Below the pieces are notes generated by a model, which saw only the letters and a program-made list of their open reading frames with translations, ran no database searches and was not told the origin of the DNA. A stretch of DNA of 64,000 nt from Oscillospiraceae bacterium (lineage in GTDB: Bacteria; Bacillota; Clostridia; Oscillospirales; Oscillospiraceae), in contig WQWL01000001.1 of NCBI GenBank assembly GCA_009785345.1, positions 62,001 to 126,000 on the forward strand. Reading direction: 5' to 3'. Both the position numbers and the translations under genes were made by a program. Shown here in pieces: positions 1-64,000 of this stretch; positions within the stretch are counted from its first letter, which is position 1; every line of letters begins with the position of its first letter.

Positions 1-29
1 CCATTCTGTAATATATTTCTTGTTGCCAT
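1..29 (-). CDS. def: Peptide deformylase, N-terminal fragment (runs off the window)
   Basis: Only the first nine codons are in the window, reading MATRNILQN from an ATG at position 29. An AAAGG Shine-Dalgarno lies about 12 bases upstream. This start resembles the usual peptide deformylase N-terminus, and def directly follows priA in many Firmicutes, where it removes the formyl group from new proteins. The call rests on nine residues plus synteny, so it is tentative. Confidence 0.55.
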
Positions 30-90
30 ATTATATCATCAAACCTTTCAGATTTTGTTAGCGCATTGTGGACAGTTTTTTGAAATGTGG

Positions 91-2094
91 TTAATCATAT
101 ACATCTGCGTCGGCGATTACTGTGACACCTCTATTTAAATTATCGCGAGCAAACTGCTTAATTACATGAGCAATTACTTCTCTCACACGCTTATTATTTA
201 CACAATTTACCAATAGTCTATATCTATATTGATTATTTACCTTGGAGACCGCAGTTGGCGCAGGTCCCAAAAGTTTAATTGAACTATCTCCTCTAAAGTA
301 ACCTTGCAACGAAGCTTTCAATCTACTACATGACGCAGCAACCTTACTTTCATTACTTCCAATTGTGGTTAGAGCAATTAAATCCCGTACAGGTGGACTA
401 CCTAATAATTGACGTATCGAAATTTCGCTCTCATAAAATCCGTCATAGTCCTGATTAGATGCAAGTGAAATTACTTTATGTTCAGGTGTAAAAGTTTGAA
501 TAATCGCACGACCGGGTTTCTCACCTCTACCCGAGCGACCAACAACTTGTGTTATAAGTGAGAATGTCTTTTCATTTGAACGGTAATCACTCATATACAA
601 AGATAAATCAGCACTTATTACTCCTACTAAGGTCACATTTTCAAAATCCAAACCTTTTGTCACCATCTGTGTTCCAAGAAGAATCTGAGCTTTTTGTTTG
701 CGGAAATCTGATAATAATTTTTTGTGTGAATTAACACGAGAAGTTGTATCAGCTTCCATACGTATTATCTTCACATCAGGAAATAGCTCATTCAATTCAA
801 CTTCAACTTTTTGTGTCCCGGTACCGATGTATTTGAGTTTGCCTGAACATTCCGGGCAGCTCTCGGGAGTTGGTATTGAGTAACCACAATAGTGACAAAG
901 CAAACGCTTGTTTGAAATGTGATATGTCATAGACACGCTACAATGTAAACATTTGTATGTAAAGCCACATTCACCACATGCAACAACAGGATTTGCGCCT
1001 CGCCTATTAATAAAAAGAATGCTTTGTTCTCCGGCATTAATGTTCTTTTCAAGCTCATCTCGCAATACAGAACTAATCGAAGAATCATTACCAGTTGCTA
1101 ATTCTTTTTTCATATCCACAACAAGTACAGGTGGCAGTTCTCTTTCGTTAAAGCGATTTTTTAAATTTAATAAGCTATACTTTCCGGTTTTCGCTGCATA
1201 CATACTATCAACAGATGGTGTTGCAGATGCCATTAACAATAATCCTGACGAGTGAGTAATGCGATATTTTGCAATTTCACGTGCATGATAACGAGGCGGA
1301 TTACCGGATTTGTATGTATACTCTTGCTCCTCGTCGATAACTATTAGTCCGATATTAGTTAATGGAGCAAATACCGCTGAGCGAGTACCGACAACTACGC
1401 GAACGTCGGCATCATGTATACGTTTCCATTCATCATACCTTTGACCGTTAGCAAGTGCACTATGAAGTACAGCTACAGCATCTCCAAAATGTGATGAAAA
1501 TATGCTTACAGTTTGAGGTGTAAGTGCTATTTCTGGAACAAGGACTATTGCAGTTTTATCCGATGAAAGTGCGGCCTTTATTAGTTTAATATAGACAAGT
1601 GTTTTCCCACTCCCGGTTACACCATAAAGTAGTGCAGCTTCAGGGGTATTACTATCTAACAACGGAAGCAATTCATCATATACTACTTGCTGCTCTTTAC
1701 TAAGCCGTATATCATCTGCATTAGCTGCTTTGTGTTCTTTTTCTTTTTTCTTACGCTTCGAACTAACCTTTGCAGGCATCATAGAACGGAGAGCATCATA
1801 AACCGTACAAAAAAACCTATCACTCATCCATAAGGCAAGCTTTAAGTTTTCTGCACTCAATATTGGCTTTTCATCTATAAGGGAATCCACTGTTTTTAAT
1901 TTAGTTACATCGTCAGCAATCTTAAGTGTAAGGATAACACCCTCACTCATTTTATTGCCTCTACCAAAGGGAACTAATACCCTCACTCCAGATAAGGCTT
2001 TATTTACAAGCTCTGGGGGTACTAAATAATCATATGGCTTATCAATGTGAAAAGTTGCTGCAGATACTGCAACTTGTGCAACTACGCTGCTCAT
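91..2094 (-). CDS. priA: Primosomal replication restart helicase PriA
   Basis: 667 residues, somewhat short for PriA (usually about 700-830). It is a superfamily 2 DNA helicase that recognises stalled forks and reloads the replicative helicase. The N-terminal DNA-binding domain is followed by Walker A GVTGSGKT at residues 158-165 and a motif II reading DEEQ (244-247) where many family members have DEEH. A zinc-binding insert with paired CxxC motifs (CGECG, CLHC, CHYC, CPEC) lies near residues 375-420. The helicase C-terminal motifs GTQMVTKGLDF and QVVGRSGRG are intact. It sits between rpoZ and def. The ATG start has only a weak ribosome site. Confidence 0.96.
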   Translation of the reverse strand: MSSVVAQVAVSAATFHIDKPYDYLVPPELVNKALSGVRVLVPFGRGNKMSEGVILTLKIADDVTKLKTVDSLIDEKPILSAENLKLALWMSDRFFCTVYDALRSMMPAKVSSKRKKKEKEHKAANADDIRLSKEQQVVYDELLPLLDSNTPEAALLYGVTGSGKTLVYIKLIKAALSSDKTAIVLVPEIALTPQTVSIFSSHFGDAVAVLHSALANGQRYDEWKRIHDADVRVVVGTRSAVFAPLTNIGLIVIDEEQEYTYKSGNPPRYHAREIAKYRITHSSGLLLMASATPSVDSMYAAKTGKYSLLNLKNRFNERELPPVLVVDMKKELATGNDSSISSVLRDELEKNINAGEQSILFINRRGANPVVACGECGFTYKCLHCSVSMTYHISNKRLLCHYCGYSIPTPESCPECSGKLKYIGTGTQKVEVELNELFPDVKIIRMEADTTSRVNSHKKLLSDFRKQKAQILLGTQMVTKGLDFENVTLVGVISADLSLYMSDYRSNEKTFSLITQVVGRSGRGEKPGRAIIQTFTPEHKVISLASNQDYDGFYESEISIRQLLGSPPVRDLIALTTIGSNESKVAASCSRLKASLQGYFRGDSSIKLLGPAPTAVSKVNNQYRYRLLVNCVNNKRVREVIAHVIKQFARDNLNRGVTVIADADVYD

Positions 2095-2108
2095 AGATTA
2101 TATCTTGC

Positions 2109-2315
2109 TTATAACTCGTCTTCAACCGGAACTGTGACACGTAGTTTGCCGGCAGCTATTTCTTCGATTGCTTTTGACACGGGTTTTTCATAGTCTTCAT
2201 CAGAATATCCGTCATTATCTGATGATATGTCTCTTGCACGTCTGGCAATGATGTTTACAAGTCGATAGCGGCTATCAACCTGTTTTAGTAGGCTCGCAAG
2301 TGATGGATAAAGCAT
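2109..2315 (-). CDS. rpoZ: RNA polymerase omega subunit
   Basis: A 68-residue protein beginning MLYPSLASLL, with the omega signature YRLVNIIARRAR and a C-terminal EIAAGKL segment. Omega binds the beta-prime subunit and helps assemble core RNA polymerase. The ATG at 2315 is chosen over longer in-frame starts because AAAGGA lies at good spacing upstream and the longer form would run into gmk. It begins 7 bases after the gmk stop, the standard gmk-rpoZ-priA order. Confidence 0.9.
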   Translation of the reverse strand: MLYPSLASLLKQVDSRYRLVNIIARRARDISSDNDGYSDEDYEKPVSKAIEEIAAGKLRVTVPVEDEL

Positions 2316-2322
2316 AATATAT

Positions 2323-2886
2323 TTATTCCTTTCCCTCGATAATTGATAATATTTCTTCTGCGGCACGAGTGGCTGTGTCATTAACAACAACGTAATCGTA
2401 ATGAATTTTTTCTTCAAGCTCTTTACGTGCACGCTCAAGTCTTGCAATTAATTTTTCTTCAGAGTCAGTTCCACGTCCTCTAAGACGATTTTCAAGTTCT
2501 TCCATACTAGGTGCTATTAAAAATATGTTGATAGAGCCAACGTCCTTTGACATCACCTGTTTTGCACCTTGCACCTCAATGTCAAGAATCACGGTTTGTC
2601 CTGCATCAAGACACTCCTGTATTGGTTTTGTTGGTGTTCCGTAATGTTCACCAACAAACTGTGCGTGTTCAAGAAACTCTTCATTTTCTATCATTTCGTT
2701 AAATTGATTATGTGATATAAAATAATATGCAACACCATCAACTTCACCGGGTCGAGGTTTTCGTGTGGTCGATGATACTGAAAACTTGAATTCAGGACGT
2801 TGCTTTAGTATTTCTTTTATTACAGTACCCTTACCTGTACCCGATGGTCCGGAAATTATAACCAATTTGCCTGCATTTTTACCCAT
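2323..2886 (-). CDS. gmk: Guanylate kinase
   Basis: 187 residues, near the usual size. It phosphorylates GMP to GDP with ATP in nucleotide metabolism. The P-loop GPSGTGKGTV is at residues 13-22. The GMP-binding region follows, with STTRKPRPGEVDG and a VAYYF segment, then the lid with RLRGRGTDSEEKL. A ribosome site AAGGGGA precedes the ATG. It lies between remA and rpoZ, a conserved Firmicutes neighbourhood. Confidence 0.97.
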   Translation of the reverse strand: MGKNAGKLVIISGPSGTGKGTVIKEILKQRPEFKFSVSSTTRKPRPGEVDGVAYYFISHNQFNEMIENEEFLEHAQFVGEHYGTPTKPIQECLDAGQTVILDIEVQGAKQVMSKDVGSINIFLIAPSMEELENRLRGRGTDSEEKLIARLERARKELEEKIHYDYVVVNDTATRAAEEILSIIEGKE

Positions 2887-2913
2887 TGCCAGTCTATCCC
2901 CTTACAATTTATA

Positions 2914-3186
2914 TCAATTAGGCTGTTCATCCGGTGCTTGAGGTCGCTCAGATGCAGATTGAAGTCTTGCTGCAATGGTTTCAGGTTGAATTGCAGATAA
3001 TACAAGTGAGCCATTATCTGCAAATATTACTGCACGAGTGCGGCGTCCACATGTAGCGTCTATAAGCATACTTTTCTCTCGAGCATCTGAAATCACTCTT
3101 TTAATTGGCGCAGAATCAGGACTGACAATTGAAATAATTCTTCCTGCTGCAACCATATTTCCAAAGCCAATATTTATTAGTTTCAT
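2914..3186 (-). CDS. remA: RemA-family (DUF370) regulator
   Basis: 90 residues beginning [12 protein letters not shown], with the conserved core SPDSAPIKR and [12 protein letters not shown] of the RemA/YlzA family. In Bacillus subtilis RemA is a DNA-binding activator of extracellular matrix genes, and the gene is nearly always placed between yicC and gmk, as here. The last dozen residues are family-variable. Its leader has the AAGGAATGATGAT form of ribosome site seen before several genes in this window. Confidence 0.9.
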
Positions 3187-3210
3187 TTACATCATCATTC
3201 CTTAAGAGGA

Positions 3211-4089
3211 TTACTCAATATTTTGTGCTTGCTCACGAATTTTTTCAATTTCGGCTTTTAACTCAACAGTAATTTTTGCAATTTCTGAATCATTCCCTTT
3301 TGAGCCAATTGTATTGGCTTCCCTGTTAAACTCTTGAACTAAAAAATCTATCTTTCTTCCAACAGGCTCGTTGCTTTTTAGCATTTCACGTAATTGAGAA
3401 ATATGACTAAATAATCTTACAGTTTCTTCACTAATTGTTATACGGTCTGCAAATAAGGCTGCTTCTGTCAATATTCTTGCTTCTTCAATAGTTGTAGACT
3501 GTAAAACTTCATTCATTCTAAGTTCGAGCTTTTTTCTGTATTCATCAACAGTTTTTGGGGTCAGTTCTTCTGCTTGCTTCGTAAGCTTTTCAATACTATC
3601 AAGTCTATCAGAAATGTCGCTACTGAGCTTATTTCCCTCACGCTCTCGCATTTCATTGAATTCACTAAGTGCAGAGCATAATATATTGCAAATATCTGTT
3701 TTTAGCTTATCGGCATCGACTTCTCGCTTTTCTGCTTGAAGAATATCAGCGAAGCGTGTAAGGTCGGCTACACGAATATCACTGTTAAGTTCATGTTCCT
3801 GTGCTATTGTACGCATCGCATTAACATATGCTTCTACTAGCGGACGATTAACTTTTATCTCAATATCATCAGCATTTGATGAATCAATTGTTATAAAGAC
3901 ATCAACTTTTCCACGAGAAATAACTTCTTGTACTTTCTTTTTTAATGTGTCTTCAAAGGAACTGTATACACGTGGAAGCTTTATACTGCAATCTAAGTAT
4001 CTGTTATTTACACTTTTTACTTCAATTGATATTTCAAGTTTATCTGAAGTACCTTTTGCTCCACCATATCCGGTCATGCTTTTTATCAT
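3211..4089 (-). CDS. yicC: YicC/YloC-family endoribonuclease-like protein
   Basis: 292 residues, full length for the family. It starts MIKSMTGYG and keeps EVKSVNNRYLD near residue 25 and the C-terminal block VGRKIDFLVQEFNREANTI. E. coli YicC has been linked to RNA turnover and cleavage; the role here is inferred from the family. It is followed by remA and gmk in the usual order. The ATG is preceded by GGAAGGAATATTCAT, another instance of the recurring extended ribosome site. Confidence 0.9.
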   Translation of the reverse strand: MIKSMTGYGGAKGTSDKLEISIEVKSVNNRYLDCSIKLPRVYSSFEDTLKKKVQEVISRGKVDVFITIDSSNADDIEIKVNRPLVEAYVNAMRTIAQEHELNSDIRVADLTRFADILQAEKREVDADKLKTDICNILCSALSEFNEMREREGNKLSSDISDRLDSIEKLTKQAEELTPKTVDEYRKKLELRMNEVLQSTTIEEARILTEAALFADRITISEETVRLFSHISQLREMLKSNEPVGRKIDFLVQEFNREANTIGSKGNDSEIAKITVELKAEIEKIREQAQNIE

Positions 4090-4151
4090 TAAATGAATAT
4101 TCCTTCCATATGAGTATAATACGCTAAGACTTTAAACGCATCTAAGTGCAA

Positions 4152-5414
4152 CTACTCATCTGCAAATAAACGCACAAATATATGATAGTCACCAACAGCA
4201 TCAACATTGACATCAAGACCATCTATAGCGACTCTCGCTAGAACTCTAGAAGTACCCGCAGATAAATCAGAAATGTCAGCAAACACTCTTAGGTTCATTG
4301 GAGTGATTTCTGCAAGTTCCTCAGCTGTGCCTCTCAGTGTTATATCAACACTTTGAGTCAATCTTACAAAACTATATCCATAAGGCACATTAATAACTTG
4401 TACGTTAGGAGTACTGATAACCTCAAGTTCCAGTCCGGTTAGTTGTATGTGGACAGTCGCCTCTAGTTCTCCTGAAGCATTAGTAACATAGTTAGGAAAT
4501 GGAATTGTAAATACTTCACTGAATGTAAGGTCGGTAAAATCGTTCAAATCAATTGTGGGGAGAGGAATATGACCAATTAAGTTTATTACTTCTGGATCAC
4601 CTGAAATAGTAACTACAGGAGACGGTTCAATGTTCCAAATGACATTTTCTTCAGATGTGCTTGAACCAAATGAAAAATTGGGTAGTAATGGCACTGTTTT
4701 TATTTGTCTTATTGGAACTACAACTCTTATTAACTCATGATTGAAGCTGAGCAACTCAAGTTGATCATGCTCAAAAATTTCGTCATTTTCATCTATTAGA
4801 ATGAATTCTAACTCATCAACAAGTGTTGCGTCGAGGTTTTCTCTAAGTATCGGGACATAAGCATATTTAATTCTTGATACAATTGATTCAGGACCGGAAA
4901 CAGTAATAGTATTAGGATCCAACTCAGGCTCGGTAGCATATAGATCATCAGCAGCAGTGCCTCCGTCATAGCTTGATCTTACCTCAATTTGTTGTTCAGC
5001 TAATCTGTCCACATCAATCCTAATTCTATCTGTAGACCAACTGATACCCTCAATATTATTTGGATTAAAACCTATTGGCCAAACAACAGAATATATCAGC
5101 TCTACAAATCCTGTCGAGTTAATGGTTGACATATCAACTTCAACAGTTATGGCACCAGGTGCCGCAAGCCTATTTATATCAGCACGTGACGCTTCAAATC
5201 CTAGTGTAAGTGGTTCAGTAATAACATCAGCCAGTAAAAGTCTGTCACGTAGTATATCTTCATTAATTAAAACAATTTCAATATCAGATATTACATGTGG
5301 TAGCATTTCGTTTTCAGTAATTTCCACATAAAACCAAAGTGCTACTGAAATAATCACAGCAAACACAATATAAAACATTCTTCTGGCAATTTTGCTCAAC
5401 TTATCCTTGAACAT
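4152..5414 (-). CDS. cdaR: YbbR-domain membrane protein, CdaA regulator
   Basis: 420 residues. One N-terminal membrane helix (about 12-30, FYIVFAVIISVALWF) is followed by an extracytoplasmic region of repeated YbbR domains rich in beta-strand, with recurring segments such as ITVSGPESIV and VTISGDPEVI. CdaR proteins bind and tune the membrane diadenylate cyclase CdaA. The gene overlaps the 3' end of cdaA by 14 bases, which suggests translational coupling. In other Firmicutes glmM often follows; here yicC follows instead. Confidence 0.88.
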   Translation of the reverse strand: MFKDKLSKIARRMFYIVFAVIISVALWFYVEITENEMLPHVISDIEIVLINEDILRDRLLLADVITEPLTLGFEASRADINRLAAPGAITVEVDMSTINSTGFVELIYSVVWPIGFNPNNIEGISWSTDRIRIDVDRLAEQQIEVRSSYDGGTAADDLYATEPELDPNTITVSGPESIVSRIKYAYVPILRENLDATLVDELEFILIDENDEIFEHDQLELLSFNHELIRVVVPIRQIKTVPLLPNFSFGSSTSEENVIWNIEPSPVVTISGDPEVINLIGHIPLPTIDLNDFTDLTFSEVFTIPFPNYVTNASGELEATVHIQLTGLELEVISTPNVQVINVPYGYSFVRLTQSVDITLRGTAEELAEITPMNLRVFADISDLSAGTSRVLARVAIDGLDVNVDAVGDYHIFVRLFADE

Positions 5415-6273
5415 TAGCGCTATCCTTTGCTTTTTGTTTTTTTGACTTACTTTTAGTAGTATATTCAGATAGTATCTCGTTTTCTAAAAGCTTCTCAAAT
5501 GTTTCGTGGTCTAAATTTCGTTTTAACATACCATCAGTTGCAATAGATAATGCACCTGTTTGTTCTGAGACAACAATTACGACAGCGTCGGAGCGTTCAC
5601 ACAACCCTAAAGCAGCTCTATGTCTCATACCAAGATCTTTTATCAACGCATAGTTAGTTGAGAGAGGTAACATGCAAGATGCCGCAATCAACTTATCTTC
5701 GCGAACAATCAATGCTCCATCGTGCAATGGCGAATTCGGATAGAAAATATTCTGAATCAGTTCTGTTGAGACATTTGAGTTAACAGCTACACCTGTTGTT
5801 GCATAGTCATTTAATCCAACTTTGCGCTCAAAAACAATAATTGCTCCCATTTCATTTTTTGACATATCATAACATGCTGAAGTAATCTGATTTAAAACCT
5901 CTTTTATTGTTTCGTATTTACCTCTGCGCCTGAACAATGTATTTAACTTGGTTGTACCCATGGTTTCAAACATTTTACGTATTTCCGGTTGAAAAAGAAT
6001 TACAAGGATTATTACACCCATTTGTAAGGCTTGGCTCAGCAAGTATGAGAGGATGTTCATGTTGAAGAAATTTGAAATCCCGGCAACTATTATTATTAAA
6101 ACTAATCCTTTGATTACGCTGCTTGCACTGGTTCTTTGCATCAGTCTTAAAACACGATAAATAATAAAGGTCATAATCAGTATATCGATTACATCCCAAA
6201 TTCTGACAGTCGTTCTGAATGTCAGGGCAGTACTCCATATCTGAGTTGCTATTTCTCTAACAAATTCAATCAT
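5401..6273 (-). CDS. cdaA: Membrane diadenylate cyclase (c-di-AMP synthase)
   Basis: 290 residues. Three N-terminal membrane helices (about 27-45, 52-70 and 75-95) are followed by a DAC domain. The catalytic motifs are complete: DGA at 185-187 in SPLHDGALIV and RHR at 217-219 in GMRHRAALG. The enzyme condenses two ATP into cyclic di-AMP, which controls potassium and osmolyte transport and cell-wall homeostasis. It is co-transcribed with its regulator gene cdaR. The short basic tail KSKSKKQKAK is not part of the catalytic fold. Confidence 0.95.
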   Translation of the reverse strand: MIEFVREIATQIWSTALTFRTTVRIWDVIDILIMTFIIYRVLRLMQRTSASSVIKGLVLIIIVAGISNFFNMNILSYLLSQALQMGVIILVILFQPEIRKMFETMGTTKLNTLFRRRGKYETIKEVLNQITSACYDMSKNEMGAIIVFERKVGLNDYATTGVAVNSNVSTELIQNIFYPNSPLHDGALIVREDKLIAASCMLPLSTNYALIKDLGMRHRAALGLCERSDAVVIVVSEQTGALSIATDGMLKRNLDHETFEKLLENEILSEYTTKSKSKKQKAKDSANVQG

Positions 6274-6342
6274 CTATTACTTGTCCTTGAATACATGTTC
6301 TATGGTGCGAATACAACTATTTATTATATCCTATTTAGTTAA

Positions 6343-6816
6343 TTATTGCAAATTTAGTAATACCACGGCAGATGCGGATATTCCTAACCCGGCACCTATA
6401 AAACCCAATTTTTCCTCAGTTGTACCTTTAATACTGATATTCCCTGTTTCCGTACATAGTGCATCTGCAAGAATTTTTCTCATTTGTTCAATGAATGGTG
6501 CTAACTTTGGCAATTCAGTTACAATGGTAATATCTGTATTACAAATGATGTAACCATGAGAGGTTACAATTGTATATGCTGCTTTCAATAGCTCGATGCT
6601 ATCAGCATTTTTATACTGTGCATCTGTATCAGGAAAATGTGTGCCTATGTCACCAAGTGCTGCTGCACCAAATAGCGCATCAATCAATGCATGCACTGGT
6701 ACATCTGCATCAGAATGTCCATCAGGTCCAAATTCATATGGAATCTCAACACCACACAATATGCATTTTCGCCCTTCCTTTAGACGATGTACATCATATC
6801 CAAAACCAACCCGCAT
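6343..6816 (-). CDS. ispF: 2-C-methyl-D-erythritol 2,4-cyclodiphosphate synthase
   Basis: 157 residues, the family length. It catalyses cyclisation in the MEP isoprenoid pathway. Metal ligands are seen in DVHRL (residues 8-12) and in HSDADV, and the DIGTHFPDTD loop is intact. It lies 9 bases downstream of ispD, the preceding cytidylyltransferase, as in many bacteria. A GGAGA ribosome site sits six bases before the ATG. Confidence 0.96.
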   Translation of the reverse strand: MRVGFGYDVHRLKEGRKCILCGVEIPYEFGPDGHSDADVPVHALIDALFGAAALGDIGTHFPDTDAQYKNADSIELLKAAYTIVTSHGYIICNTDITIVTELPKLAPFIEQMRKILADALCTETGNISIKGTTEEKLGFIGAGLGISASAVVLLNLQ

Positions 6817-6825
6817 ATCGTTCTC

Positions 6826-7581
6826 CTAATATTCCCCACTTAAAAATGCTTCAGCAATTCTAAAATCTTCATTTGTTGTTATTTTAATGTTTCTTCGTGA
6901 ACCTTCGACAACATGGACAGACATTCCAGTCATCTCAACAGCCATGCAATCATCGGTGACTTCTATAGATTTTTTATATGCTTTTGTCAAAGCAGCTTTG
7001 ATAATTTCTGTTCTGAATATTTGAGGTGTTTGAATTTCATACAAGTTTTCCCTATCAACTGTGCTCTCAATAACACCATTTTCAATTTTTTTAACTGTTG
7101 AAGCAATTGCAACTGCTGGAGCCGCTGCTCCGATTTTTTCAGCTTTATGAATTGTTTGCTCAATAATTTCTGTGTTAATACATGGTCTGGCTCCATCATG
7201 AATTGCAATGAGACGAGCCTTTTTTGAAGCTGCATGAATGCCGTTCAAAACTGATTCCAGTCTTGTTTGACCTCCTTTTATAACCAAAGAGACTTTTTTA
7301 AAACTGTATTGCGCACAAAGTTTGGCAATATCCTCCACCCTATCTTCACGTGTAACAATAATGATATCATTAATAAGTTTACAGCTCTCAAATGCTTCAA
7401 TTGTATATACAATAACAGGCTTATCATTAATTGAGAAAAATAACTTATCCTCCCCCTTACATCTTTGTGATGTGCCCGCAGCGGCTATCACAACTGTGCA
7501 AGTGGGAGGTTTTAATCGTTTTAGACTATTTAAAACAGAAAATAATGACATACAGTAATTACCATTAGGCAAGCGACGCAT
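6826..7581 (-). CDS. ispD: 2-C-methyl-D-erythritol 4-phosphate cytidylyltransferase
   Basis: Up to 251 residues. It transfers CMP to MEP in isoprenoid synthesis. The nucleotide-binding signature VVIAAAGTSQR and the later AIHDGARPC and DDCMAVE motifs are present. The start is uncertain. The ATG at 7581 overlaps carD by 17 bases and has AGGAGG about 15 bases upstream. An ATG at 7551 gives 241 residues without overlap but has a poor ribosome site. Either way the glycine-rich loop sits 18-28 residues in, slightly further than usual. Confidence 0.93.
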   Translation of the reverse strand: MRRLPNGNYCMSLFSVLNSLKRLKPPTCTVVIAAAGTSQRCKGEDKLFFSINDKPVIVYTIEAFESCKLINDIIIVTREDRVEDIAKLCAQYSFKKVSLVIKGGQTRLESVLNGIHAASKKARLIAIHDGARPCINTEIIEQTIHKAEKIGAAAPAVAIASTVKKIENGVIESTVDRENLYEIQTPQIFRTEIIKAALTKAYKKSIEVTDDCMAVEMTGMSVHVVEGSRRNIKITTNEDFRIAEAFLSGEY

Positions 7582-8041
7582 TTAAGCGTGACTCAACCTC
7601 CTCATATGTGAGTTTTTTTGATAATACAATTTCTGAAATGAAAATCTGTTTAGCTGAGTGAAGCATTTTACGCTCACCTGTAGATAGACCTTTTTCAACA
7701 TCTCTAGTCATCAGACCTTTTACAACACGAGCAACTTCAAGCAAGTCACCGCTTTTTATGCGTTCCATGTTCTCACGATAACGTCTATTCCAATTGGCGG
7801 TCATCTCTGCATCAATTTTCGAGATAGCATCCATCAATTTATCAGCTTGCAGTGAATCAACTATAGGTCTAACCCCAATTTGCTCGGTACTTTCAGTAGG
7901 AATCATAACGACCATTCCGCCCGTTGGCATTTTTAGTATATAATACTTTCTTGTGCAGCCGTTCATATTCCTTTCTTCAATTTTATCAATTACGCCAGCT
8001 CCATGCATAGGGTGCGCTATCATATCACCGATTTGAAACAT
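7565..8041 (-). CDS. carD: CarD-family transcription regulator
   Basis: 158 residues. The N-terminal half is a CarD/TRCF RNA-polymerase-interacting domain (MFQIGDMIAHPMHGAG, then VMIPTES); the C-terminal half is helical with KGLSTGERKML. CarD proteins bind the beta subunit and stabilise open complexes at promoters. In Firmicutes the gene often precedes ispD, as here. A promoter with TTGTTT-17-TATAAT lies upstream at 8112-8140. Confidence 0.9.
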   Translation of the reverse strand: MFQIGDMIAHPMHGAGVIDKIEERNMNGCTRKYYILKMPTGGMVVMIPTESTEQIGVRPIVDSLQADKLMDAISKIDAEMTANWNRRYRENMERIKSGDLLEVARVVKGLMTRDVEKGLSTGERKMLHSAKQIFISEIVLSKKLTYEEVESRLNASLA

Positions 8042-8111
8042 AAACTGCCCAATCCTTTCGCGTCGTCAGACGTCAAAATGCGATAATGCGGACTTTATAA
8101 CTCTGGATATC

Positions 8112-8140
8112 ATTATACACCTTTACATTAGTTAAAACAA
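8112..8140 (-). promoter_or_regulatory. Probable sigma-A promoter for carD-ispD-ispF
   Basis: Read on the minus strand, a -35 box TTGTTT (8135-8140) and a perfect -10 box TATAAT (8112-8117) are separated by 17 bases. The -10 box lies about 70 bases before the carD start. Confidence 0.6.
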
Positions 8141-8144
8141 GGAG

Positions 8145-8188
8145 TTTACGTAATAATATGAAAATATTTACGTAATAATATGAAAACA
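8145..8188. repeat. Two tandem 22-bp repeats with a TTACGTAA palindrome
   Basis: Two adjacent 22-base units (8145-8166 and 8167-8188) differ at one position. Each holds the palindrome TTACGTAA. They sit between the divergent carD and lplA promoters, so they may be a tandem operator, though no regulator is identified. Confidence 0.7.
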
Positions 8189-8189
8189 T

Positions 8190-8218
8190 TTGCCACTTTA
8201 GCTGTTTTAGTGTAAATT
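8190..8218 (+). promoter_or_regulatory. Possible promoter for lplA-lipA
   Basis: TTGCCA (8190-8195), a 17-base spacer and TAAATT (8213-8218) lie just after the tandem 22-bp repeats and about 45 bases before the chosen lplA start. The match is partial. Confidence 0.4.
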
Positions 8219-8263
8219 ATTTCTAGCTTATGAAATATAAACATGAAGGAATGGTCAAAAATA

Positions 8264-8989
8264 GTGATATTCATTGAAAGTAATTGTAAAGATGCTGCAT
8301 ACCACTTTTCCGTTGAGGAACTTTTTACGCGCATTATAAAACCGTCTGAACCGGTCCTAATGATATGGCAAACTGACAAAACTGTTATGCTAGGTAATAA
8401 CCAAATTGTAAATGCCGAAGTGAATTTGGACTTTGCATCAAATGAGAACATTAAAATTGTGCGACGCTCTAGTGGTGGCGGTGCAATCTATACTGATTCC
8501 GGAACAGTACTCTATACTACCATCCAACCACTCAATAAGGATGCCAAATATTATAGAGAAGAAACTGCTGCGAATATAATTGGAGTATTAGAAACAATGG
8601 GAGCACCTGCATATCGCGAAGGACGAAATGATATATTACTAGACGGCAAGAAAATATCCGGATTTGCACAATACATTTCCGGTTCTCATATTTGCACACA
8701 CGGCTCATTGCTTTATGATACAGATATTGAAGCTTTAACAAGGGTTCTTATTCCAAGTATAGAGAAATTGCAACCTAAAGGAATTGCTTCAATAAGAAGT
8801 AGAGTAACAAATATACGACCTTATATTGACAATGATTATTCAATCGAAGAGTTCATTGTTGCATTGAAAAACAATTTGCTAATCGACAATCAATATCGAG
8901 AATACAAGTTCAGCGATGAAGAAATGGCAAAGGCTGAGAACATAAGAGGTACAAAATATAGTAATCCTGAATGGAATATGAGCTATTAA
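8264..8989 (+). CDS. lplA: Lipoate-protein ligase, short form
   Basis: 241 residues from a GTG start. It activates lipoate with ATP and attaches it to a lysine of lipoyl domains. The signature VRRSSGGGAIYTDSG and the lipoyl-AMP loop DGKKISGFAQ are present. An ATG lies 21 bases earlier, but the GTG is chosen because AAGGAATGGTCA precedes it and the protein then begins MIFIES as lipoate ligases do. Length suggests the large catalytic domain without the C-terminal accessory domain of E. coli LplA. lipA follows after 17 bases. Confidence 0.85.
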   Translation: MIFIESNCKDAAYHFSVEELFTRIIKPSEPVLMIWQTDKTVMLGNNQIVNAEVNLDFASNENIKIVRRSSGGGAIYTDSGTVLYTTIQPLNKDAKYYREETAANIIGVLETMGAPAYREGRNDILLDGKKISGFAQYISGSHICTHGSLLYDTDIEALTRVLIPSIEKLQPKGIASIRSRVTNIRPYIDNDYSIEEFIVALKNNLLIDNQYREYKFSDEEMAKAENIRGTKYSNPEWNMSY

Positions 8990-9006
8990 AAAGAATGGAG
9001 TATTCG

Positions 9007-9852
9007 ATGTCAAAGAAACCATATTGGTTGCGCGTCCCCTATACAAGCAGTAGTAATATTGCACTTACAACAGAACTGTTAGAAAAACTAGGACTAAATA
9101 CAGTATGTGATGAAGCAAACTGTCCGAATCGAGCTGAGTGTTTTTCGAATAAGACCGCAACTTTTATGATACTCGGAAAACACTGTACCCGTAAGTGCAC
9201 ATTCTGTAATGTTACCCACGGCACTCCATCCACTGTTGATGAACATGAACCGATAAGAGTTGCAAACGCGATTAAAATGTTAGAACTAAAACATGTTGTA
9301 ATCACATCCGTTACAAGAGATGATTTATCAGATGAAGGAGCAAATCAATTTGCAAATGTTACAAATAATATACGTGAATTAACATCAGATGTTACCATTG
9401 AATTACTCATACCAGATTTATCCGTAACTAATATTAAGACAATAACTAACACGATACCGAATATTATCGGTCACAATATTGAAACTGTAGAATCATTATA
9501 CAGGCATGTTCGTCCAGAAGCTGTGTACAGGCGTTCACTTAATGTTCTTTCAAATATCAAGCAACTCAATTCAGAAATTTTCACAAAATCAGGTATGATG
9601 TTAGGACTAGGAGAAACACATGATGAAGTTCTAAAAACATTTGATGAACTCTTGAGTGTTGGGTGTGATTTTTTGACAATTGGACAGTATCTCTCACCAA
9701 GTAAAATCCATTATCCTGTTGTTGAATATATAACACCTGATAAATTTGATAACTTTGCTAATATTGCAAGAAAAAAGGGCTTCCGCTATGTAGCGTCAGC
9801 CCCTTTAGTACGTAGTTCATATAAAGCGCATGAATTTGCAAATAATAGTTAA
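9007..9852 (+). CDS. lipA: Lipoyl synthase (radical SAM)
   Basis: 281 residues from the ATG at 9007, preceded by GGAG at good spacing; an in-frame ATG at 8971 would overlap lplA. It inserts two sulfurs into octanoyl groups on carrier domains. The auxiliary cluster cysteines are C34, C39 and C45, the radical-SAM motif is CTRKCTFC (C60, C64, C67), and the C-terminal RSSY motif is present. With lplA it forms a plus-strand island within minus-strand core genes. The target, a glycine cleavage or dehydrogenase complex, is not in the window. Confidence 0.94.
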   Translation: MSKKPYWLRVPYTSSSNIALTTELLEKLGLNTVCDEANCPNRAECFSNKTATFMILGKHCTRKCTFCNVTHGTPSTVDEHEPIRVANAIKMLELKHVVITSVTRDDLSDEGANQFANVTNNIRELTSDVTIELLIPDLSVTNIKTITNTIPNIIGHNIETVESLYRHVRPEAVYRRSLNVLSNIKQLNSEIFTKSGMMLGLGETHDEVLKTFDELLSVGCDFLTIGQYLSPSKIHYPVVEYITPDKFDNFANIARKKGFRYVASAPLVRSSYKAHEFANNS

Positions 9853-9859
9853 CAAACTT

Positions 9860-12187
9860 TTATTCAGCTGTTACATCAGGTTCTTCAACTATTTCTGCTA
9901 CTTCTTCTGCAACCTCAACTTCCTCTTCTTCCATTGGGGGAGGTGCATCTGTGTCATATAATATCACTGGTGCGCCGTCATCATGTTCAACTTCATCAAC
10001 TTCTACATCATCAAGAGGTTGTGAGTCAGGTTCAATTAGAGCTCTAATGCTTAGTGATACTTTTTTACGATCAGTATCTATTTCAGTAATTTTTACATCA
10101 ACTTCCTGACCATCTGATAATACTTCAGAAGGTAAACCAATTCTGCGATCAGTAATTTGCGAAATATGAATGAGTCCATCAACTCCCGGGAATATTTCTG
10201 CAAATGCACCAAATGGCATCATTTTGACGATTTTAACGTTAACCACATCACCAACAGCACATTGAGTTGTAAACTTCGTCCAAGGATTATCTTCGCTCTT
10301 TTTGTATCCAAGGGAAATTTTTCTTGTTTCTTTATCAAATGATAATACGTATACAGAAACTTCATCACCAACTGACATAACTTCTGATGGTTGCTTAATA
10401 CGAGTCCAGCTAAGTTCAGAAATATGAATCATTCCATCAACACCACCGATGTCAACGAACACACCATATGTTGTCATAGACTTAACAACACCTTCGTATT
10501 GCTTACCAACTTCAATATCATTCCAAACTTGTTCGGCTTTTTCACGACGCTCATCTCTTTGAACTTCACGAATTGACCCAACAACGCGACGTCTGGATTG
10601 ATTTACTTCTGTAATACGTAAGTTAACTTGCTTCTTTAGCAGTTCTGACATTGGCGCAGATTTTGGTAGTCCGGTTTGTGACGCAGGAACAAATACGCGT
10701 ACGCCTTTAACATTAACAACAATGCCGCCTTTGTTTTCTTCAGCAACTACACCAGTAACCGTTGTTTTATTTTCTTTCGCAGCTTCAACGATATCCCAGT
10801 TTTTAATTGCATCAAGACGTTTCTTAGAAAGCATTATCATTCCTTCAACATCATTAACACGCATAACAAACGACTCTATTGTATCTCCAACTTTGATGAT
10901 ATCATCAATATTAGTATTTTCTTCATCAAAAAATTCAGTAATCGGAATGTATCCTGATTGCTTTGCACCTAAGTCGACAGCAACCTCTGTAGAAGTGATT
11001 GAAGTAATTATACCAGTTACTTTTTCACCTGTGCGTAATGTTTTAATGGATTTCTCCAACATTTCTTCAAATGACTCTGAATCATCACCTTCAGCTTCTG
11101 TTGCACTGTCTGTAGATTCACTAACATCCGCATCTTCAGTAGTAACCTCTGGAACAGCTGTCTCTTCAACAACCTCGTCAGCAATTATTTCTTCAGCAAC
11201 AACTTCATCAGTTGTATCATTAACTTCTTCCACAACTGCTGTCTCTACTGCTTCGGATACTTCAGTAGTTTCTACTTGTTTTTCTTCCGGTTCGGGCAGA
11301 GTTTCATTAACTTCTTGCTCTACTTGAATACCGTCCATGTTTGTTTCTTCTTTCATCTTCCGAGTGACCTCCTTAATGATAAACGCCGGTGTCGAAGCGC
11401 CTGCAGTTATACCGACAACTTCTGATTGCTTAACACATGCATAATTAATATCGTCCGCATTTTGAATAAATAATACATTTGAACAATATTGCTTACAGAT
11501 GTCGGATAGTTTGAGACTGTTAGAACTATTGCGGTCACCTATAACTATCATGGTATCGGCAACCTTTGCTATTTCTTCAGACTCTTGCTGGCGTTTAAGC
11601 GTAGCGTTGCATATTGTATCAAATATTCTTTGATTTGTACACACTTTTTTTATTATTTCACAACAAGCTTTAAATACTGATTCCTTACTCGTTGTTTGAA
11701 AAACGAATGACAAGGGTTTTATGGCATTATCCTCGTTACTTAACCATGCATTTAATTCTTCAAAAGCTTCGAATATAATATGATTACTACACCATCCTGA
11801 TATTGCCTCAATTTCCGGATGTTGACGTTGTCCAATTATTATAACAAGACGTTTTTCATTGGATTCATTATGAACTATATCATGTATTCTCTTTACGTCG
11901 GGGCAAGTTGCATCAACAATATTTGCATTGCGTGCAACAAGAGCTTGATATTCTGCTTCTCCTGCTCCATGTGACCGTATTACAACAGTCATATTCTCTG
12001 CTATTTTGTTAACATCAGAAATTACTTGAACTCCATTATTCTCTAGTTCACGTATAACATGGTCGTTGTGTATGATTGGTCCCAACGTAACACACCCGTT
12101 ACACTTTTCAGCAGTTTCTTTACACAAAGACACTGCTCTATTAACCCCATAACAAAAACCAGCAGACTTTGCAACAATAACTTCCAT
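9860..12187 (-). CDS. ispH: HMBPP reductase fused to ribosomal protein S1 (IspH-S1)
   Basis: 775 residues. Residues 1-280 are IspH, the iron-sulfur enzyme making IPP and DMAPP; the cluster cysteines C12, C95 and C193 and the HPE motif (123-125) are conserved. Residues 281-372 are a very acidic linker rich in E, V and T. From about 385 there are four S1 RNA-binding domains (for example VGDVVNVKIVKMMPFGAF), then an acidic tail. This fusion is known in Clostridia and reads through here with no stop or frameshift. It converges on lipA with only a 7-base gap. Confidence 0.95.
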   Translation of the reverse strand: MEVIVAKSAGFCYGVNRAVSLCKETAEKCNGCVTLGPIIHNDHVIRELENNGVQVISDVNKIAENMTVVIRSHGAGEAEYQALVARNANIVDATCPDVKRIHDIVHNESNEKRLVIIIGQRQHPEIEAISGWCSNHIIFEAFEELNAWLSNEDNAIKPLSFVFQTTSKESVFKACCEIIKKVCTNQRIFDTICNATLKRQQESEEIAKVADTMIVIGDRNSSNSLKLSDICKQYCSNVLFIQNADDINYACVKQSEVVGITAGASTPAFIIKEVTRKMKEETNMDGIQVEQEVNETLPEPEEKQVETTEVSEAVETAVVEEVNDTTDEVVAEEIIADEVVEETAVPEVTTEDADVSESTDSATEAEGDDSESFEEMLEKSIKTLRTGEKVTGIITSITSTEVAVDLGAKQSGYIPITEFFDEENTNIDDIIKVGDTIESFVMRVNDVEGMIMLSKKRLDAIKNWDIVEAAKENKTTVTGVVAEENKGGIVVNVKGVRVFVPASQTGLPKSAPMSELLKKQVNLRITEVNQSRRRVVGSIREVQRDERREKAEQVWNDIEVGKQYEGVVKSMTTYGVFVDIGGVDGMIHISELSWTRIKQPSEVMSVGDEVSVYVLSFDKETRKISLGYKKSEDNPWTKFTTQCAVGDVVNVKIVKMMPFGAFAEIFPGVDGLIHISQITDRRIGLPSEVLSDGQEVDVKITEIDTDRKKVSLSIRALIEPDSQPLDDVEVDEVEHDDGAPVILYDTDAPPPMEEEEVEVAEEVAEIVEEPDVTAE

Positions 12188-12286
12188 AATACTTCCTAAC
12201 TGGCATATTAAACACGCTATGCAGCAGGAATGAGTCGTGTATTACCATAATTTTTCATTCCATCAGCGCAACCAAGCTATATAAAT

Positions 12287-12889
12287 TTACTTATCTAAAC
12301 CCTGTATCTTACTCATTAACTCTTCTGATAATATTGCATAATCTTCAACGGTTCGCTTCTCTTTTTGCTTTTCGATTAAATATGGCTCACCAAATACAAC
12401 TTTTGTTTTCTTGAAGAAAGGCTTTTTTCTTGAAACAAAAACAGGAAGTATTGGGACACCTGCACGTTCAGCTAGCTTCACGGCACCACTTTTTGCTGCC
12501 TGTGAGTCAAATTCTGAGCTGCGAGTACCCTCAGGAAAAATAACAACTTTCTCACCATTCTTTAGATAGTTGAGCATTGATTTAAGTGAGTTTACATCAT
12601 TAATACTTCTATCAACAGGAATCATTCCCATTTTCCACATGAATGTAGAAACAAACGGAATTTTAAATATTTCAATTTTCGAAATAACATGAACATTTGT
12701 ATCAATACCGAAAGCAAGAGCAATCTGAAATGGATCAATCATAGCTGAGTGATTTGAGCAAATAAGCGCAGCACCATCAATTATATGCTCTTCTCCGATT
12801 ACCTGAAACGGTCTAAAGAAACGAATTATCGGACCGGCAATCCGATAACATCTTCTATAATATCTTATACATGCTTTTTTTGGCTTCAT
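12287..12889 (-). CDS. plsC: 1-acyl-sn-glycerol-3-phosphate acyltransferase
   Basis: 200 residues, typical of short PlsC proteins. It transfers an acyl chain to lysophosphatidic acid in membrane lipid synthesis. The catalytic HX4D motif is NHSAMID, and the FPEGTRS glycerol-phosphate binding motif is intact. It lies between cmk and ispH-rpsA, the order found in many Clostridia. AGGAGA precedes the ATG. Confidence 0.93.
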   Translation of the reverse strand: MKPKKACIRYYRRCYRIAGPIIRFFRPFQVIGEEHIIDGAALICSNHSAMIDPFQIALAFGIDTNVHVISKIEIFKIPFVSTFMWKMGMIPVDRSINDVNSLKSMLNYLKNGEKVVIFPEGTRSSEFDSQAAKSGAVKLAERAGVPILPVFVSRKKPFFKKTKVVFGEPYLIEKQKEKRTVEDYAILSEELMSKIQGLDK

Positions 12890-12954
12890 TTATAAAATCT
12901 CCTTCGCGCAGAATGACGTTGGTTTTTCATAGACTTTGACATTACCGCGAATGA

Positions 12955-13635
12955 TTAAGTACTCAATCCTGCGCTACTAATTAAATCACAAATTGCAATG
13001 AAACTTTCTTCAAAATTCAAATTAGTCGTATCCAATATAACTGCGTCATCAGCAGCCCTCAAAGGTGCCACATCACGCTCGGAATCATTTTTATCTCGAA
13101 TAATCATATCAGCTCTGACATCCTCAAAAGTTGTATCAACACCTCTTGCAACTAATTCCAAATATCTGCGATTTGCCCTGGCATCAACATCAGCAGTTAT
13201 AAAAATCTTCAAATCAGCATCAGGTAAAACAACCGTACCAATATCACGACCATCCATAAGAACATTATATTTGACAGCCATCTCACGTTGCATAGATAGA
13301 AGAAAATCTCTAACTTCAGGTATTGCAGAAACATCTGACGCATAATTTGAAATCTCAGGAGCTCTTATTGCATCAGTAACATCCTCACCACACATAACCA
13401 TTCGCTGAATACCGGAATCATCATACATCATTTCTATAACTATTTGAGGTAAAAGAGCACAAACATCTTCTTTATCTTTTGACGTAATATTATTTCTAAA
13501 CGCAAATAACCCAACACAACGATAAAGTGCACCGGTATCTACATAAAAAAACCCAAAATGCTCCGCAGTCTTCTTAGCAAGAGTACTCTTCCCCGCCCCC
13601 GCAGGTCCATCTAAAGCAACGCTGATATTTTTCAT
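12955..13635 (-). CDS. cmk: Cytidylate kinase
   Basis: 226 residues, family length. It phosphorylates CMP and dCMP. The P-loop GPAGAGKST (residues 10-18), DTGALYR, the DGRDIGTVV segment and the C-terminal DTTNL are all present. The perfect 14-base palindrome TACATAATTATGTA at 13661-13674 lies 25 bases upstream and may be an operator. plsC follows downstream. Confidence 0.95.
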   Translation of the reverse strand: MKNISVALDGPAGAGKSTLAKKTAEHFGFFYVDTGALYRCVGLFAFRNNITSKDKEDVCALLPQIVIEMMYDDSGIQRMVMCGEDVTDAIRAPEISNYASDVSAIPEVRDFLLSMQREMAVKYNVLMDGRDIGTVVLPDADLKIFITADVDARANRRYLELVARGVDTTFEDVRADMIIRDKNDSERDVAPLRAADDAVILDTTNLNFEESFIAICDLISSAGLST

Positions 13636-13713
13636 TTAACAATTCTTCTTTCAATGTCTGTACATAATTATGTATATATTTCGCACGCAATACATTCCAG
13701 ATTCAACGCATTA

Positions 13714-13738
13714 AGGAACTTATTTCTGGACAGTTCCT
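13714..13738. repeat. Short inverted repeat resembling MITE termini, at the rluB stop
   Basis: AGGAACT (13714-13720) and AGTTCCT (13732-13738) form an inverted pair. Read on the minus strand the sequence is very close to the end of the larger element at 49777-49936. It supplies the rluB stop codon. Confidence 0.55.
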
Positions 13739-14436
13739 AAGGCTAAAATTTCTTCATCTGACAAATAACGCCACGAACCTAGCTTCAAATCTCCGAGTTT
13801 AAGTGTACCAACAGAAATGCGCTTCAGCGTCTTAACAGCCACCCCGCATGCGGTACACATTTTACGAATCTGTCTATTTCGTCCCTCTGCAATCGTAATC
13901 TTTAAAACGCCACCATCATTGCTTCTTTTAAGTAAATCAACATGAACCGCATAAACAGTATAAGAATCAATCACAAGAGGCTCTCGCATCAGCTCAATAG
14001 CATTATCAACATCACCACGAATATTAGCAAGATACGTCTTTTGTAAATTGAATGACGGATGCATAACCCGATTTGCAAACTCACCATCATTTGTGAAAAT
14101 GAGCAAACCTTCAGTATCCAAATCAAGCCTACCAACAGGATAGACCTTCATGCCCACATCAGAAACAAGCTCCATTACAGTCTTTCTACCAAACTCATCA
14201 CTAACTGTCGTTAAAAAACCGGATGGCTTGTTTAACACAATGTAAACATGCTTGTCTCTCTCTTCTAATGGTACGCCATCTACAGTAATAATATCTTGAC
14301 CGGGTGTTGCACTTTGCCCAAGCATTGCTGTAATACCATTAATTGCCACCTTGCCATCAAGTATCATCTGTTCAGCCTTTCGGCGCGATGCAATACCATG
14401 TGCAGATAATATTTTTTGAAGCCGTTCTTTTTCCAA
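13720..14436 (-). CDS. rluB: 23S rRNA pseudouridine synthase, RluB/RsuA family
   Basis: 238 residues from a TTG at 14436, which gives the usual start MEKERLQKILSAHGIASRR and has GAGGA at good spacing inside the end of ytfJ. Longer in-frame starts overlap ytfJ. An S4 RNA-binding domain (about 1-60) is followed by the synthase domain, with the catalytic aspartate in GRLDLDTEGLL. The last codons and stop coincide with a sequence like the terminal repeat of the 160-bp MITE-like element at 49777, so the C-terminus may be remodelled. Confidence 0.9.
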   Translation of the reverse strand: MEKERLQKILSAHGIASRRKAEQMILDGKVAINGITAMLGQSATPGQDIITVDGVPLEERDKHVYIVLNKPSGFLTTVSDEFGRKTVMELVSDVGMKVYPVGRLDLDTEGLLIFTNDGEFANRVMHPSFNLQKTYLANIRGDVDNAIELMREPLVIDSYTVYAVHVDLLKRSNDGGVLKITIAEGRNRQIRKMCTACGVAVKTLKRISVGTLKLGDLKLGSWRYLSDEEILALGTVQK

Positions 14437-14437
14437 T

Positions 14438-14836
14438 CTATTCGGCTTCCTCATCCTTAGTATGTCCCATAAACTCATTAAACTTATCAATAACAGTAGG
14501 AACAGCGTCGATAACTTTGTCTACAGTCGTTAGAGCAGTTGGAGTCACATGCATTATGTCAACCTTGCCATTTTTTGAAATAATGAACGCAATAGGCGTT
14601 ACATTTACACCGGCACCTGTTCCTCCCCCAAAGCCGCTTTTGTCAGACTTTTGAGTAAAATCACTACCACCACCAACAAAACCGAAACTTACTTTTGAGA
14701 CAGGAATTAATGTTGTACCATCTTCAGTTGTGATTGGCTCACCAACAATCGTGTTAGCGTCAATCATTTCTCTCATTTTTTGCATTGTCGTGCTCATTAA
14801 ATCGCTAATTGGTAAATTATCATTATTTTTATCCAT
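14438..14836 (-). CDS. ytfJ: GerW-family sporulation protein YtfJ
   Basis: 132 residues from an ATG at 14836 with GGAGG eight bases upstream; longer in-frame starts lie inside the neighbouring gene. The GerW/YtfJ core is clear: TIVGEPITTEDGTTLIPVS, VSFGFVGGGSDF and the glycine-rich FGGGTGAGVNV. B. subtilis YtfJ is a spore protein needed for lysozyme-independent germination responses. It overlaps DUF2953 by 8 bases. The gene points to a spore-forming ancestry. Confidence 0.88.
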   Translation of the reverse strand: MDKNNDNLPISDLMSTTMQKMREMIDANTIVGEPITTEDGTTLIPVSKVSFGFVGGGSDFTQKSDKSGFGGGTGAGVNVTPIAFIISKNGKVDIMHVTPTALTTVDKVIDAVPTVIDKFNEFMGHTKDEEAE

Positions 14837-15557
14837 TATCTTTGCCTCCATCCTTTCGTACCTCATCGTTATCAACTTCTTTACTGGCATTAACTTTGTC
14901 AACATTTGTTTGCACTTCTTCTGTTTCTTCTGTTTTCGGATTCTTTTTGAATGCAGAAAAAAGAAAAGGTATAAGTGCAAGTGCTATGTAAATTACTTCC
15001 CAAACCGCAATTGTAATGTTCAGTTTTGCATATATTTTTTGGTTTGAAGATGTAAAATCAGCCGAAGCTCTTAAATCAAGGCGTTTAATTTTAAAATTAC
15101 GCTTTATTATTGGAGTAATGGTTTCAAAAGCAGAACAAACTGCTCCAAATTGTTTTGCTGTGTTTGCAGCATCATCGCCAGCTGCAATATAGTACAGCGT
15201 TAGTTGTTTAATCAGTAGTTTGCGCCTTAATCTGTCTAGAACAGTTCTAACAGTTTTTAGGGTTTCCAAAACTTCCCTCAAGCTACCGGGCTTTAGTACG
15301 GAAAAGTCTATATTTTTTTTCTTCTTTTTCTTTCTCTTAGGCTTCTTTTTCTTCTTTCTTCTTACATTTTCTTTACCAAGAATCTGGAACTTTAGAAATA
15401 CAACTTTTGCCCATAACTTAATGCCTGCATCACTATATTCGATAATCGCACCAAATCTTAAAAATGCTACTAATAAAAAAACTACTAGAATGAGAGGCAA
15501 TAGTATTATTGCCAGAACTGCTATGATAATAGCTCGTGCTAACATGCTTATGCCCAT
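14829..15557 (-). CDS. DUF2953 membrane protein
   Basis: 242 residues of unknown function. An N-terminal membrane helix (about 8-32) is followed by a run of lysines and arginines (about 66-82), a soluble middle and a second hydrophobic segment near 195-212. This matches the clostridial DUF2953 family, usually found between scpB and ytfJ as here, and so probably linked to sporulation. The ATG at 15557 has AGGA too close; an ATG four codons later has better spacing and may be the true start. Confidence 0.75.
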   Translation of the reverse strand: MGISMLARAIIIAVLAIILLPLILVVFLLVAFLRFGAIIEYSDAGIKLWAKVVFLKFQILGKENVRRKKKKKPKRKKKKKKNIDFSVLKPGSLREVLETLKTVRTVLDRLRRKLLIKQLTLYYIAAGDDAANTAKQFGAVCSAFETITPIIKRNFKIKRLDLRASADFTSSNQKIYAKLNITIAVWEVIYIALALIPFLFSAFKKNPKTEETEEVQTNVDKVNASKEVDNDEVRKDGGKDNG

Positions 15558-15653
15558 TCCTCATATTCAATAGTAGTAGTTTTTATAGCCCCTCTCCAAG
15601 GGCAAATATGCTACACTACGCTTGACAGTTGATAGTCAAGGTCCTTCACAATT

Positions 15654-16415
15654 TTAGAATTCTGCAATAGTTTCTTCTGCGTCAACTTCTACAAAATCAG
15701 AGGTTTCAGACATAATATTAGATTTCTCCGGTTCCTCTGCATTATCTACAGCAACTTCCGCTACAACATTGTCACTATCAATAGGTAAAATTTCATCTTC
15801 AGTTAAGTTTTCTGCAAACTCAGCATTACGTGCCTTTAGCTCTTCGATAGCGTTTTGAATGCCTTCTCTCTCATCACCCCCAGCCTCAACTGTTGGCAAA
15901 TCCGGAAGCTCTCTCAATGACTCAAGTCCAAATGTTCTAAGGAAATTATGTGTTGTTTTAAAAAGCATCGGACGACCAGGAGCGGCCAGCCTACCACAAG
16001 CTTCTATAAGACCACGTTCCTGTAATATTCCAACTGTGTACGCACTATCTACACCTCTAATTTGCTCAATATATGCTTTAGTAACAGGACCAAAGTATGC
16101 AATTATTGATAACACTTCCAAAGCAGGCGGTGATAGCTGTGGAGGCTTTCTTGTTTCTAAAGCTCTTCTAATGTAATCGGCATACTCAGGCGAAGAGCAC
16201 AATTGCAATGTATCTTCAAGCCTGACAAGTCTTATACCACGGCGCACAAAACTATAATTGTCACGCAATCTATCTCCGGCGTGCTCTATTTCATTAACTG
16301 CAACACCAAGTACATCCGCGATTCGTGATATTTTAACCGGCTCACCGGATACGAATAAAATCGCTTCTATTGCAGACTCTATTTCATTATTGTCCATATT
16401 TTCAAGACTCATCAT
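15654..16415 (-). CDS. scpB: Segregation and condensation protein B
   Basis: 253 residues. Two winged-helix domains occupy about 1-180, with AIEAILFVSGEPV at the start and the conserved RRALETRKPPQLSPPALE and ITRGVDSAYTV-like region in the middle. The last 70 residues are acidic and poorly conserved. ScpB joins ScpA and Smc in the bacterial condensin that organises the chromosome. The gap to scpA holds the third copy of the leader element described at 16416-16527. Confidence 0.92.
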   Translation of the reverse strand: MMSLENMDNNEIESAIEAILFVSGEPVKISRIADVLGVAVNEIEHAGDRLRDNYSFVRRGIRLVRLEDTLQLCSSPEYADYIRRALETRKPPQLSPPALEVLSIIAYFGPVTKAYIEQIRGVDSAYTVGILQERGLIEACGRLAAPGRPMLFKTTHNFLRTFGLESLRELPDLPTVEAGGDEREGIQNAIEELKARNAEFAENLTEDEILPIDSDNVVAEVAVDNAEEPEKSNIMSETSDFVEVDAEETIAEF

Positions 16416-16527
16416 TATAATGATTATTCCTTCGTGATACTTTAGTCACAAAACAACCAAGATTAAGGGATGGTCATTTCGCGCATTAATTTGCGGTTTT
16501 CCGCAGAGAGAGCAAATTGGCACATTC
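16416..16527 (-). ncRNA. Structured leader element, copy 3 (before scpB)
   Basis: Minus-strand sequence closely matching the leaders of pilT and pilM. It has GAATGTGCC, a perfect AATTTGC/GCAAATT helix, the loop ending AAAACCGC, then GAAATGACC, a weak GGTTGT partner followed by TTTTGTG, and AAGGAATAATCATTATA before the ATG. The upstream TTCAAAC hairpin of the other copies is absent because scpA ends there. No known RNA family is recognised. Confidence 0.65.
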
Positions 16528-16533
16528 AAACTT

Positions 16534-17331
16534 TTATTCCTCAACTGAAGTATCTAGTGTGCTGGTTGGTGTTACAGGGTTACTCGTTACGTATACGACT
16601 TTCAAATCCTCCGGAGTCCCCGTCACATTTGTATTACCAATTTTACAAAGTTCTAAAATCGCCACAAACGTAGCAATCAACTCGGTTCGACTTTCACATT
16701 CCCGGAAGAGCTTTTTTATTGAAACTTCCTTTTCACGTTTTAATCTATTTAGAACATGATCAATTTTCACGGATATAGAATAAACTTCCGGACTAGGGTA
16801 GACCATTTCTCTTTTATTTATACTATTTATTCGTAAACTTTCTTTACCGATTATATTAAACATTGCCTCAAGCAATTGGTCACTAATATGAACGTACTCA
16901 TATCCTTTATCCGGAGGTAAATATTCAGGTGGACCTGCCATCATCAAACCATCGCGAGTATACATTCCACCAAGTGTTTGTGCTATTTCCTTTATCTGAA
17001 CATATACATCTCCTCGACGCAATTCTTCAAGAGATGAAATTAGTTGCTCAAGTTCAGATACCTCTTCACCGCCGGACAGGAGCATCTTGGTTTTTATATA
17101 TGTAAGATGTGAAGCCATTGCAACAAATTCACTTGCGATATCAAGATTCAGCTCTGCCATTTCATCAAGATAGGCTAAATATTGCTCAAGAATAAGAGAA
17201 ACACTAATATCTCTAATCTCTACTTTATCTCTACGAAGTAGCTGAAGTATTAGCGTCAGTGGACCTTCAAAATCAGTCATGTCCTCTTTTTCTTTTACAA
17301 TTCCCTCTAGTTTGAATACAGGTGTTTCCAA
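16534..17331 (-). CDS. scpA: Segregation and condensation protein A
   Basis: 265 residues from a TTG start preceded by AAGGAG. The kleisin of the Smc-ScpAB complex: the N-terminal block has DFEGPLTLILQLL and then LDIASEFVAMASHL. The C-terminal winged helix carries the REMVYPSPEVYSI region and ends with a short extension rich in T and S. It is the first gene of the scpA-scpB pair, separated from scpB by the structured leader. Confidence 0.92.
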   Translation of the reverse strand: METPVFKLEGIVKEKEDMTDFEGPLTLILQLLRRDKVEIRDISVSLILEQYLAYLDEMAELNLDIASEFVAMASHLTYIKTKMLLSGGEEVSELEQLISSLEELRRGDVYVQIKEIAQTLGGMYTRDGLMMAGPPEYLPPDKGYEYVHISDQLLEAMFNIIGKESLRINSINKREMVYPSPEVYSISVKIDHVLNRLKREKEVSIKKLFRECESRTELIATFVAILELCKIGNTNVTGTPEDLKVVYVTSNPVTPTSTLDTSVEE

Positions 17332-17383
17332 TGTATATACTCCTTAACGCCTAAAAATCACACTTTGTGTAACATCACTTTCG

Positions 17384-18109
17384 TTAATTCACAAGTGTGT
17401 ACGCAAAAGTATATAAAAAGTTTAAACTATTGTCTATAGCCGAGGCCAAAGGCCAGATTGTTACGCCTAATATATCAATATTTAGAAGAAATCTAGTACC
17501 CATAATTACCAATAGAAATATCATGCCAAAACGTTCATAACGCATTAATTTGTAATATGCTCCTTCCGGTAGAAGCGAAAAGAGTACTTTTGAACCATCC
17601 AGTGGTGGAATCGGTAACATATTAAATACTGCAAGTGCAATACTTAAGATTATCATTGTTCGTATGACTGAAAATATTGTAAATCCGGTTGAACTCGCGA
17701 CAAGTGCCATACCTGTTGTAACATCATAGGATACACCAAGTGGCGAGGCAACTAGTCCAAGAATAAACCAAACAACTACCGCGAGTAAAATATTTGATAC
17801 CGGTCCCGCTAACGCAGTTAGCGCCATGCCCCACTTTGGATGTTTGAAATTATGCATATTTACCGGTACAGGTTTCGCCCATCCAAATCCTATTACCAGC
17901 ATCATTAAAAGACCAACAGGGTCAATATGTTTTATTGGGTTTAAAGTAAGTCTTCCTAAATTCTTCGCAGTATTATCTCCAAGCTTATATGCTACGTAAC
18001 CATGTGCTAATTCGTGAATTGTTATACATAATAATGCAGGAATCATTCTCATGATCATTACATTAAAAATATTTCCAAAGTTCCCAAAATCTCTGAATAA
18101 TCCTTCCAA
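17384..18109 (-). CDS. Site-2-protease-family membrane metalloprotease (M50)
   Basis: 241 residues, with about six membrane helices. The zinc motif HELAHG is in the first helix and the third ligand lies in NMLPIPPLDGSKV, the two hallmarks of family M50. It lacks the PDZ domain of RseP and resembles the short YwhC group that precedes scpA in Firmicutes. The substrate is unknown. The TTG start is preceded by GGAG at nine bases. Confidence 0.88.
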   Translation of the reverse strand: MEGLFRDFGNFGNIFNVMIMRMIPALLCITIHELAHGYVAYKLGDNTAKNLGRLTLNPIKHIDPVGLLMMLVIGFGWAKPVPVNMHNFKHPKWGMALTALAGPVSNILLAVVVWFILGLVASPLGVSYDVTTGMALVASSTGFTIFSVIRTMIILSIALAVFNMLPIPPLDGSKVLFSLLPEGAYYKLMRYERFGMIFLLVIMGTRFLLNIDILGVTIWPLASAIDNSLNFLYTFAYTLVN

Positions 18110-18200
18110 ATACCGGCGCTCCGTTCATATTATGAATTCAATTGCTTTTAGCATGTTCATTTTACTGTCATCGCGGCTACCGGACCGCAATCATGTGTAA

Positions 18201-18797
18201 TTACTGTTTCCACCTTGCTACAGAATCTTTTATTTTTGCAAGCAGAACATCACTGTTTGTTCCCTTTTCTGCTGAAAACATAATGATTTGCGTGTCATTG
18301 TGCAAATCAAGTGTTTCACGAATGACTGACAAATTTCGTTCTTTTTCCGAATTCTTTAACTTATCTACTTTGTTAGCAACAATTATCATATCGCATCCGG
18401 AATCCTTGAACCACTGCGACATAATTACATCATCTGCTGTTGGTTTATGACGAGCATCAACAATCATGACACCTAGTGTAATATGATCCGGTTGTATAAA
18501 GAACTCTTCCATCAGCTTTGACCAACGTGCTTTTTCAGTTTTTGCAACCTTCGCATACCCATATCCGGGTAAATCTACGAAATATGCACGCTTATCTACA
18601 AGTATATAGTTTACATGAATAGTTTTACCGGGAGACGAACTGACACGTGCAAGGCTCTTTCGATTAAGTAGCCTATTAATAACTGATGACTTGCCAACAT
18701 TTGACTTTCCGGAAAACACAATTTGTGGCATTGGAGTTTCAATCAAGTCCTTTGCATTTGCTGCAGATTTTATAAATTCTACATTGTGTATATTCAT
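18201..18797 (-). CDS. engB: Ribosome biogenesis GTPase EngB/YsxC
   Basis: 198 residues from the ATG at 18797. It acts in large ribosomal subunit assembly. The G1 loop is GKSNVGKSS, G3 DLPGYGYA and G4 NKVDKL. A GTG nine codons upstream lacks a ribosome site. It sits directly after lon, the usual order lon-engB. Confidence 0.94.
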   Translation of the reverse strand: MNIHNVEFIKSAANAKDLIETPMPQIVFSGKSNVGKSSVINRLLNRKSLARVSSSPGKTIHVNYILVDKRAYFVDLPGYGYAKVAKTEKARWSKLMEEFFIQPDHITLGVMIVDARHKPTADDVIMSQWFKDSGCDMIIVANKVDKLKNSEKERNLSVIRETLDLHNDTQIIMFSAEKGTNSDVLLAKIKDSVARWKQ

Positions 18798-18882
18798 GTA
18801 TTCATCATATCCTATACTAATCACTAAGAAAATATAGTATTATTTCTTCTAGTATACTATAATTTCTTATTGTTTTCGATGT

Positions 18883-18915
18883 TTTTGCTCATTACAATAA
18901 ATATAATGAGCAAAA
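18883..18915. other. Perfect 11-bp hairpin just after lon
   Basis: TTTTGCTCATT (18883-18893) pairs perfectly with AATGAGCAAAA (18905-18915) around an 11-base loop. It begins at the lon stop codon. There is no T-run after it on the minus strand, so it is more likely an mRNA 3' stabilising or processing hairpin than an intrinsic terminator. Confidence 0.5.
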
Positions 18916-21342
18916 TTAATGTTTTATTGCCGTACTGACAGTTGATTGTTGTGATTGTTCGTCAATAACAGAAATTACTTTATCTGTTTGTTTTACACTG
19001 TTAACTTTAGTAAAGTCAATGGCAACATTGAGAACATCATCGATATTATCTGTTGTAATGAAATTTAATTGTTGTCTAACATATTGATCAATTTCGTCCA
19101 AGTCCGGCTCATTCTCTGCCGGAATCAACACTGTCTTGACCCCAGCTCTCAGTGCGGCCATTGTTTTCTCTTTAAGTCCACCTATGCGTAATATACGACC
19201 TCGAAGCGAGATTTCCCCTGTCATTGCTATATCACGTCTCACCGGAGCATTGGTCAGTGCCGAAATTGTTGCTATACATATGGTAATACCAGCTGAAGGA
19301 CCATCTTTCGGAATTGCTCCTTCGGGGAAATGTATATGAATATCGTGTGTTTTGTAGAAATCAGGTGAAATATTCAGTTTATCAGCCCTGCTTCTGATAT
19401 ATGAAACTGCTGCATGAGCAGATTCCTTCATAACATCACCAAGATTGCCCGTTAACTCAAGCTTCCCTGTACCGGGCAAAACATTTACCTCGACTTCGAG
19501 AACGCTCCCACCTGTTGTCATCCATGCTAAACCATTTGCAATACCAATTTCAAATCCATGAGAAATTGATTCAGGTGTGTACTTGCGCACACCTAAAAAC
19601 TCGTCAAGTAAAGATACGCGTAACTTAACAGATGTCATTTCTCCAGATGCAAGTTTCGCTGCTGTTTTTCTGCATACAGCGGCAATTTCTCGCTCCAATA
19701 TACGAACACCAGATTCCCGGGTATATGATGAAATTATTTCAAGAATTGCCGTTTTTTCAAAGGTTAATTGTTTAGCAGTTAAACCATGTTTACTACGTTG
19801 TTTTGGAATTAAATAACGTTTTGCTATTTCAAGTTTCTCAATATCTGTATAACTGGTAAGCTCAATAACTTCCATTCTGTCCAATAAGGGTCTCGGTATT
19901 GAATCTACAGTATTAGCAGTCGCAATAAACATAACTTCCGATAAATCAAAAGGCACTTCCATATAGTTATCACGAAATGCAAAATTTTGCTCCGGATCAA
20001 GAGCTTCCAATAAAGCAGATGCCGGATCACCTCTGTGATCACGACCAAGCTTATCAATTTCATCAAGTACGATCAATGGATTTCGACTCTTTGATTGTCG
20101 CATAGATGCAATAATTCTGCCCGGCATTGCGCCGATATAAGTCTTTCTGTGTCCACGAATTTCTGCTTCATCATGCACACCGCCAAGGGACATCCTGGCA
20201 AGTTTTCTATTTAATGCCTTTGCCACACTAATTGCTACCGATGTTTTACCAACACCCGGCGGTCCAACAAGGCAAATAATCGCTCCCTTTATTTTAGGGG
20301 ATAATTGTCTGACCGCAAGAAACTCAATGATTCTCTCTTTTACCTTTTCAAGACCAAAATGGTCAGAGTCCAATATCTGTCGTGCTTTTATAACATCAAT
20401 ACGCTCTTTCGTTGTCTTATTCCAAGGCAACTCAAGACAAATATCAAGATAGTTACGAATAACTGATGATTCTGCAGAACCGTAGGCTTGCTTCTCCAGT
20501 TTATCAATTTCTTTTTGAATCTTTTCTTCAGTCTCTTTTTCGAGTTTAAGCGCAGCAATTTTTTTTCTATATATTTGGATATCGCCAACTTCATCTGAAT
20601 AGCCATCACCAAGCTCGGACTGGAGTATTTTTAACTGTTCACGAAGAACATGGTCTCTATGATTATGTTCAAGCTTTGCTCTAAGCTTTGAATCAATCTG
20701 TCGTTCGATGCCCAATACTTCAATTTCCCGTGTAAGCAAATCACATAAGATTTCTAAGCGCTTAATTGAATTTGTTGTCTCAAGTATCAGCTGTTTACTT
20801 TCAGGCTTTGTGTATATATTTTGTATAATAAAATCCGCAAGCATGCCGGGATCTGCAATAGAAAATAGATTGAGTACAACATCTTTGTTTATTCCATGAG
20901 AAATGGCTGCATATGTGTCGAATAAACTGATTGTTTTTCGCATCATTGCTTCAATCTTAGCAGTTCGCTTAGGAATATACTCATCGAACAGTTGCTCAAC
21001 TTCAACGGAAAAGAATCTCTTCTCATCTTGCATCGAAATTATGCGTGCTCGACACTTACCCTCAACAAGAACCTTCATTCCCCCACCGGGAACTTTTAAA
21101 ACTTGCTTGATGTAACAAATTGTACCAATTTTATGCAAATCATCTTGTCTAGGAGTTTCTTTCGTAATATCTTTTTGTGCAACAAGAAATACCCTTCTAT
21201 TACCTTTTGATGCAAAGTCAAGAGCCGCAGTAGACTTGGTCCTTTCAACATCAAAGTTTAAAAGCATATTGGGAAACACAGAAAGCCCCCTTAAAGCGAG
21301 CAATGGTAATCTTTCTGTTAAAATATTATTGTACTCTTCCAC
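18916..21342 (-). CDS. lon: ATP-dependent protease Lon
   Basis: 808 residues from a GTG start with AAGGAA upstream. LonA form: an N-terminal substrate domain (about 10-210), a coiled coil, AAA+ module with Walker [10 protein letters not shown] (360-368) and VLDEIDKLG, and a C-terminal serine-lysine protease with the nucleophile in PKDGPSAG near residue 681. It degrades damaged and regulatory proteins in the cytosol. It lies in the conserved tig-clpP-clpX-lon-engB block. No CtsR or CIRCE operator was seen. Confidence 0.97.
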
Positions 21343-21372
21343 TATAGTTATCGTTCCTTATCTTTTGATGCG

Positions 21373-22665
21373 CTAACTTGCTGAAACCACATCGGGATCT
21401 ATTTGTGGTTTCTTACGTTTTTTTATTGTTGGCAATGCATTATCAATAATGCATTCTTTTGTAATTGTAACCTTCTGAATATTCTTGCTTGAAGGAATAT
21501 CGTACATTGTTTGAAGCATTGTTTTTTCCAAAATACTACGCAAACCACGTGCACCAATTTCCATTTCAATAGCCTTGTCAGCAACAGCTTCAAGTGCATC
21601 ATCAGCAAACTCTAATGAAACTTTATCATAATTGAGCAAGGTCTTATATTGCTTAACAAGAGAATTTTTTGGTTCTTGAAGAATTCTCACCATATCTTCT
21701 TTTGTTAATGGTTTCAATGGGGCAATAACCGGCAAACGACCAACAAGTTCAGGTATCAGTCCGAACTTTAGAAGGTCATGTGGCTGCACTTCTTTTAGTA
21801 CTGCACCGATATCTTTTTCGCTCCTAGTTTTGATTTCAGCTTCAAACCCAATACTCTTTTTATCAAGTCTACTTTCAATTAGCTTCTCTATACCCTCAAA
21901 TGCACCACCACAAATGAATAATATATTTGTGGTGTCTATACTCAAAAATTCTTGATGAGGATGTTTGCGCCCACCTTGTGGCGGGACATTAGAAACAGTA
22001 CCTTCAAGTATTTTTAATAGTGCTTGTTGTACCCCTTCACCGGAGACATCGCGAGTTATGGACGTGTTCTCGCTTTTACGAGTAATTTTATCAATTTCGT
22101 CAATATATATTATTCCTCGTTGCGCAGCTTCTACATCAAAGTCTGCTGCTTGTAGAAGTCTGAGGAGTATATTCTCGACATCATCACCAACATATCCGGC
22201 TTCTGTAAGTGTAGTTGCGTCTGCAATTGCAAAAGGAACTTTAAGTATTTTCGCAAGGGTCTGAGCAAACAATGTCTTTCCACTTCCAGTAGGTCCGATT
22301 ATTAGTATATTGCTTTTTTGTAATTCAGAGTCGTCCTCTTCATGATGAACCAAACGTTTGTAATGATTATACACTGCAACTGAAAGTGCAATTTTTGCAT
22401 CATTTTGACCTATTGCGTAATCATCAAGTGTTTTCTTTATTTCTGCTGGTTTTGGTATTCTTCCAAAATCATTAGACAACTCCGCCATTTGCGAGTTCGG
22501 GAATCTCATCGGAGCGATTTCATAACCCAAAATGCTTGTGCACAGTGAAACACACTCATTACAAATATATGTCGCATTTTGCCCTGCAATTATTCTCTCT
22601 ACGCTATCTTGCTGCTTGCCACAAAAACTGCAGCGAACGCCATTTCTCTCGTCATATCTTGGCAC
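21373..22665 (-). CDS. clpX: ClpXP unfoldase subunit ClpX
   Basis: 430 residues from a GTG start with CTAAGGAG. The N-terminal zinc-binding domain has CSFC and CNEC; the AAA+ domain has Walker A GPTGSGKT, Walker [11 protein letters not shown] and the pore loop GYVG. It unfolds tagged proteins and feeds them to ClpP, whose gene lies 37 bases upstream. Confidence 0.97.
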
Positions 22666-22702
22666 TAATGTTCTCCTTAGAATGTAAAAATATGATGTAA
22701 AA

Positions 22703-23284
22703 CTATCGCTTAAATATTACTTTGTCGATTAAACCGAACTCTTTTGCTTCATCTGCAGTCATGAAATTATCACGCTCAGATGCGTCACAAACTTCTTCAT
22801 AACTTTTACCGGTATTCTCGGCAAGGATTCTATTTAATCTTTCTTTTGTTTTAATAATCTTTTCAGCATGTATTTGAATATCAGTTGCTTGACCTCTAAA
22901 TCCACCTGATGGTTGATGTATCATAACTTCAGCATTAGGAAGAGCAATACGCTTCCCTTTTGCTCCTGCAGAAAGCAAGAATGCTCCCATGCTTGCGGCA
23001 AGACCTACGCATATTGTGGACACATCAGATTTTATATATTGCATTGTATCGTAGATTGCAAGTCCGGATGTCACAGAACCACCCGGAGAATTGATGTAAA
23101 ATTGTATATCTTTATCAGGGTCCTGTGCTTCAAGATACAGTAATTGTGCAACAATCAAGCTTGCTGTTACATCATTTACTTCATCGCTTAACATTATTAT
23201 TCTATCATTGAGCAAACGCGAAAAAATATCGTACGAGCGTTCGCCACGCGAGGTTTGCTCAACTACCATTGGAACTAAACTCAT
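22703..23284 (-). CDS. clpP: ATP-dependent Clp protease proteolytic subunit
   Basis: 193 residues from the ATG at 23284. The catalytic triad is complete: S98 in LAASMGA, H123 in MIHQPSGG and D172. An ATG four codons earlier lies inside the AAGGAATGGTCAT ribosome site and is rejected. That site, and a TTCAAACTTAC stretch further up, match the leaders of pilT and pilM, so a remnant of the same element may lie here. Confidence 0.96.
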
Positions 23285-23343
23285 AATTATGACCATTCCT
23301 TTCGTTTCTATCGATATATTGTAAGTTTGAATCTATATTAAAT

Positions 23344-24795
23344 TTACTCATCTTTTGCACTTTTCGTGCTTTTAGTTTCTTTTTTAGCAGCCGGCTTCTT
23401 CGTCGTTGTTGTTTTTTTTGCAGCTGGTTTCTTTTCAGCAGCTTCTTCTTTTGTGCCTGTTTTTTTAGTCGTTGCTTTTTTTGTCGGCTTCTTTTCTTCT
23501 GTTGGTTCTTCTTTTAATTCTTCGACCTTTGCATTATCAACAATCAGCTTTATTGCTTTGCGTACTTTTAAGTCTTCAATTATATCTTCACGAGGCGCAG
23601 ATTCTTTGATTTTATCAACTTCCATGCTGAAACGTTCAGCTGCATCTTTATATTCATCTTCAAGCTCTTCTTCACTAATTTCAAAACCTTCAAGTTCAGC
23701 AATTTTCTTAAGAGCAAGACCTAGACGTACTTGCTTTTCGCTACTTTCGCGCATTCTTTCTCTGTACATTTCCGGAGTCATGCCCATCATTTGCAGATAC
23801 TGCTCAGGCTGCATACCATATGAAGACATTTGACGACTCATATTTTGAATTGCAGCATCAAGGCGCTCTTCAATCATTGCCTCAGGCACGTCTGCTTCTA
23901 ATGTTTCAACAACTTTATCTAGTAGAACACCTTCAAAAGTCTCATCTACTTCTTTTTGTCTTGTTTCAAGCATATTTGCTTTTATATCTGCTTTATATTC
24001 ATCAAGTGTATCGAACTCAGAAACATCTTTTGCAAATTCGTCATCGAGTTCTGGGAGGATTTTCTCTTTTACTTCATTGAGTTTCACTTTGAATACAACA
24101 GCTTTTCCAGCTAAGTCTTCTTGATATTCTGTAGGGAAAACTAGATCGATATCTCGTTCTTCGCCTTCAACCATGCCTTCTACTTTTTCTTCAAATCCAG
24201 GAATAAATTGACCTGAACCAAGCTCTAATTCATAGTTTTCGCCTTTTCCACCTTCAAATGCTACATTGTCAACAAAGCCTTCAAAATCAATGACAGTAAT
24301 ATCGCCATTTTGTGCAGCTCTTTCTGCTTTTTCAATGCGTGCATTTCGTGTTCTAGTTGACTCAATATCTCTATCAACGTCAGCATCAAGAACTTCTACT
24401 ACAGGTTTTGGTGCAGAAACTCCTTTATATTCGCCTACTTTTACTTCAGGATATAATGCAGCCATTATAATTACTTCTGCAGATTTATTGTCATCCTTGA
24501 GGTCAACATCTGAAATTTTTGGATAACCAACAATTTCAAAATCGGTTTCTTCAATTGCATAACGGAGTACTTCCGGCATAATTCCTTCTAGAGCATCGCT
24601 AAGAAAAATATCAGCGCCATACATTCTTTCGACAATTTTACGCGGAGCTTTTCCTTTGCGGAATCCAGGTACAGCAATGTGGTTTCTATTTTTTAGATAA
24701 GCCTTATTAATAGCACCATCCAGCTCTTCCGCCTCAATCTCAACGACTAATTCGACTTCGTTATTTTCTTTTTTTTCACTCTTATTCAGTTTCAA
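23344..24795 (-). CDS. tig: Trigger factor with lysine-rich C-terminal tail
   Basis: 483 residues from a TTG start with GGAGGAA six bases upstream, giving the usual N-terminus MKLNKSEKKENNEVEL. It is a ribosome-bound chaperone and prolyl isomerase. The ribosome-binding loop PGFRKGKAPR, the FKBP-like domain (about 150-240) and the helical C-domain are present. Unusually, the last 60 residues or so are a K/A/T-rich tail with repeats such as PAAKKTTTTKK. Trigger factors normally end near 430 residues. It heads the tig-clpP-clpX-lon-engB block. Confidence 0.93.
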   Translation of the reverse strand: MKLNKSEKKENNEVELVVEIEAEELDGAINKAYLKNRNHIAVPGFRKGKAPRKIVERMYGADIFLSDALEGIMPEVLRYAIEETDFEIVGYPKISDVDLKDDNKSAEVIIMAALYPEVKVGEYKGVSAPKPVVEVLDADVDRDIESTRTRNARIEKAERAAQNGDITVIDFEGFVDNVAFEGGKGENYELELGSGQFIPGFEEKVEGMVEGEERDIDLVFPTEYQEDLAGKAVVFKVKLNEVKEKILPELDDEFAKDVSEFDTLDEYKADIKANMLETRQKEVDETFEGVLLDKVVETLEADVPEAMIEERLDAAIQNMSRQMSSYGMQPEQYLQMMGMTPEMYRERMRESSEKQVRLGLALKKIAELEGFEISEEELEDEYKDAAERFSMEVDKIKESAPREDIIEDLKVRKAIKLIVDNAKVEELKEEPTEEKKPTKKATTKKTGTKEEAAEKKPAAKKTTTTKKPAAKKETKSTKSAKDE

Positions 24796-24854
24796 GCTTT
24801 CTTCCTCCAGATGTTTTAACAACAATATTATGATATGCATAGGCACACCAAGTT

Positions 24855-24883
24855 ATTTTATCAAAAATGCATCAAAATTGCAA
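24855..24883 (-). promoter_or_regulatory. Probable sigma-A promoter for tig
   Basis: On the minus strand TTGCAA (24878-24883), a 17-base spacer and TAAAAT (24855-24860) lie 60 bases before the tig start. Confidence 0.5.
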
Positions 24884-24924
24884 ACACTTTTGCGATTTTA
24901 GGGGTTAGGGGTGGTGTCGAGCAT

Positions 24925-24954
24925 TCAAAACACCTACGTTTTGTTGCAGGTGTT
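24925..24954 (-). terminator. Weak intrinsic terminator after the ABC exporter gene
   Basis: AACACCT (24929-24935) pairs with AGGTGTT (24948-24954). On the minus strand the hairpin starts 11 bases after the exporter stop and is followed by a short T-run (TTTTG). Confidence 0.45.
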
Positions 24955-24965
24955 CCGGATTAACA

Positions 24966-26693
24966 CTACGCCAAGCTTTGGTGTTCTACAAAGGATGAGT
25001 ATACACCATCTTTCTTTATAAGCTCGTCGTGGGTTCCGGACTCTACTATTTTGCCGTCTTGTAATGCGATTATTTTGTTCGCTTTTTTTATTGTTGATAG
25101 TCTATGTGCAATAACTATGATTGTTCGTTGACCTATGATTTTACTGATTGCATTTTGAATTTCTCGCTCTGTCTCCGTATCTACCGCAGAAGTGGCTTCA
25201 TCTAAAATTAGAATTGGAGAATTGCGTAAAATTGAGCGTGCAATTGAGAGGCGTTGTTTTTGTCCGCCGCTTAATCTGACCCCTCGCTCTCCTATAAATG
25301 TTTCATATTTCTCAGGAAGCGATTCAATGAATTCGCTAACACATGCAGCTTTCGCGGCTTCTTCGATCATTTCTTGTGTAGCATTGTCAGTACCATATGC
25401 AATATTTTCACCGATTGTTCCGTTAAATAAGAACACATCTTGAAGAACTAGACTTAACTGGTTGCGCAAACTTTCCAAAGTCATGTCTTTTATATTTATT
25501 CCATCCATTAATATCGCACCAGAATCCGGGTCGTAAAAACGTGCCATAAGACCGGATATTGTACTTTTACCAACACCGGTTGGTCCGACGATTGCAATCA
25601 TTTCTCCGGCTTTTGCTTCAAAATTGATATTGTTAAGGACATCAATATCGTCTTCATATGAAAATGTTACATCACGAAACTCAATTTGACCACTCAATCT
25701 TCCCACTGCAGTCGCGTTATCACTATCTTTTATATCAGGTTCAACATCAAGGATTTCAAAAACTCTATCAGTTCCCGCCAAGCCTTGCTGAACATCTTCA
25801 ACAATTCTTGCCAGTACTGCAATTGGTGCATAAAACAAGTTCAAATACAAGAGAAACGCAACAACATCTGATATATTCAGTCCTGTTCTTAATGCCAATA
25901 TCGGACCTGCTATTAGAACAATAATTGTACCAATAGTAGTTATGAATGCAACTGATGGATGAAATACACCAACATAGAATAGCGCTTTAATAATCTCATT
26001 TGTGTATTGGGTTGAGTTCTCTAATACTTTTTTTGATTCAAATTCTTGTTTGTTGAATACTTGTATTTCTTTTATACCTGAGAAGTTATCTTGCAAAACA
26101 GCATTAAGATCAGCTATCTTTATTTGAGCATTTTTAAAGTGCTTTCTCATTAACTTTGGAATAAATGAAACAAGGGCAATAAAAGGAATTGGAATACAAA
26201 CAAGAAGTGCAAGTGTCGGGTTCAATGTAAACATAATTATAAGAACACCAATAATTGTGAGTGCATTGGTTGTTATCTCAGGTAAAACATGTGCAATCAA
26301 ACTTTCAAATGTTGCTGTATCATTTACAACTCTGGACATTAGCTGACCTGTTTGCTTATCATGATAATAACTCATTGATAGTTTCTGCAAATGGTCATAT
26401 ATCACACTGCGTACACGATTTACCATATTCCATGATGCAACATGTGATAAGTAGTTGTTTAAGAATTGACAAACAGCACGTATAGCAAAGCTCGCAAGTA
26501 GTACAAGTGCGAGCATTGTTATCGTGTCTATTGATGTTTCCAGTTCTCCGCTTTCCATGATCGCAATTATTCGTCTTGTTATTTCAGGAGCTAATAAATT
26601 CACCGCTGTTATAACAAGCATTGCGATTGTCGCAATAATAAGTAAATGCGCCCACGGTCCTGCGAATTTAAATAATCTAAATAATTTTTTCAA
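24966..26693 (-). CDS. ABC exporter, MsbA/LmrA-type, half-transporter
   Basis: 575 residues from a TTG start. A six-helix membrane domain (about 1-310) is fused to an ATPase domain: Walker A GPTGVGKST near 369, signature LSGGQKQRLSIARS, Walker B ILILDEATSAVD and the H-loop AHRLS. Such half-transporters work as homodimers or paired heterodimers and export lipids, peptides or drugs; the substrate cannot be told. No partner gene is adjacent. It starts 8 bases after the coiled-coil gene. Confidence 0.92.
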   Translation of the reverse strand: MKKLFRLFKFAGPWAHLLIIATIAMLVITAVNLLAPEITRRIIAIMESGELETSIDTITMLALVLLASFAIRAVCQFLNNYLSHVASWNMVNRVRSVIYDHLQKLSMSYYHDKQTGQLMSRVVNDTATFESLIAHVLPEITTNALTIIGVLIIMFTLNPTLALLVCIPIPFIALVSFIPKLMRKHFKNAQIKIADLNAVLQDNFSGIKEIQVFNKQEFESKKVLENSTQYTNEIIKALFYVGVFHPSVAFITTIGTIIVLIAGPILALRTGLNISDVVAFLLYLNLFYAPIAVLARIVEDVQQGLAGTDRVFEILDVEPDIKDSDNATAVGRLSGQIEFRDVTFSYEDDIDVLNNINFEAKAGEMIAIVGPTGVGKSTISGLMARFYDPDSGAILMDGINIKDMTLESLRNQLSLVLQDVFLFNGTIGENIAYGTDNATQEMIEEAAKAACVSEFIESLPEKYETFIGERGVRLSGGQKQRLSIARSILRNSPILILDEATSAVDTETEREIQNAISKIIGQRTIIVIAHRLSTIKKANKIIALQDGKIVESGTHDELIKKDGVYSSFVEHQSLA

Positions 26694-26701
26694 TTTTCTT
26701 C

Positions 26702-27241
26702 TTACTCAATATCAAAATCAATTTCTTTTCCATAATGCTTCGGCGGCTCCGTTGGCGGTGCCGTCGATGACGCTTCTGACGCTACTCGAGCCGCTTGTCG
26801 GAATCGTTGCCTTGACTGTCTTATTTCCTCCATTGCAGCAGCGAGTGATTCTTCTGTACGCTGCATGGCATCATCTACATACTCATTTGCTACACGACGC
26901 AGCTCTGATGTAGATGTTTCAGCATGAGCAAGCATTTCGTTACTTTTGCCTCTGGCAATTTTAACCACTTCTTGCTCATCGATTAATTTTCTCGCATGCT
27001 CTTCAGCATTTTTCTTAATCGCATCTGCTTCTTGCTTGGCATTATTGATAAAGTCAACACGTGCATCAAGCAAACGTTTTGCCTCTGATATTTCTGTTGG
27101 GAACTGACCTCTGATTTCGTCGAGAATATCAAGAGCCTTATCCCTGTCTATTACACATTTCTCTGCACCTAATGGCACACTCCAAGCTTCAGTTATCATT
27201 GTATGGAGCATATTTAACATTTCCGGAATCCTGCTACTCAT
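26702..27241 (-). CDS. Uncharacterised coiled-coil protein next to coaD
   Basis: 179 residues, almost wholly helical and charged, with long coiled-coil stretches (about 50-150) and a disordered tail rich in A, S, T and P. It resembles stalk-type proteins such as ATPase subunit B/E or DivIVA-like coiled coils, but no domain is firmly recognised. Its ATG overlaps the coaD stop as ATGA, so it is translationally coupled to coaD. There is no membrane segment. Confidence 0.7.
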   Translation of the reverse strand: MSSRIPEMLNMLHTMITEAWSVPLGAEKCVIDRDKALDILDEIRGQFPTEISEAKRLLDARVDFINNAKQEADAIKKNAEEHARKLIDEQEVVKIARGKSNEMLAHAETSTSELRRVANEYVDDAMQRTEESLAAAMEEIRQSRQRFRQAARVASEASSTAPPTEPPKHYGKEIDFDIE

Positions 27242-27735
27242 TTAAACATCATCCCTTCGTTTTTGACTTTAGCAACTACATCATCAATTATCTCGTGGGG
27301 TACAAATGTTCCCAAATCTGCACCATATCGAGTCATTTCCTTAACTGCTGATGAGCTTAAATATGTATATTTTTCACTTGATGGCATAAACAACGTTTGA
27401 ATACTCGGGTCGAGTTTTCTATTGATTAGAGCAATTTGAAATTCTTTATCAAAATCCGATACTGCACGCAAACCTTTAATGATTACCTTTGAATTTCTTT
27501 GCTTCATATATTCGACAAGCAACTCGCTAGATGATTCAACTTTGACATTCTTATATTTTGCAACGGTACGCTTTATAAGTTCAACTCTCTCATCTCGATT
27601 AAAGAGAGGATTTTTTTCTGCGTTGACCATCACACAGACATAAAGTTCATCAAATACAGATGCACTTCGGCGTATTATATTCAAATGTCCGAGTGTTATA
27701 GGATCGAAGCTTCCTGGGTAAACAGCAATGCTCAT
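27238..27735 (-). CDS. coaD: Phosphopantetheine adenylyltransferase
   Basis: 165 residues, family length. It adenylates 4'-phosphopantetheine in coenzyme A synthesis. The nucleotidyltransferase motif is PGSFDPITLGH and the C-terminal SSSAVKEM loop is intact. It lies 16 bases after rsmD, the common rsmD-coaD pair. Confidence 0.95.
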   Translation of the reverse strand: MSIAVYPGSFDPITLGHLNIIRRSASVFDELYVCVMVNAEKNPLFNRDERVELIKRTVAKYKNVKVESSSELLVEYMKQRNSKVIIKGLRAVSDFDKEFQIALINRKLDPSIQTLFMPSSEKYTYLSSSAVKEMTRYGADLGTFVPHEIIDDVVAKVKNEGMMFK

Positions 27736-27751
27736 GTAGTGCTACTCTTTC

Positions 27752-28300
27752 TTATAGTGTATTCTCACGTGTGTACTTCACAATCTTCACGCCACTATAC
27801 AAATATTCTTTAATTAGCATGTATGGTAGCTCAACATTAGGCGATGGAGCATCAGCCTTAATTTCGCATATTATTATACCATTAATGTTAAGTTTGTCAA
27901 ACTCGACAATGCGCTCAATTACTTTATTTGCCAGGTTTGTATCGTATGGTGGATCAACGAAAATCAGATCATATTTCTCATCGCTTTCCAGATATCTTAA
28001 AGCATCTCTTCCATGAATAATTGCTACTTCAGAGAAATCGCAGATTTTAACGTTCTCACGTACTAATTTAATTGCATCAGATGCAGAATCGACGAATGTC
28101 ACAGTCTTTGCACCTCGCGACAGTGCCTCAATCCCGTATTGACCTGAACCTGCAAACAGGTCGAGAACATTTCTGCCTTCAATATCGAATTGAATAATAT
28201 TAAATACTGACTCTTTAACCTTATCACTTGTAGGTCTTATTTTAAATCCCACTGGTTCTTTTAGTTTTCTTCCTCTCACACTTCCGCTAATTACTCGCAC
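27752..28300 (-). CDS. rsmD: 16S rRNA (guanine966-N2)-methyltransferase
   Basis: 182 residues from a GTG at 28300, giving the usual start (M)RVISGSVRGRKL with AAAGGTG upstream; ATG at 28306 is an alternative. The SAM-binding motif DLFAGSGQYGIEAL and the catalytic DPPY are present. It overlaps the end of uvrC by 14 bases and precedes coaD. Confidence 0.92.
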   Translation of the reverse strand: MRVISGSVRGRKLKEPVGFKIRPTSDKVKESVFNIIQFDIEGRNVLDLFAGSGQYGIEALSRGAKTVTFVDSASDAIKLVRENVKICDFSEVAIIHGRDALRYLESDEKYDLIFVDPPYDTNLANKVIERIVEFDKLNINGIIICEIKADAPSPNVELPYMLIKEYLYSGVKIVKYTRENTL

Positions 28301-29723
28301 ATTCATCACCTTTTTCTTTTATCTTTTTGCTGTTCTTGTTCACTTTGTCGTCCATGTTTTTCTTACTTGACTTGTCATCTTTATTTAGCATGGTTTTTGT
28401 TCTCAATTTCCTGTGATATTCAATAGCGAACCTATGTGCTTCTTCTTGTATGGAGCCAATCAATGCGAACACAGCAGGATTTGCCGACAGTCCAATCTCA
28501 TCACCGTCTGGCGTCACTAGAGCACGTGTTCTGTGCTTTTCATCCTTAACCATCCCAAATACAGGTACTTGTACATCAAGCTCTGTCAATGTTTTGTATA
28601 TAATGGACGCATGATTTACACCGCCATCGATAAGCATAATATCAGGTAATGGCGTGAACTTTTCATCGCCTGCCAGATAGCGCTTTATCCGCCTTGTTAC
28701 AACCTCTGCCATACTTCCATAATCATCTTGACCACGCTTTGTTCTTATTTTAAAACGCCTGTAATCTTTTTTTAGTGGTTTGCCTTTAATAAAAACAATC
28801 ATAGAACCAACTATATTTGATGCACCCGTATTCGATATATCATAAGCTTCTATTCGTTCGGGAATACTTGTAAGTTTCAGCGCCTTTTCAAGCCATTGAT
28901 GTGTTTTTAATATTTTTTCTTTATATAATGCAGCATGTTCTTCAATTGGATCTTCTGTAAAGAATTGTTTCTGCTCAAGTACTTTTATTGCCTTTATTCT
29001 ATCACGAAGCAAAGCCGCGGTTTCAAAGTTGAGAGCATCTGAAGCTTCATTCATGTCCTTAGCAAGCTTCTTCAGCAAACTACCGGTCTTACCTTGAAAA
29101 ACATCAATTGCCGCTGCAACGGTATTTCTATAGTCATCTGCAAGTTCTACTTTTTGACAATACGCCCGACAATTGCCCATATCATGATTGAGACAAGGTC
29201 TTTGCTTGCCGAGAATTTGTTTAATATTCTTCCCACATGTCGGTAACTTTAAAGCCTTGCTTATTGCTGATAGAGCCTTGAATGTTTCTGATCTCGTACC
29301 GTATGGTCCTAAATATAACGCACCGTCTTCTGTTGCATTTGGCACAACTTTAAATGTTGGATATTCATTTAATATATCAACACGGATAAATGGATATCCT
29401 TTATCATCACGTAGTTTGACATTGTACTTTGGCATATATTCCTTGATCAATGAATTTTCCAGAACTAATGCTTCAAACTCTGACTCAACAATGATTGTGT
29501 CGAAATCCTCGATTTTTGATACCATCAAGTCAGTTTTTATATCATGATTGGTAAGACCGTCGCTTCCAAATAGTCCATCAGTGTTGCGAAAATAACTGCT
29601 GACACGGTTTTTAAGACGAGCTGCTTTGCCGACATATATCACATCGTCATTCTCATCTTTCATTAAATAAACACCGGGCAGTTGCGGAAGCTCTTTTGAC
29701 TTCTCACGCAATTCATCAATCAT
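28287..29723 (-). CDS. uvrC: Excinuclease ABC subunit C lacking the C-terminal HhH region
   Basis: 478 residues, against about 600 for typical UvrC. It makes both incisions in nucleotide excision repair. The GIY-YIG domain (LPGVYLMKDEND, about 14-95), the UVR motif (near 200-235) and the RNase H-like nuclease domain with DGGVNH and EEAHRFAIEYHRK are present. Immediately after, where two helix-hairpin-helix motifs normally follow, there is only a 35-residue lysine-rich tail. The gene overlaps the ligase gene by 8 bases and rsmD at its end. Confidence 0.88.
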   Translation of the reverse strand: MIDELREKSKELPQLPGVYLMKDENDDVIYVGKAARLKNRVSSYFRNTDGLFGSDGLTNHDIKTDLMVSKIEDFDTIIVESEFEALVLENSLIKEYMPKYNVKLRDDKGYPFIRVDILNEYPTFKVVPNATEDGALYLGPYGTRSETFKALSAISKALKLPTCGKNIKQILGKQRPCLNHDMGNCRAYCQKVELADDYRNTVAAAIDVFQGKTGSLLKKLAKDMNEASDALNFETAALLRDRIKAIKVLEQKQFFTEDPIEEHAALYKEKILKTHQWLEKALKLTSIPERIEAYDISNTGASNIVGSMIVFIKGKPLKKDYRRFKIRTKRGQDDYGSMAEVVTRRIKRYLAGDEKFTPLPDIMLIDGGVNHASIIYKTLTELDVQVPVFGMVKDEKHRTRALVTPDGDEIGLSANPAVFALIGSIQEEAHRFAIEYHRKLRTKTMLNKDDKSSKKNMDDKVNKNSKKIKEKGDECASN

Positions 29724-31017
29724 AGCTTACATCCTTGCCTTCTTCACGTAAAGTCACAAATATCGGAAATTGCAAGCTGAATTGTCCCGTCTTTTTGTCG
29801 CTGCTTTCTTCCTTATACTTCACTTCAATGACTCTACCGGGCATTTCTTCTTTTTTTCCCCAATATTCTTCACGTTGTTCATCGCTAAATCCTGATCCAA
29901 CATTCAATGCATTACCCTTATAATCAACAACAAATGCTCCAAGCCTTCCAACATTTCTACCTGAACCTTCCTCAACATCTGTTATCATCAAGTCGACTGT
30001 ATAGAATCTTTTTACTTTCAATATTCCATTATGTCTCTTGCATGCGTACTTACTGTCACGGTTAAGCATAAGCCCTTCCTTATCCTCGCTTACCATTTCA
30101 TCTAAAAGCGTATCAATCATCGCAGTATTCGTGCCTGTATACAAAATATCAACAATTGTGATTGAATTTAAATTTAGCTCTTGTATTTTTTCCTTTAATT
30201 CCATAAGCGTTCCAAGTCGCTCTTTATATGTCAGTTCACTCTCACCATTTTTGAACTCATTCTTTGGCAACAAATCAAATATCACAAACTGCATACATGT
30301 TTTATCCGCATCATCTTGACCGAGTAAACCCGTTCCGATTCTGAAGTTTTCGTTATCAGAAACACCATCTATATTTCTGCGAACTAACTCACCGTCAAAC
30401 ACCCAGTCATCTGCATCAGAAAAAAGCTGCTCAAAGTCAGAGATAATATGCTCAAGTCCGGAGATTTCTTTGCCTTGCCTGCTGAATATTTTACCATCAT
30501 AAAATGTGCCCCTTACACCGTTTAATTTTAACGAAAGTGTAAACCACTCATCTTCTTTTAATTTATATTTCTCAATACTGTATGATTGCTGGACTTCCCA
30601 TTGTGGAATGAATTGCTTGCCGAATGCTTTATTTACCGACTTAACATCACATCCAAGCTTTGCCGTTTTTGTGATTATTGAGGCATAAAACTTACGCATC
30701 TCGCCATCTTGTTTATCTAGAAATACTCTAATGTTAGCAATAACTTCGTCACTACCTGTGTTATTTATCAGAATATATTCCATAAGTTCTGTAAAGGATT
30801 CAAAATTTTGAGTAGGCTGCTTGTCGGTATCTTTACTTATCTTCTTTTCGGAAATACCCGTAACCAGAAAGGGGTTTAAAAGAAAATTGATATATGACTT
30901 AAATAATTCATTCTCACTGTTCTCAATTAAAATATCTCTTTTTGCCAAACTTGAACTTGTTGAAGTCAATAGTTCAAATAGTTCTCTTATATTATTATCT
31001 GCAGTATAATTGCTCAA
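29716..31017 (-). CDS. ATP-type DNA ligase
   Basis: 433 residues from a TTG with GGAGGG six bases upstream. Nucleotidyltransferase motifs are recognisable: motif I SLKLNGVRG (canonical KxDG is KLNG here), motif III-like DDWVFDGELV, motif IV EGLMLN and motif V LKVKRF, followed by an OB-fold domain with NVGRLGAF. It would seal nicks using ATP, beside the NAD-dependent LigA expected elsewhere in the genome. It is translationally coupled to uvrC, which suggests a repair role. Phage-derived ligases look similar, but no phage genes surround it. Confidence 0.8.
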   Translation of the reverse strand: MSNYTADNNIRELFELLTSTSSSLAKRDILIENSENELFKSYINFLLNPFLVTGISEKKISKDTDKQPTQNFESFTELMEYILINNTGSDEVIANIRVFLDKQDGEMRKFYASIITKTAKLGCDVKSVNKAFGKQFIPQWEVQQSYSIEKYKLKEDEWFTLSLKLNGVRGTFYDGKIFSRQGKEISGLEHIISDFEQLFSDADDWVFDGELVRRNIDGVSDNENFRIGTGLLGQDDADKTCMQFVIFDLLPKNEFKNGESELTYKERLGTLMELKEKIQELNLNSITIVDILYTGTNTAMIDTLLDEMVSEDKEGLMLNRDSKYACKRHNGILKVKRFYTVDLMITDVEEGSGRNVGRLGAFVVDYKGNALNVGSGFSDEQREEYWGKKEEMPGRVIEVKYKEESSDKKTGQFSLQFPIFVTLREEGKDVSYD

Positions 31018-31621
31018 AACAGTCCCTCCCGATATACCTTACTTGCATTATTTCTGCTTCTTTTGCACATACACAGCAGTAATAATTGTCTTTTTTAAAA
31101 TATTTTTTATCACATATTGATTCTGATGCTATAGTGTTTAGCTCTAGTGTTATCCCGACCCCTGATTGTTTTAAATAGCTTTCTTTCATAGTCCATATCT
31201 TGCAAAAATAATCATTAGGAGTCGAAGATTTTAGAAACAGTTCATATTCATCAGATGTCAATACTCGTTTAGCTACCTTGTCAGAAATATGATTTATCTT
31301 TTGAACATCCACGCCAACGGAAACATTTGATATTGCGCAAGCTGCAATATTATGTGAATGACTGAGACTAAAGTGAATATTAGGATAATCCTTCAAATAT
31401 GGCTTTCCTCTTTCAGCATAATCAAACTCAACAATCTCATCAATACCGTATACGTCGCGCAACCCTAGGCGTAACAATAAATAAACAGCAACTGATGCAT
31501 TCTTATTTAACGATGAATGTAGTCGTTGATACTTTGTAAAACGGTCATTTGAAAGCAGTTTTTGAAACTTTTCTGAGAAATTATCGTCTAACATTTCCAG
31601 TTCATCAATGATATATAGCAT
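30995..31621 (-). CDS. 4'-phosphopantetheinyl transferase, Sfp type
   Basis: 208 residues from the ATG at 31621; an in-frame start 63 bases earlier is less likely because a TATAAT box lies between. It transfers phosphopantetheine from CoA to carrier proteins. The motifs FSLSHSHN, GVDVQKI and WTMKESYLK hold the magnesium and CoA-binding residues. No polyketide or peptide synthetase is in the window, so the target may be the fatty acid carrier protein. It overlaps the ligase gene by 23 bases. Confidence 0.85.
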   Translation of the reverse strand: MLYIIDELEMLDDNFSEKFQKLLSNDRFTKYQRLHSSLNKNASVAVYLLLRLGLRDVYGIDEIVEFDYAERGKPYLKDYPNIHFSLSHSHNIAACAISNVSVGVDVQKINHISDKVAKRVLTSDEYELFLKSSTPNDYFCKIWTMKESYLKQSGVGITLELNTIASESICDKKYFKKDNYYCCVCAKEAEIMQVRYIGRDCFEQLYCR

Positions 31622-31641
31622 AACCTGTTTATTATAACACG

Positions 31642-31670
31642 TTGACATTACAATATCACTATGATAATTT
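31642..31670 (+). promoter_or_regulatory. Possible promoter for the ADH-AOR fusion gene
   Basis: A perfect TTGACA (31642-31647) is followed by AT-rich -10 candidates, TAATTT at 17 bases or GATAAT at 15 bases, about 60 bases before the start codon. Confidence 0.45.
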
Positions 31671-31726
31671 AAAAAACAAGACATCGTCCAATATTATTAA
31701 GACGTTTACAGGAGAGGAATCATAAT

Positions 31727-34700
31727 ATGTTTAAGTTGTATTGTAGAATTTATCAATTCATTTTTAAGTGTGCTGCATATTGTTTGCCTTGGCGTAAGCC
31801 TGAATTACTTGAGGGCGCAGGTAGTATAGATAAGCTCCCTGCCTTGATTAAGCAACGTGGAATAAATACAGTACTGCTCGTCACAGACAGCACTATAATG
31901 TCTCTCGGTCTTACAGATGAATTGCAAGCTGCACTTCGTGATGCAGACATACAAACAGCTATATATGATAAGACCGTACCAAATCCAACATTAGAAAACA
32001 TTGAAGACGCGTATAAAATCTATAAGGAAAATAATTGTAAAGGCATAATTGCATTCGGTGGCGGTTCTCCCATGGATTGTGCAAAAGGTGTCGGTGTGCG
32101 AGTAGCCAGACCACGTACCGACATAAGACGAATGAAAGGCTTGTTGAAAGTTATAGTACCTCTTCCACAAATATTTGCAATCCCAACAACTGCCGGAACA
32201 GGCAGCGAAACAACTGTCGCCGCCGTTGTCGTAGATAGTAAAACTAAAGACAAGTATGCACTAATGGATCCAACATTAATACCACGTGTTGCAGTTCTTG
32301 ATCCAACACTTACTCTGAAGTTGCCTCCATTTGTAACTGCGACAACAGGTATGGATACTCTTTGCCATGCCATAGAAGCTTATATCGGCAGAAGTAATAC
32401 AAAGACAACAAGAGAAATGGCAAAATTAGCCACTAAACTTGTCTTTGAAAATTTGTATACAGCATACTCAGATGGAATGAATGTTCAAGCTCGCACTAAT
32501 ATGCTAAAAGCTGCATACTGTGGCGGTGTTGCGTTTACGCGTGCATATGTAGGAAATGTGCATGCTGTTGCCCATGCTTTAGGTGGCACATATGGTGTTG
32601 CCCATGGACTAGCCAATGCAGTCGTTCTCCCCTATGTCTTGGACGATTATGGTACAAAAATATACAAGTCACTCGCTGAACTTGCAGATGTGGTCGGCAT
32701 AAAAGGCAATACTAACGAGCAAAGAGCAAAAGGTTTTATAACAGCAATTAGAGAACTAAATTTAAAGATGAACATTCCAACGACAATTGATGAAATCGAA
32801 GAGGAAGATATTCCTGCACTTGCAAAACATTCACATAAAGAAGCAAACCCAACATATCCTGTTCCGCGCATTTTCTCCCAAGCTGATTTCACAAGTATTT
32901 ACGAACGTCTTATGGGAAAATCCGGAATAAATGGTTATGCAGGTAAAATGGCTCGCATAGATTTAACAAGTGGCGATATTTCGAACTTTATGCTTCCAAA
33001 AGATGATTTGAAAAAATATATTGGCGGAAAAGGATTGGCAGCAAAGATTATATATGACTCTCTTGACAGAAAAATAGAAGCATTTTCCGATGAAAACCTC
33101 ATCGTTATCACTACCTCCCCCCTTAATAGATCCAGCTTCCCAAGTTCATCAAGATATAATATTTCCACAATATCTCCACTTACAGGTCTACTTGTCTCTT
33201 CAAACTGTGGTGGTGATTTTGGCTTGAAACTTAAAGCTGCCGGATATGACGCCATCGTAATCTCCGGAAAAGCATCGAGTAAAACCTATATCGATATCAA
33301 TGAAAATGGAATCGAACTAAAAGACGCAACTGCTATGTGGGGCAAAACCACAACCGAAACAAAAGAAATGCTCGGCGATGGCGGTAAATTAGTAATAGGA
33401 GCTGCCGGTGAAAATCTCGTTCGATATGCATGTGTCGTAAATCAAGAACGTGTTGCAGGACGAGGCGGTGTTGGCGCTATTTTTGGGTACAAACAAATAA
33501 AAGCTATCGTTGTAAACGGCAATGCAGCTGCTATTAAAATTGCTAATAGCGCACGTTTAAAGAAACTCAATGCTAAGTGGATTTCGACACTAAAGAACCA
33601 TCCTCTAACGGGTAAGCAATTACCGGAAATGGGTACTGCTGCTCTTGTCAGGCAAATGCAAGAACGTGGTTTGTTAGCAACAAAGAACTTCCAATATGGC
33701 ACATTTGATAATTATGATAAAGTAAGTGGAGAAACTCTTCGTGATAATTATCTGATCAAGACTAAAGGCTGTTTGAGTTGTCCGGTAAAATGCGGACGTA
33801 TTGTTGAACATGAGGGTATTGAAATAAAAGGACCTGAGTTGGAAACAATCGGTCTTCTAGGTCCTAATCTTATGCATGATGATTTAGAACGAATAATTAG
33901 AGTAAACTATTTATGTGATGAATACGGAATGGACACAATGTCTTTTGGGGGCTCGGTTGGTTTTGCAATGGAGCTCAGTGAAAAAGAACTTTGGAATAAT
34001 GGTTTAAAATTCGGTGAGTGTGAGAATCTTGAAGAGCTTGTGTCAAAAGTAGCAACACGAGATGGAATCGGTGATGACATTGCCGATGGTGTCAGGCTCA
34101 TGTCTGTGAAGTACGGTGGCAAGGAATTCGCAGTTCACAGTAAAGGGATGGAGCTTGCAGCATATGACCCTCGCGCTGCACAAGGCATGGGACTCGGATA
34201 CGCAACCGCAAACCGTGGTGGATGTCACTTGAATGGCGGCTATCTGGTTGTAATGGAAGGTTTGGGGCTAGGTGTGAGTGGCAATACTACAAGAGGCAAA
34301 TCGGCATTCGCTGTGTTTTTCCAAGACTTGATGGAATCAGCGTCTGCTTTGGGCGCATGTCTATTCACAACATACGCAGTATTCCCTCCTGTTTCTATAC
34401 ATAATCAAAAAAATATCATCGTAAAAATGGTATATTCTATGATGCCAAATTTTGGTGGAGCAGTCGCATTTATTCATAGGCATCCATGGATAATGGACTT
34501 TAATATTTCAGCTATGATTCCTTTCCCCTTTGCATATCAACAAGTTACGGGGAATAAAATGGACATTGGCAAATTTGTTCAAACAGGTGAACGAATTTTC
34601 AATCTCGAAAGAATGATAAACATCCGTCAAGGTTTAACCGATGGTGATACTTTACCTGCAAGACTTGTAGATCAGCCACAAAAAGACGGAAATGAGAAAA

Positions 34701-34804
34701 GCATTGTGCACTTGGCTCCAATGCTGAAAAAGTATTATAAAATACGCCGTTGGGATGCTAATGGTGTGCCAACAGCGAAGTTATTAAGGAAGCTCGGGAT
34801 ATGA
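31727..34804 (+). CDS. Iron alcohol dehydrogenase fused to aldehyde:ferredoxin oxidoreductase
   Basis: 1025 residues with no internal stop. Residues 1-396 are an iron-dependent alcohol dehydrogenase: FGGGSPMDCAKG, TTAGTGSE and metal ligands D210, H214, H279 and H293. After a short linker, residues 402-1025 are a tungsten/molybdenum bis-pterin oxidoreductase: YIGGKGLAAK, cluster cysteines C682, C685, C689 and C878, and GLGYATANRGGCH. Separately these convert aldehyde to alcohol with NAD(P)H and carboxylic acid to aldehyde with ferredoxin. Inference: one chain could channel acid to alcohol. GGAGAGGAA precedes the ATG. Two moeA genes lie 4-7 kb away. Confidence 0.9.
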   Translation: MFKLYCRIYQFIFKCAAYCLPWRKPELLEGAGSIDKLPALIKQRGINTVLLVTDSTIMSLGLTDELQAALRDADIQTAIYDKTVPNPTLENIEDAYKIYKENNCKGIIAFGGGSPMDCAKGVGVRVARPRTDIRRMKGLLKVIVPLPQIFAIPTTAGTGSETTVAAVVVDSKTKDKYALMDPTLIPRVAVLDPTLTLKLPPFVTATTGMDTLCHAIEAYIGRSNTKTTREMAKLATKLVFENLYTAYSDGMNVQARTNMLKAAYCGGVAFTRAYVGNVHAVAHALGGTYGVAHGLANAVVLPYVLDDYGTKIYKSLAELADVVGIKGNTNEQRAKGFITAIRELNLKMNIPTTIDEIEEEDIPALAKHSHKEANPTYPVPRIFSQADFTSIYERLMGKSGINGYAGKMARIDLTSGDISNFMLPKDDLKKYIGGKGLAAKIIYDSLDRKIEAFSDENLIVITTSPLNRSSFPSSSRYNISTISPLTGLLVSSNCGGDFGLKLKAAGYDAIVISGKASSKTYIDINENGIELKDATAMWGKTTTETKEMLGDGGKLVIGAAGENLVRYACVVNQERVAGRGGVGAIFGYKQIKAIVVNGNAAAIKIANSARLKKLNAKWISTLKNHPLTGKQLPEMGTAALVRQMQERGLLATKNFQYGTFDNYDKVSGETLRDNYLIKTKGCLSCPVKCGRIVEHEGIEIKGPELETIGLLGPNLMHDDLERIIRVNYLCDEYGMDTMSFGGSVGFAMELSEKELWNNGLKFGECENLEELVSKVATRDGIGDDIADGVRLMSVKYGGKEFAVHSKGMELAAYDPRAAQGMGLGYATANRGGCHLNGGYLVVMEGLGLGVSGNTTRGKSAFAVFFQDLMESASALGACLFTTYAVFPPVSIHNQKNIIVKMVYSMMPNFGGAVAFIHRHPWIMDFNISAMIPFPFAYQQVTGNKMDIGKFVQTGERIFNLERMINIRQGLTDGDTLPARLVDQPQKDGNEKSIVHLAPMLKKYYKIRRWDANGVPTAKLLRKLGI

Positions 34805-34838
34805 CGGAATGGCGGAAAACAGCTTGCAATGAGTAGAG

Positions 34839-36698
34839 TCAAGAATTTCTTATAAGTTTCTCAACAATTTTTTCCGCTAATCCATGTGGATCAAGTGAAT
34901 ATACCTTCATCAATTCATCGACTGTGCCGACCGGTGCTACTGTATCGCCAAGATTTATCGGTATTATTCTGCCTTCGAATCCGGATTCATAAAACTCTAG
35001 TGCAAATTTTGAGGCTAAACAACCGCCTGATACACATTCTTCAGCAATGACAACCGTATCTGTGTCACTTATCATGCCTCCAAATGATTCATATGTCAGG
35101 TTGCTTATCTCGGTCAGTTTTATTACCTTGACGCTTATATTTTGCTCTGCAAGCAATTCAGCAGCTTTCATGGCATTATCAATCAGTCTGCCGTAACTCA
35201 ATATAACTACATCGTTACCGTCTCTTAGTACTATTGGCTTATATGTTGGACTACTGTGCATATAATCGCAACCTTCTCCTCTCGGATATCGAATCGCAAC
35301 CGGACCATCTACTTCATAGATAGCATATCTCAACATCTCATCCAGTTCGGAAATTCCTGACGGACAAAGAATCGTCATATTTGGCATTTGTAAGAAAATA
35401 CCTACATCATATATACCTTGATGTGTCTGACCATCATCAGCAACAAATCCAGCACGATCAATTGCAAAGACAACGTGTAAATTCGACAAACAAACATCAT
35501 GGAAAATCATGTCATAAGCTCGTTGAACAAATGTCGAATAAATTGCACAGACAGGAATCATACCTTGCTTTGCAAGACCTCCTGCCATTGTTACAGCGTG
35601 CCCTTCTGCAATTCCCACATCGAAGAATCTATCTTCAAACAACTCCGCAAAATTGTCAAGACCTGTACCGGACTGCATTGCAGCAGTAATTGCACATATT
35701 TTTTTATCATTAGAAGCAAGCGTAACAAGAGTATCACCAAAAGCAGAAGCAAATGTTTCCGATTGTGGTGCGTCAGATTCACCATTCATTATATTGAACT
35801 TTGAAACGCCGTGGTATATCTCAGGGCTTTCTTCTGCATACTTGTACCCCTTACCTTTGGTTGTTGTAAGGTGAATGATTGTTGGCTTTGAAAGGTCTCT
35901 TGCAATTTTTAGTAGTTTACAAACCTCTTTTATATCGTGTCCATCAGCAGGACCCAGATATACAAATCCCATATTTTCGAACATACTTGATGGCAATAGC
36001 GCGTCTTTTATACCTGACTTTATTCTACGAAGACAGCCGTCGATTTTCTTTCCGATTAAAGGAATCTTTGCGATTGTTTTGCGATAGAACTTTTTAAATG
36101 ATAAATAATACCTACGCACACGCAGACGCGCAAGATGTCTTGACAATCCGCCGACATTCTCAGTAATTGACATTTCATTGTCATTTAAAATAACTATTAG
36201 TGGTTCACCACTATGTCCGGCATCTGCTAAACCTTCATAAGCCAGTCCACCTGTCAGCGCACCATCTCCAATAAGAGCAACAACCGAATAATCTTCTTCC
36301 ATTGCGGTTCTAGCCCTTGCCATCCCAAGTGCAACTGATACTGATGTGGATGCATGTCCACTTATGAATGCATCATGAATGCTTTCTACAGGATTTGGAA
36401 AACCGGATACTCCATCAAAGCCTCGCAGTTTATCAAATTCGTCTTTACGCCCGGTCAATATTTTATGTGTATAACATTGATGTCCGACATCAAAAATTAA
36501 TCTATCAGTTTCTGTATTGAATACATTGTGAATTGCAACAGAGATTTCAACAACACCCAGATTTGATGCCAGGTGTCCTCCTGTTTTTGAAACATTTGAC
36601 AAAAGGAAAGACCGCAAGTCCTCACACAATGTGTAAAGTTCTGCGATACTCATATTTCGTATATCTTTAGGTGTATTAAGCTTTTCTAAAATACTCAT
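34839..36698 (-). CDS. dxs: 1-deoxy-D-xylulose-5-phosphate synthase
   Basis: 619 residues, full length. It condenses pyruvate and glyceraldehyde-3-phosphate to begin the MEP pathway, whose ispD, ispF and ispH genes are also in the window. The thiamine diphosphate motif runs from GDGALTGG to ILNDNEMSI; the second half has FVQRAYDMIFHDV and the FVGADGQTH-like segment FVADDGQTHQG. It converges on the ADH-AOR gene with a 34-base gap and no obvious terminator. The ATG has a weak ribosome site. Confidence 0.96.
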   Translation of the reverse strand: MSILEKLNTPKDIRNMSIAELYTLCEDLRSFLLSNVSKTGGHLASNLGVVEISVAIHNVFNTETDRLIFDVGHQCYTHKILTGRKDEFDKLRGFDGVSGFPNPVESIHDAFISGHASTSVSVALGMARARTAMEEDYSVVALIGDGALTGGLAYEGLADAGHSGEPLIVILNDNEMSITENVGGLSRHLARLRVRRYYLSFKKFYRKTIAKIPLIGKKIDGCLRRIKSGIKDALLPSSMFENMGFVYLGPADGHDIKEVCKLLKIARDLSKPTIIHLTTTKGKGYKYAEESPEIYHGVSKFNIMNGESDAPQSETFASAFGDTLVTLASNDKKICAITAAMQSGTGLDNFAELFEDRFFDVGIAEGHAVTMAGGLAKQGMIPVCAIYSTFVQRAYDMIFHDVCLSNLHVVFAIDRAGFVADDGQTHQGIYDVGIFLQMPNMTILCPSGISELDEMLRYAIYEVDGPVAIRYPRGEGCDYMHSSPTYKPIVLRDGNDVVILSYGRLIDNAMKAAELLAEQNISVKVIKLTEISNLTYESFGGMISDTDTVVIAEECVSGGCLASKFALEFYESGFEGRIIPINLGDTVAPVGTVDELMKVYSLDPHGLAEKIVEKLIRNS

Positions 36699-36845
36699 AA
36701 ACTTCTATTACTATTTCTATATTTAATAACATTGCTATAATTTGCATACTGGAGCATTGTGGCAACTCTAACATAGAAACGAATATAAATCAACCGGTCA
36801 ACCGGATAATTGTATATTTATTCTTAATATTCAGCGAGCCAGCTT

Positions 36846-37361
36846 TTACCAATCTTCAGCTAGATATATTATTTCACAATTAAAGTCGCTATTCGATAAA
36901 GTTACAACCCCATATGACGCTTTTCTTCTACTAAAATGATGCTCCATTTGCCCTGGATTCATAAAAGTAATTCCATTTTTCTCAACAATGCATGCTTTGT
37001 GTGTATGCCCAAATAACACCAGATTTGCTTCCAGCTCACTCGCTCTAAGTGTCAAACGCGAAAGATCTTCTTTAACATAGTATCCATGTCCGTGAGTTAA
37101 AAACAATTTCAACTCTCCCAATGATATAAACAACTCGTCATCGCCATATGAAATATAATCACAGTTCCCTTTCAACATATGGTGCGTTATATTGGGAAAT
37201 CTTGCTTTTATCTTTCTCGCATCGTCAATGCAATCGCCCAAGTGAATAACTGCGTCCGGACTTGTTTTTTCAATAACATAACTCATACGCCGAGTATCAC
37301 GATGTGAATCTGAAAAGACTATTATTTTTGTTGCATTAGACGTGTTGTTTTCTGTTTGCAT
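36846..37361 (-). CDS. YfcE/MJ0936-family metallophosphoesterase
   Basis: 171 residues from the second of two in-frame ATGs, which gives better spacing to AAGGGA. All metal-binding motifs of the family are present: FSDSHRD, HLGDCID, KGNCD, FLTHGHG and FGHTHKA. Homologues hydrolyse phosphodiesters in vitro; the natural substrate is unknown. It is alone, with 147 bases to dxs downstream. Confidence 0.88.
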   Translation of the reverse strand: MQTENNTSNATKIIVFSDSHRDTRRMSYVIEKTSPDAVIHLGDCIDDARKIKARFPNITHHMLKGNCDYISYGDDELFISLGELKLFLTHGHGYYVKEDLSRLTLRASELEANLVLFGHTHKACIVEKNGITFMNPGQMEHHFSRRKASYGVVTLSNSDFNCEIIYLAEDW

Positions 37362-37523
37362 AATCATGTCCCTTATTAATGAATCGTACTAATAATCATC
37401 CTCTTTCATGAGATCATGAGAGTTTTGTGCCTAAGAAATCCGAAATGAATGATTATCAGTATGATTATAGTACGAAAGGTATATTGATTCAAGATAAATA
37501 TAATTCCGCTAAGAAATCCACTT

Positions 37524-37556
37524 AGGAACTGTCAAACAATAACTTGGACAGCTCCT
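37524..37556. repeat. Short inverted repeat resembling MITE termini
   Basis: AGGAACTGTC (37524-37533) faces GACAGCTCCT (37547-37556), nine of ten bases pairing with one G:T. The sequence resembles the ends of the 160-bp element at 49777-49936 with its interior missing. It lies in the 206-base gap between two genes. Confidence 0.5.
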
Positions 37557-37573
37557 TACAAGCACACTACAAA

Positions 37574-38203
37574 TCAATAATATGTTCCGGAATATTGATA
37601 ATAATCGTACACATCTTCTTGTGGTTGCAAATTAACCAGCTCATCAACAAATTTCAATACTTGTCGTGTATACCGTGTTCCATTTCTTACGTTTTTCGGA
37701 TTGCGCCCTGTCGAGTGCCAAAATAGTAATTGGATATATCCGTGATCTGTGCTCAAATCCAAATTATATTTATCTCGTGCATATGACCACATTTCCATCA
37801 GAGTTAACAGGTTGTCATATGGATTAAATAAGTCCCGACTTTTATAATTATCAGTGAATCTTTCTATTTGGCGCGTTGTAATCCAAAATGGTGATATTTG
37901 AGCTAACCCTCTCCAATTTCCTGTTTTATTATGTGCTCTTGGATTAAATGTGCTTTCATGTACAATCATTCCCATAATTATTTTTTCGCAAAAATCATAC
38001 TCTTGTGCAAAATCCCGTATCATATGTTGTATTTCCGGGGATGCATTAACTCTAGTTCCGTTTTTGTAAACTTCATATAATGCTTCTAATGGCGGCTCTC
38101 CTATAAATTCTACTAATTGTTCTGCTGCCGTTGCAACTACACTCATCGATAATAATATTGCTAGTATCAAAAATAATGATACTATTTTAGTAATTCTTCT
38201 CAT
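37574..38203 (-). CDS. Secreted lytic transglycosylase-like protein (SLT fold)
   Basis: 209 residues. A signal peptide (about 1-27: basic start, hydrophobic core, cleavage near ATAAEQ) precedes an SLT-type domain. The catalytic glutamate is E83 in VHESTFNP, followed by GLAQIS and a later LLFWHSTGRNP segment. Such enzymes cleave the glycan strand of peptidoglycan with 1,6-anhydro product formation. A role in wall remodelling, perhaps for pilus passage or sporulation, is conjecture. Confidence 0.82.
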   Translation of the reverse strand: MRRITKIVSLFLILAILLSMSVVATAAEQLVEFIGEPPLEALYEVYKNGTRVNASPEIQHMIRDFAQEYDFCEKIIMGMIVHESTFNPRAHNKTGNWRGLAQISPFWITTRQIERFTDNYKSRDLFNPYDNLLTLMEMWSYARDKYNLDLSTDHGYIQLLFWHSTGRNPKNVRNGTRYTRQVLKFVDELVNLQPQEDVYDYYQYSGTYY

Positions 38204-38300
38204 TTCCTTGCCTTTCAGAATTTTTCACACGAAAATTTGCTTTGAGGACACTTCAATAGTTTTAATAACTCTTGCTTTTTCCTCAAAACACCGTACAAAA

Positions 38301-38335
38301 TTAAAAACCCTAGAGCGCATATGTCTCTAGGGTTT
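38301..38335 (-). terminator. Intrinsic terminator of tRNA-Arg
   Basis: AAACCCTAGAG (38305-38315) pairs perfectly with CTCTAGGGTTT (38325-38335) around a 9-base loop. On the minus strand the hairpin starts six bases after the tRNA and is followed by TTAATTTTG. Confidence 0.85.
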
Positions 38336-38340
38336 CCTAG

Positions 38341-38417
38341 TGGCACGCCTAGCACGATTCGAACGTGCGACCCTCTGCTTAGAAGGCAGATGCTCTATCC
38401 TGCTGAGCTATAGGCGC
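38341..38417 (-). tRNA. tRNA-Arg (anticodon TCT)
   Basis: A 77-base cloverleaf with the CCA end encoded. The acceptor GCGCCTA pairs with TAGGCGT (one G:T), the anticodon loop is CTTCTAA and the T-loop has GTTCGAATC. It decodes AGA/AGG, the main arginine codons of AT-rich genomes. It has its own promoter and terminator. Confidence 0.97.
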
Positions 38418-38471
38418 ATACAAAACCGATCTTAAATATGTAAACCTACGCGTTCATCTTTAGCCTGCAAG

Positions 38472-38500
38472 ATTATACAACGACATAATGCCGTTGTCAA
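38472..38500 (-). promoter_or_regulatory. Consensus sigma-A promoter for tRNA-Arg
   Basis: Perfect TTGACA (38495-38500) and perfect TATAAT (38472-38477) with a 17-base spacer on the minus strand, 54 bases before the tRNA. Confidence 0.85.
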
Positions 38501-38586
38501 GTTAATCTGCACATTTCCATCGTATTTATAGTGATAAGTGCCATTATTCATATGTTTATAACAGTTCTAACTTGCGAAAATAATAC

Positions 38587-40500
38587 CTAGCACTCTACTA
38601 TTTCCCCCGGATTTTCAAGCATGTACCCACCTAGTGTGTCCAGTCGCTCACGTAATTCATCAGATTTCAACACTTTGAGCAAATGCTGAACTTCCGGAAG
38701 TTCCCATGCGTGATCCGGTATTAGAAAATCATATTGTTCATCGCAAATATGTAAAAAGTCCAAATCATACATTTTTGCTGCCGAGTAAACCCCTAACCCA
38801 ACATCTGCTGAATCTGCAGCAATTAATGATGCAACGGAAGTATGTGTGAACTCTTCCCTATCATAACCATGTATTTTTGTCGTATCTATATTATTCTGCT
38901 TACACAAATAGTCCATTAGAATTCGCGTACCCGAACCCTTTTGTCTATTTACAAATCTTATGTTATCTTGACTAATATCGTCAACATTACTGATTCCCTT
39001 TGGATTTCCCTTTTGCAAAATCAGCCCTTGCATTCTTTTAACACAGTGCACTAACTTAACTTTTCTATCAGGAATTAATTTTTGTACAAATGACTTATTA
39101 TACTCGCCTGTTTTTTCATCAAGCAGGTGAGTTCCTGCAATATGAGCTTCGCCTTTTCTAATAGCCAAAAGCCCACTCATACTTCCCACATGTGAAGACG
39201 TAATAGATATATTTCCGTACTCACGTTTGAGAATGTCGTTAAGCTCATCAATTAATGGATCATGACTTCCAATAATTACAATGCTTTTACGCAACTCTTC
39301 TTCACTACGTAGCAATCTGACATTGACACATGCTCCACCTTCATAACCCTCGACACCTTGAGGAACTTCCAAAATCCCATCTGCTCTCATAAACGACGTT
39401 ACAATTCCACTTCCACGACTTAGTGGCGAAGCTATTAACTTATCATGAACATATCCCATACGAACACGTACAAATTCACAATATTTCAAAGTAGAAACAA
39501 CTGATCTTGATAACGTCGCATCTAAGTACTTCGCACTCTCGCTTGAAGTTTTGCAAAGAAAATCAACTATAGGACGCACCAATTGCTCTAGCACAATAAT
39601 CCCTGACACGGGATAACCGGGTATTCCAACAACAGCTTTTTCTCCGCAGTAACCAAGAATTGCGGGTTTTCCCGGCTTGATAGCAATACCATGATACAGT
39701 ACTGTACCAACTTGATCGATTACTTTTGCAGAATAATCCTCCCTCCCTGCTGACGAACCTGCTCCAAGCAAAACAATATCACACTCCAAAAGTGCAGTAT
39801 CAAGTGTCTCGCGTATAAGTAATGCGTCATCTTTTACAATTGGATATATTACGGTTTCTGCTCCCCATTCATGAAGCATTGCGGAAAATATCGCCGAATT
39901 AAACTCAGGAATATCCCCACTCTTCAATTCTGCACTTGGTAAAACAATCTCATCGCCTGTTGGTATAAAACCAACAACGGGCTTTTTTATTATGTGCACA
40001 TCTGTAACACCACTTGCAATCATAGCACCAAGTGCAGAAGGTGTTATCTTTGAAAAAGATGGTAAAATCATCTCTCCGGCACAAATATCTTCACCGATTT
40101 GCCTGATATGTTGCCAAGGAGCTGCAGCCTCAAAAAGACGAATAACTCCATCCTCGTTGTCAGAAAAAATAACATCCTCAATCATAATGACAGCATCACA
40201 ATCATCAGGCAAAGCATCACCTGTATCAATGAACTTATACTGCTCACGAGATAAAGTTACAGGAGTCGTCTCACTAGCACCAAAAGTTAATCTGGCATCA
40301 AGTGCAATACCATCCATTGCAGCAGCATTATAATGAGGCACACAAATATCAGCATAAACAGCCCCACTAGTCACCCTACCAGAAGCCTCTGTAACATGGA
40401 CAACCTCTTCTCGCCAACTCATGCCGTTGGAGAGAAGAGCATTAAGATAATCCTCCCGTGCTTTCCCAAGTTCGATATTGGTTAAATATTTAAAGTTCAT
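38587..40500 (-). CDS. moeA: MoeA with C-terminal periplasmic-binding-protein-like domain
   Basis: 637 residues. Residues 1 to about 400 are MoeA, the enzyme that inserts molybdate or tungstate into adenylylated molybdopterin: DTGDALPDDCDAV, the GAGSSAGREDYSA loop and KPGKPAILG. Residues about 405-637 form a PBP-like/LysR substrate-binding type domain (IVIIGSHDPLIDEL, NRQKGSGTRILMDYL), seen fused to MoeA in some anaerobes and likely to bind oxyanion or a regulator ligand. It follows a second moeA by 37 bases. Both may serve the AOR enzyme encoded 4 kb away. Confidence 0.9.
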   Translation of the reverse strand: MNFKYLTNIELGKAREDYLNALLSNGMSWREEVVHVTEASGRVTSGAVYADICVPHYNAAAMDGIALDARLTFGASETTPVTLSREQYKFIDTGDALPDDCDAVIMIEDVIFSDNEDGVIRLFEAAAPWQHIRQIGEDICAGEMILPSFSKITPSALGAMIASGVTDVHIIKKPVVGFIPTGDEIVLPSAELKSGDIPEFNSAIFSAMLHEWGAETVIYPIVKDDALLIRETLDTALLECDIVLLGAGSSAGREDYSAKVIDQVGTVLYHGIAIKPGKPAILGYCGEKAVVGIPGYPVSGIIVLEQLVRPIVDFLCKTSSESAKYLDATLSRSVVSTLKYCEFVRVRMGYVHDKLIASPLSRGSGIVTSFMRADGILEVPQGVEGYEGGACVNVRLLRSEEELRKSIVIIGSHDPLIDELNDILKREYGNISITSSHVGSMSGLLAIRKGEAHIAGTHLLDEKTGEYNKSFVQKLIPDRKVKLVHCVKRMQGLILQKGNPKGISNVDDISQDNIRFVNRQKGSGTRILMDYLCKQNNIDTTKIHGYDREEFTHTSVASLIAADSADVGLGVYSAAKMYDLDFLHICDEQYDFLIPDHAWELPEVQHLLKVLKSDELRERLDTLGGYMLENPGEIVEC

Positions 40501-40537
40501 AAATATTCCCTTTCACCTTCGTTACCTTTTTGCAAAA

Positions 40538-41752
40538 TCAAAAATAAACCACTTTAACAGCTTCACCCTTAGCAAGCCCTTCACAATCTCTGGGCACGCA
40601 TATATAACCATCTACACCCGATAAGCTGGAAATCAAACCTGACTTTCCCCTAATCGGACGAGCAACATATACACCATCAACCTCAATAAGCGACACACCA
40701 ATATACTCTGCCCTGCCATGATTTGAAGAAATCGCTTCAGCGAGTCGGGCATCGACGCTATAACGCTTCACATTTGATCCTAAAAGTCTATTTATCAACG
40801 GACGAACAAATAGCTCAGTCACCATGTATGCAGCCACCGGATGACCAGGCAAACCAAAAACAAGCTTGCCACGAACTATGCCTAATATCGTTGGCTTTCC
40901 CGGTTTCATTGCAATCCCGTGTAATAGTAACTCACCCTCGGACTCAATTACCCGTGCAGTCATATCTCTAGCACCAGCAGAAGAACCGCCGGAAATAAGA
41001 CATATATCACAAGTCTCAACTGCTGACAAAACAGCATTACGAATTGCTTGCTCATCATCCTTGACTATACCGAAATCCATAGCCTTTGCGCCAAGCTGTG
41101 TCACAGTAGCAAGCAGCATCGGTGTGTTTATGTCACGTACTTGACCACCAACTGGAACACGTGAAGTCGGGACAAGTTCATCACCTGTCGAAATGACACC
41201 AACAACAGGCTCAACGCGCACCTCCACCCTATCATGTCCAAGAGCAGCTAATATACCTATATCATGTGGAGTCAATACTGTGCCGTCTTTCAAAACTTCT
41301 TGTCCAATGCGTACATCGTCACCATTGAAAATAACATTATTTCCTGGAGCTACGGGCTTTTGAATGCCCACAATATTCTCACCATAATTTTCGCTGTGTT
41401 CAACCATTACCACAGCATCAGCACTTTCTGGCAATTCTCCACCAGTTGAAACAATCGCACAATCACCTGTAGCAAGCGCCACATCGGCAGACTCTCCCAT
41501 CAGAACTTCTGAAACAATATTAAGAATAGCCGGAATACTCTCGTTACAACCAAATGTATCCGAAGCACGTACAGCATACCCATCAACTGTAGAACGATTA
41601 AAGTTCGGTACATTTTCATCCGATGATATATTAAAGTGCAAAACTCGTCCACATGCATTCAACAAGTCAACGAGTTCTGATTTGGAATCAAAACTCAAAT
41701 ACAACGAATCTATTATTTTTATAACTTCATCGGGCGTTTTTACATTTAACAA
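40538..41752 (-). CDS. moeA: Molybdopterin molybdenumtransferase MoeA
   Basis: 404 residues from a TTG start; the only nearby ATG is out of frame. It has the standard MoeA layout: VDGYAVRASD near residue 60, STGGELPESADAVVMVEH, SGGSSAGARDM and KPGKPTILG, and domain IV at the end. It is the first gene of a tandem moeA pair. Paralogue pairs can separate molybdenum from tungsten loading in other organisms; which does which here cannot be told. Confidence 0.92.
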   Translation of the reverse strand: MLNVKTPDEVIKIIDSLYLSFDSKSELVDLLNACGRVLHFNISSDENVPNFNRSTVDGYAVRASDTFGCNESIPAILNIVSEVLMGESADVALATGDCAIVSTGGELPESADAVVMVEHSENYGENIVGIQKPVAPGNNVIFNGDDVRIGQEVLKDGTVLTPHDIGILAALGHDRVEVRVEPVVGVISTGDELVPTSRVPVGGQVRDINTPMLLATVTQLGAKAMDFGIVKDDEQAIRNAVLSAVETCDICLISGGSSAGARDMTARVIESEGELLLHGIAMKPGKPTILGIVRGKLVFGLPGHPVAAYMVTELFVRPLINRLLGSNVKRYSVDARLAEAISSNHGRAEYIGVSLIEVDGVYVARPIRGKSGLISSLSGVDGYICVPRDCEGLAKGEAVKVVYF

Positions 41753-41772
41753 AACTCCACCTCACTAACTCT

Positions 41773-41801
41773 ATTGTAATTATCAGTTCATTTTTTGTCA
41801 A
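41773..41801 (-). promoter_or_regulatory. Probable sigma-A promoter for the moeA pair
   Basis: On the minus strand TTGACA (41796-41801) and TACAAT (41773-41778) are 17 bases apart, with the -10 box 20 bases before the moeA start. It lies in the 72-base divergent gap to pilB. Confidence 0.65.
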
Positions 41802-41824
41802 TGTCATCTTAAGGAGGAAAGATC

Positions 41825-43522
41825 ATGTCACTTCCGAAAACACACCAACTCAGACTTGGTGAAGTACTACTTGAATCAGGATATTTAACTGAGGAAGAGC
41901 TTAACAAGGCTCTCAGCATACAACAGTCATCACCAACGAGAAAGCGACTAGGTGAGGTTTTGATCGAAACCGGTATTATAACAGAGGATCGATTAAATAC
42001 TGCACTTTCGACACGCCTTGGGATAAAGTATGTTCCAATCAGTGAATGTCCTATAGAACTTAGCGCAGTTGCATTAATTCCAAAATCAGTTGCATTGAAG
42101 CATTGCCTGATAGCGATAAAAGTTGATCGAAACATATTACACATATTAATCAATGACCCACTTAACTATTATGCAATTGAAGATGTAAAGTTAATATCTC
42201 GTGCTCAACATGTCGAAAGCATGGTCTGCAAACGTGATGAAATTCTGCATGCCATAAACGAAAGCTATTCAGAAATCGAAACACAAAATGCAACTCGTAG
42301 TGCTAACGAAGCTGCAGGTGAAACCAGTGCGCTTACATATGTCGATATTTCTGAAACAGCTGACGATACACCGGTTGTAACATTGATAAATTCAATGCTA
42401 AACAAAGCACATAGTGCTGGTGCTAGTGATATTCATATTGAACCATTTGAAAACCAAACACAGATAAGAATTCGTGTTGATGGTCAAATCGTTGATTATA
42501 CGACATTATCACAATCACTACACAGCTCAATGACTGCTCGAATAAAGATACTTAGCGGAATGGACATTGCTGAAAAACGTGCTCCGCAAGATGGTCACTT
42601 CCGTGCAATGCTTGAAGATGCAGAGCTCAATGTACGTGTATCATCAATTCCAACTCTATATGGAGAGAAAATTGTTCTGCGATTTCTTAGTCAAACAGCC
42701 GTGCTTGATAACGCCACAACCTTTGGAATGCAACAAGATGATTATGACAAAATGTTGTCATTATTGCAATCCCCCCATGGTTTGATTTATATCACCGGAC
42801 CTACAGGTAGTGGAAAAACAACAACATTATATATGCTGGTTGAACTATTATCAAAACGAAATGTAAATATTGCTACTGTCGAAGACCCTGTAGAGAAGGC
42901 AATACATAAAGTCAATCAAACGCAAATCAATCCACTAGCCGGATTGACTTTTGAAACCGGATTACGCTCTATACTACGTCAAGATCCGGATATAATAATG
43001 ATTGGTGAAACACGTGACACAGAAACAGCAAGTATATCTGTTCGCTCGGCTCTTACAGGGCATCTGGTGCTATCCTCATTACACACCAATGACTCAGTCT
43101 CTGCAATAGTGCGACTCATTGATATGGGTGTCGAAGACTATTTAGTATCCAATTCACTCGTCGGCGTTGTCGCGCAACGATTAGTCAAGAAAATCTGTCC
43201 ATTTTGTCGTGAAGAATATGAGGCAACTGAATCAGATATGCGCTCTATGAACACAACAGATATAAAAGTACTTGCAAGAGGACGTGGATGTCATAACTGC
43301 AATAATACAGGATATAAAGGAAGAGTTGCAATACATGAAATACTAACAATTGATGCAAAAATCAGAAACCTCATAACACACAGCTCCGGGATTGATGAAG
43401 TATATGCCTATGTAAGAGAAAATAATATGATAAAAAGTCTACAGACAAGCCTTATTAGTCTTGTTAAGGAAAGAAAAACAACATTAGAAGAACTACTTAA
43501 GCTTACATATTTCGTACAGTAA
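41825..43522 (+). CDS. pilB: Type IV pilus assembly ATPase PilB
   Basis: 565 residues. An N-terminal MshEN-like domain (RLGEVLLESGYLTEEEL, repeated in RLGEVLIETGIITEDRL) precedes the GspE/PilB ATPase. Walker [11 protein letters not shown] is near residue 324, the Asp box and Walker B read QDPDIIMIGETRD, and the zinc site has CPFC and CHNC. It powers pilus extension at the inner face of the membrane. AAGGAGGAA precedes the ATG. It is the first gene of the plus-strand pilus operon. MshEN repeats in other bacteria bind c-di-GMP, which may apply here. Confidence 0.95.
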   Translation: MSLPKTHQLRLGEVLLESGYLTEEELNKALSIQQSSPTRKRLGEVLIETGIITEDRLNTALSTRLGIKYVPISECPIELSAVALIPKSVALKHCLIAIKVDRNILHILINDPLNYYAIEDVKLISRAQHVESMVCKRDEILHAINESYSEIETQNATRSANEAAGETSALTYVDISETADDTPVVTLINSMLNKAHSAGASDIHIEPFENQTQIRIRVDGQIVDYTTLSQSLHSSMTARIKILSGMDIAEKRAPQDGHFRAMLEDAELNVRVSSIPTLYGEKIVLRFLSQTAVLDNATTFGMQQDDYDKMLSLLQSPHGLIYITGPTGSGKTTTLYMLVELLSKRNVNIATVEDPVEKAIHKVNQTQINPLAGLTFETGLRSILRQDPDIIMIGETRDTETASISVRSALTGHLVLSSLHTNDSVSAIVRLIDMGVEDYLVSNSLVGVVAQRLVKKICPFCREEYEATESDMRSMNTTDIKVLARGRGCHNCNNTGYKGRVAIHEILTIDAKIRNLITHSSGIDEVYAYVRENNMIKSLQTSLISLVKERKTTLEELLKLTYFVQ

Positions 43523-43676
43523 TATTGTGAGGTGACATTAGTTTGAATGAATTCAAACTAACGAAAGAATATGCCACTTGCTCTCCCTATGGGAAACCGC
43601 AAGTGAAGCATGAAATGACCGTCCCTTCTCATGGTCATTTTGTGTCTAGAGATTTTCGAAAGGAATGGTCATTATA
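43523..43676 (+). ncRNA. Structured leader element, copy 1 (before pilT)
   Basis: Between pilB and pilT. Helix 1 is TTAGTTTGAA/TTCAAACTAA (43538-43561) with a TGAA loop. Helix 2 is ATGC+CACTTGC paired with GCAAGTG+AA+GCAT (43571-43611), capped by TCCC-TAT-GGGA and AAACC. Helix 3 is AAATGACC/GGTCATTT (43613-43640) followed by TTTTGTG. Segment 43615-43625 can also pair with the ribosome site GGAATGGTCAT (43662-43672). Copies occur before pilM and scpB. Confidence 0.7.
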
Positions 43677-44732
43677 ATGCATATCAATGAACTGCTTGCA
43701 AAAGCAAGAGCTGAACGAGCAAGTGATGTCCACATTACAGTTCAACGTAATCCCCTATTTCGCATAGATGGGGTGCTGCACGAGACAGCATATTTGCTTA
43801 ACATACCTGAAAAGCGCGAAATGGTGCTTTCTCTTCTTACTGAAAAGCAACGTAAGAAAGTCGAAAACACCATTGATGTTGACACGAGCTATGAAACTGA
43901 TGATGGCTTGCGCTATCGTGTTAATGTGTTCTATCAACAGCAGCAAATCGCCGCTGCCATAAGACTTCTCAATGAACAGATACCCACATTTGACGAGTTG
44001 GGACTCCCAGACTCACTTCGATCACTTGCTGATGAGCCTCGTGGACTTATTCTAGTAACTGGACCAACCGGAAGCGGTAAATCTACCACTCTTGCAGCAA
44101 TGGTTGACTACATCAACACGAAAAAAGCATGCCATATTTTAACTATTGAAGACCCCGTTGAATATGTATACAAGCAAAAAATGGCAATGATACATCAACG
44201 CAATGTTGGTGAAGATGTGGAAAGTTTTTCTGGTGCGTTAAAGAGTGCAATGCGCGAAGACCCTGATGTTATACTTGTTGGAGAAATGCGAGATTTTGAG
44301 ACAATATCTGCAGCAATAACTGCCGCTGAGACAGGGCATCTGGTTCTCTCCACACTACACACCACCGGTGCAGCAATGACAATTGATCGAATCATTGATG
44401 TATTCCCACCCCATAGTCAACAACAAATTCGCACACAACTCTCAGCTGTACTTAGAGGCGTCATTACACAAACTCTATTACCGAAAGCGAGTGGTATTGG
44501 TCGTGTTGCGGCATTTGAAATTATGATAGGAACAGACGCTGTTTCTACTTTAGTACGAGAAAGCAAAGGACATCAACTCAACTCAATCATACAAACAAGC
44601 TCACGTCAAGGTATGGTCTTACTTGATGACTATCTTGCCAATTTGGTAAGAAGCGGCGTAATAAAAAAAGAAGCAGCTCTTGAAAAAGCTACAAATAAGA
44701 CAGAATTTCTTTCAGCTATCGAGCGCATCTAA
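43677..44732 (+). CDS. pilT: Type IV pilus retraction ATPase PilT
   Basis: 351 residues from the ATG at 43677; an ATG four codons earlier lies inside the ribosome site AAGGAATGGTCAT. The N-terminal PAS-like domain begins MHINELLAKARAERASDVH. The ATPase has Walker A GPTGSGKST near 128, Walker B DPDVILVGEMRD, and the HLVLSTLHTT histidine box. It pulls pilin back into the membrane, so the pilus is probably retractile. The leader before it is structured. Confidence 0.95.
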   Translation: MHINELLAKARAERASDVHITVQRNPLFRIDGVLHETAYLLNIPEKREMVLSLLTEKQRKKVENTIDVDTSYETDDGLRYRVNVFYQQQQIAAAIRLLNEQIPTFDELGLPDSLRSLADEPRGLILVTGPTGSGKSTTLAAMVDYINTKKACHILTIEDPVEYVYKQKMAMIHQRNVGEDVESFSGALKSAMREDPDVILVGEMRDFETISAAITAAETGHLVLSTLHTTGAAMTIDRIIDVFPPHSQQQIRTQLSAVLRGVITQTLLPKASGIGRVAAFEIMIGTDAVSTLVRESKGHQLNSIIQTSSRQGMVLLDDYLANLVRSGVIKKEAALEKATNKTEFLSAIERI

Positions 44733-44868
44733 TATTATTATTTGAAATGGCTAATTTTTATCAATAATTACACGAAGATATAGTATAAGAGCTACTCGTT
44801 ATATATTAATATTACGAGCAAAATATTAAACAACAACAAATTATATGGTAATGGAAAGGAATAAGGAA

Positions 44869-45300
44869 ATGAAACTTCAAAAAATTCTCAAGAATAGAAA
44901 AGGCTTCACATTAATGGAGCTAATCATCGTCCTTGTCATTGTCGCTATATTAGCAGCCGCGCTTATCCCGTCGTTTCTAAACTTTGCAACCCGAGCACGC
45001 GAGGAATCACTGTATGCTCAAGCCAGAGTAGGTATGGTCGCCGCGCAGGTACTGATAACAGAAAGTGGTAAGCCGATAGCCGATGCAAAAGATGACAGAG
45101 TTACGCTTACATATGACCAATTTATTAGTAGAGTAAGAACCTCAACAGAAGGTGTAGATTTTTATAATTTAGTAGTGGATGACGTAGATAATCCAGACGG
45201 ATTTTCTGACTTCGTTATTGCTAAAGGTGGTCTTCGTATTGTAGGAATAACATATGAAAAAAATACTGATGAAAAAGTAATTATCACACCTCCCGCATAG
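44869..45300 (+). CDS. pilA: Major type IV prepilin-like protein
   Basis: 143 residues from the ATG at 44869, which has AAGGAA upstream; an ATG 24 bases earlier lacks one. A 12-residue basic leader ends in glycine, cleaved before FTLMEL, so the mature protein has F1 and E5. A 20-residue hydrophobic helix follows, then a small globular domain of about 100 residues without the disulfide loop of Gram-negative pilins. Its place after pilT and before the peptidase suggests the main subunit. Confidence 0.88.
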   Translation: MKLQKILKNRKGFTLMELIIVLVIVAILAAALIPSFLNFATRAREESLYAQARVGMVAAQVLITESGKPIADAKDDRVTLTYDQFISRVRTSTEGVDFYNLVVDDVDNPDGFSDFVIAKGGLRIVGITYEKNTDEKVIITPPA

Positions 45301-45385
45301 TCAATAATTTTTGATAATATCAAGTAATGCAAAATATTAATTACTTTATTTTCAGCTGAACCTCGCTGTAATTAACATATTCCCA

Positions 45386-45416
45386 GCGCCCGCTTCATAA
45401 AAATGCAAGCGGGCGC
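45386..45416 (+). other. Strong GC-rich hairpin between pilA and pilD
   Basis: GCGCCCGCTT (45386-45395) pairs perfectly with AAGCGGGCGC (45407-45416) around an 11-base loop. No T-run follows on either strand. It may protect the pilA mRNA 3' end or attenuate read-through into pilD, giving more pilin than peptidase. Confidence 0.65.
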
Positions 45417-45441
45417 ACAAATAGTAAGGAAGCATAGAATA

Positions 45442-46212
45442 ATGATGTATGACTTAATCACAATCTACACATTTCTTGTAATCGTTGGAGCTTGCATTGG
45501 TAGCTTCATCAATGTTGTTATATCGCGCTTGCCGATTAAAGGCGCGTTTTTAGCAAGTAAACGCTCGCGTTGTCTGAAATGTGATAAAGAACTAAAACCA
45601 TATGATATGATTCCAATTCTTTCCTGGCTAATTCTAAAAGGGCATTGCAGAAATTGTAAAATGAAAATCCCAATTCAATATCCTCTGGTTGAACTATCTT
45701 GCGCACTCCTTGCAGTTGTGACCTTTATGCGATTTGGTTTAAGTCTTGAAACAATTCTCGCATTTGGTGTGACAGTTACCCTACTTGCAATCTCAGTGAT
45801 TGATTTGCAGACATCAAAAATACCAAACTCACTAGTAATTGCAATTGCCGTTTTCGCTGTTGCCGCAATTTGGTTTTTTCCGCATGCCACACTGCTTGAA
45901 CGAGTTATCGGCTTTTTCATAATAAGCATACCATTGCTCATTATCACTCTAGTAGTAAATGGAGCATTCGGCGGCGGTGACATTAAACTAATGGCAGCAT
46001 GCGGTTTTTTACTCGGCTGGCAAGACACATTACTAGCGTTCTTCATAGCACTACTACTAGGCGGAGTCTGCGCAATATTTCTCATATCTACCGGCAAACG
46101 AGCTCGTGGCGAACATATGGTCTTTGGACCTGCAATTAGTCTTGGTGTGGCAATCTCACTCTTTTTTGGATATGACATCATTTCTTGGTATCTCACACTA
46201 ATTACCTTTTAG
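45442..46212 (+). CDS. pilD: Prepilin peptidase
   Basis: 256 residues from ATG at 45442, preceded by AAGGAAG; the frame extends further upstream through the pilA-pilD hairpin but lacks a ribosome site. A24-family aspartic protease and N-methylase: about seven membrane helices, zinc-binding CLKC and CRNC in the first loop, catalytic aspartates in VIDLQTSKIPN and FGGGDIKLMAA. It cuts the leader from all four prepilins of this locus and methylates the new N-terminus. Confidence 0.94.
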   Translation: MMYDLITIYTFLVIVGACIGSFINVVISRLPIKGAFLASKRSRCLKCDKELKPYDMIPILSWLILKGHCRNCKMKIPIQYPLVELSCALLAVVTFMRFGLSLETILAFGVTVTLLAISVIDLQTSKIPNSLVIAIAVFAVAAIWFFPHATLLERVIGFFIISIPLLIITLVVNGAFGGGDIKLMAACGFLLGWQDTLLAFFIALLLGGVCAIFLISTGKRARGEHMVFGPAISLGVAISLFFGYDIISWYLTLITF

Positions 46213-46278
46213 CCTAAACTATATTGAACATATTTTTATTTTGAGTAACAATTATTATAAATATGGAGAATTGTGATC

Positions 46279-47466
46279 ATGCCTAGATATACATATTTAG
46301 CAATTAACCTAACAAATAATAAAGTACACGGAGAGCTAGACGCGCGTGATGATGAAGATTTACGGCGTTTACTTCGAGCTCAAAACCTTGTGCCAACTAA
46401 ATACAAGGAAATTGAAGACAAGAGCACTGTCTATCATATGAAAGCAAATGACGTTGGCGAGTTTTCTAGACAGCTTGCCGGTATGCTCGCAAGTGGTATA
46501 ACCATTTTGCGTGCAATGGAAATTTTAAAGAACCGTGATTTTTCGCCTAAAATAGTTGCAATCTATTCGAAACTACATAGAGATGTTCAAATGGGACATA
46601 CTCTTTCTGAGGCTATGCGATTACAAGGAAAGGCATTTCCTGATTTATTAGTAAATATGTATGCATCAGGTGAAGCTAGCGGTCAATTAGAGAAAGTTGC
46701 CGAGAAGATGGCGGTGCACTATGAAAAGGAACATCGGTTAAATTCAAAAGCAAAAGCTGCTATGACCTATCCTATGATACTTCTTGTAACTACCATTGTC
46801 GTTGTGTTACTTTTATTCACCCTCATTCTTCCCAACCTGCTCAGTGCATTTGAAGGATTCGATTTGCCTGCGATCACTCGGGCAATGCTATCAATCAGCA
46901 CATTCATGGTCAGCTATTGGTATATCGTAATTATCGGTATTCTCATAATCGTTCTCGCAATTCAAATGCTTATGACAATAGAGACGGTTAGATATCAGTT
47001 CGATAAATTAAAACTGAAAATTGTGAAAGTCGGCAAACTGCTCAAAATTATCTATACAGCGAGATTTGCCAGAACACTTTCTTCATTATATTCAAGTGGG
47101 ATACCAATGATTCGTGCTCTTGAAATTACATCTACCATCATTAACAACAAGTATATTGCTGAACAATTTACAGATGTGATAACTAATGTTCGAAATGGTG
47201 ATTCCCTCTCATCCTCAATTGGGAAAGTTGAAGGGTTCGACAAGAAACTTTCGACAACCATCATGATTGGCGAGGAATCCGGAAGACTTGATTCCATGCT
47301 TGAATCAACTGCTGAAAGTTTTGACTATGAATCCGAGATCGCCCTGGACAAACTTGTACAACTTATTCAGCCCATCATGATTATTATAATGGCTGCGATA
47401 ATAGGTACAATCATGTTAGCAGTAATGTTGGCAGTAATGTCAATTTATCAAGGCGTAGGCGCATAA
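46279..47466 (+). CDS. pilC: Type IV pilus inner-membrane platform protein PilC
   Basis: 395 residues from the ATG at 46279, with GGAGA upstream; a GTG six bases earlier is weaker. Two GspF domains are seen (EFSRQLAGMLASGITILRAME and FARTLSSLYSSGIPMIRALE) with three membrane helices. It links the ATPases to pilin assembly in the membrane. Confidence 0.94.
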   Translation: MPRYTYLAINLTNNKVHGELDARDDEDLRRLLRAQNLVPTKYKEIEDKSTVYHMKANDVGEFSRQLAGMLASGITILRAMEILKNRDFSPKIVAIYSKLHRDVQMGHTLSEAMRLQGKAFPDLLVNMYASGEASGQLEKVAEKMAVHYEKEHRLNSKAKAAMTYPMILLVTTIVVVLLLFTLILPNLLSAFEGFDLPAITRAMLSISTFMVSYWYIVIIGILIIVLAIQMLMTIETVRYQFDKLKLKIVKVGKLLKIIYTARFARTLSSLYSSGIPMIRALEITSTIINNKYIAEQFTDVITNVRNGDSLSSSIGKVEGFDKKLSTTIMIGEESGRLDSMLESTAESFDYESEIALDKLVQLIQPIMIIIMAAIIGTIMLAVMLAVMSIYQGVGA

Positions 47467-47530
47467 CCAAAGGCTGTGAAGCGTATTTAGTTGACAAATA
47501 CTCTACTTTGATATAGCACCCTCATATTTG

Positions 47531-47679
47531 AAAGGTGACAAATTTGGATAAATTCAAACTTCCGCAAGAATGTGCCAATTCGCTCTCCCTATTGGAAACC
47601 GCAAATTAATGCACGAAATGACCATTCCATATTCATGGTTGTTTTGTGATTAGCAAGTACGAAAGGAATGGTCATACCA
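47531..47679 (+). ncRNA. Structured leader element, copy 2 (before pilM)
   Basis: Between pilC and pilM. It aligns along its length with the pilT leader. GTGC/GCAC closes helix 2 (compare ATGC/GCAT in copy 1, a covariation), CTCTCCCTATTGGAAACCGC forms its cap, and ATGACCAT/ATGGTTGT forms helix 3 followed by TTTTGTG. ATGACCATTCC (47618-47628) is perfectly complementary to the ribosome site region GGAATGGTCAT (47665-47675). Confidence 0.7.
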
Positions 47680-49119
47680 ATGAAAACGTCAGTTCATATT
47701 TCAACAGATATGGTGAAAGTTGTATCATACACAAAGTCAGGAACACATATAACCGTAAAAGACTATTCAAGTTATCCACTTCCGGAGGAATGCATGTTGA
47801 GTGGAGTTATTCTCGATGTCAACCCAATTCTCGAAGCTCTGCGTTCACTTAAATCTGCTAATCAACATTTGTTTAAAGAAACATCATTGGTTATAGACGG
47901 CAACTTTGTATATTCAAAAAAGATAACTATTCCTAACAAGCTTAACAAACTAATGTGTGACGAGATTATTCGTGATGAATTTTCAGAAATTTCTACAGAC
48001 TCAGAAAACTTAATTTGCGACTACTCTACTCTTGGATATAATTCCGATGGTTCAAAAAATATACTTGCTTGTGCCATCGAGAGTTCTCATGCTCAATCAT
48101 ATATCTCTCTTTTCAATGCGGCAGATATCAAGCTCACATCCCTCCATCTTGGAATATTTACAGTTTTGCAGTTTGTTAGCAGCATCACAAAATTGGAACA
48201 TGAATCATTTGTTCTAAATTTGGTTGATGATGTTGTAATGCTTTCAATGATTTTCCAAAATGGTGATAATGTTTTTCAATCAAGAACAAGGCTTTACGGT
48301 GATGATCGTTCAGCGTTGGTCAATGGCACACTAGACGAACTTTCCGGTATCATCCAATTTAATAGATCTCAAAACTTTGACGAAATAAAGTATTGCTATT
48401 ATCTGGGACTTACTGACTCTGATATGGAAGAAATAATACGCGATACCTCATATCCTGAGATTAGCTTTTCAAAACTTAACTTATACAAAAATGCTAAAAA
48501 AGCAGAAATTCTTCCACCAAATGCTCACTTTGCTTACTTTAATGCATTAATGCCGGATTCAAAAAACGACATACTTTATTGCATAAAAATGTTGAATAAA
48601 GCCAAGCAACTTAGACAGCCAAAAAGAACATGGATTCCTGTCCTCGCAGCTGTTTTTATAATGGTTGCAACGACAATAACCGGTCTGTGGATATTGACAT
48701 CAAGTGTTGAGCGAGATATCCGTGAGATAAATGAATTTCTCGAAGCTCCATATACTGTTGCTGAAAGGAATAGATTAGAGGAACTTGATTTCAACACAAC
48801 TCATATAACTACACTTTATGAGTCTGCTATAGATATGCAAGGAGAAACAGATAGTGAGCACAACATAAATAGACAAATCCTCGATAGTCTTATGAATACC
48901 GCCGGAGAGATTGTCGAAATAAATGGAATAAACTTCAACTATTCTAATGGTACGATTACTGTTTCCTGTTCAAGTTCAACAGAGTACGACGCATCAGCAT
49001 TTGTTGAGTTATTGAGAACAAATTCAATGCTTACAAACTTTAATGTCTATTATACCGGCTACGCTACAGGTGCAGATGGGGTATTTATATTCAGCATTGA
49101 TGTAGTAATTCCCGTATAA
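47680..49119 (+). CDS. pilM: PilM-PilN fusion, pilus alignment protein
   Basis: 479 residues from the ATG at 47680. Residues 1 to about 300 resemble actin-like PilM: an SVHISTDMVKVV start and later GDDRSALVNGTLDEL. After a basic segment comes one membrane helix (about 322-345) and a periplasm-side domain of about 130 residues with coiled coil and a C-terminal beta sheet, as in PilN. PilM and PilN are normally two proteins that bind each other, so this is a natural fusion. pilO follows after 48 bases. Confidence 0.82.
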   Translation: MKTSVHISTDMVKVVSYTKSGTHITVKDYSSYPLPEECMLSGVILDVNPILEALRSLKSANQHLFKETSLVIDGNFVYSKKITIPNKLNKLMCDEIIRDEFSEISTDSENLICDYSTLGYNSDGSKNILACAIESSHAQSYISLFNAADIKLTSLHLGIFTVLQFVSSITKLEHESFVLNLVDDVVMLSMIFQNGDNVFQSRTRLYGDDRSALVNGTLDELSGIIQFNRSQNFDEIKYCYYLGLTDSDMEEIIRDTSYPEISFSKLNLYKNAKKAEILPPNAHFAYFNALMPDSKNDILYCIKMLNKAKQLRQPKRTWIPVLAAVFIMVATTITGLWILTSSVERDIREINEFLEAPYTVAERNRLEELDFNTTHITTLYESAIDMQGETDSEHNINRQILDSLMNTAGEIVEINGINFNYSNGTITVSCSSSTEYDASAFVELLRTNSMLTNFNVYYTGYATGADGVFIFSIDVVIPV

Positions 49120-49167
49120 TACTAATACTTTGTACAAAGTCTAAATAACCGAAGGGAATGATTATTC

Positions 49168-49761
49168 ATGACAAAACGTGGTTTGAGTAAGCGAGAAAGA
49201 ATACTCTTTTTCATTGCATTATTGCTTTTATTAACCTACTTGACTGTTCAGTTTGCAATCTATCCATTATTCAGCAAATACATTGATGGAACCCAAGAAA
49301 GAAATCAATTGATTACTGAAAGAGCACAGGTGGAAGCTGATTTACTAAATGCAGCAGAAATTGAAGAACGCAACATGGCTGCAATAGTGAAATACGAACA
49401 GATTCTTCAAGGGTATCCGGCATTTATCCCCAATGAAGAAATTGATAGAATACTGACAGATCTATGTATCACAAACGGATTGAAGCCCACGGCTCTGCGT
49501 TTTACGAACTCATTTGGTGCTCCACAACCAGGAGATGATAGCGATGATCAATTGGAAGACTCATACCTATTTACTGTTGTCGTAGCAACAATGAATATGA
49601 CAGGTAATTACTCCTCTTTGGTTGAATTAGTTGATGACATAACTGAAATGCAATTTATTCATATAACAAATCTTGGATACTCTGTCAATAACAACAGTAT
49701 ATCAGAAGATGAAAACGCAAATATAACAATGGCATTTGAACTTACATTTACAAATCCATAG
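49168..49761 (+). CDS. pilO: PilO-like pilus assembly protein
   Basis: 197 residues. One membrane helix near 12-32, a coiled coil (about 40-75), then an alpha/beta domain ending in ITMAFELTFTNP, as in PilO. PilO pairs with PilN to form the alignment complex between platform and pilus. AGGGAATGATTATTC precedes the ATG. It is the last gene of the plus-strand operon. Sequence similarity alone is modest; position and topology carry the call. Confidence 0.75.
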   Translation: MTKRGLSKRERILFFIALLLLLTYLTVQFAIYPLFSKYIDGTQERNQLITERAQVEADLLNAAEIEERNMAAIVKYEQILQGYPAFIPNEEIDRILTDLCITNGLKPTALRFTNSFGAPQPGDDSDDQLEDSYLFTVVVATMNMTGNYSSLVELVDDITEMQFIHITNLGYSVNNNSISEDENANITMAFELTFTNP

Positions 49762-49776
49762 CGCTTGAATAATATA

Positions 49777-49936
49777 AGGAACTGTTAAGAAATAAGTTGA
49801 CGATTTTGCCGCCGAATTTTTGTTGTCATGCGGAGTGAAAAAACCGCCGGAATGCCTGTGGCCTTTCAAGGTTTTTCCGCACCACATGGCGGCAAAAAGG
49901 CAAGACAAAGCGTCGAGTTATTTCTTAACAGTTCCT
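49777..49936. mobile_element. MITE-like 160-bp palindromic element
   Basis: Terminal inverted repeats begin AGGAACTGTTAAGAAATAA (49777) and end with its complement finishing AACAGTTCCT (49936). Inner arms also pair (TTTTGCCGCC with GGCGGCAAAA), so the whole element can fold into one long hairpin. It encodes no protein. It lies between pilO and its terminator. Confidence 0.7.
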
Positions 49937-49940
49937 AAAT

Positions 49941-49985
49941 GAGGCTGAAGCAAAATGAGTTAAATCATCAAGTTTCAGCCTTTTT
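49941..49985 (+). terminator. Intrinsic terminator of the pilus operon
   Basis: AGGCTGAA (49942-49949) pairs with TTCAGCCT (49974-49981), an inner ATGA/TCAT helix fills the loop, and five T residues follow. It lies between the convergent pilO and minor pilin genes, just outside the MITE-like element. Confidence 0.75.
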
Positions 49986-50002
49986 ATATGTTGTATCATT
50001 AA

Positions 50003-50503
50003 TTACTGCCCGTCCATTAATGGTGGGTTCACAGCATATGAGCGTGAAATTGATGCACCGGTGCTGCTTGAGCTTACCGTTACTGTTATTAAAAAGTCAG
50101 GTGCATCGGTTGCGGGTGTTACCACGAAGCTAACATCTTTACCTTTATAGAAATTCTTAGGAAATACTATACTGTCATTCTTTTGCAATATACCGTCGAC
50201 AACACTATAAGTTATTAATGATGAATCAACAATCATTATCACAGAGTTATCTGTGATATTTTTAACATCTGAAGCTTGCATCATACTGCTAACAATCGTG
50301 TTCCCAACATTATCAAGAAGCAAATTATACTCAGCAATATCATTTGCTCTAGCATAAGCTTTTAGCATTGGCGATAAAACTGATATAGCAGTCGTGGCAA
50401 TAATTGCAAACAGTACACAAACAACAATAACCTCAATAAGGGTAAATCCTCTTTTTGATATGAATATCTTTCGCACTCTTTTTATAATTAGCTCTACATT
50501 CAT
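50003..50503 (-). CDS. Minor prepilin-like protein
   Basis: 166 residues from an ATG at 50503 with GGTAGGGA upstream. A 19-residue basic leader ends ISKRG before FTLIEV; E5 is present and a hydrophobic helix follows. The remaining 115 residues look like a small beta-rich head. It is the last of four minus-strand pilus genes, so probably a minor pilin of a tip complex. Confidence 0.8.
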   Translation of the reverse strand: MNVELIIKRVRKIFISKRGFTLIEVIVVCVLFAIIATTAISVLSPMLKAYARANDIAEYNLLLDNVGNTIVSSMMQASDVKNITDNSVIMIVDSSLITYSVVDGILQKNDSIVFPKNFYKGKDVSFVVTPATDAPDFLITVTVSSSSTGASISRSYAVNPPLMDGQ

Positions 50504-50527
50504 AACCAATCCCTACCTTACTAATTA

Positions 50528-50555
50528 GTCATTCTGCGGGTCGTCGCAGAATGAC
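50528..50555. repeat. Perfect 11-bp hairpin with a repeated half-site
   Basis: GTCATTCTGCG (50528-50538) pairs with CGCAGAATGAC (50545-50555). The 14 bases CGCAGAATGACGTT at 50545 recur exactly at 12907-12920 between plsC and cmk. It looks like a dispersed intergenic repeat. Confidence 0.5.
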
Positions 50556-50602
50556 GTTATAGTCGACTCCACCTTAACAAATGAGTCAGATTTTCGCCAC
50601 CA

Positions 50603-50932
50603 CTATGGTGTTGGAGTAAATGCTATTATCCCGTCTGCATTGTATAAATTAACTCCATGCGATACTTCAATATCTGCATCATCTGATGTGAAAGTGATTA
50701 TCTCTGCCTCTCCGTCATAACTTTCTAATATTAAAGCATTAAACATATTTTGCGATGTTTCGGCATCAGCAATCGATGCAGCTGTCATCGAAGTTGAGAA
50801 CCTGATTATCGTCACAATTGTAGTCAATAGAATGCTCAATATTAACAGACTAACTATTGCTTCCATGATGGTAAACCCCCTCTTCGAGCGGAGAATTTTT
50901 TTTGTTGCGCATATAGTAGATTCTAGTTGCAT
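50603..50932 (-). CDS. Minor prepilin-like protein
   Basis: 109 residues from ATG at 50932, 13 bases after the preceding stop; an ATG at 50980 would overlap that gene. The leader ends LRSKRG before FTIMEA with E5, followed by the hydrophobic helix. The head is very short (about 65 residues), so it resembles the small GspI/PilV group. The ribosome site is weak, which suggests coupling to the upstream gene. Confidence 0.72.
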   Translation of the reverse strand: MQLESTICATKKILRSKRGFTIMEAIVSLLILSILLTTIVTIIRFSTSMTAASIADAETSQNMFNALILESYDGEAEIITFTSDDADIEVSHGVNLYNADGIIAFTPTP

Positions 50933-50945
50933 AATACTCTGCAAT

Positions 50946-51650
50946 CTACTTTTCAACTGATTCAGATTCAATAATTTCATAGCTCACTAACACCCACTTA
51001 CCAAAATCACTAAAATTCATCTCTCTTATTTCGCCATCGGCATTTTCGTCCGACAATATACCATCTCTATACTCGTAGGTTGCTACCGTTGTGATAAATC
51101 TAGGTGTTTCTCTCAAACTTGCAGATTCAATCTCTACGATTGTACAAACAGTCATTTGCGCATTTACTGTAGCCGTTTTTGGGATACGAGGGGTTGGTGG
51201 TATCGTTTCAGGCACTGCATCGACGGGTCCTGCAAACCTAACATCCTGGAATAGTATTTCTAACGCTATGCTTTCAACAGCACTCATATCGACTCCCGGT
51301 ATATCAATATCAAGCTCAACCGTCTCAATTGGTACTTCTGAATTCGTGTTATTGTAGATTAGTTGTGCAATTTGGTATGCTAACGAATTTTCAAAATCCT
51401 CATCGAGATAATCTGTTGATGAAGGCGTCATTTCCAGACTGTGTTTAATACTTCCATGTATTGAGTCTGTCATAACTATTGCTGTATTGTACTTACTTTG
51501 TCTAACATTTGAACCAATGTTTGCACTTGCAGCAGTTAGAACGGAAGCGCCGACAGCCAAAAGCAAGAACATGATTCCAAGCACAAACATTAATGACATG
51601 CCTGATTTATCTTTCAATATTCTAGAAGCTTTGTTTATAAGTCGCATCAT
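50946..51650 (-). CDS. PilX-like pilus assembly protein
   Basis: 234 residues from ATG at 51650, which overlaps the preceding stop by one base (TGATG) and has GGAGG five bases upstream. A short basic N-terminus ends KSG before MSLMFVLGIMFLLL, then a hydrophobic helix without the glutamate at position 5 of ordinary pilins, as in PilX/GspK proteins. A long soluble domain with acidic stretches follows. GspK-like subunits cap pilus tips. Confidence 0.68.
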   Translation of the reverse strand: MMRLINKASRILKDKSGMSLMFVLGIMFLLLAVGASVLTAASANIGSNVRQSKYNTAIVMTDSIHGSIKHSLEMTPSSTDYLDEDFENSLAYQIAQLIYNNTNSEVPIETVELDIDIPGVDMSAVESIALEILFQDVRFAGPVDAVPETIPPTPRIPKTATVNAQMTVCTIVEIESASLRETPRFITTVATYEYRDGILSDENADGEIREMNFSDFGKWVLVSYEIIESESVEK

Positions 51651-54600
51651 CAACGCCTCCATTCTCTATTTCTTTGCTCGTGATATCGCAAAATATATCG
51701 ATTAACTCTGCGTCCATTACGTTTACATCTATTGTACTCATTGATTCTTCGAACAGCTCTTGCATTGCGCTTTCGCATGTATCTTTTAAAAATTCTTGTT
51801 TGAGTAAATCCAGCTCCACCAAATAGTGTAATTACGCCGGTTGCAATTGCAAAACCATCTCTACTTGTTGTGTCTTCATCACTATCAGCTATGCCATCTT
51901 CTTCGGAATTTCTAACATTGTCTGTGTAGGATTCATTTGGGCTTCCCTTTCCATTATCATCACCGGTTAATTCATCTGGTACATCTCCATATTCGCCTCC
52001 ATCATCTGAGGTGTTAGATTCATTATCATTGTCACCCAAGTCATCCATACAGCTTTCATCTACTGCTATTTCATCCATTTCGCTCTCATGCATCTCGCTA
52101 AGTTCTATATTCCATTCTGATGCAGTCGTTGCTATCAACTCAGGCTCACCTTCAATAACGATAGGCCACGCGGTTGGAACACTTTGTGTTGATGATATTA
52201 TGCGATTAACATATGGATAGGTGTTTTCGTAAACAAAATCGTACATAGGTGTTGATGATGGCAGCGTCCAGATCGACGGTATTTGATTTGTCCAATAAGG
52301 TAAAGCTTCAATCGTTATATATAGCTCTTCAGTATCGACCATTGTGAAATCGATTACCGGCTGTGTGAATACTATATAATCAAAGCCATTAACAGAGCTT
52401 ATAGTGTTATTTTCGCTATCTATAATCATGACTTCAGATGTGGATATTCCACCGAGATAATATACTTCCATGTATTTTGCCGACGTTCCGGCTTCAGAGT
52501 TTATGATTGGATATATTTCTGTACCATTATTTGGTGCAGGTGCCAGGTAAATAACGCTTGTTATTTTTCCGGTATTTTCCCCAACCACACCGCCAGCTTT
52601 TGCTCCTGAGCCTCCTGTTGGTACAATAACATTTTCACTATTTATATCCAGAATTGAACTTACAATAGAAATATCTGTTATCATCCCTGTATTCTGCCCT
52701 GCTATTGAGCCTACATACACAGCTGAGCCTACTTGTGCATTAACATTCCCTCGTATTGGTGATGTTGATCGCGATGTACCATCAAACACTAATGTAACCC
52801 TGCTAATTGTGCCATTATTCCGGCTAAATAGGCCAACATAACTCGTTTGGACTGAAGTTCCAGACTGTGTATAGTTAATCGTTAACCCTTTTATAATATT
52901 GCCACTACCATCAAATATTCCGTCGAATATCCCCATTACAACAGCCGCCGAGTTGCCTAATGATATATTTGTAAAATCAAGGTCGCGTTCCTGTATAAAG
53001 TTAACACCTGATGTTACTGTAGGAGCACTCATTTGAATCATTTGTTGCGGAGTGCGTATATAAATTTGTGACGGATTCGTTGCAGCTGCAAAATTAGTAT
53101 AAATAGACTTTGCAAAACGTGTATCTATCCAATAACCGGTTGCTTGGTCGTTTACATAAATCTCACCTGATACACCTGATGCAACCGTTGTCGGAATTAC
53201 AGCATAGTAATAGCTAGTCTCAACACCAACTCCGGGTCGTGCTGTATCTATAGAATTTATATAGGTATTATTACCATTACTTGCATTTATGCTTATACCA
53301 AATGTTCCCGGTCTATCAATCATAACAGCATATCCATACCGTGTTACCTGAACATCATTATTATTGCTGAGCTCTGGTAACCCAGAACTACTCTGTGTTG
53401 AATAAAAACCAACAGTTCCATCAGAATATTCTTCAAAGTAGACAATATCCTTAGCTGTAACAGTTGCTACAGGCCATGTCATGGTTGGCGATGTGCCGAG
53501 ATATGGATATGGGTTATATTCACTGAGTATTGTGTTGTTCAGTGTTAGCACAGATGACTGTCTCCAAAATTCACCAAGCTCACTACTTGCATTCAGTTCT
53601 TGTGTTGTACGAGGCTCACCGCGAACTACTGCTGATGTTGGGAAAATGTTGAAGTTTGCTGTTTGTGGTGCTTGTGTAGGGCGCAGTACTGATGAATACG
53701 TACCGGAGAGATAGTATGCATTTATTTCTGTTCCTTCTCCTGCTGCTGTGATAGGGGCAATAGCAGTAGTTGAACTTCCTGATGCTTGTGCAAGGAATAA
53801 GGCATTCTCTATTGTGCCGTCGTTTGTTCCAACAATTCCTCCTGTTTTATCTGATCCGGTAATCGGTTGTTGTGATATAGAAGTCGTTGAGTTTCCTGAA
53901 ACAAAGGCAACATTTCTAACAACTCCATTGTTTATAGATGCAAAACTGCCATTATTGCTTCCATTTTGAATATATGAGTTGTAAAGTGTCAGATTTTCAA
54001 TAGTTCCGTTTACTCCAATTGTATTAAATAGCCCTTTGTTATCTCTTGTAATATTTGTGCCTGTAGTTGAATTTACTAATGACAAGTTACTAATATTATT
54101 CCCTTGCCCGTTATATACACCTGTGAACTCACCACGAACTATGTTAGCAAGCTGAGCCACAGTAGGTTGATTATTGCCCGGAGGTGATACAAGACTTACT
54201 CCAAGTCCTGTTTTTGTCATATCGATATCTATCTCTTGAATAAACGTATGTTCATGATCATTGCTGCAAAGTGCAACACTCTTTTCAATGTATAGCGATA
54301 TGTTTTGTAACTGCCACGGTGTGCGTATTGCATGCTCTGTTGGATGCCGATTTTTTACATTACTCAATACAGGAGGAGTGCCTGAGCCTGAACCCAGATC
54401 CACAGGATAAACTTCTTTGGCAAAGAATGGGTTAACAAATGCTTTAATTCCTGGAAGCTCAACTTTACCAGATGAGCTGGAAATGAACAGTATAATTGGC
54501 TCAATCGGATTTTGTGCACTTTCTGCTGCACTTAAAAGCAATCTTGCAGGAAAATAAACAAACTTACGTGGTTGCAATTGCGGAACTGGTAAATCCAAAC

Positions 54601-57600
54601 CGGATAGTTGCATTTGCCCCCCCGGTCCACCAGCATTCAGTTCTGCCCACGGACTCCAGGAATTATTTATATATTGCGAGAATACCACCGGACGATTTGC
54701 GTTTGTGTTAAAGCCGGTCGGTATTTCAGCACCGTATCCTGCTTCAGTTATAATTGGATTATCATATCTTAAATAATCCATAATTCTCAAGTTGCCAGCT
54801 GCATCATAATATCGTGCAAATATTCCTATTCCACCTCCGGTATATTTTTCGTAGTAAATCAAACCCAACTCATCAGGGAGATCATTTGGTATAAAGGCGA
54901 CAACTGGCCATTCTTCTCTTTCTATAGATGGAACTGTTCCTATGGGAAAAGGATATAGAAATTGTGTATGGTTTTGCATTGCATCAAAGTTTATGTTATT
55001 TGTATTATTTATAGTCCAATTATTGTTAAATTGCACTGTACTATAACTTTCTACAATGCTTTTTGTATCCATAGCAGGATAATCCAACTTTTGTCCTGTT
55101 GCCCTGAGATTATAGTCAGTATAAGATGCAGTACCACCATCTAAAACTGTTTGGAATGGTCTAAGTGCCGGTTCACCGGAAAGGTACACAGCGTTGTTGC
55201 CATATGAAGTATTAGATCCTGTAAATGGACGCATTTCTGCTCTTCCGCTTCCTATTCTAGGAGCGACTGCAAGATACATGATGTTATCAATTTCGCTTGC
55301 TGTCACACCCGCAATGCCTCCAACTGAAGCAGTGTTTGTTCCTCTGATTGCAGGGCGTGCAGATGTAGACGTAAATATTACATCGTTCAAAGCACCTAAG
55401 TTATTTCCAACAATCCCGCCAACATTTGACGTTCCTCGTACAGCAGCAGGATGGTCGCTCCAATCAGGTAATTGTCCCTGTGCATTTCGAGTGACAACTT
55501 GTTGTACAAAGCAACTTTTAACAATCCCAGAACTCAAGTTTGTTCCAACAATTCCTCCGACATTTGAGCGGCCTACTATGGTGTCTGTTGTGTATGAATA
55601 TAATCTAAGTGTTACTTGTTCAATAATTCCTGCATTTTCTGCAAATAATCCAACATTGTCAGAGCTCGGAGTATTAATCATCAGGTTTGATATCCACATA
55701 TTCGTACCGACAAATCTTCCGGCAAATTGTTCTGTGATAATTGCATTTTTTGCAAACAATCTGCGTGTAGTCGTATTTGTGTTAAATGTATTGCCGCTTG
55801 ATTTCACTACTTCACCGTAGTAGTTTATGGCATAATCTATGTTTAAATGTTGTGTGAAAACGCCACTTGTGTCCCCTGCAACAAAGTTTATATTATCCAT
55901 CTGCCTTGCTGAACGTATGCTTGCATTTGTTGTATTAGTAAAATTAGCAAATAATGGATTATAGCTTTCAACGACTCCCGAACCAGGAGCATTTACTCTG
56001 CTTAAAATGTTCTCTACAGAAGTAATTTCATCAATTGAAGTCTCTGCATTTGGGAACAGTCTAATATCTATCTGCTTATTTGTTGGCGAACTTGCATATT
56101 CAAGAGCAAGATAATTCGGTATATAAATGCGGTACATAACTGGATTATCAATACCATCCTCTGGAATATTAATCGTAGGAACAAACTGCTCAGCAGCCTG
56201 CCAGTCCTCGTCAAGTACTGCTTCCTCTATGCCATCAACAATCACTAATACTCTCCATTCATTATCAATTTGAATAATTTTATAGAAGTGTCCTTCTCCG
56301 TACTCAAACAAATATCCCTGCGTATTCGGATAAAACTCAATGGCATAACCATCGTGTGTTACAAGTGCGGACGAACCTGCAGATACAATAGTAGTGCTTA
56401 AATATGGACTTACATATCTCCGTGAATAATCTGAGTAAAATTCATAATAAACCAACGCACCTGCATGGATTATTGTTTCACCATAAATATCTTCCCATCC
56501 CATTTCATGGCTCTCTTGTAGAGGATCAAGTATGGACTCTTCTATGTATGCAAACGGGTTGTTATTCGCCAGTATTGGATATGGATATTGAGTATATTTG
56601 TTCTTCTGAACACCGTCACCATATGCAGCAAGATAATCGATGTTAACATCAAAGCCCGAAGGTAAGCGAACGTTGGCAATATCGCTTAGTTCTTCTCTCG
56701 TTAGTGATCCCCAATCAGCACCAGAGTCTGTCGCACCATTTGCAATATAGTGGGAATTTCTGATCGTACCGGTATTCGTTCCGGCAATTCCGCCTGTATT
56801 GATGTTTGCATCATTATAAATTGCCACAAAGTTAGTAGCATAGCTGTTTTCTATAGTTTCTGTACTTTCGTTCAGTCCGGCAATTCCTCCCAGATTAGTA
56901 CCACTTGAAACGGTCGCTGTTGATGTATAGCTAATAGACTGATATGTATCCGGATCAATCTCAACATCTTCTATGTTTACTCTGGCATTATTATGGCAAT
57001 ATGTGATTTTCCCATCATTACTACCAACTAATCCACCTATATTCCCACCATTTGCAATAACAGAACCTGTGCCGATGAAAACTAATTCATTTTCACCATT
57101 TTCAGCTTTCATATATTGGAATGTGCGTGTATCACTATGTGTATTGAAATATCCGGCATTAAATGAATACGACAATACTCCCTTATTTTCTATGCGCCCG
57201 ATAAGACCACCGATATTACCGCTATCACCCAAAACATTCGCAAAGCTATTGCTACGGATTACCTGTCCCCCATCTAAAATTCCTGCAATAGAACCAACAT
57301 TCGTGGCATTTGGTGCGATAATTTCTGCATCAAACAATGAAACGCCGACAATATTCCCTTGAACATTTGAAAATAATCCAACATTTTGATTATTATATGC
57401 TGACTTATCAGAAGTATTTATTCTTAAATACTCGATTCTCCATTGTAAATTTGTTCCATTTACAGCGTTGTATGAGCCTGTCAAATTTGTAATCGGTCTG
57501 AAGTTGTATGGTGTTCTATTTATTTCTGCGGCCATCTCATTTATCAAGGTCCTCATGTCAATATCAGCTGTTTGCGCATAATTGCCATCAGGAACATAGA

Positions 57601-58927
57601 TTATATTATTAAGATGTCTGACTGATGTAACTTCATATGTGCCATTTGGCCATTTGTCTAAAAAGTGCGTATTTGCATACATAGGTGACTCAATATTTTT
57701 ACCATTTTCTATTGAAATCCCGGCACGCACATTCATTGAATGGTCTATGTTGCTATACTTTTCAACAATGTTGTTAGGTTGAGTAAAAATATTTTCTTCA
57801 ATAAAGTCAAGAATCCAAATATAACGATTAAACAAACCACCAACATCAACACCATGTTGGTTAACCACAACTCTCGTATCAGTATCGAGATATACAGCAT
57901 GATTGTCATTGTTTTGAGTTTGTTCGATTGCAGTTCTAAAATCTGTATAAACTGTTGTTGAACCACCTATGTTGGATGAATCATTAAAACTCAATAACAT
58001 TCGTGCTTCACTATCTGCATTCTCTGTGTCGAATATGTAGAACATGCGCTGTTCTGCATTAGCAACATCTAAAGGTTGTTGCAATAAATACTCTGCAAAC
58101 AAGACATTTTTTTCTCGAACAGGATTAGTAGCATCCGGACTCACATTCAGACCGAACTGTTGCTCTCCCTGTGATGCGTGCAGTTGCCATGCTCCATCAT
58201 CATAGTTCATACCATCATAAATGCGGACTATATCTTCAATCGGCAATGTTGGTGCAATACCGGTATAGTCAACACCGTAATATCCTTGACGTCGACTATA
58301 TGCAATACTAGGATAAGCACTTTCCATGCCGCGTTCGCCAATTATGTCGCTATTTCCATCCGTACCACCATATGCAAATACAGTTTGCCCACTAAGATCA
58401 TCGCCATAGAATATTGACATGACAACACCTGTCCTGACGTTAAATTCCATCAGAATCGCACCATCTAATATTTCTTTATTTACAATGATTTCGTCAAGAA
58501 GTGCATAGAAATCATCAATAATTTTATTTTCGCCGAAAACATAGTTTGATGGCTTGCTTATGAAGTAAACATTATCAATGTTCTCTGTGTCATTAACGGG
58601 AAAAACATCAAGACAATTTGAAACCTTGCCTACAAGGTTAGCATCGGCAAATCCTTGAACAAGATCATTATCTTCCAAATAAAAGCCATCGGTTAGCATT
58701 GTGTGCAAATTGCCTTCTACCGTTGCTCTCGTGAGTTGATTTTGCATGGCAACATAAAGTGTCCGAGCAATATTTTCCCGATTTTTTTGTTGCTCATGCC
58801 TAATCATGGCTATAAATGATGGTATTAGCGTTGCTGCAAGGATTGCAATAACAACTAACACCACAATTACTTCAGTTAGAGTAAAACCTTTGTTTGCATT
58901 TCGCGCTCTAGTAAACAATATACTCAT
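51650..58927 (-). CDS. Giant prepilin-type adhesin with GLUG-like repeats
   Basis: 2425 residues, uninterrupted. A 14-residue leader ends ANANKG-like (NANKG) before FTLTEV with E5 and a pilin helix, so it is a prepilin. Four modules begin near residues 439, 1007, 1534 and 1956 with RTPQQM/RTPWQL-like lines and contain GLUG-type repeats (GGLVGSNDGKI, GGIVGTNDGTI, AGGVVGENTGKI). From about 2255 there is an acidic stretch, then a hydrophobic helix (near 2355-2372) and an arginine-rich end. Inference: a surface adhesin exposed by pili or anchored at both ends. The ATG at 58927 is very close to GGAGAGG; a TTG three codons later is better spaced. Confidence 0.85.
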   Translation of the reverse strand: MSILFTRARNANKGFTLTEVIVVLVVIAILAATLIPSFIAMIRHEQQKNRENIARTLYVAMQNQLTRATVEGNLHTMLTDGFYLEDNDLVQGFADANLVGKVSNCLDVFPVNDTENIDNVYFISKPSNYVFGENKIIDDFYALLDEIIVNKEILDGAILMEFNVRTGVVMSIFYGDDLSGQTVFAYGGTDGNSDIIGERGMESAYPSIAYSRRQGYYGVDYTGIAPTLPIEDIVRIYDGMNYDDGAWQLHASQGEQQFGLNVSPDATNPVREKNVLFAEYLLQQPLDVANAEQRMFYIFDTENADSEARMLLSFNDSSNIGGSTTVYTDFRTAIEQTQNNDNHAVYLDTDTRVVVNQHGVDVGGLFNRYIWILDFIEENIFTQPNNIVEKYSNIDHSMNVRAGISIENGKNIESPMYANTHFLDKWPNGTYEVTSVRHLNNIIYVPDGNYAQTADIDMRTLINEMAAEINRTPYNFRPITNLTGSYNAVNGTNLQWRIEYLRINTSDKSAYNNQNVGLFSNVQGNIVGVSLFDAEIIAPNATNVGSIAGILDGGQVIRSNSFANVLGDSGNIGGLIGRIENKGVLSYSFNAGYFNTHSDTRTFQYMKAENGENELVFIGTGSVIANGGNIGGLVGSNDGKITYCHNNARVNIEDVEIDPDTYQSISYTSTATVSSGTNLGGIAGLNESTETIENSYATNFVAIYNDANINTGGIAGTNTGTIRNSHYIANGATDSGADWGSLTREELSDIANVRLPSGFDVNIDYLAAYGDGVQKNKYTQYPYPILANNNPFAYIEESILDPLQESHEMGWEDIYGETIIHAGALVYYEFYSDYSRRYVSPYLSTTIVSAGSSALVTHDGYAIEFYPNTQGYLFEYGEGHFYKIIQIDNEWRVLVIVDGIEEAVLDEDWQAAEQFVPTINIPEDGIDNPVMYRIYIPNYLALEYASSPTNKQIDIRLFPNAETSIDEITSVENILSRVNAPGSGVVESYNPLFANFTNTTNASIRSARQMDNINFVAGDTSGVFTQHLNIDYAINYYGEVVKSSGNTFNTNTTTRRLFAKNAIITEQFAGRFVGTNMWISNLMINTPSSDNVGLFAENAGIIEQVTLRLYSYTTDTIVGRSNVGGIVGTNLSSGIVKSCFVQQVVTRNAQGQLPDWSDHPAAVRGTSNVGGIVGNNLGALNDVIFTSTSARPAIRGTNTASVGGIAGVTASEIDNIMYLAVAPRIGSGRAEMRPFTGSNTSYGNNAVYLSGEPALRPFQTVLDGGTASYTDYNLRATGQKLDYPAMDTKSIVESYSTVQFNNNWTINNTNNINFDAMQNHTQFLYPFPIGTVPSIEREEWPVVAFIPNDLPDELGLIYYEKYTGGGIGIFARYYDAAGNLRIMDYLRYDNPIITEAGYGAEIPTGFNTNANRPVVFSQYINNSWSPWAELNAGGPGGQMQLSGLDLPVPQLQPRKFVYFPARLLLSAAESAQNPIEPIILFISSSSGKVELPGIKAFVNPFFAKEVYPVDLGSGSGTPPVLSNVKNRHPTEHAIRTPWQLQNISLYIEKSVALCSNDHEHTFIQEIDIDMTKTGLGVSLVSPPGNNQPTVAQLANIVRGEFTGVYNGQGNNISNLSLVNSTTGTNITRDNKGLFNTIGVNGTIENLTLYNSYIQNGSNNGSFASINNGVVRNVAFVSGNSTTSISQQPITGSDKTGGIVGTNDGTIENALFLAQASGSSTTAIAPITAAGEGTEINAYYLSGTYSSVLRPTQAPQTANFNIFPTSAVVRGEPRTTQELNASSELGEFWRQSSVLTLNNTILSEYNPYPYLGTSPTMTWPVATVTAKDIVYFEEYSDGTVGFYSTQSSSGLPELSNNNDVQVTRYGYAVMIDRPGTFGISINASNGNNTYINSIDTARPGVGVETSYYYAVIPTTVASGVSGEIYVNDQATGYWIDTRFAKSIYTNFAAATNPSQIYIRTPQQMIQMSAPTVTSGVNFIQERDLDFTNISLGNSAAVVMGIFDGIFDGSGNIIKGLTINYTQSGTSVQTSYVGLFSRNNGTISRVTLVFDGTSRSTSPIRGNVNAQVGSAVYVGSIAGQNTGMITDISIVSSILDINSENVIVPTGGSGAKAGGVVGENTGKITSVIYLAPAPNNGTEIYPIINSEAGTSAKYMEVYYLGGISTSEVMIIDSENNTISSVNGFDYIVFTQPVIDFTMVDTEELYITIEALPYWTNQIPSIWTLPSSTPMYDFVYENTYPYVNRIISSTQSVPTAWPIVIEGEPELIATTASEWNIELSEMHESEMDEIAVDESCMDDLGDNDNESNTSDDGGEYGDVPDELTGDDNGKGSPNESYTDNVRNSEEDGIADSDEDTTSRDGFAIATGVITLFGGAGFTQTRIFKRYMRKRNARAVRRINEYNRCKRNGRRVNRYILRYHEQRNREWRR

Positions 58928-59070
58928 CCTCTCCGCTATGCAGATATTATATACACATGCTACATAAACAAATCAGAACCTATACTTATCCATATATAGT
59001 ATATCGTTGATTTTTATAAAGAAATTAGTAGTTTAAAGTATTATCTTTAATATAACTTGATAACGCAAAA

Positions 59071-59109
59071 TAAACCCGATCATCTCCATCTAAAACAGCA
59101 ATGATCGGG
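59071..59109 (-). terminator. Intrinsic terminator of tyrS
   Basis: CCCGATCAT (59075-59083) pairs with ATGATCGGG (59101-59109). On the minus strand the hairpin follows the tyrS stop by 20 bases and is followed by TTTATTTTG. Confidence 0.8.
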
Positions 59110-59129
59110 CATGAATACAGTAATAACTT

Positions 59130-60353
59130 CTATTTTACAACAACTTTGCGATAATTCTTCTTACCTCTTCGTAAAACAATTCCATCATCTTCAAAATCTG
59201 CCAACACAAAGCTTGTTGATATGTCTTTTACAGGTTTACCACTTACTTCAACTCCACCTTGATCTACATTTCTTCGTGCATCGCCTTTTGACGTACAAAG
59301 ACCTGATTTTACGAGTAATGATAAGATATCAATAGAACCATCTGTGAAATCATCATCTGTTAGCTCATGAGTTGGCATATCTGCTGCTCCGCCGGACTGA
59401 AATAACTTCTTCGATGTGTCATGAACTTGCTCTGCCGTTTCTGTGCCATGTACAAGTGCTGTCAGCTCAAATGCGAGGGTTTCTTTTGCCGTGTTAAGCT
59501 GCACTCCTTCCCACTTTTCCATTTCAAAGATTTGTTCCATAGGCAGGAATGTCAGGTACTTTATGCAGTTGATTACGTCAGAATCCTGAACATTACGCCA
59601 GTATTGATAAAACTCGAATGGACTTGTTTTGTTAGGATCAAGCCAGACTGCACCCTTTGCTGTTTTACCCATTTTTGAACCCTCAGAATTCAGCAGAAGG
59701 TTAATAGTCAGTGCATGAGCATCTTTGGCATTCTTTCGCCTTATAAGCTCTGTGCCTGCCAGCATATTCGACCACTGATCGTCTCCGCCGAACTGCATAT
59801 TACAACCGTATCTATTGAAAAGTTCAAAAAAGTCGTATGCTTGTATTACCATATAATTAAACTCAAGAAATGAAAGGCCTTTTTCCATACGACTTTTGTA
59901 GCATTCCGCCGACAACATGCGATTAACAGAGAAATGTTTACCCACATCACGAAGAAAATCTAAATAGTTAAGTCCTCGTAACCAATCGGCATTGTTTACC
60001 ATTATGGCTTTATCGTCAGAAAAATCTATGAATTTTGAAATTTGCTTCTTTAAACATTCACAATTATGGTCAATTGTTTCGACAGTCATCATACTACGTA
60101 AGTCTGTTCTCGCAGATGGATCACCAATCATAGCAGTGCCTCCACCAACAAGTGCAATCGGCTTATTTCCTGCCATTTGCAAACGCTTCATCAATGTTAG
60201 TGTCATAAAGTGACCAGCATGTAATGAATCAGCTGTTGGGTCAAAGCCAATATAGAATACTGCTTTACCTGTATTTATCATTTCACTGATTTCAGGCTCA
60301 TTTGTAACCTGTGCAATCTGTCCACGCGCTTTTAGTTCCTCAAATACTGTCAT
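59130..60353 (-). CDS. tyrS: Tyrosyl-tRNA synthetase
   Basis: 407 residues from ATG at 60353, preceded by GAGGGA; an in-frame start 39 bases earlier lacks one. Class I synthetase charging tRNA-Tyr: HAGH at residues 45-48, KMGKT near 228 as the KMSKS motif, and a C-terminal S4 domain. No T-box leader was found in the 172 bases upstream. A tRNA-Tyr gene lies 2.6 kb away. Confidence 0.96.
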   Translation of the reverse strand: MTVFEELKARGQIAQVTNEPEISEMINTGKAVFYIGFDPTADSLHAGHFMTLTLMKRLQMAGNKPIALVGGGTAMIGDPSARTDLRSMMTVETIDHNCECLKKQISKFIDFSDDKAIMVNNADWLRGLNYLDFLRDVGKHFSVNRMLSAECYKSRMEKGLSFLEFNYMVIQAYDFFELFNRYGCNMQFGGDDQWSNMLAGTELIRRKNAKDAHALTINLLLNSEGSKMGKTAKGAVWLDPNKTSPFEFYQYWRNVQDSDVINCIKYLTFLPMEQIFEMEKWEGVQLNTAKETLAFELTALVHGTETAEQVHDTSKKLFQSGGAADMPTHELTDDDFTDGSIDILSLLVKSGLCTSKGDARRNVDQGGVEVSGKPVKDISTSFVLADFEDDGIVLRRGKKNYRKVVVK

Positions 60354-60525
60354 TTTTCTATCCCTCTTCATAATCCATTCGGTTTTTGCCAAACTGCAAT
60401 AAAATATTTATCAATATTACTATACGGAGAGCGCAATTGCAAGGATTGTTTGTACTTGTATCGCATATATATATATGATAATATAATTTTCAAAATATCT
60501 GAGTTAAAGGAGCACGTTTCAATAT

Positions 60526-61719
60526 ATGCAAAATCATAAGAACGTAAATACTCCATATCTTTCTGATAATAATATACGTATTCTTTTTACACTTATATGT
60601 GTAATAGCATTACTTGTTGTAAGAGGAGCGCTTTTTTATTATCAATCCGGTGACTTTCTGTTTTTTTTACAGCCTTGGGTTGAAGAATATCGTACAATGA
60701 CTTTTTTAGAAGGATTGCGAATAAATGTTGGAACATATAATCCGCCATATATGTATATTATCAACATAATTGCAAGAATCAATATTTCCGAACTATATTT
60801 GATTAAAATAGTATCTGTAATCTTCGATTTCTTTCTCGCCTACTTTGTAATGAAAATCGTATCTCTCAAAACCTCAAGTGCAAATATGAAAGCTTTGGCA
60901 TTTTTAGCAGCGTTCGCAATTCCGACTGTTATATTAAATGGCGCAATGTGGGGACAATGTGACTCAATATACGCAACATTTGCTATTGGTTCATTTTACT
61001 TTGGACTTCGTGGTCGTAGCAAGATGTCCTATGCTTTTATGGCACTTGCTTTTGCTTTCAAACTTCAAGCAGTATTCTTGCTTCCAATGATTCCGGTATT
61101 CATATTTATGAACAGGCTGCGTCTTCGAGATTGCTATGTGTTTTTTGTCGTATACATTGCAACTCTTATGCCCGCCATTATTGCAGGTATGCCGATAGCT
61201 GACGCATTACTTGCCTATGTTGTACAAGCAAATTTCTATAGTATGCTAAATTTGAACATTGTAAATATGTGGCGATTCTTTGAGCATGTTCCCTATGAGA
61301 ACTTCCGTCTTGCAGGGATTTATTTCGCAGGCTTTGCTGTGCTTAGTCTTATGTATTTTACATACGTGAACAGAAAGCGGTTGATAAAAACCGTTGACTA
61401 TGTCCGTCTTGCATATTTGTTTGCTGTGATTATGCCTTTCTTACTTCCCAAAATGCATGATCGTTATTATTTTATTGCTGATGTTTTGGCTGTGACTGTA
61501 TTTTTCTACGATAAGCGCAGATGGTATGTACCTGTCGTAACCATAACTTGCTCTTTCCTAGCGTATGCATTTTTCTTGATGTTTGGTGTAGAGCTATTAG
61601 ATTACAGGCTCGCAGCATTTGCTTTGCTTGTTGTTATAATTATTGTCTTACGTGATTTCGTAATGTCAATATACCCAAGTAAAAATGAACCATCAGAATC
61701 GGTTGTTGAGGATGTATAA
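60526..61719 (+). CDS. Gpi18-like mannosyltransferase (GT-C fold membrane protein)
   Basis: 397 residues with about ten membrane helices. Family signatures are the first-loop acidic LQPWVEEYR segment, NGAMWGQCDSIY, FKLQAVFLLP and the late KMHDRYYF. Such bacterial COG5542-type proteins use polyprenyl-phosphate sugars outside the membrane to glycosylate lipids or proteins. Nothing adjacent identifies the acceptor; the surface pilins nearby are only a possibility. AAAGGAG precedes the ATG. Confidence 0.78.
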   Translation: MQNHKNVNTPYLSDNNIRILFTLICVIALLVVRGALFYYQSGDFLFFLQPWVEEYRTMTFLEGLRINVGTYNPPYMYIINIIARINISELYLIKIVSVIFDFFLAYFVMKIVSLKTSSANMKALAFLAAFAIPTVILNGAMWGQCDSIYATFAIGSFYFGLRGRSKMSYAFMALAFAFKLQAVFLLPMIPVFIFMNRLRLRDCYVFFVVYIATLMPAIIAGMPIADALLAYVVQANFYSMLNLNIVNMWRFFEHVPYENFRLAGIYFAGFAVLSLMYFTYVNRKRLIKTVDYVRLAYLFAVIMPFLLPKMHDRYYFIADVLAVTVFFYDKRRWYVPVVTITCSFLAYAFFLMFGVELLDYRLAAFALLVVIIIVLRDFVMSIYPSKNEPSESVVEDV

Positions 61720-61782
61720 TACTCCTGTGAAACCATTCGCCGCGTCTGAATAGAGCGTATTGTAGAATTTTCATGTGAAATT

Positions 61783-61813
61783 GAGGTTGTTTGTCAAAAT
61801 GATAAACAACCTC
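61783..61813. other. 10-bp hairpin between convergent genes
   Basis: GAGGTTGTTT (61783-61792) pairs perfectly with AAACAACCTC (61804-61813). It lies between the ends of the mannosyltransferase and tcdA genes. No T-run follows on either strand, so terminator function is uncertain. Confidence 0.45.
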
Positions 61814-61858
61814 AGTCGTTCTGCTGCAAGGGGTTTATTAATTTTTGCATGAATTAGG

Positions 61859-62617
61859 CTATATACTAATCACTAAGTCAGAAATCACACAACCGGCAAG
61901 AATTAGTCCTGCTGTTCCGGGAACAAAAGCATTTGATGCAGGGATTTGACGTCGAGCTGCGCAGGTTCTTTGCACATCCGGCGGGCAGATGCAGTTTTTG
62001 TTACAATCATCTGCCGTGCTCTCAATAGGTTTTCTTGCCGGTTCTTTTGAATATACCACTTTAAGATGTTTGATACCAAGTTTTCGTAGTTCTCTTCGCA
62101 TGACTCGTGCAAGTGGGTCATTATGAGTTTTGTAAATATCTGTCACTTCAAAGGCTGTCGGATCCATCTTGTTAGCTGCACCCATTGAACTGATGATGGG
62201 CACATTTGCAGCATTTGCACGTTTAACAAGGTCAAGTTTTGCGGTCACAGTATCCACAGCGTCTACAATATAATCATATTTGGTAAAATCAAATTGATCC
62301 GCTACGTCAGGACCATAAAAAGTCTGATGGACTTCTACCTCTACTTTAGGATTAATTGACTTAATACGCTCAGTCATAACATCCACTTTATTACGCCCAA
62401 CAGTATCGCGGGTTGCGATAATTTGACGGTTTAGATTGGTGAGACATATTTTATCATCATCAATTATTGCTATCCCTCCCACACCGGAGCGAACCAGTGC
62501 CTCCACAGTGTGCCCACCGACACCACCGATGCCAAAAACGGCAACCGTACTATTTGACAAACGCTCCATCGCTGCTTCGCCAATAAGCATTCTGGTACGC
62601 GAAAATTGGTCTAACAT
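61859..62617 (-). CDS. tcdA: tRNA threonylcarbamoyladenosine dehydratase TcdA (ThiF/MoeB fold)
   Basis: 252 residues, the length of TcdA (CsdL). The E1-like domain has GIGGVGGH (29-36), DDDKICLTNLNRQ and DAVDTVTAKL. The TcdA C-terminal features EPARKP and PGTAGL are present. It cyclises the t6A37 side chain of tRNAs using ATP. MoeB-type function with the nearby moeA genes is less likely, given this C-terminus. GGAGGG precedes the ATG. Confidence 0.88.
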   Translation of the reverse strand: MLDQFSRTRMLIGEAAMERLSNSTVAVFGIGGVGGHTVEALVRSGVGGIAIIDDDKICLTNLNRQIIATRDTVGRNKVDVMTERIKSINPKVEVEVHQTFYGPDVADQFDFTKYDYIVDAVDTVTAKLDLVKRANAANVPIISSMGAANKMDPTAFEVTDIYKTHNDPLARVMRRELRKLGIKHLKVVYSKEPARKPIESTADDCNKNCICPPDVQRTCAARRQIPASNAFVPGTAGLILAGCVISDLVISI

Positions 62618-62788
62618 TGTGTTTCACCCTCCATGAGATTTCATTGTAAAAAATTATACCATCTTTTCACTCATATTCAAGTTATACTGAACACCATCCT
62701 CATCAGCAATACCTACAAGTAAAATTGCTGATTTTCAATGACAATTACATGTGCATAAAAAAAATATAGTTTTTATAAGATTTTTGTG

Positions 62789-62817
62789 TTGACAAACTCG
62801 GCTGCTTTTGTTATCAT
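62789..62817 (+). promoter_or_regulatory. Sigma-A promoter for the tRNA-Thr/tRNA-Tyr unit
   Basis: TTGACA (62789-62794) and TATCAT (62812-62817) are 17 bases apart, 26 bases before tRNA-Thr. Confidence 0.8.
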
Positions 62818-62843
62818 TTCGTTTGTGCCTTGTATAGGTACTT

Positions 62844-62919
62844 GCTGGTGTAGCTCAGTCGGTAGAGCAGCTGATTTGTAATCAGCAGGTCGGGGGTTCG
62901 AATCCGTCCACCAGCTCCA
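62844..62919 (+). tRNA. tRNA-Thr (anticodon TGT)
   Basis: A 76-base cloverleaf with encoded CCA. The acceptor GCTGGTG pairs with CACCAGC, the anticodon loop is TTTGTAA and the T-loop GTTCGAATC. It is followed by tRNA-Tyr in the same unit. Confidence 0.97.
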
Positions 62920-62959
62920 AAGGCGAGAATCGCTGTTAACACACGCGCTTCTCGCCTTT
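62919..62959 (+). other. Hairpin between the two tRNAs
   Basis: AAAGGCGAGAA (62919-62929) pairs perfectly with TTCTCGCCTTT (62949-62959) and ends five bases before tRNA-Tyr. It may be a processing signal or a partial terminator. Confidence 0.55.
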
Positions 62960-62963
62960 ATAC

Positions 62964-63048
62964 GGGGGATTACCCAAGCGGCCAAAGGGGGCAGACTGTA
63001 AATCTGTTGTCAGTGACTTCGGTGGTTCAAATCCGCCATCCCCCACCA
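62964..63048 (+). tRNA. tRNA-Tyr (anticodon GTA)
   Basis: An 85-base class II tRNA with a long variable arm and encoded CCA. The acceptor GGGGGAT pairs with ATCCCCC, the anticodon loop is CTGTAAA and the T-loop GTTCAAATC. Confidence 0.96.
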
Positions 63049-63054
63049 ACATTA

Positions 63055-63095
63055 TAAAGTCTTGATGCATAGTAGTATCAAGACTTTATTGTATT
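63055..63095 (+). terminator. Intrinsic terminator after tRNA-Tyr
   Basis: TAAAGTCTTGAT (63055-63066) pairs perfectly with ATCAAGACTTTA (63077-63088), followed by TTGTATTTT. Confidence 0.8.
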
Positions 63096-63114
63096 TTGCT
63101 TGATGGATGCGTAG

Positions 63115-63287
63115 TCTGACTTGTAAGAATGAATATGTTACTGGTCACACACATGCATAAAATCCGCCTACATCAAGCAATATGTCCTGGATTTTTCGCT
63201 AGAACGGGTCTCATCGCCCTACATACGCGAAAAATCCATGACATACCACTTGATTGCGGCTGGCCTCTGACTTGTAACAATGAATAT
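63115..63287. repeat. Direct repeats flanking an imperfect palindrome
   Basis: A 22-base sequence TCTGACTTGTAA-n-AATGAATAT occurs at 63115-63136 and 63266-63287 with one mismatch. Between them, arms at 63171-63199 and 63227-63256 form a long imperfect hairpin whose core is GGATTTTTCGC/GCGAAAAATCC. This fills the gap between tRNA-Tyr and the cardiolipin synthase gene, and no ORF is seen. It resembles a small insertion with duplicated flanks. Confidence 0.6.
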
Positions 63288-63318
63288 CAATTCATATTAC
63301 TTTGATGCAAATTTTATA

Positions 63319-63347
63319 TTGTGTATATGAAAAATATTTATTATAAT
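63319..63347 (+). promoter_or_regulatory. Probable sigma-A promoter for the cardiolipin synthase gene
   Basis: TTGTGT (63319-63324), a 17-base spacer and perfect TATAAT (63342-63347), 43 bases before the start codon. Confidence 0.6.
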
Positions 63348-63390
63348 ACACTTGTTAGAGAACACGTTACTATAATTAACAGGAGCGTCA

Positions 63391-64000
63391 ATGAAAAAAG
63401 TTTTTAACAGATTAACTTTGACTATATTTTTAATTGTATTGCAAATAGCAATGCTTATTGCTTTATCAATTGCTCTGCGAATATATGTACCTTACATGGT
63501 TTATATTGCAATGGGTGTCAGCGCGGTGGTTTTTCTATTTATTATTAAAGGTGATAAGGCATCTTCATACAAAATAATATGGATTATAATCGTCCTCCTG
63601 TTCCCAGTCGAAGGTGGAGCACTCTATCTGATAGCAGGAAATAAACGACCAACAAAAAAGATTGCGGCTCAAATGCACGAACACGCATTAATAGCAAAAC
63701 TTTTAGATGAGTCTGGAAACATTCCAATCGCAAACGAAGTCCAAAATGAGAGAATGTTTAGCTTAATGCAATATATTCGAAATAGTTCATCATATCATGC
63801 ATACAAAAATACCCAAGTTAAATACTATCCACTCGGTGAGTTGATGTTTGCAGATATGCTCATTGATTTGGAGAAGGCAGAAAAGTTTATCTTTCTCGAA
63901 TATTTTATTATTAAAGATAGCTCCATGTGGGACTGTATACTTGAAGTGTTGGTGCGCAAAGCCGAAGCCGGTGTAGATGTGCGCTTGATTGTAGATCATA
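63391..64000 (+). CDS. cls: Cardiolipin synthase, N-terminal part (runs off the window)
   Basis: The first 203 codons are open to the window end. Two membrane helices (about 10-32 and 36-53) and a third hydrophobic segment with FPVEGGALYLIAGN precede the phospholipase-D-type domain, whose start YPLGELMFADML and FIFLEYFII, then GVDVRLIVD are typical of bacterial Cls. It joins phosphatidylglycerols into cardiolipin. The HKD catalytic motifs lie beyond the window. AGGAG precedes the ATG. Confidence 0.88.
   Translation, partial: MKKVFNRLTLTIFLIVLQIAMLIALSIALRIYVPYMVYIAMGVSAVVFLFIIKGDKASSYKIIWIIIVLLFPVEGGALYLIAGNKRPTKKIAAQMHEHALIAKLLDESGNIPIANEVQNERMFSLMQYIRNSSSYHAYKNTQVKYYPLGELMFADMLIDLEKAEKFIFLEYFIIKDSSMWDCILEVLVRKAEAGVDVRLIVDH

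Follow-up and report, generated by a model that had tools for sequence, protein, structure and literature searches.

Does a single open reading frame that joins an iron-type alcohol dehydrogenase (ADH) to an aldehyde:ferredoxin oxidoreductase (AOR) represent a genuine two-enzyme protein, and what would such a protein do? The question is raised by a gene in the 64,000-nucleotide stretch of Oscillospiraceae DNA analyzed here (the window), which opens with ATG and has 1025 codons without an internal stop (Table 1). Four Pfam matches, all far exceeding the curated cut-offs, assign residues 27–193 to Fe-ADH (E = 1e-46), 204–395 to ADH_Fe_C (2e-46), 406–598 to AFOR_N (2e-65) and 614–1025 to AFOR_C (1e-115). 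The protein thus comprises a complete ADH (residues 1–395), a short linker and a complete AOR (residues 401–1025), and both the reading of the frame and the Pfam matches agree with the original prediction that the two enzymes share one open frame. The fusion gene stands alone, outside any fermentation operon. Elsewhere in the window are two adjoining MoeA genes, 4–7 kb from the fusion, one of which ends in a PBP-like domain (PRK14498 type), the type IV pilus genes pilB, pilT, pilC and a prepilin peptidase gene, and a long ORF that combines GLUG motifs with a pilin-type methylation motif at its N-terminus.

Table 1. Coordinates of the fusion gene, its parts and related loci (window positions, or positions within the locus named).
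Feature	Locus	Coordinates	Strand	Remarks
ADH-AOR fusion gene, 1025 aa + stop	Window	31727..34804	+	Single open frame; same fusion in four congeners
Ribosome-binding site AGGAGAGGAA	Window	31710..31719	+	Read directly from the sequence
N-terminal helix	Window	31727..31801	+	Motif YCRxxQxxxxxAxYxLPWRxP (alignment); helix 2–17 in models
Iron-type ADH domain	Window	31805..32911	+	PF00465/PF25137; GGGS, TTAGTGSE, four metal ligands; Z 56 to 3owo
Linker, residues 396–406	Window	32912..32944	+	ADH tail running into AOR N-terminus; no Shine-Dalgarno sequence before Met396
AFOR_N domain	Window	32942..33520	+	Pfam PF02730
AFOR_C domain	Window	33566..34801	+	Pfam PF01314; residues mapped to 1aor
Helical insertion, residues ~884–944	Window	34376..34558	+	Unaligned versus 1aor
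Two MoeA genes	Window	38587..41752	-	
Type IV pilus genes	Window	41825..47466		
2425-aa ORF	Window	51650..58927	-	
AOR paralog, 903 aa	L084	1824..4532	-	Same genome as the window
ADH-AOR fusion of G004	L080	5368..8367	+	
ADH beside AOR, genus g45	L072	838..2082	+	
AOR-ADH fusion, genus g102	L160	3380..6547	+	
AOR-ADH fusion, genus g102	L161	3744..6917	+	
AOR-ADH fusion, genus g102	L162	2289..5450	-	
AOR-ADH fusion, genus g102	L163	3431..6598	+	
Ferredoxin-ADH fusion	L065	4016..5704	-	
Ferredoxin-ADH fusion	L066	4581..6419	-	
Ferredoxin-ADH fusion	L067	5796..7505	+	
Ferredoxin-ADH fusion	L172	2966..4633	-	
Ferredoxin-ADH fusion	L175	7258..8946	+	
Ferredoxin-ADH fusion	L177	7048..8736	+	

In the ADH half, the GGGS motif occupies residues 111–114 and TTAGTGSE residues 154–161, and D210, H214, H279 and H293 correspond to the Asp/His/His/His metal-ligand set of group III ADHs. 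Structure alignment with 3owo gave an rmsd of 1.5 over 377 residues, and the closest solved structures are methanol dehydrogenases, propanediol oxidoreductase and FucO. By Pfam, fold and motifs this half is an iron-containing (group III) ADH, with a predicted NAD(P)-dependent alcohol/aldehyde activity. Its N-terminal motif is typical of the ADH subfamily and is found in fused and unfused members alike.

The AOR half aligns with 1aor, 9g7j and 9mqx at Z 52, the closest solved AORs being those of Clostridium autoethanogenum (9g7j) and Pyrococcus furiosus (PfAOR, 1aor). We checked the four cluster cysteines and four active-site residues listed in PMC13328260. Cysteines 682, 685, 689 and 878 match PfAOR 288, 291, 295 and 494, and T637, E706, Y813 and H834 match Thr243, Glu313, Tyr427 and His448. 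Ser873 occupies the position of PfAOR Asp489, a second pterin contact that is absent from the conserved list of PMC13328260; the unfused relatives that were read also have Ser here. The Fe-bridging Glu332 and His383 of PfAOR are not conserved, and every member of the AOR subfamily, whether fused or unfused, has the helical insertion. By domains, fold and residues this half is a tungsten oxidoreductase large subunit (WorL), predicted to use tungsten or molybdenum and ferredoxin. Apart from the Ser at the Asp489 position, every cofactor and catalytic residue checked was found in both halves, which bears out the original claim of two complete catalytic sets. The window's own genome also encodes an AOR paralog (Table 1), whose congener counterparts are of similar length (884–900 aa). 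The AFOR_C match of this paralog extends over about 560 residues for a profile of 385 positions, which points to a large insertion.

The source genome is a draft (3.5 Mb, 237 contigs, 86% complete). The open frame is common to five species, which rules out an assembly or frameshift error: a search for the same fusion in other genomes, which had been proposed as a check, found it without a stop and at 54–76% identity in four other species of the genus (G002, G012, G016 and G004; for G004 this refers to the sequenced part). Of two more congeners, G015 shows the AOR half of the fusion where a contig begins and G006 only the ADH. The ligase/uvrC genes close to the window fusion are also found close to the fusions of G002 and G004. 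Among the window-type fusions dN was 0.16–0.28, reaching 0.40 with G004, while dS was saturated, so that no dN/dS ratio is given; the low dN combined with saturated dS indicates that both halves are under constraint.

The view that the protein is non-catalytic or decaying draws on the G004 fusion, in which GGTF replaces GGGS, Gly replaces His279 and Asn replaces His283 in the ADH half, Asn replaces Glu706 (PfAOR Glu313) in the AOR half, and the branches are the longest among the fusions in both the AOR and the ADH trees. Since key residues have been lost from both halves, catalysis is not indispensable there, and this fusion may be decaying or may have been recruited for another role. For the window protein such an explanation is highly improbable, given the strong constraint and given that it retains every catalytic residue checked, as do three more full-length fusions. 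The G004 case shows that a fused frame can outlast its chemistry, and residue checks are needed before claims are made for any one member. Replacement of AdhE by the fusion was also considered and dropped, as AdhE was found in only one of 19 congeners and offers no contrast.

The junction is short. Structure alignment places the end of the ADH at residues 396–399 and the beginning of the AOR at residue 401, residues 396–406 are predicted as coil, and the linker is about 5–11 residues long; the original estimate of about six residues holds if the linker is read at its shortest. The gene's own start follows a good ribosome-binding site (Table 1). An internal methionine at the junction might serve as a separate start of the AOR half, but this was rejected, as a Shine-Dalgarno sequence is missing upstream of it in all window-type fusions. 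AlphaFold models of the window protein (pLDDT 93.2, pTM 0.86) and of the G016 fusion (pLDDT 91.0, pTM 0.84) were built with few paired rows, and pTM is a confidence score rather than a distance. We read a pTM this high as unexpected for a chain of 400 + 625 residues if the mutual orientation of the halves were undefined; confident packing is thus predicted. This predicted packing, together with the recurrence of tethering in several architectures described below, counts against the view that the fusion does not channel aldehyde and matters chiefly for balanced expression and assembly. The same view gains from the alignment, which showed no interface loops peculiar to the fusions: unfused relatives share both the AOR insertion and the N-terminal helix. 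In AdhE and BdhE, by contrast, loops of this kind did evolve (PMC12454647). On balance we consider it doubtful.

How did the fusion arise? The window-type fusions form one clade in both trees (support 100/100 for the AOR, 99/92 and 96/91 for the ADH), and their closest AOR relative in the tree, G798, lies outside the genus and has ADH and AOR genes in tandem, with a single TAG and a few bases between the two. From the single clade and this tandem arrangement, it is most likely that separate genes are the older state and that the fusion arose via stop-codon loss in a two-gene operon. Several other candidates were rejected as fusions: the near full-length matches in G282, G798, G886 and G866 are tandem genes with one in-frame stop and an AOR start right after it, the match in G1440 consists of two separate ORFs, and the frames of 1195–1199 aa in G180 and G251 resolve into separate ORFs for ADH, ferredoxin and AOR.

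The same two enzymes are also joined in the reverse order. Four genomes of the related genus g102 encode AOR-ADH fusions of 1054–1058 aa with every motif intact (Table 1), and in the trees both of their halves are placed away from the window type, which indicates an independent origin. This second joining suggests that the family repeatedly gained from tying the two enzymes together. The g102 linker still has a ribosome-binding site (AAGGGAG or AAGGAG) ahead of the ADH methionine, and some separate ADH may be made from this fusion. Six further loci encode an ADH of the same subfamily that carries a four-cluster ferredoxin at its N-terminus, beside a separate AOR and WorX. Provided that the fused ferredoxin is the small subunit of AOR, ADH is tied to AOR in each of the three architectures. 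They could represent a repeatedly evolved class, in which two genera join AOR and iron ADH directly, in one order or the other, and others join them via ferredoxin, with the aldehyde handed between the pterin and iron sites, as a ferredoxin-driven, CoA-free counterpart of AdhE/BdhE; we regard this broader reading as evenly balanced.

To place the fusions in context, we considered 61 loci of the AOR subfamily, which were picked from top matches and hence do not give population frequencies. Five carry ADH-AOR fusions, four AOR-ADH fusions and 29 an ADH within 4 kb; the remaining 23, several of which lie at contig ends, showed no ADH in their sampled flanks and suggest that AOR can work without ADH. 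At most unfused loci a four-cluster ferredoxin and a ThiS-like WorX are encoded as well, often with ThiF. In genus g45 (L072, L087, L088, L089 and L178) the AOR neighbor is an iron-type ADH from another lineage (about 39% identity) that does not have the N-terminal motif, and therefore the pairing with AOR arose with more than one ADH. The original prediction that the halves are functionally linked is strengthened by this recurrent neighborhood with at least two ADH lineages, by the two fusions in opposite orders and by the third, ferredoxin-ADH type.

No dedicated four-cluster ferredoxin turned up in the neighborhood of the nine direct fusions, a correlation of little statistical weight because the nine represent two origins. 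Genome-wide, the fusion genomes tested, several of which are incomplete, also had no full-length relative of this ferredoxin (positive control G168, 1.8e-61). Its absence from the fusion genomes suggests that the electron route may differ from that of the unfused relatives.

What, then, would the fusion do? We propose, with a probability of about 0.72, that it is a bifunctional oxidoreductase interconverting carboxylic acid, aldehyde and alcohol, with tethered active sites, both halves presumably active and the aldehyde presumably passed between them. The C-terminal pterin/[4Fe-4S] AOR half would interconvert acid and aldehyde, exchanging electrons with ferredoxin, and the N-terminal ADH half would interconvert aldehyde and alcohol with NAD(P)(H). 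The tether would fix a 1:1 ratio and keep both active sites together, so that the reactive aldehyde could be handed over or consumed immediately. When the chain runs reductively, the unfavorable acid reduction would be pulled by the ADH; the reverse direction and a two-way disposal of aldehyde would run on the same chain. The twice-found direct fusion and the ADH neighborhood argue for halves that pass the same aldehyde.

The two reactions are established biochemistry as the AOR-ADH pathway, in which AOR uses ferredoxin at about -520 to -560 mV to reduce the acid to the aldehyde, ADH then uses NAD(P)H, and removal of the aldehyde pulls the first step (PMC10816221, PMC12727526). For the net direction, we consider acid-to-alcohol conversion the more likely course, at somewhat under even odds. 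Alcohol oxidation, in which the ADH yields aldehyde and NAD(P)H and the AOR oxidizes the aldehyde to acid and reduced ferredoxin, for example for H2 formation, would use the thermodynamically easy direction of AOR (PMC12727526, PMC10816221), but the NAD+-driven step demands strong product removal and a limited look found no genomic pointer to alcohol use; we consider it unlikely. Most characterized class I tungsten oxidoreductases have been assigned to aldehyde detoxification (PMC13328260), and the solitary position of the fusion gene would also suit a detoxifier, in effect a dismutase, removing aldehydes both ways (to acid with ferredoxin, to alcohol with NAD(P)H) rather than performing acid-to-alcohol fermentation. 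Such a role by itself leaves two fusions in opposite orders unexplained, and we hold it to be rather unlikely.

The proposed bifunctional oxidoreductase resembles several known systems. In AdhE and BdhE, fusions of an aldehyde dehydrogenase with an ADH arose twice from neighboring genes and substrate channelling has been proposed (PMC12454647); as there, an aldehyde-forming enzyme is fused to an iron-type ADH, two steps run in series, and there is more than one origin from neighbors. Unlike there, the partner is a pterin/[4Fe-4S] AOR, predicted to act with ferredoxin on the free acid, rather than an NAD/CoA aldehyde dehydrogenase; the ADH is N-terminal in the window fusion (C-terminal in g102), and fusion-specific loops were not seen. 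The domain search found no N-terminal aldehyde dehydrogenase domain in the window protein, which is therefore not an AdhE/BdhE member. With the class I enzymes 9g7j (C. autoethanogenum AFOR) and 1aor the AOR half shares about 40% identity by structure alignment and the same cluster cysteines and active-site residues; those enzymes stand alone, whereas the window AOR has an ADH attached and an additional helical segment (residues ~884–944). The unfused relatives, with AOR, four-cluster ferredoxin, ThiS-like WorX and ThiF, come close to class II tungsten oxidoreductases, composed of WorL and a ferredoxin-like WorS (PMC13328260), from which the fusion differs in that its genomes have no four-cluster ferredoxin and an ADH takes its place in the chain. 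The AOR-ADH pathway of acetogens and Thermoanaerobacter runs the same two reactions in series with separate proteins.

We found no report of an ADH-AOR fusion in the open-licence literature searched, and alcohol dehydrogenase goes unmentioned in the main text of a 2026 classification that covers 4,064 tungsten oxidoreductases. New here are also the opposite-order fusion of g102 and the ferredoxin-ADH fusions in other genera. In vivo acid reduction by AOR, against an unfavorable equilibrium, is debated, and pull by the following ADH is a proposed answer (PMC12727526); a natural single chain with both predicted activities makes this idea directly testable. If both halves act as predicted, the fusion would be a compact catalyst for the conversion of acids to alcohols. 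Beside AdhE and BdhE, it adds a further, unrelated aldehyde-forming partner of iron ADH for the study of convergent fusion.

Follow-up and report, generated by a model that had tools for sequence, protein, structure and literature searches.

The structured region between pilB and pilT is probably one copy of a non-autonomous mobile element that inserts into the spacer between a Shine-Dalgarno sequence (SD) and the start codon and donates a new SD, which lies within a two-state structure. Mobility and the insertion site are well supported, and regulated switching is plausible but unproven. The interpretation as a mobile element is based on the copy number, the species-specific targets, and the existence of empty sites. 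The window, i.e., the whole stretch of DNA that was analysed, has a length of 64,000 nt. The genome to which it belongs is designated G000; congeners and other genomes are coded G###, loci L###, and contigs C###.

Element in the pilB-pilT gap

The pilB-pilT gap (43523-43676) contains a three-hairpin element of about 135 nt at 43538-43672 on the forward strand. The element, its parts, and the adjoining host signals are as follows.

43538..43672, forward strand, full element, pilT copy (covariance model R1, 149.6 bits); starts with TTAGTTTG and ends with GGTCAT
43529..43535, forward strand, host SD GAGGTGA, now 7 nt before the TTG of the element (from the sequence and the SD enrichment 5' of all copies)
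43538..43561, forward strand, H1, the 5' palindromic hairpin TTAGTTTGAATGAATTCAAACTAA, 24 nt (compensatory UA/CG and UA/GC/AU pairs)
43543..43545, forward strand, TTG within H1, spaced from the host SD as a start codon would be (NTG survey of the hits, alignment column)
43571..43611, forward strand, P2 hairpin, with the outer stem ATGC/GCAT, the inner stem ACTTGC/GCAAGT, and the apical stem TCCC/GGGA (R3 model, 61.3 bits)
43582..43598, forward strand, P2 core, internal loop TC (43582-43583) / AACC (43595-43598), conserved in A6 across the class
43615..43627, forward strand, segment 2, anti-SD arm ATGACCGTCCCTT (sequence, alignment)
43630..43644, forward strand, segment 3, SD-mimic arm CATGGTCATTTTGTG, whose pairing with segment 2 frees the SD
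43658..43672, forward strand, segment 4, donated SD GAAAGGAATGGTCAT (sequence, pilT start evidence, genome-wide 15-mer count)
43677..43679, forward strand, native pilT start codon, 4 nt 3' of the element (orthologues)

Segments 2 and 4 together make the 3' hairpin, H3. The start of pilT was placed at 43677 rather than at the in-frame ATG at 43665, the choice of the ORF caller, because orthologues support a protein beginning with MHINELL; the ATG at 43665 belongs to the element. The gap folded at -49 kcal/mol compared with -34.8 ± 3.6 kcal/mol for shuffled sequences (z -3.9), and the sequence, coordinates, and strong hairpins given for it in a preliminary description were confirmed. That description had also recognised no known riboswitch class, and Rfam 15 agreed: no family matched the element at its gathering score in the window, and none matched at E ≤ 1 at five loci with copies.

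Copies in the window and in other genomes

The near-copies previously noticed before pilM and scpB are real and are two of about 70 in the genome. A decayed relic and a diverged partial copy were also found in the window.

47539..47675, forward strand, pilM copy; native start at 47680
16420..16544, reverse strand, scpB copy; the 5' arm of H1 is missing and the start is at 16415
23289..23332, reverse strand, decayed relic, which retains the 3' arm of H1 and the donated SD (23289-23303), with the interior gone; an ATG lies 4 nt downstream (23284-23282)
37392..37462, forward strand, partial copy, diverged; 3' half only

Two other features of the window were recorded. An ORF of 1025 aa (31727-34804, forward strand) fuses an iron-containing alcohol dehydrogenase to an aldehyde ferredoxin oxidoreductase, which is an unusual fusion. 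Near the pil genes, a protein of 2425 aa (51650-58927, reverse strand) carries a GLUG motif and, at its N terminus, a methylation motif like that of type IV pilins.

The number of matches in G000 was 42 by DNA search, 68 by a covariance model from 36 copies, and 70 by a second model. Copy numbers by model were about 70 in G000, 54 in G010, and 2 to 16 in other carrier congeners, and the covariance model search gave zero copies in seven congeners, G001, G003, and G013 being among those with none. The real copy number may be higher, since contigs end at copies and the repeats may break the assembly. Three contigs of G000 (C7, C127, and C219) and one of G010 (C56) start or stop inside or near copies. 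At loci L215-L219 of G012, several copies have a P2 apex enlarged by GGGGAAATCCGCGACGCGC-like units, an apparent repeat expansion within the element. The nearest named record by PilT was an uncultured Oscillospiraceae MAG, Emb289P3bin58 (78% identity), which presumably comes from a termite gut. The viral contigs and phages searched contained no copies of the element, and the plasmids searched gave a single convincing P2-core match, in Vescimonas fastidiosa.

Insertion site and target genes

The position of the copies was surveyed in a pooled sample of 134 model hits. Two reverse-strand hits (L013 and L017), apparently artefacts caused by the palindromic 2:3 helix, are part of this number. Since the model ends with GGTCAT, before the start codon, the position of that codon was observed independently. 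It lay 4 nt 3' of the element in 99 hits, 3 nt in 10, and 5 nt in 8, and within 2-7 nt for all except a few degenerate or contig-end copies; the 9 hits in which a start codon was absent were mostly degenerate or at contig ends. The copies were in sense orientation relative to the downstream gene. In 51% of copies, the 13 nt 5' of the element included an SD-like match of 5 nt or more, compared with 4% of random upstream positions and 15% of shuffled sequences. When the flanks were joined, the SD-ATG spacing, where an SD was recognisable, was mostly 3-10 nt, which is that of an ordinary gene start.

The frames downstream of the element are real genes. All twenty that were tested gave named families, and the others examined were more diverse. 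The targets are unrelated housekeeping genes, namely, hisS, rplX, ruvX, folD, mnmA, recR, pfkA, and leuS and, further, secY, eno, era, queA, aspS, topA, rplI, and scpB. Almost no target loci were common to species by DNA and protein comparison, with the exception of two G004/G016 pairs. A leader reserved for pilT, or for a regulon with a ligand, is not supported, given these unrelated, species-specific targets, the position in the SD-ATG spacer, and the empty sites in relatives.

No direct repeat clearly longer than 2 nt was found beyond controls in 128 copies, and this lack of a target-site duplication argues against ordinary DDE transposition. The left end showed no fixed target tetra- or pentanucleotide, the left flank having only an SD-like purine enrichment. 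The search for a mobilising enzyme was negative; the number of Y1 transposases does not follow that of the copies, with none in G010, despite its 54 copies, and 3 in G000.

Filled, empty, and decayed sites

Empty sites were searched for with joined-flank queries, which were matched across the junction in related genomes. The filled pgsA site of G004 consists of GGAGAA, the element, and then ATATGAACACC (shorter form, ATATGAAC), and the corresponding empty sites are GGAGTACTAAAATG in G016, GGAGAAGTAGTATTATG in G018, and GGAGAAGTTATATG in G015. The truA site is filled in G004, and an element-sized gap separates it from G015, G016, and G006, in which it is empty. parA was set aside as an empty-site candidate because its upstream regions do not align.

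Decay of the element was seen at scpB. G000 has a near-full copy, the orthologues in G005 and G010 keep the 3' part alone (AAAGGAATGGTCA before the ATG), and the remaining orthologues are without the element. The donated 15-mer, with at most 1 mismatch, occurred 103 times in G000 and 116 times in G010, compared with 0 and 1, respectively, for the reversed control. The scpB orthologues and the relics show that the donated SD can outlast the decay of the element as the SD of the gene. Congeners that lack full copies also have solo GAAAGGAATGGTCAT sequences a few nucleotides 5' of start codons (L373, L374, L376, L381, and others), and some of these sites are conserved between species. They may be either old relics of lost elements or native extended SDs that resemble the one in the element.

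Alternative pairings of the donated SD

The preliminary description had pointed out that 43615-43625 (ATGACCGTCCC) can pair either with 43633-43640 or with the ribosome site at 43662-43672 and that the helices are kept despite sequence change. Both points were upheld by covariation, which was analysed over 36 copies from G000 and over 69 copies that came from several genomes and were aligned with MAFFT without regard to structure; both pairings covary over the 69 copies. In the 69 copies, the SD-closed form was paired in 93.4% of cells, and 139 cells had changed on both sides, compared with 36 ± 4.6 in shuffles. Its covariation score was 0.230, compared with 0.095 when shuffled (0/500). The SD-open form was paired in 91.1% of cells, with 100 changed on both sides compared with 31 in shuffles and a score of 0.221 compared with 0.116 (0/500). 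When the partners were slid by 1-3 columns as a control, the pairing of both structures was lost.

Segments 2, 3, and 4 showed three-way covariation, from GACCAT/ATGGTC/ATGGTC to GTCCAT/ATGGAC/ATGGAC, and several intermediates retain G-U pairs. The upper 2:3 helix is lost in a subgroup of G010. Folding predicted that the SD is closed by default, with a median opening cost of 3.9 kcal/mol. Overall, the placement of the copies was non-random, the covariation was significant, and no described family was matched.

These pairings bear on the possibility that the element is selfish only, in which case the H1 and H3 hairpins would serve mobility, the SD of H3 would do no more than keep the host gene functioning, and no regulatory role would fall to the 2:3/2:4 alternative. 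Such an element would be expected to lack a regulon among its targets, as is the case here, and the decay of copies down to a bare SD and the terminal hairpins without segment 3 in distant P2-core relatives are consistent with it. However, segment 3 is maintained by compensatory change, and it was observed in no type other than the SD-bearing one, in which the SD has to be freed. A selfish element without a regulatory role is conceivable but doubtful, and the two-state structure around the donated SD is the preferred explanation.

The NTG in H1 and the displaced host SD

H1 contained TTG, GTG, or ATG in 118 of the 134 hits and CTG in 2, at initiation distance from the host SD where the latter was recognisable. 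In the 69-copy alignment, the pair at this column was UA in 47, GC in 15, AU in 6, and CG in 0, and the pairing of H1 was maintained while the buried triplet varied among TTG, GTG, and ATG. This exchange with H1 still paired, together with the initiation distance, suggests a leader ORF initiated from the split-off SD. No conserved leader peptide was found in the 134 hits; the reading frame varies between copies and stops at differing places. An open leader frame was apparent in L001, L004, L171, and L179 and does not extend to most copies. Opening of the SD by leader translation was considered as well. In folding predictions, masking of the RNA as far as the leader stop or beyond it gave no lower opening cost, and simple leader-coupled opening is therefore not predicted.

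The same region could act as a translation-sensitive attenuator, in which the leader is translated from the NTG in H1 and the position or stalling of the ribosome selects the 2:3 or the 2:4 pairing. This would account for the 118 hits with an NTG at SD distance, for the triplet exchange without any C-G pair at that column, and for the spacing, which is kept where copies lie in tandem. Nevertheless, neither the peptide nor the frame is conserved, and the open form is not favoured by ribosome masking in the model, which makes an attenuator of this kind unlikely.

The P2 core and relatives beyond the genus

The first reading of the structure was that of a ligand- or protein-responsive, riboswitch-type regulator whose conserved loops form a binding core. 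The conserved loops were confirmed in part: conservation of the UC/AACC internal loop of P2, the putative binding core, extends to other genera and as far as a second family of the class, with differing 3' outputs. In a subgroup of G000 (L012, L020, L009, L013, and L018), a plain hairpin replaces UC/AACC and the anatomy is otherwise the same, indicating that the P2 loop is not an obligatory ligand pocket. With targets that are scattered and species specific, and with empty sites in existence, a riboswitch-type regulator is very improbable. A dedicated ligand is not required for the explanation by a two-state SD.

A model of the P2 core only was used to search beyond the genus, and the leads from it rest on few loci. 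It matched elements in a second clostridial family, f55 (genomes G472, G504, and G621; L341, L342, L364, L349, and others). These elements begin at TATAAT, the -10 box of a likely promoter with the host -35 about 17 nt (16-18 nt) upstream, and end in a new extended -10, TGGTATAAT. The host -35 score was at least 5/6 in 4 of 15, compared with 1.9% in shuffles. In most copies, the -10 variant on the left agrees with the H3 arm and with the right end (e.g., GATATAAT/ATTATATC/GATATAAT), and a gene start was recognisable downstream in some copies only.

In some Oscillospiraceae, including Vescimonas fastidiosa, the P2-core elements adjoin terminators and end in terminator-like hairpins. At L335, L337, L330, L319, L336, and L338 of V. 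fastidiosa, such hairpins stand on either side of the P2-core elements; the neighbours of L335 are a T-box leader and a valS-like gene, one on each side. The SD type, with differing H1 sequences, was found in other genera and in one further family of the order, at L318 (ahead of a hisI-like frame), L156, and L317. We tentatively suggest, as a possibility that falls short of probable, that mobile elements with three hairpins (H1-P2 core-H3) form a superfamily in clostridia, each type of which would insert at an SD, a -10 box, or an intrinsic terminator and regenerate it in the 3' arm of H3. Recognition or mimicry of the signal would then be the targeting principle.

Proposed mechanism and implications

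In the proposed mechanism, the element inserts in sense into the SD-start spacer and comes to lie about 4 nt ahead of the start codon, as is evident from the positions of the copies. The insertion parts the gene from its own SD, for which the 3' end of the element, judged by its sequence, provides a replacement. The original SD is left before the NTG in H1 and probably initiates a short leader ORF there. Within the mRNA, the new SD would be either closed by segment 2 or free once segments 2 and 3 pair, both pairings being maintained among the copies, and these closed and open pairings may set the translation rate in the cell. A gene whose SD is split from its ATG would be expected to fall silent; the SD brought at a fixed distance by the element would avoid this silencing, and the two-state structure would moderate its use. 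The act of transposition itself, the translation of the leader, and the graded control are the steps that we infer.

Mobile elements normally survive by landing harmlessly. The SD-start gap of essential genes should be among the worst landing places, and the element appears to survive there by donating a new SD. It may thereby constitute a route for replacing the ribosome-binding sites of core genes and spreading them across the genome, with solo donated SDs as footprints. The element may also offer a natural, portable translational switch. The question raised is which machinery can locate the spacer upstream of a start codon, in DNA or RNA. Searches of the open-access literature yielded no account of repeats in phase with the SD-start spacer, and a 2024 review of prokaryotic MITEs leaves start codons, Shine-Dalgarno sequences, and ribosomes unmentioned. 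The habit of inserting between SD and start codon, dozens of times in genomes of gut bacteria, appears to be undescribed.

Comparison with known systems

The element resembles translational riboswitches and erm-type attenuators in that the SD lies in one of two exclusive helices, but it differs from them in being mobile and in having no known ligand, conserved leader peptide, or regulon. IS200/IS605-derived palindrome-associated elements and REP have terminal hairpins and lack a target duplication, as does the present element. Unlike IS200/IS605, it has no fixed target tetranucleotide, and a Y1 transposase is missing from G010. With a length of about 135 nt, about 70 copies, and no coding capacity or conserved frame, it is similar to a MITE, whereas its ends are two separate hairpins (H1 and H3) rather than mutual inverted copies, and there is no target duplication.

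BOX, RUP, and SPRITE of Streptococcus pneumoniae are interspersed repeats that are likewise short, structured, and non-autonomous and that spread within one lineage in a burst (PMC3049150). Terminal inverted repeats and target duplications characterise BOX and RUP, and the families are enriched between convergent genes, whereas the present copies are in sense and phased to start codons. The Rickettsia palindromic elements (RPE), of about 150 bp, are found in many unrelated housekeeping genes and are tolerated since the gene stays expressed (PMC10969869). Insertion into core genes is likewise tolerated with the present element. However, RPE lie in frame within ORFs and add a peptide, while the present element lies in the SD-start spacer, before the start codon, and leaves the product unchanged. 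Correia elements and other promoter-bearing MITEs are mobile repeats that lend an expression signal to the neighbouring gene (PMC10969869). The signal that they supply is a promoter, whereas the present element replaces a displaced SD and does so at a set distance ahead of the start codon.

Follow-up and report, generated by a model that had tools for sequence, protein, structure and literature searches.

A prepilin of 2425 residues, encoded by a bacterium related to termite-gut Clostridia, is probably a giant modular minor pilin of a type IV pilus tip or priming complex, where it would display a beta-helix stalk for adhesion. Its gene lies in the 64,000-nucleotide stretch of DNA analysed here (the window), together with a pilus operon and three genes for smaller minor pilins (Table 1).

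Table 1. Features of the giant prepilin and its neighbourhood in the window
Feature	Position	Strand	Evidence
PilB extension ATPase	41825..43522	+	PF00437, MshEN
PilT retraction ATPase	43665..44732	+	PF00437
Candidate major pilin PilA	44845..45300	+	PF07963
PilD prepilin peptidase	45403..46212	+	PF06750, PF01478
PilC platform protein	46273..47466	+	PF00482, two stretches
PilM	47668..49119	+	PF11104 over cut-off
PilO-like protein, named by position and shape	49168..49761	+	No family over cut-off; conserved in relatives
Minor prepilin, 168 aa, E5 present	50003..50509	-	PF07963
Small minor prepilin, 125 aa, E5 present	50603..50980	-	E5 count
E5-less minor pilin, K/PilX-like by position, 238 aa, overlapping the giant's stop	50946..51662	-	E5 in 0/15 family members
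Giant modular minor prepilin, 2425 aa	51650..58927	-	ORF; PF07963 and PF07581 over cut-off; homologues
Class III leader, residues 1-14, ending at G14; mature start F15, Glu5 = E19	58886..58927	-	TIGR02532/PF07963
Pilin head (N-terminal helix ~17-70) and second conserved domain (~190-419)	57671..58885	-	AlphaFold2 model, alignments
GLUG module 1 (~420-790), predicted right-handed beta-helix	56558..57670	-	Model, VIA Z
Inter-module beta domain A (~791-1025)	55853..56557	-	Sequence; low-confidence model
GLUG module 2 (~1026-1400), predicted beta-helix	54728..55852	-	Self-similarity, model, VIA Z
Inter-module domain B (~1401-1590)	54158..54727	-	Resembles domain C, E 0.005
GLUG module 3 (~1591-1830)	53438..54157	-	Similar to module 4, E 6.5e-18
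Inter-module domain C (~1831-1985)	52973..53437	-	Self-comparison
GLUG module 4 (~1986-2215)	52283..52972	-	Self-similarity
Acidic linker (~2260-2353)	51869..52150	-	Composition
Marginal hydrophobic segment GFAIATGVITLFGGAGFTQT (2358-2377)	51797..51856	-	Composition, hydropathy
Arg-rich C-terminal tail (2378-2425)	51653..51796	-	Composition; private to the giant

A giant prepilin adjoining a type IV pilus operon

The protein is about 15 times the usual size of a pilus subunit. Its open reading frame starts with ATG and contains no internal stops, and the signal MSILFTRARNANKG/FTLTE is predicted to be cleaved after G14. Pfam N_methyl (PF07963) matched residues 9-34 (E 1.4e-6), NCBIfam TIGR02532 exceeded its cut-off, and Pfam Glug (PF07581) matched four stretches (E 1.9e-9). 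The reading frame and both signal models agree with an earlier note on this DNA, which had claimed a 2425-residue prepilin with a class III signal and E5. An AlphaFold2 model that includes the pilin head, of moderate confidence as a whole (mean pLDDT 71.6), shows a long helix at 12-65 in model numbering, and pilins in the PDB matched the head over this N-terminal helix only. Head and second domain are conserved in homologue alignments; none of the plasmid records searched for the N-terminal domain encodes it.

Homologues of 1759 to more than 3500 residues were found in independent MAGs, mostly from higher-termite guts and mostly in type IV pilus loci. The chance that assembly or annotation fused separate genes, an outcome named beforehand as a refutation, is practically negligible: the source is a draft MAG (237 contigs, 86% complete), but independent MAGs show the same architecture, one homologue (L064) is colinear with the giant (34% identity over 2054 alignment columns), and a distant giant of 3497 residues without a tail occurs in the named isolate Robinsoniella peoriensis (L084). 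Homologues devoid of a pilin N-terminus would likewise have spoken against the reading; all strong whole-protein homologues whose start lies on the contig possess it.

The operon PilB-PilT-PilA-PilD-PilC-PilM-PilO adjoins the giant. In a sample of 20 genomes of the genus, nine of nine with this PilB have a giant and the ten without a giant have no such PilB; in G005 the giant, PilM and PilO lie on a contig that is cut there, without PilB. A reading of the locus as a type II secretion-like system, with the giant as piston tip or substrate carrier of a pseudopilus, could draw on the PilC-like protein, which scores best with GspF although below the GspF cut-off, and on HIJK-like cassettes, which published accounts describe for both system types. 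We regard it as very unlikely, since PilM, PilT, PilD and a PilB-type ATPase share one operon and PilT homologues are present in 22 of 23 genomes.

The giant thus unites a class III signal (G/A at -1, Glu5, hydrophobic helix) with an additional module that is not specific to pili (PF07581; beta-helix fold in models) and is co-encoded with a pilus machine and a prepilin peptidase. It would belong to the already known modular pilins, as a variant of new size. ComZ of Thermus thermophilus is reportedly a minor pilin and has been proposed as a pilus-tip receptor in DNA uptake; it is far smaller than the giant and comes from a diderm. The likeness, drawn by description, is that of a minor pilin bearing a beta-solenoid, a module ascribed to ComZ in the cited passages (PMC8179133). 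PilB and PilC of Streptococcus sanguinis are described there as modular adhesive pilins whose tip complex has a Glu5-less member (PMC8179133, PMC9934059). According to these passages they resemble the giant in the class III signal with Glu5, the pilin head and the C-terminally grafted non-pilin module, and as minor pilins of a monoderm host with a Glu5-less partner in a tip complex, which for the giant is presumed. S. sanguinis PilB has 50.5 kDa and one extra module, whereas the giant has 2425 residues and four repeated modules; the most extreme multi-domain protein named in the cited passages has 860 residues (PMC8179133, PMC9934059). A C-terminal basic tail like that of the giant goes unmentioned for PilB and PilC in these passages. 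In the open-licence PMC literature searched, GLUG together with prepilin led to a single paper, on Haloquadratum.

Minor pilins encoded directly behind the giant

The minor-pilin cassette is not part of the pilus operon, to which it stands in convergent orientation. Of 25 loci, 12 carry the same three minor pilins behind the giant and three others (L072, L073, L077) have one or two of them; eight end inside the giant, L069 keeps about 1 kb beyond it, and the Robinsoniella locus has no cassette minor pilins after the giant. E5 is present in 25 of 25 rows for the giant and in 15 of 15 for each of the two small prepilins, against none of 15 for the K-like protein. Four minor pilins are co-encoded, and the first behind the giant is without Glu5, a lack that would be the signature of a tip-forming HIJK set. 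Of 14 members of this protein's family two matched the GspK model, weakly (E 0.0025 at best), and searches with the protein gave no Pfam match of note and no PDB chain. The earlier note had proposed to look for homologues next to PilX-like genes, and the giant does adjoin a PilX/GspK-like gene, PilX-like by position. Our guess for the giant itself, by elimination, is the H place. Of the three fates weighed in the earlier note (polymerised into pili, retained at the surface, or a tip adhesin), the cassette favours a tip or priming position over bulk polymerisation.

Two GLUG modules are predicted to form beta-helices

The four GLUG modules are mutually similar (pairwise BLASTP E 9e-6 to 6e-18), and the 'YYE-YSD' pattern of inter-module domain A recurs further along the protein. 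The four modules of the earlier note thus stand as self-similar segments, but the Pfam GLUG stretches do not fall one to a module, because both stretches from the genome search sit in module 1. Structure prediction, suggested in the same note, was run on modules 1 and 2 and gave a beta-helix for both. In module 1 the pLDDT was mostly above 90 across about 425-585; the second AlphaFold2 model, of the module 2 region, had a mean pLDDT of 59.4 and was poor outside the beta-helix. Superposition with 3n6z and M26 IgA1 proteases yielded VIA Z values of 22.5-28.9 for module 1 (19-22% identity, rmsd 3.1-4.7 Å, 266-298 aligned residues) and 16.7-22.4 for module 2. As modelled, both are right-handed beta-helices nearest to those of M26 IgA1 proteases. 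In the fold search with the model that includes the pilin head, matches to the beta-helix took up the list.

These proteases and 3n6z have the right-handed beta-helix with GLUG motifs in common with the giant, which differs from M26 proteases in bearing its modules on a pilin head and in showing neither an HExxH zinc-protease motif nor an M26 Pfam match in searches of its sequence. M26-type protease activity was rejected for the giant because it has no HExxH; by regular expression the motif occurs in three (L063, L080, L103) of 44 sequences, a set that includes partial ones.

The C-terminal end is marginally hydrophobic and optional

The acidic stretch, hydrophobic stretch and basic end that had been taken for a C-terminal anchor do exist, but the hydrophobicity is marginal and the end is often absent in relatives. 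Residues 2201-2400 have a net charge of -26, segment 2358-2377 consists of 20 uncharged residues, and the tail carries +17. By Kyte-Doolittle (19-mer) the segment scores 1.22 and the pilin helix 2.94; the summed apparent insertion costs are about +4.7 and -2.3, respectively, with residue values that we take to be those of the scale. As the hydrophobic stretch is weak, the anchor is a putative one.

With a first criterion, an uncharged window of 15 residues, the anchor was scored in 8 of the 29 giants and in 16 of the 233 controls. It was relaxed after missed ends had been viewed (L061, L069, L072) to 12 residues, mean hydropathy 1.3 and a tail of +3, which gave 11 of 29 giants and, among control ORFs of at least 300 aa, 14 of 233. 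The 29 include three prepilin-like ORFs of smaller size (670, 1036 and 1475 aa), and the controls include spurious ORFs. Complete termite-type giants have the anchor in 11 of 19 cases and lack it in eight, and it was found in none of 17 more distant large prepilins; these absences make it an optional add-on. On a tree with long branches (L084, G028, G037, L078) the anchor label takes seven changes, at least three of them forced by starred branches, and is no more clustered than shuffled labels (215 of 500 shuffles as low). Giants without a C-terminus were unlabelled there, save L078, labelled anchored from a C-terminal part on a separate contig (G013), apparently of the same MAG, and G010N, labelled anchorless on the basis of G010C. 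The anchor was gained or lost repeatedly.

PilT of at least 67% identity occurs in 10 of 11 anchored genomes, G005, with its locus cut by the contig, having only a 45% copy; it also occurs in two anchorless genomes (G010 and that of L075), while in four other anchorless genomes PilT is only more distantly related (51-55%) and anchorless G065 has none. A link between anchor and retraction was dropped, as the genomes are too few and confounded by descent.

The hydrophobic segment and the +17 tail, which recurs in complete close relatives far above the control frequency (11/19 against 14/233, Fisher p 4e-8), would suit a surface adhesin tethered by both of its ends: the signal would only export the protein and anchor its N-terminus in the membrane, a loop through the wall would be closed by the C-terminal segment, and the giant would never enter a filament. 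E5, however, is required for filament packing and is kept in every giant; the giant is strictly associated with pilus genes, and relatives without the anchor hold the same operon place. We give such a loop a small but real chance.

LPXTG wall-anchored adhesins likewise have a long repeat ectodomain, a C-terminal hydrophobic segment and a basic end. The giant differs from them in its weak hydrophobic segment, its long basic tail, its prepilin rather than Sec-type signal and, as the earlier note had correctly observed, the absence of LPXTG, of which there is none in its last 120 residues. It is quite unlikely that the segment is nevertheless a sorting signal cut by an unrecognised sortase-like enzyme, leaving the giant bound to the wall. 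The tripartite look of linker, short hydrophobic stretch and basic tail would fit, and sortase genes (PF04203) occur in 10 of 10 genomes tested, but equally in those with anchorless giants (G010, G065). Ten of the 11 anchored giants show no LPXTG-like motif within their last 120 residues, and the eleventh, L074, offers only an NPSTN. A profile of the tail reached significance only for the giant, in 7 of 10 genomes, six of the seven sequences having already been in the model; with only the giant significant and no substrate family, a general sorting signal was rejected. Anchoring of the PEP-CTERM type is unsupported, as exosortase PF09721 was found in 0 of 10 genomes, the giant's own being a draft.

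Proposed role and meaning

What holds of the earlier reading is a genuine giant GLUG prepilin in a complete pilus locus, found in many genomes; what does not is a firm anchor. For the tip-displayed minor pilin that we favour, we infer the following course. PilD would cut the giant after G14. Together with the three minor pilins whose genes follow immediately, the pilin helix would then build a four-subunit priming or tip complex, and the major pilin would polymerise on this complex. The remaining ~2300 residues, four predicted beta-helix modules and beta domains, would stand out from the tip and form a stalk for adhesion, presumably to gut surfaces or polymers. Until the pilin is taken up, or longer, the weakly hydrophobic stretch and the strongly basic tail may in this genus hold the C-terminal end at the membrane. 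If truly membrane-spanning, the tail would restrain the pilin. One may even speculate, at long odds, that it ties the priming pilin to the cytoplasmic membrane while the pilin head travels at the front of the growing filament; stalk and linker, perhaps 50 nm long, would then limit extension to a short, wall-spanning, retractable adhesive piston, the tail being lost in long-pilus lineages.

Modular pilins thereby reach from tens of kilodaltons up to giants of 2000-5000 residues, which in some Clostridia, above all in termite guts, seem to belong to the standard equipment of type IV pilus loci. The giant poses a test of how the pilin-extracting machine copes when its subunit carries a very large folded ectodomain and also a second membrane-seeking end, and the giant of Robinsoniella peoriensis opens the anchorless form to experiment.

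Architecture and modelled fold of the giant prepilin

The giant prepilin is encoded by a single open frame of 2425 codons and starts with MSILFTRARNANKG/FTLTEVIVV, which matched N_methyl of Pfam (E 1.4e-6) and scored above the cut-off for TIGR02532 of NCBIfam. The pilin head is followed by a second conserved domain and by four segments alternating with beta domains; BLASTP revealed mutual similarity of these segments with E values between 9e-6 and 6e-18. The C-terminal part comprises an acidic linker, an uncharged stretch of 20 residues and an Arg-rich end with a net charge of +17.

AlphaFold2 modelling of residues 6-880 (24 sequences, mean pLDDT 71.6) confidently predicted a beta-helix, together with a long helix at the N-terminus. 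The top PDB match of the beta-helix was 3n6z (Z 28.9, 283 aligned residues, rmsd 3.1); M26 IgA1 proteases reached Z 22.5-25.6, and polysaccharide-lyase-like beta-helices ranked next (Z 13.9 and below). Identical top matches (Z 16.7-22.4) were obtained with a model of residues 772-1420 (mean pLDDT 59.4), a region whose profile matched 3n6z weakly by sequence (E 0.024). A motif search of the whole protein found no HExxH, and the modelled fold common to the giant, M26 IgA1 proteases and 3n6z does not by itself show a function.

Giant prepilins recur in Clostridia

The whole-protein search revealed some match in 23 of 99 genomes. Strong pilin-headed relatives were found in eight further genomes of the same genus and in G065, a genome of another family, with lengths of, for example, 3162 aa (G002), 2957 aa (G005), 3252 aa (G006), 3300 aa (G007), 3044 aa (G008), 2871 aa (G009) and 1901 aa (G065). 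The nearest relatives of the host are termite-gut MAGs. A scan with an N-terminal alignment gave 25 loci from named genomes, one of them Robinsoniella peoriensis; this set overlaps with the searched genomes, several records being evidently the same MAGs. Isolate labels such as Co191, Nt197, Th196, Emb289 and Lab288 correspond to higher-termite hosts in the host table of PMC7024585, from which Pal332 and Cx337 are absent.

Within the order, the N-terminal search matched 25 of 394 genomes with an E value no higher than 1e-12, in 14 of them with a match inside an open frame of at least 1300 aa and up to 5261 aa (G581). Frames of at least 1300 aa occurred in at least 7 of 391 genomes of the class, among the matches listed. 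Because of these counts, giant prepilins are regarded as a recurrent clostridial kind. More than 1,200 modular pilins with 264 architectures are described in PMC8179133, the most extreme multi-domain case named in its text being a protein of 860 residues. The 5261-aa frame, the largest seen (G581:C14, locus L103, 4498-19998), lies close to PilD and PilO-like genes; the sequence fetched for this locus covers at least 5167 aa of it.

Co-occurrence with the pilus machine was assessed in 20 genomes, several of them incomplete (19 of the genus and G065). A close PilB was present in nine, all of which encode a giant, and ten lacked both. In G005, the contig that carries the giant next to PilM and PilO is cut there, and PilB was not found.

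The giant heads a minor-pilin cassette

The giant is the first gene of a four-gene run convergent with the pilus operon.

Pilus locus and further genes of the window
Feature	Position	Strand	Remark
LytB (IspH) fusion	9860-12187	-	fused to ribosomal S1 domains
Dehydrogenase-oxidoreductase fusion	31727-34804	+	1025-aa ORF
PilB	from 41825	+	pilus operon
PilT	from 43665	+	pilus operon
Major-pilin candidate	from 44845	+	pilus operon
PilD	from 45403	+	pilus operon
PilC	from 46273	+	pilus operon
PilM	from 47668	+	pilus operon
PilO-like protein	from 49168	+	pilus operon
168-aa prepilin	50003-50509	-	fourth gene of giant's run
125-aa prepilin	50603-50980	-	third gene of giant's run
E5-less pilin-like protein	50946-51662	-	directly behind giant, overlaps its stop
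Giant prepilin	51650-58927	-	

The same minor pilins accompany the giant in the fetched loci of relatives. Among the 25 loci from named genomes, all three follow it in 12 and one or two in 3. In 8 loci the sequence runs out within the giant and in L069 about 1 kb after it; in L084 no minor pilin was seen after the giant. PilO directly precedes the giant in 11 of 25 loci.

Pilins normally begin with Phe or Met at mature residue 1, where Glu is unusual. In the family of the 125-aa prepilin (relatives in L060-L079), 14 of the 15 members carry Glu here (G/E-x-x-x-E5); the window's own copy starts with Phe.

Glu5, the fifth mature residue, is present in all 25 giants, a count biased toward kept signals by the N-terminal query; the whole-protein search, free of this bias, agrees. 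Both small prepilins retain it (15/15 each), and the first protein behind the giant lacks it throughout (0/15). One Glu5-less subunit in four is described as a hallmark of the HIJK tip complex in PMC9934059; PilABC of S. sanguinis also contains such a subunit but has three subunits, according to the same source. The giant and its three partners resemble HIJK in having four subunits, one without Glu5. By sequence, the E5-less protein could not be demonstrated to be GspK, whose model was matched by 2 of 14 members (best E 0.0025).

A recurrent but dispensable C-terminal tail

On both scales applied, the uncharged stretch is only weakly hydrophobic, so that its unaided insertion into a membrane appears doubtful. 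According to the positive-inside rule, strongly basic segments stay in the cytoplasm, as the tail of the giant would.

A short uncharged hydrophobic stretch with a basic tail was found in 11 of 19 complete termite-type giants, compared with 14 of 233 ORFs in the control set (Fisher p 4e-8). None of 10 other giants or large prepilins with a complete sequence had it, nor did any of 7 further ones (L107-L110 repeat genomes already counted, and L103 is open-ended). Tails of the close group share an ARAIRRIN-type motif. In a search of 10 genomes with the tail profile, the giant was the sole significant match, in 7 of them; G013 and G065 gave E values of only 0.16 and 0.5, and G010 gave no match. 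The N-terminal-domain tree required 7 changes of the tail label, and well-supported branches force 3 or more of these. This indicates gain and loss over time. Together, recurrence, profile search and tree establish the tail as real, recurrent and specific to the giant, yet dispensable over evolution.

In six giants (L061, L062, L063, L072, L077 and L079) the linker before the tail is rich in Cys besides Asp/Glu and has runs like CDCDVCDC; the final 300 residues of these proteins contain between 16 and 36 Cys. Such linkers could possibly bind metal or form disulfides.

Other genes of the window

The 1025-aa ORF joins an iron-containing alcohol dehydrogenase (residues 27-395) to an aldehyde:ferredoxin oxidoreductase (406-1025), with two MoeA-type genes nearby. 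Among 12 genomes searched, a full-length homologue outside the ORF's own genome was found only in G002 (76% identity); the other 10 gave partial matches at most. Fusions of LytB with S1 domains are known in Clostridia.

Proposed role of the giant prepilin

From its sequence, operon, conservation and modelled fold, we infer that the giant is probably processed by PilD and would then join a priming complex with its three minor-pilin partners, displaying its beta-helix stalk near the pilus tip, where it would bind in adhesion. One possible role of the tail is to keep the giant at the membrane until it is assembled; in a bolder reading, the tail may tether it permanently.
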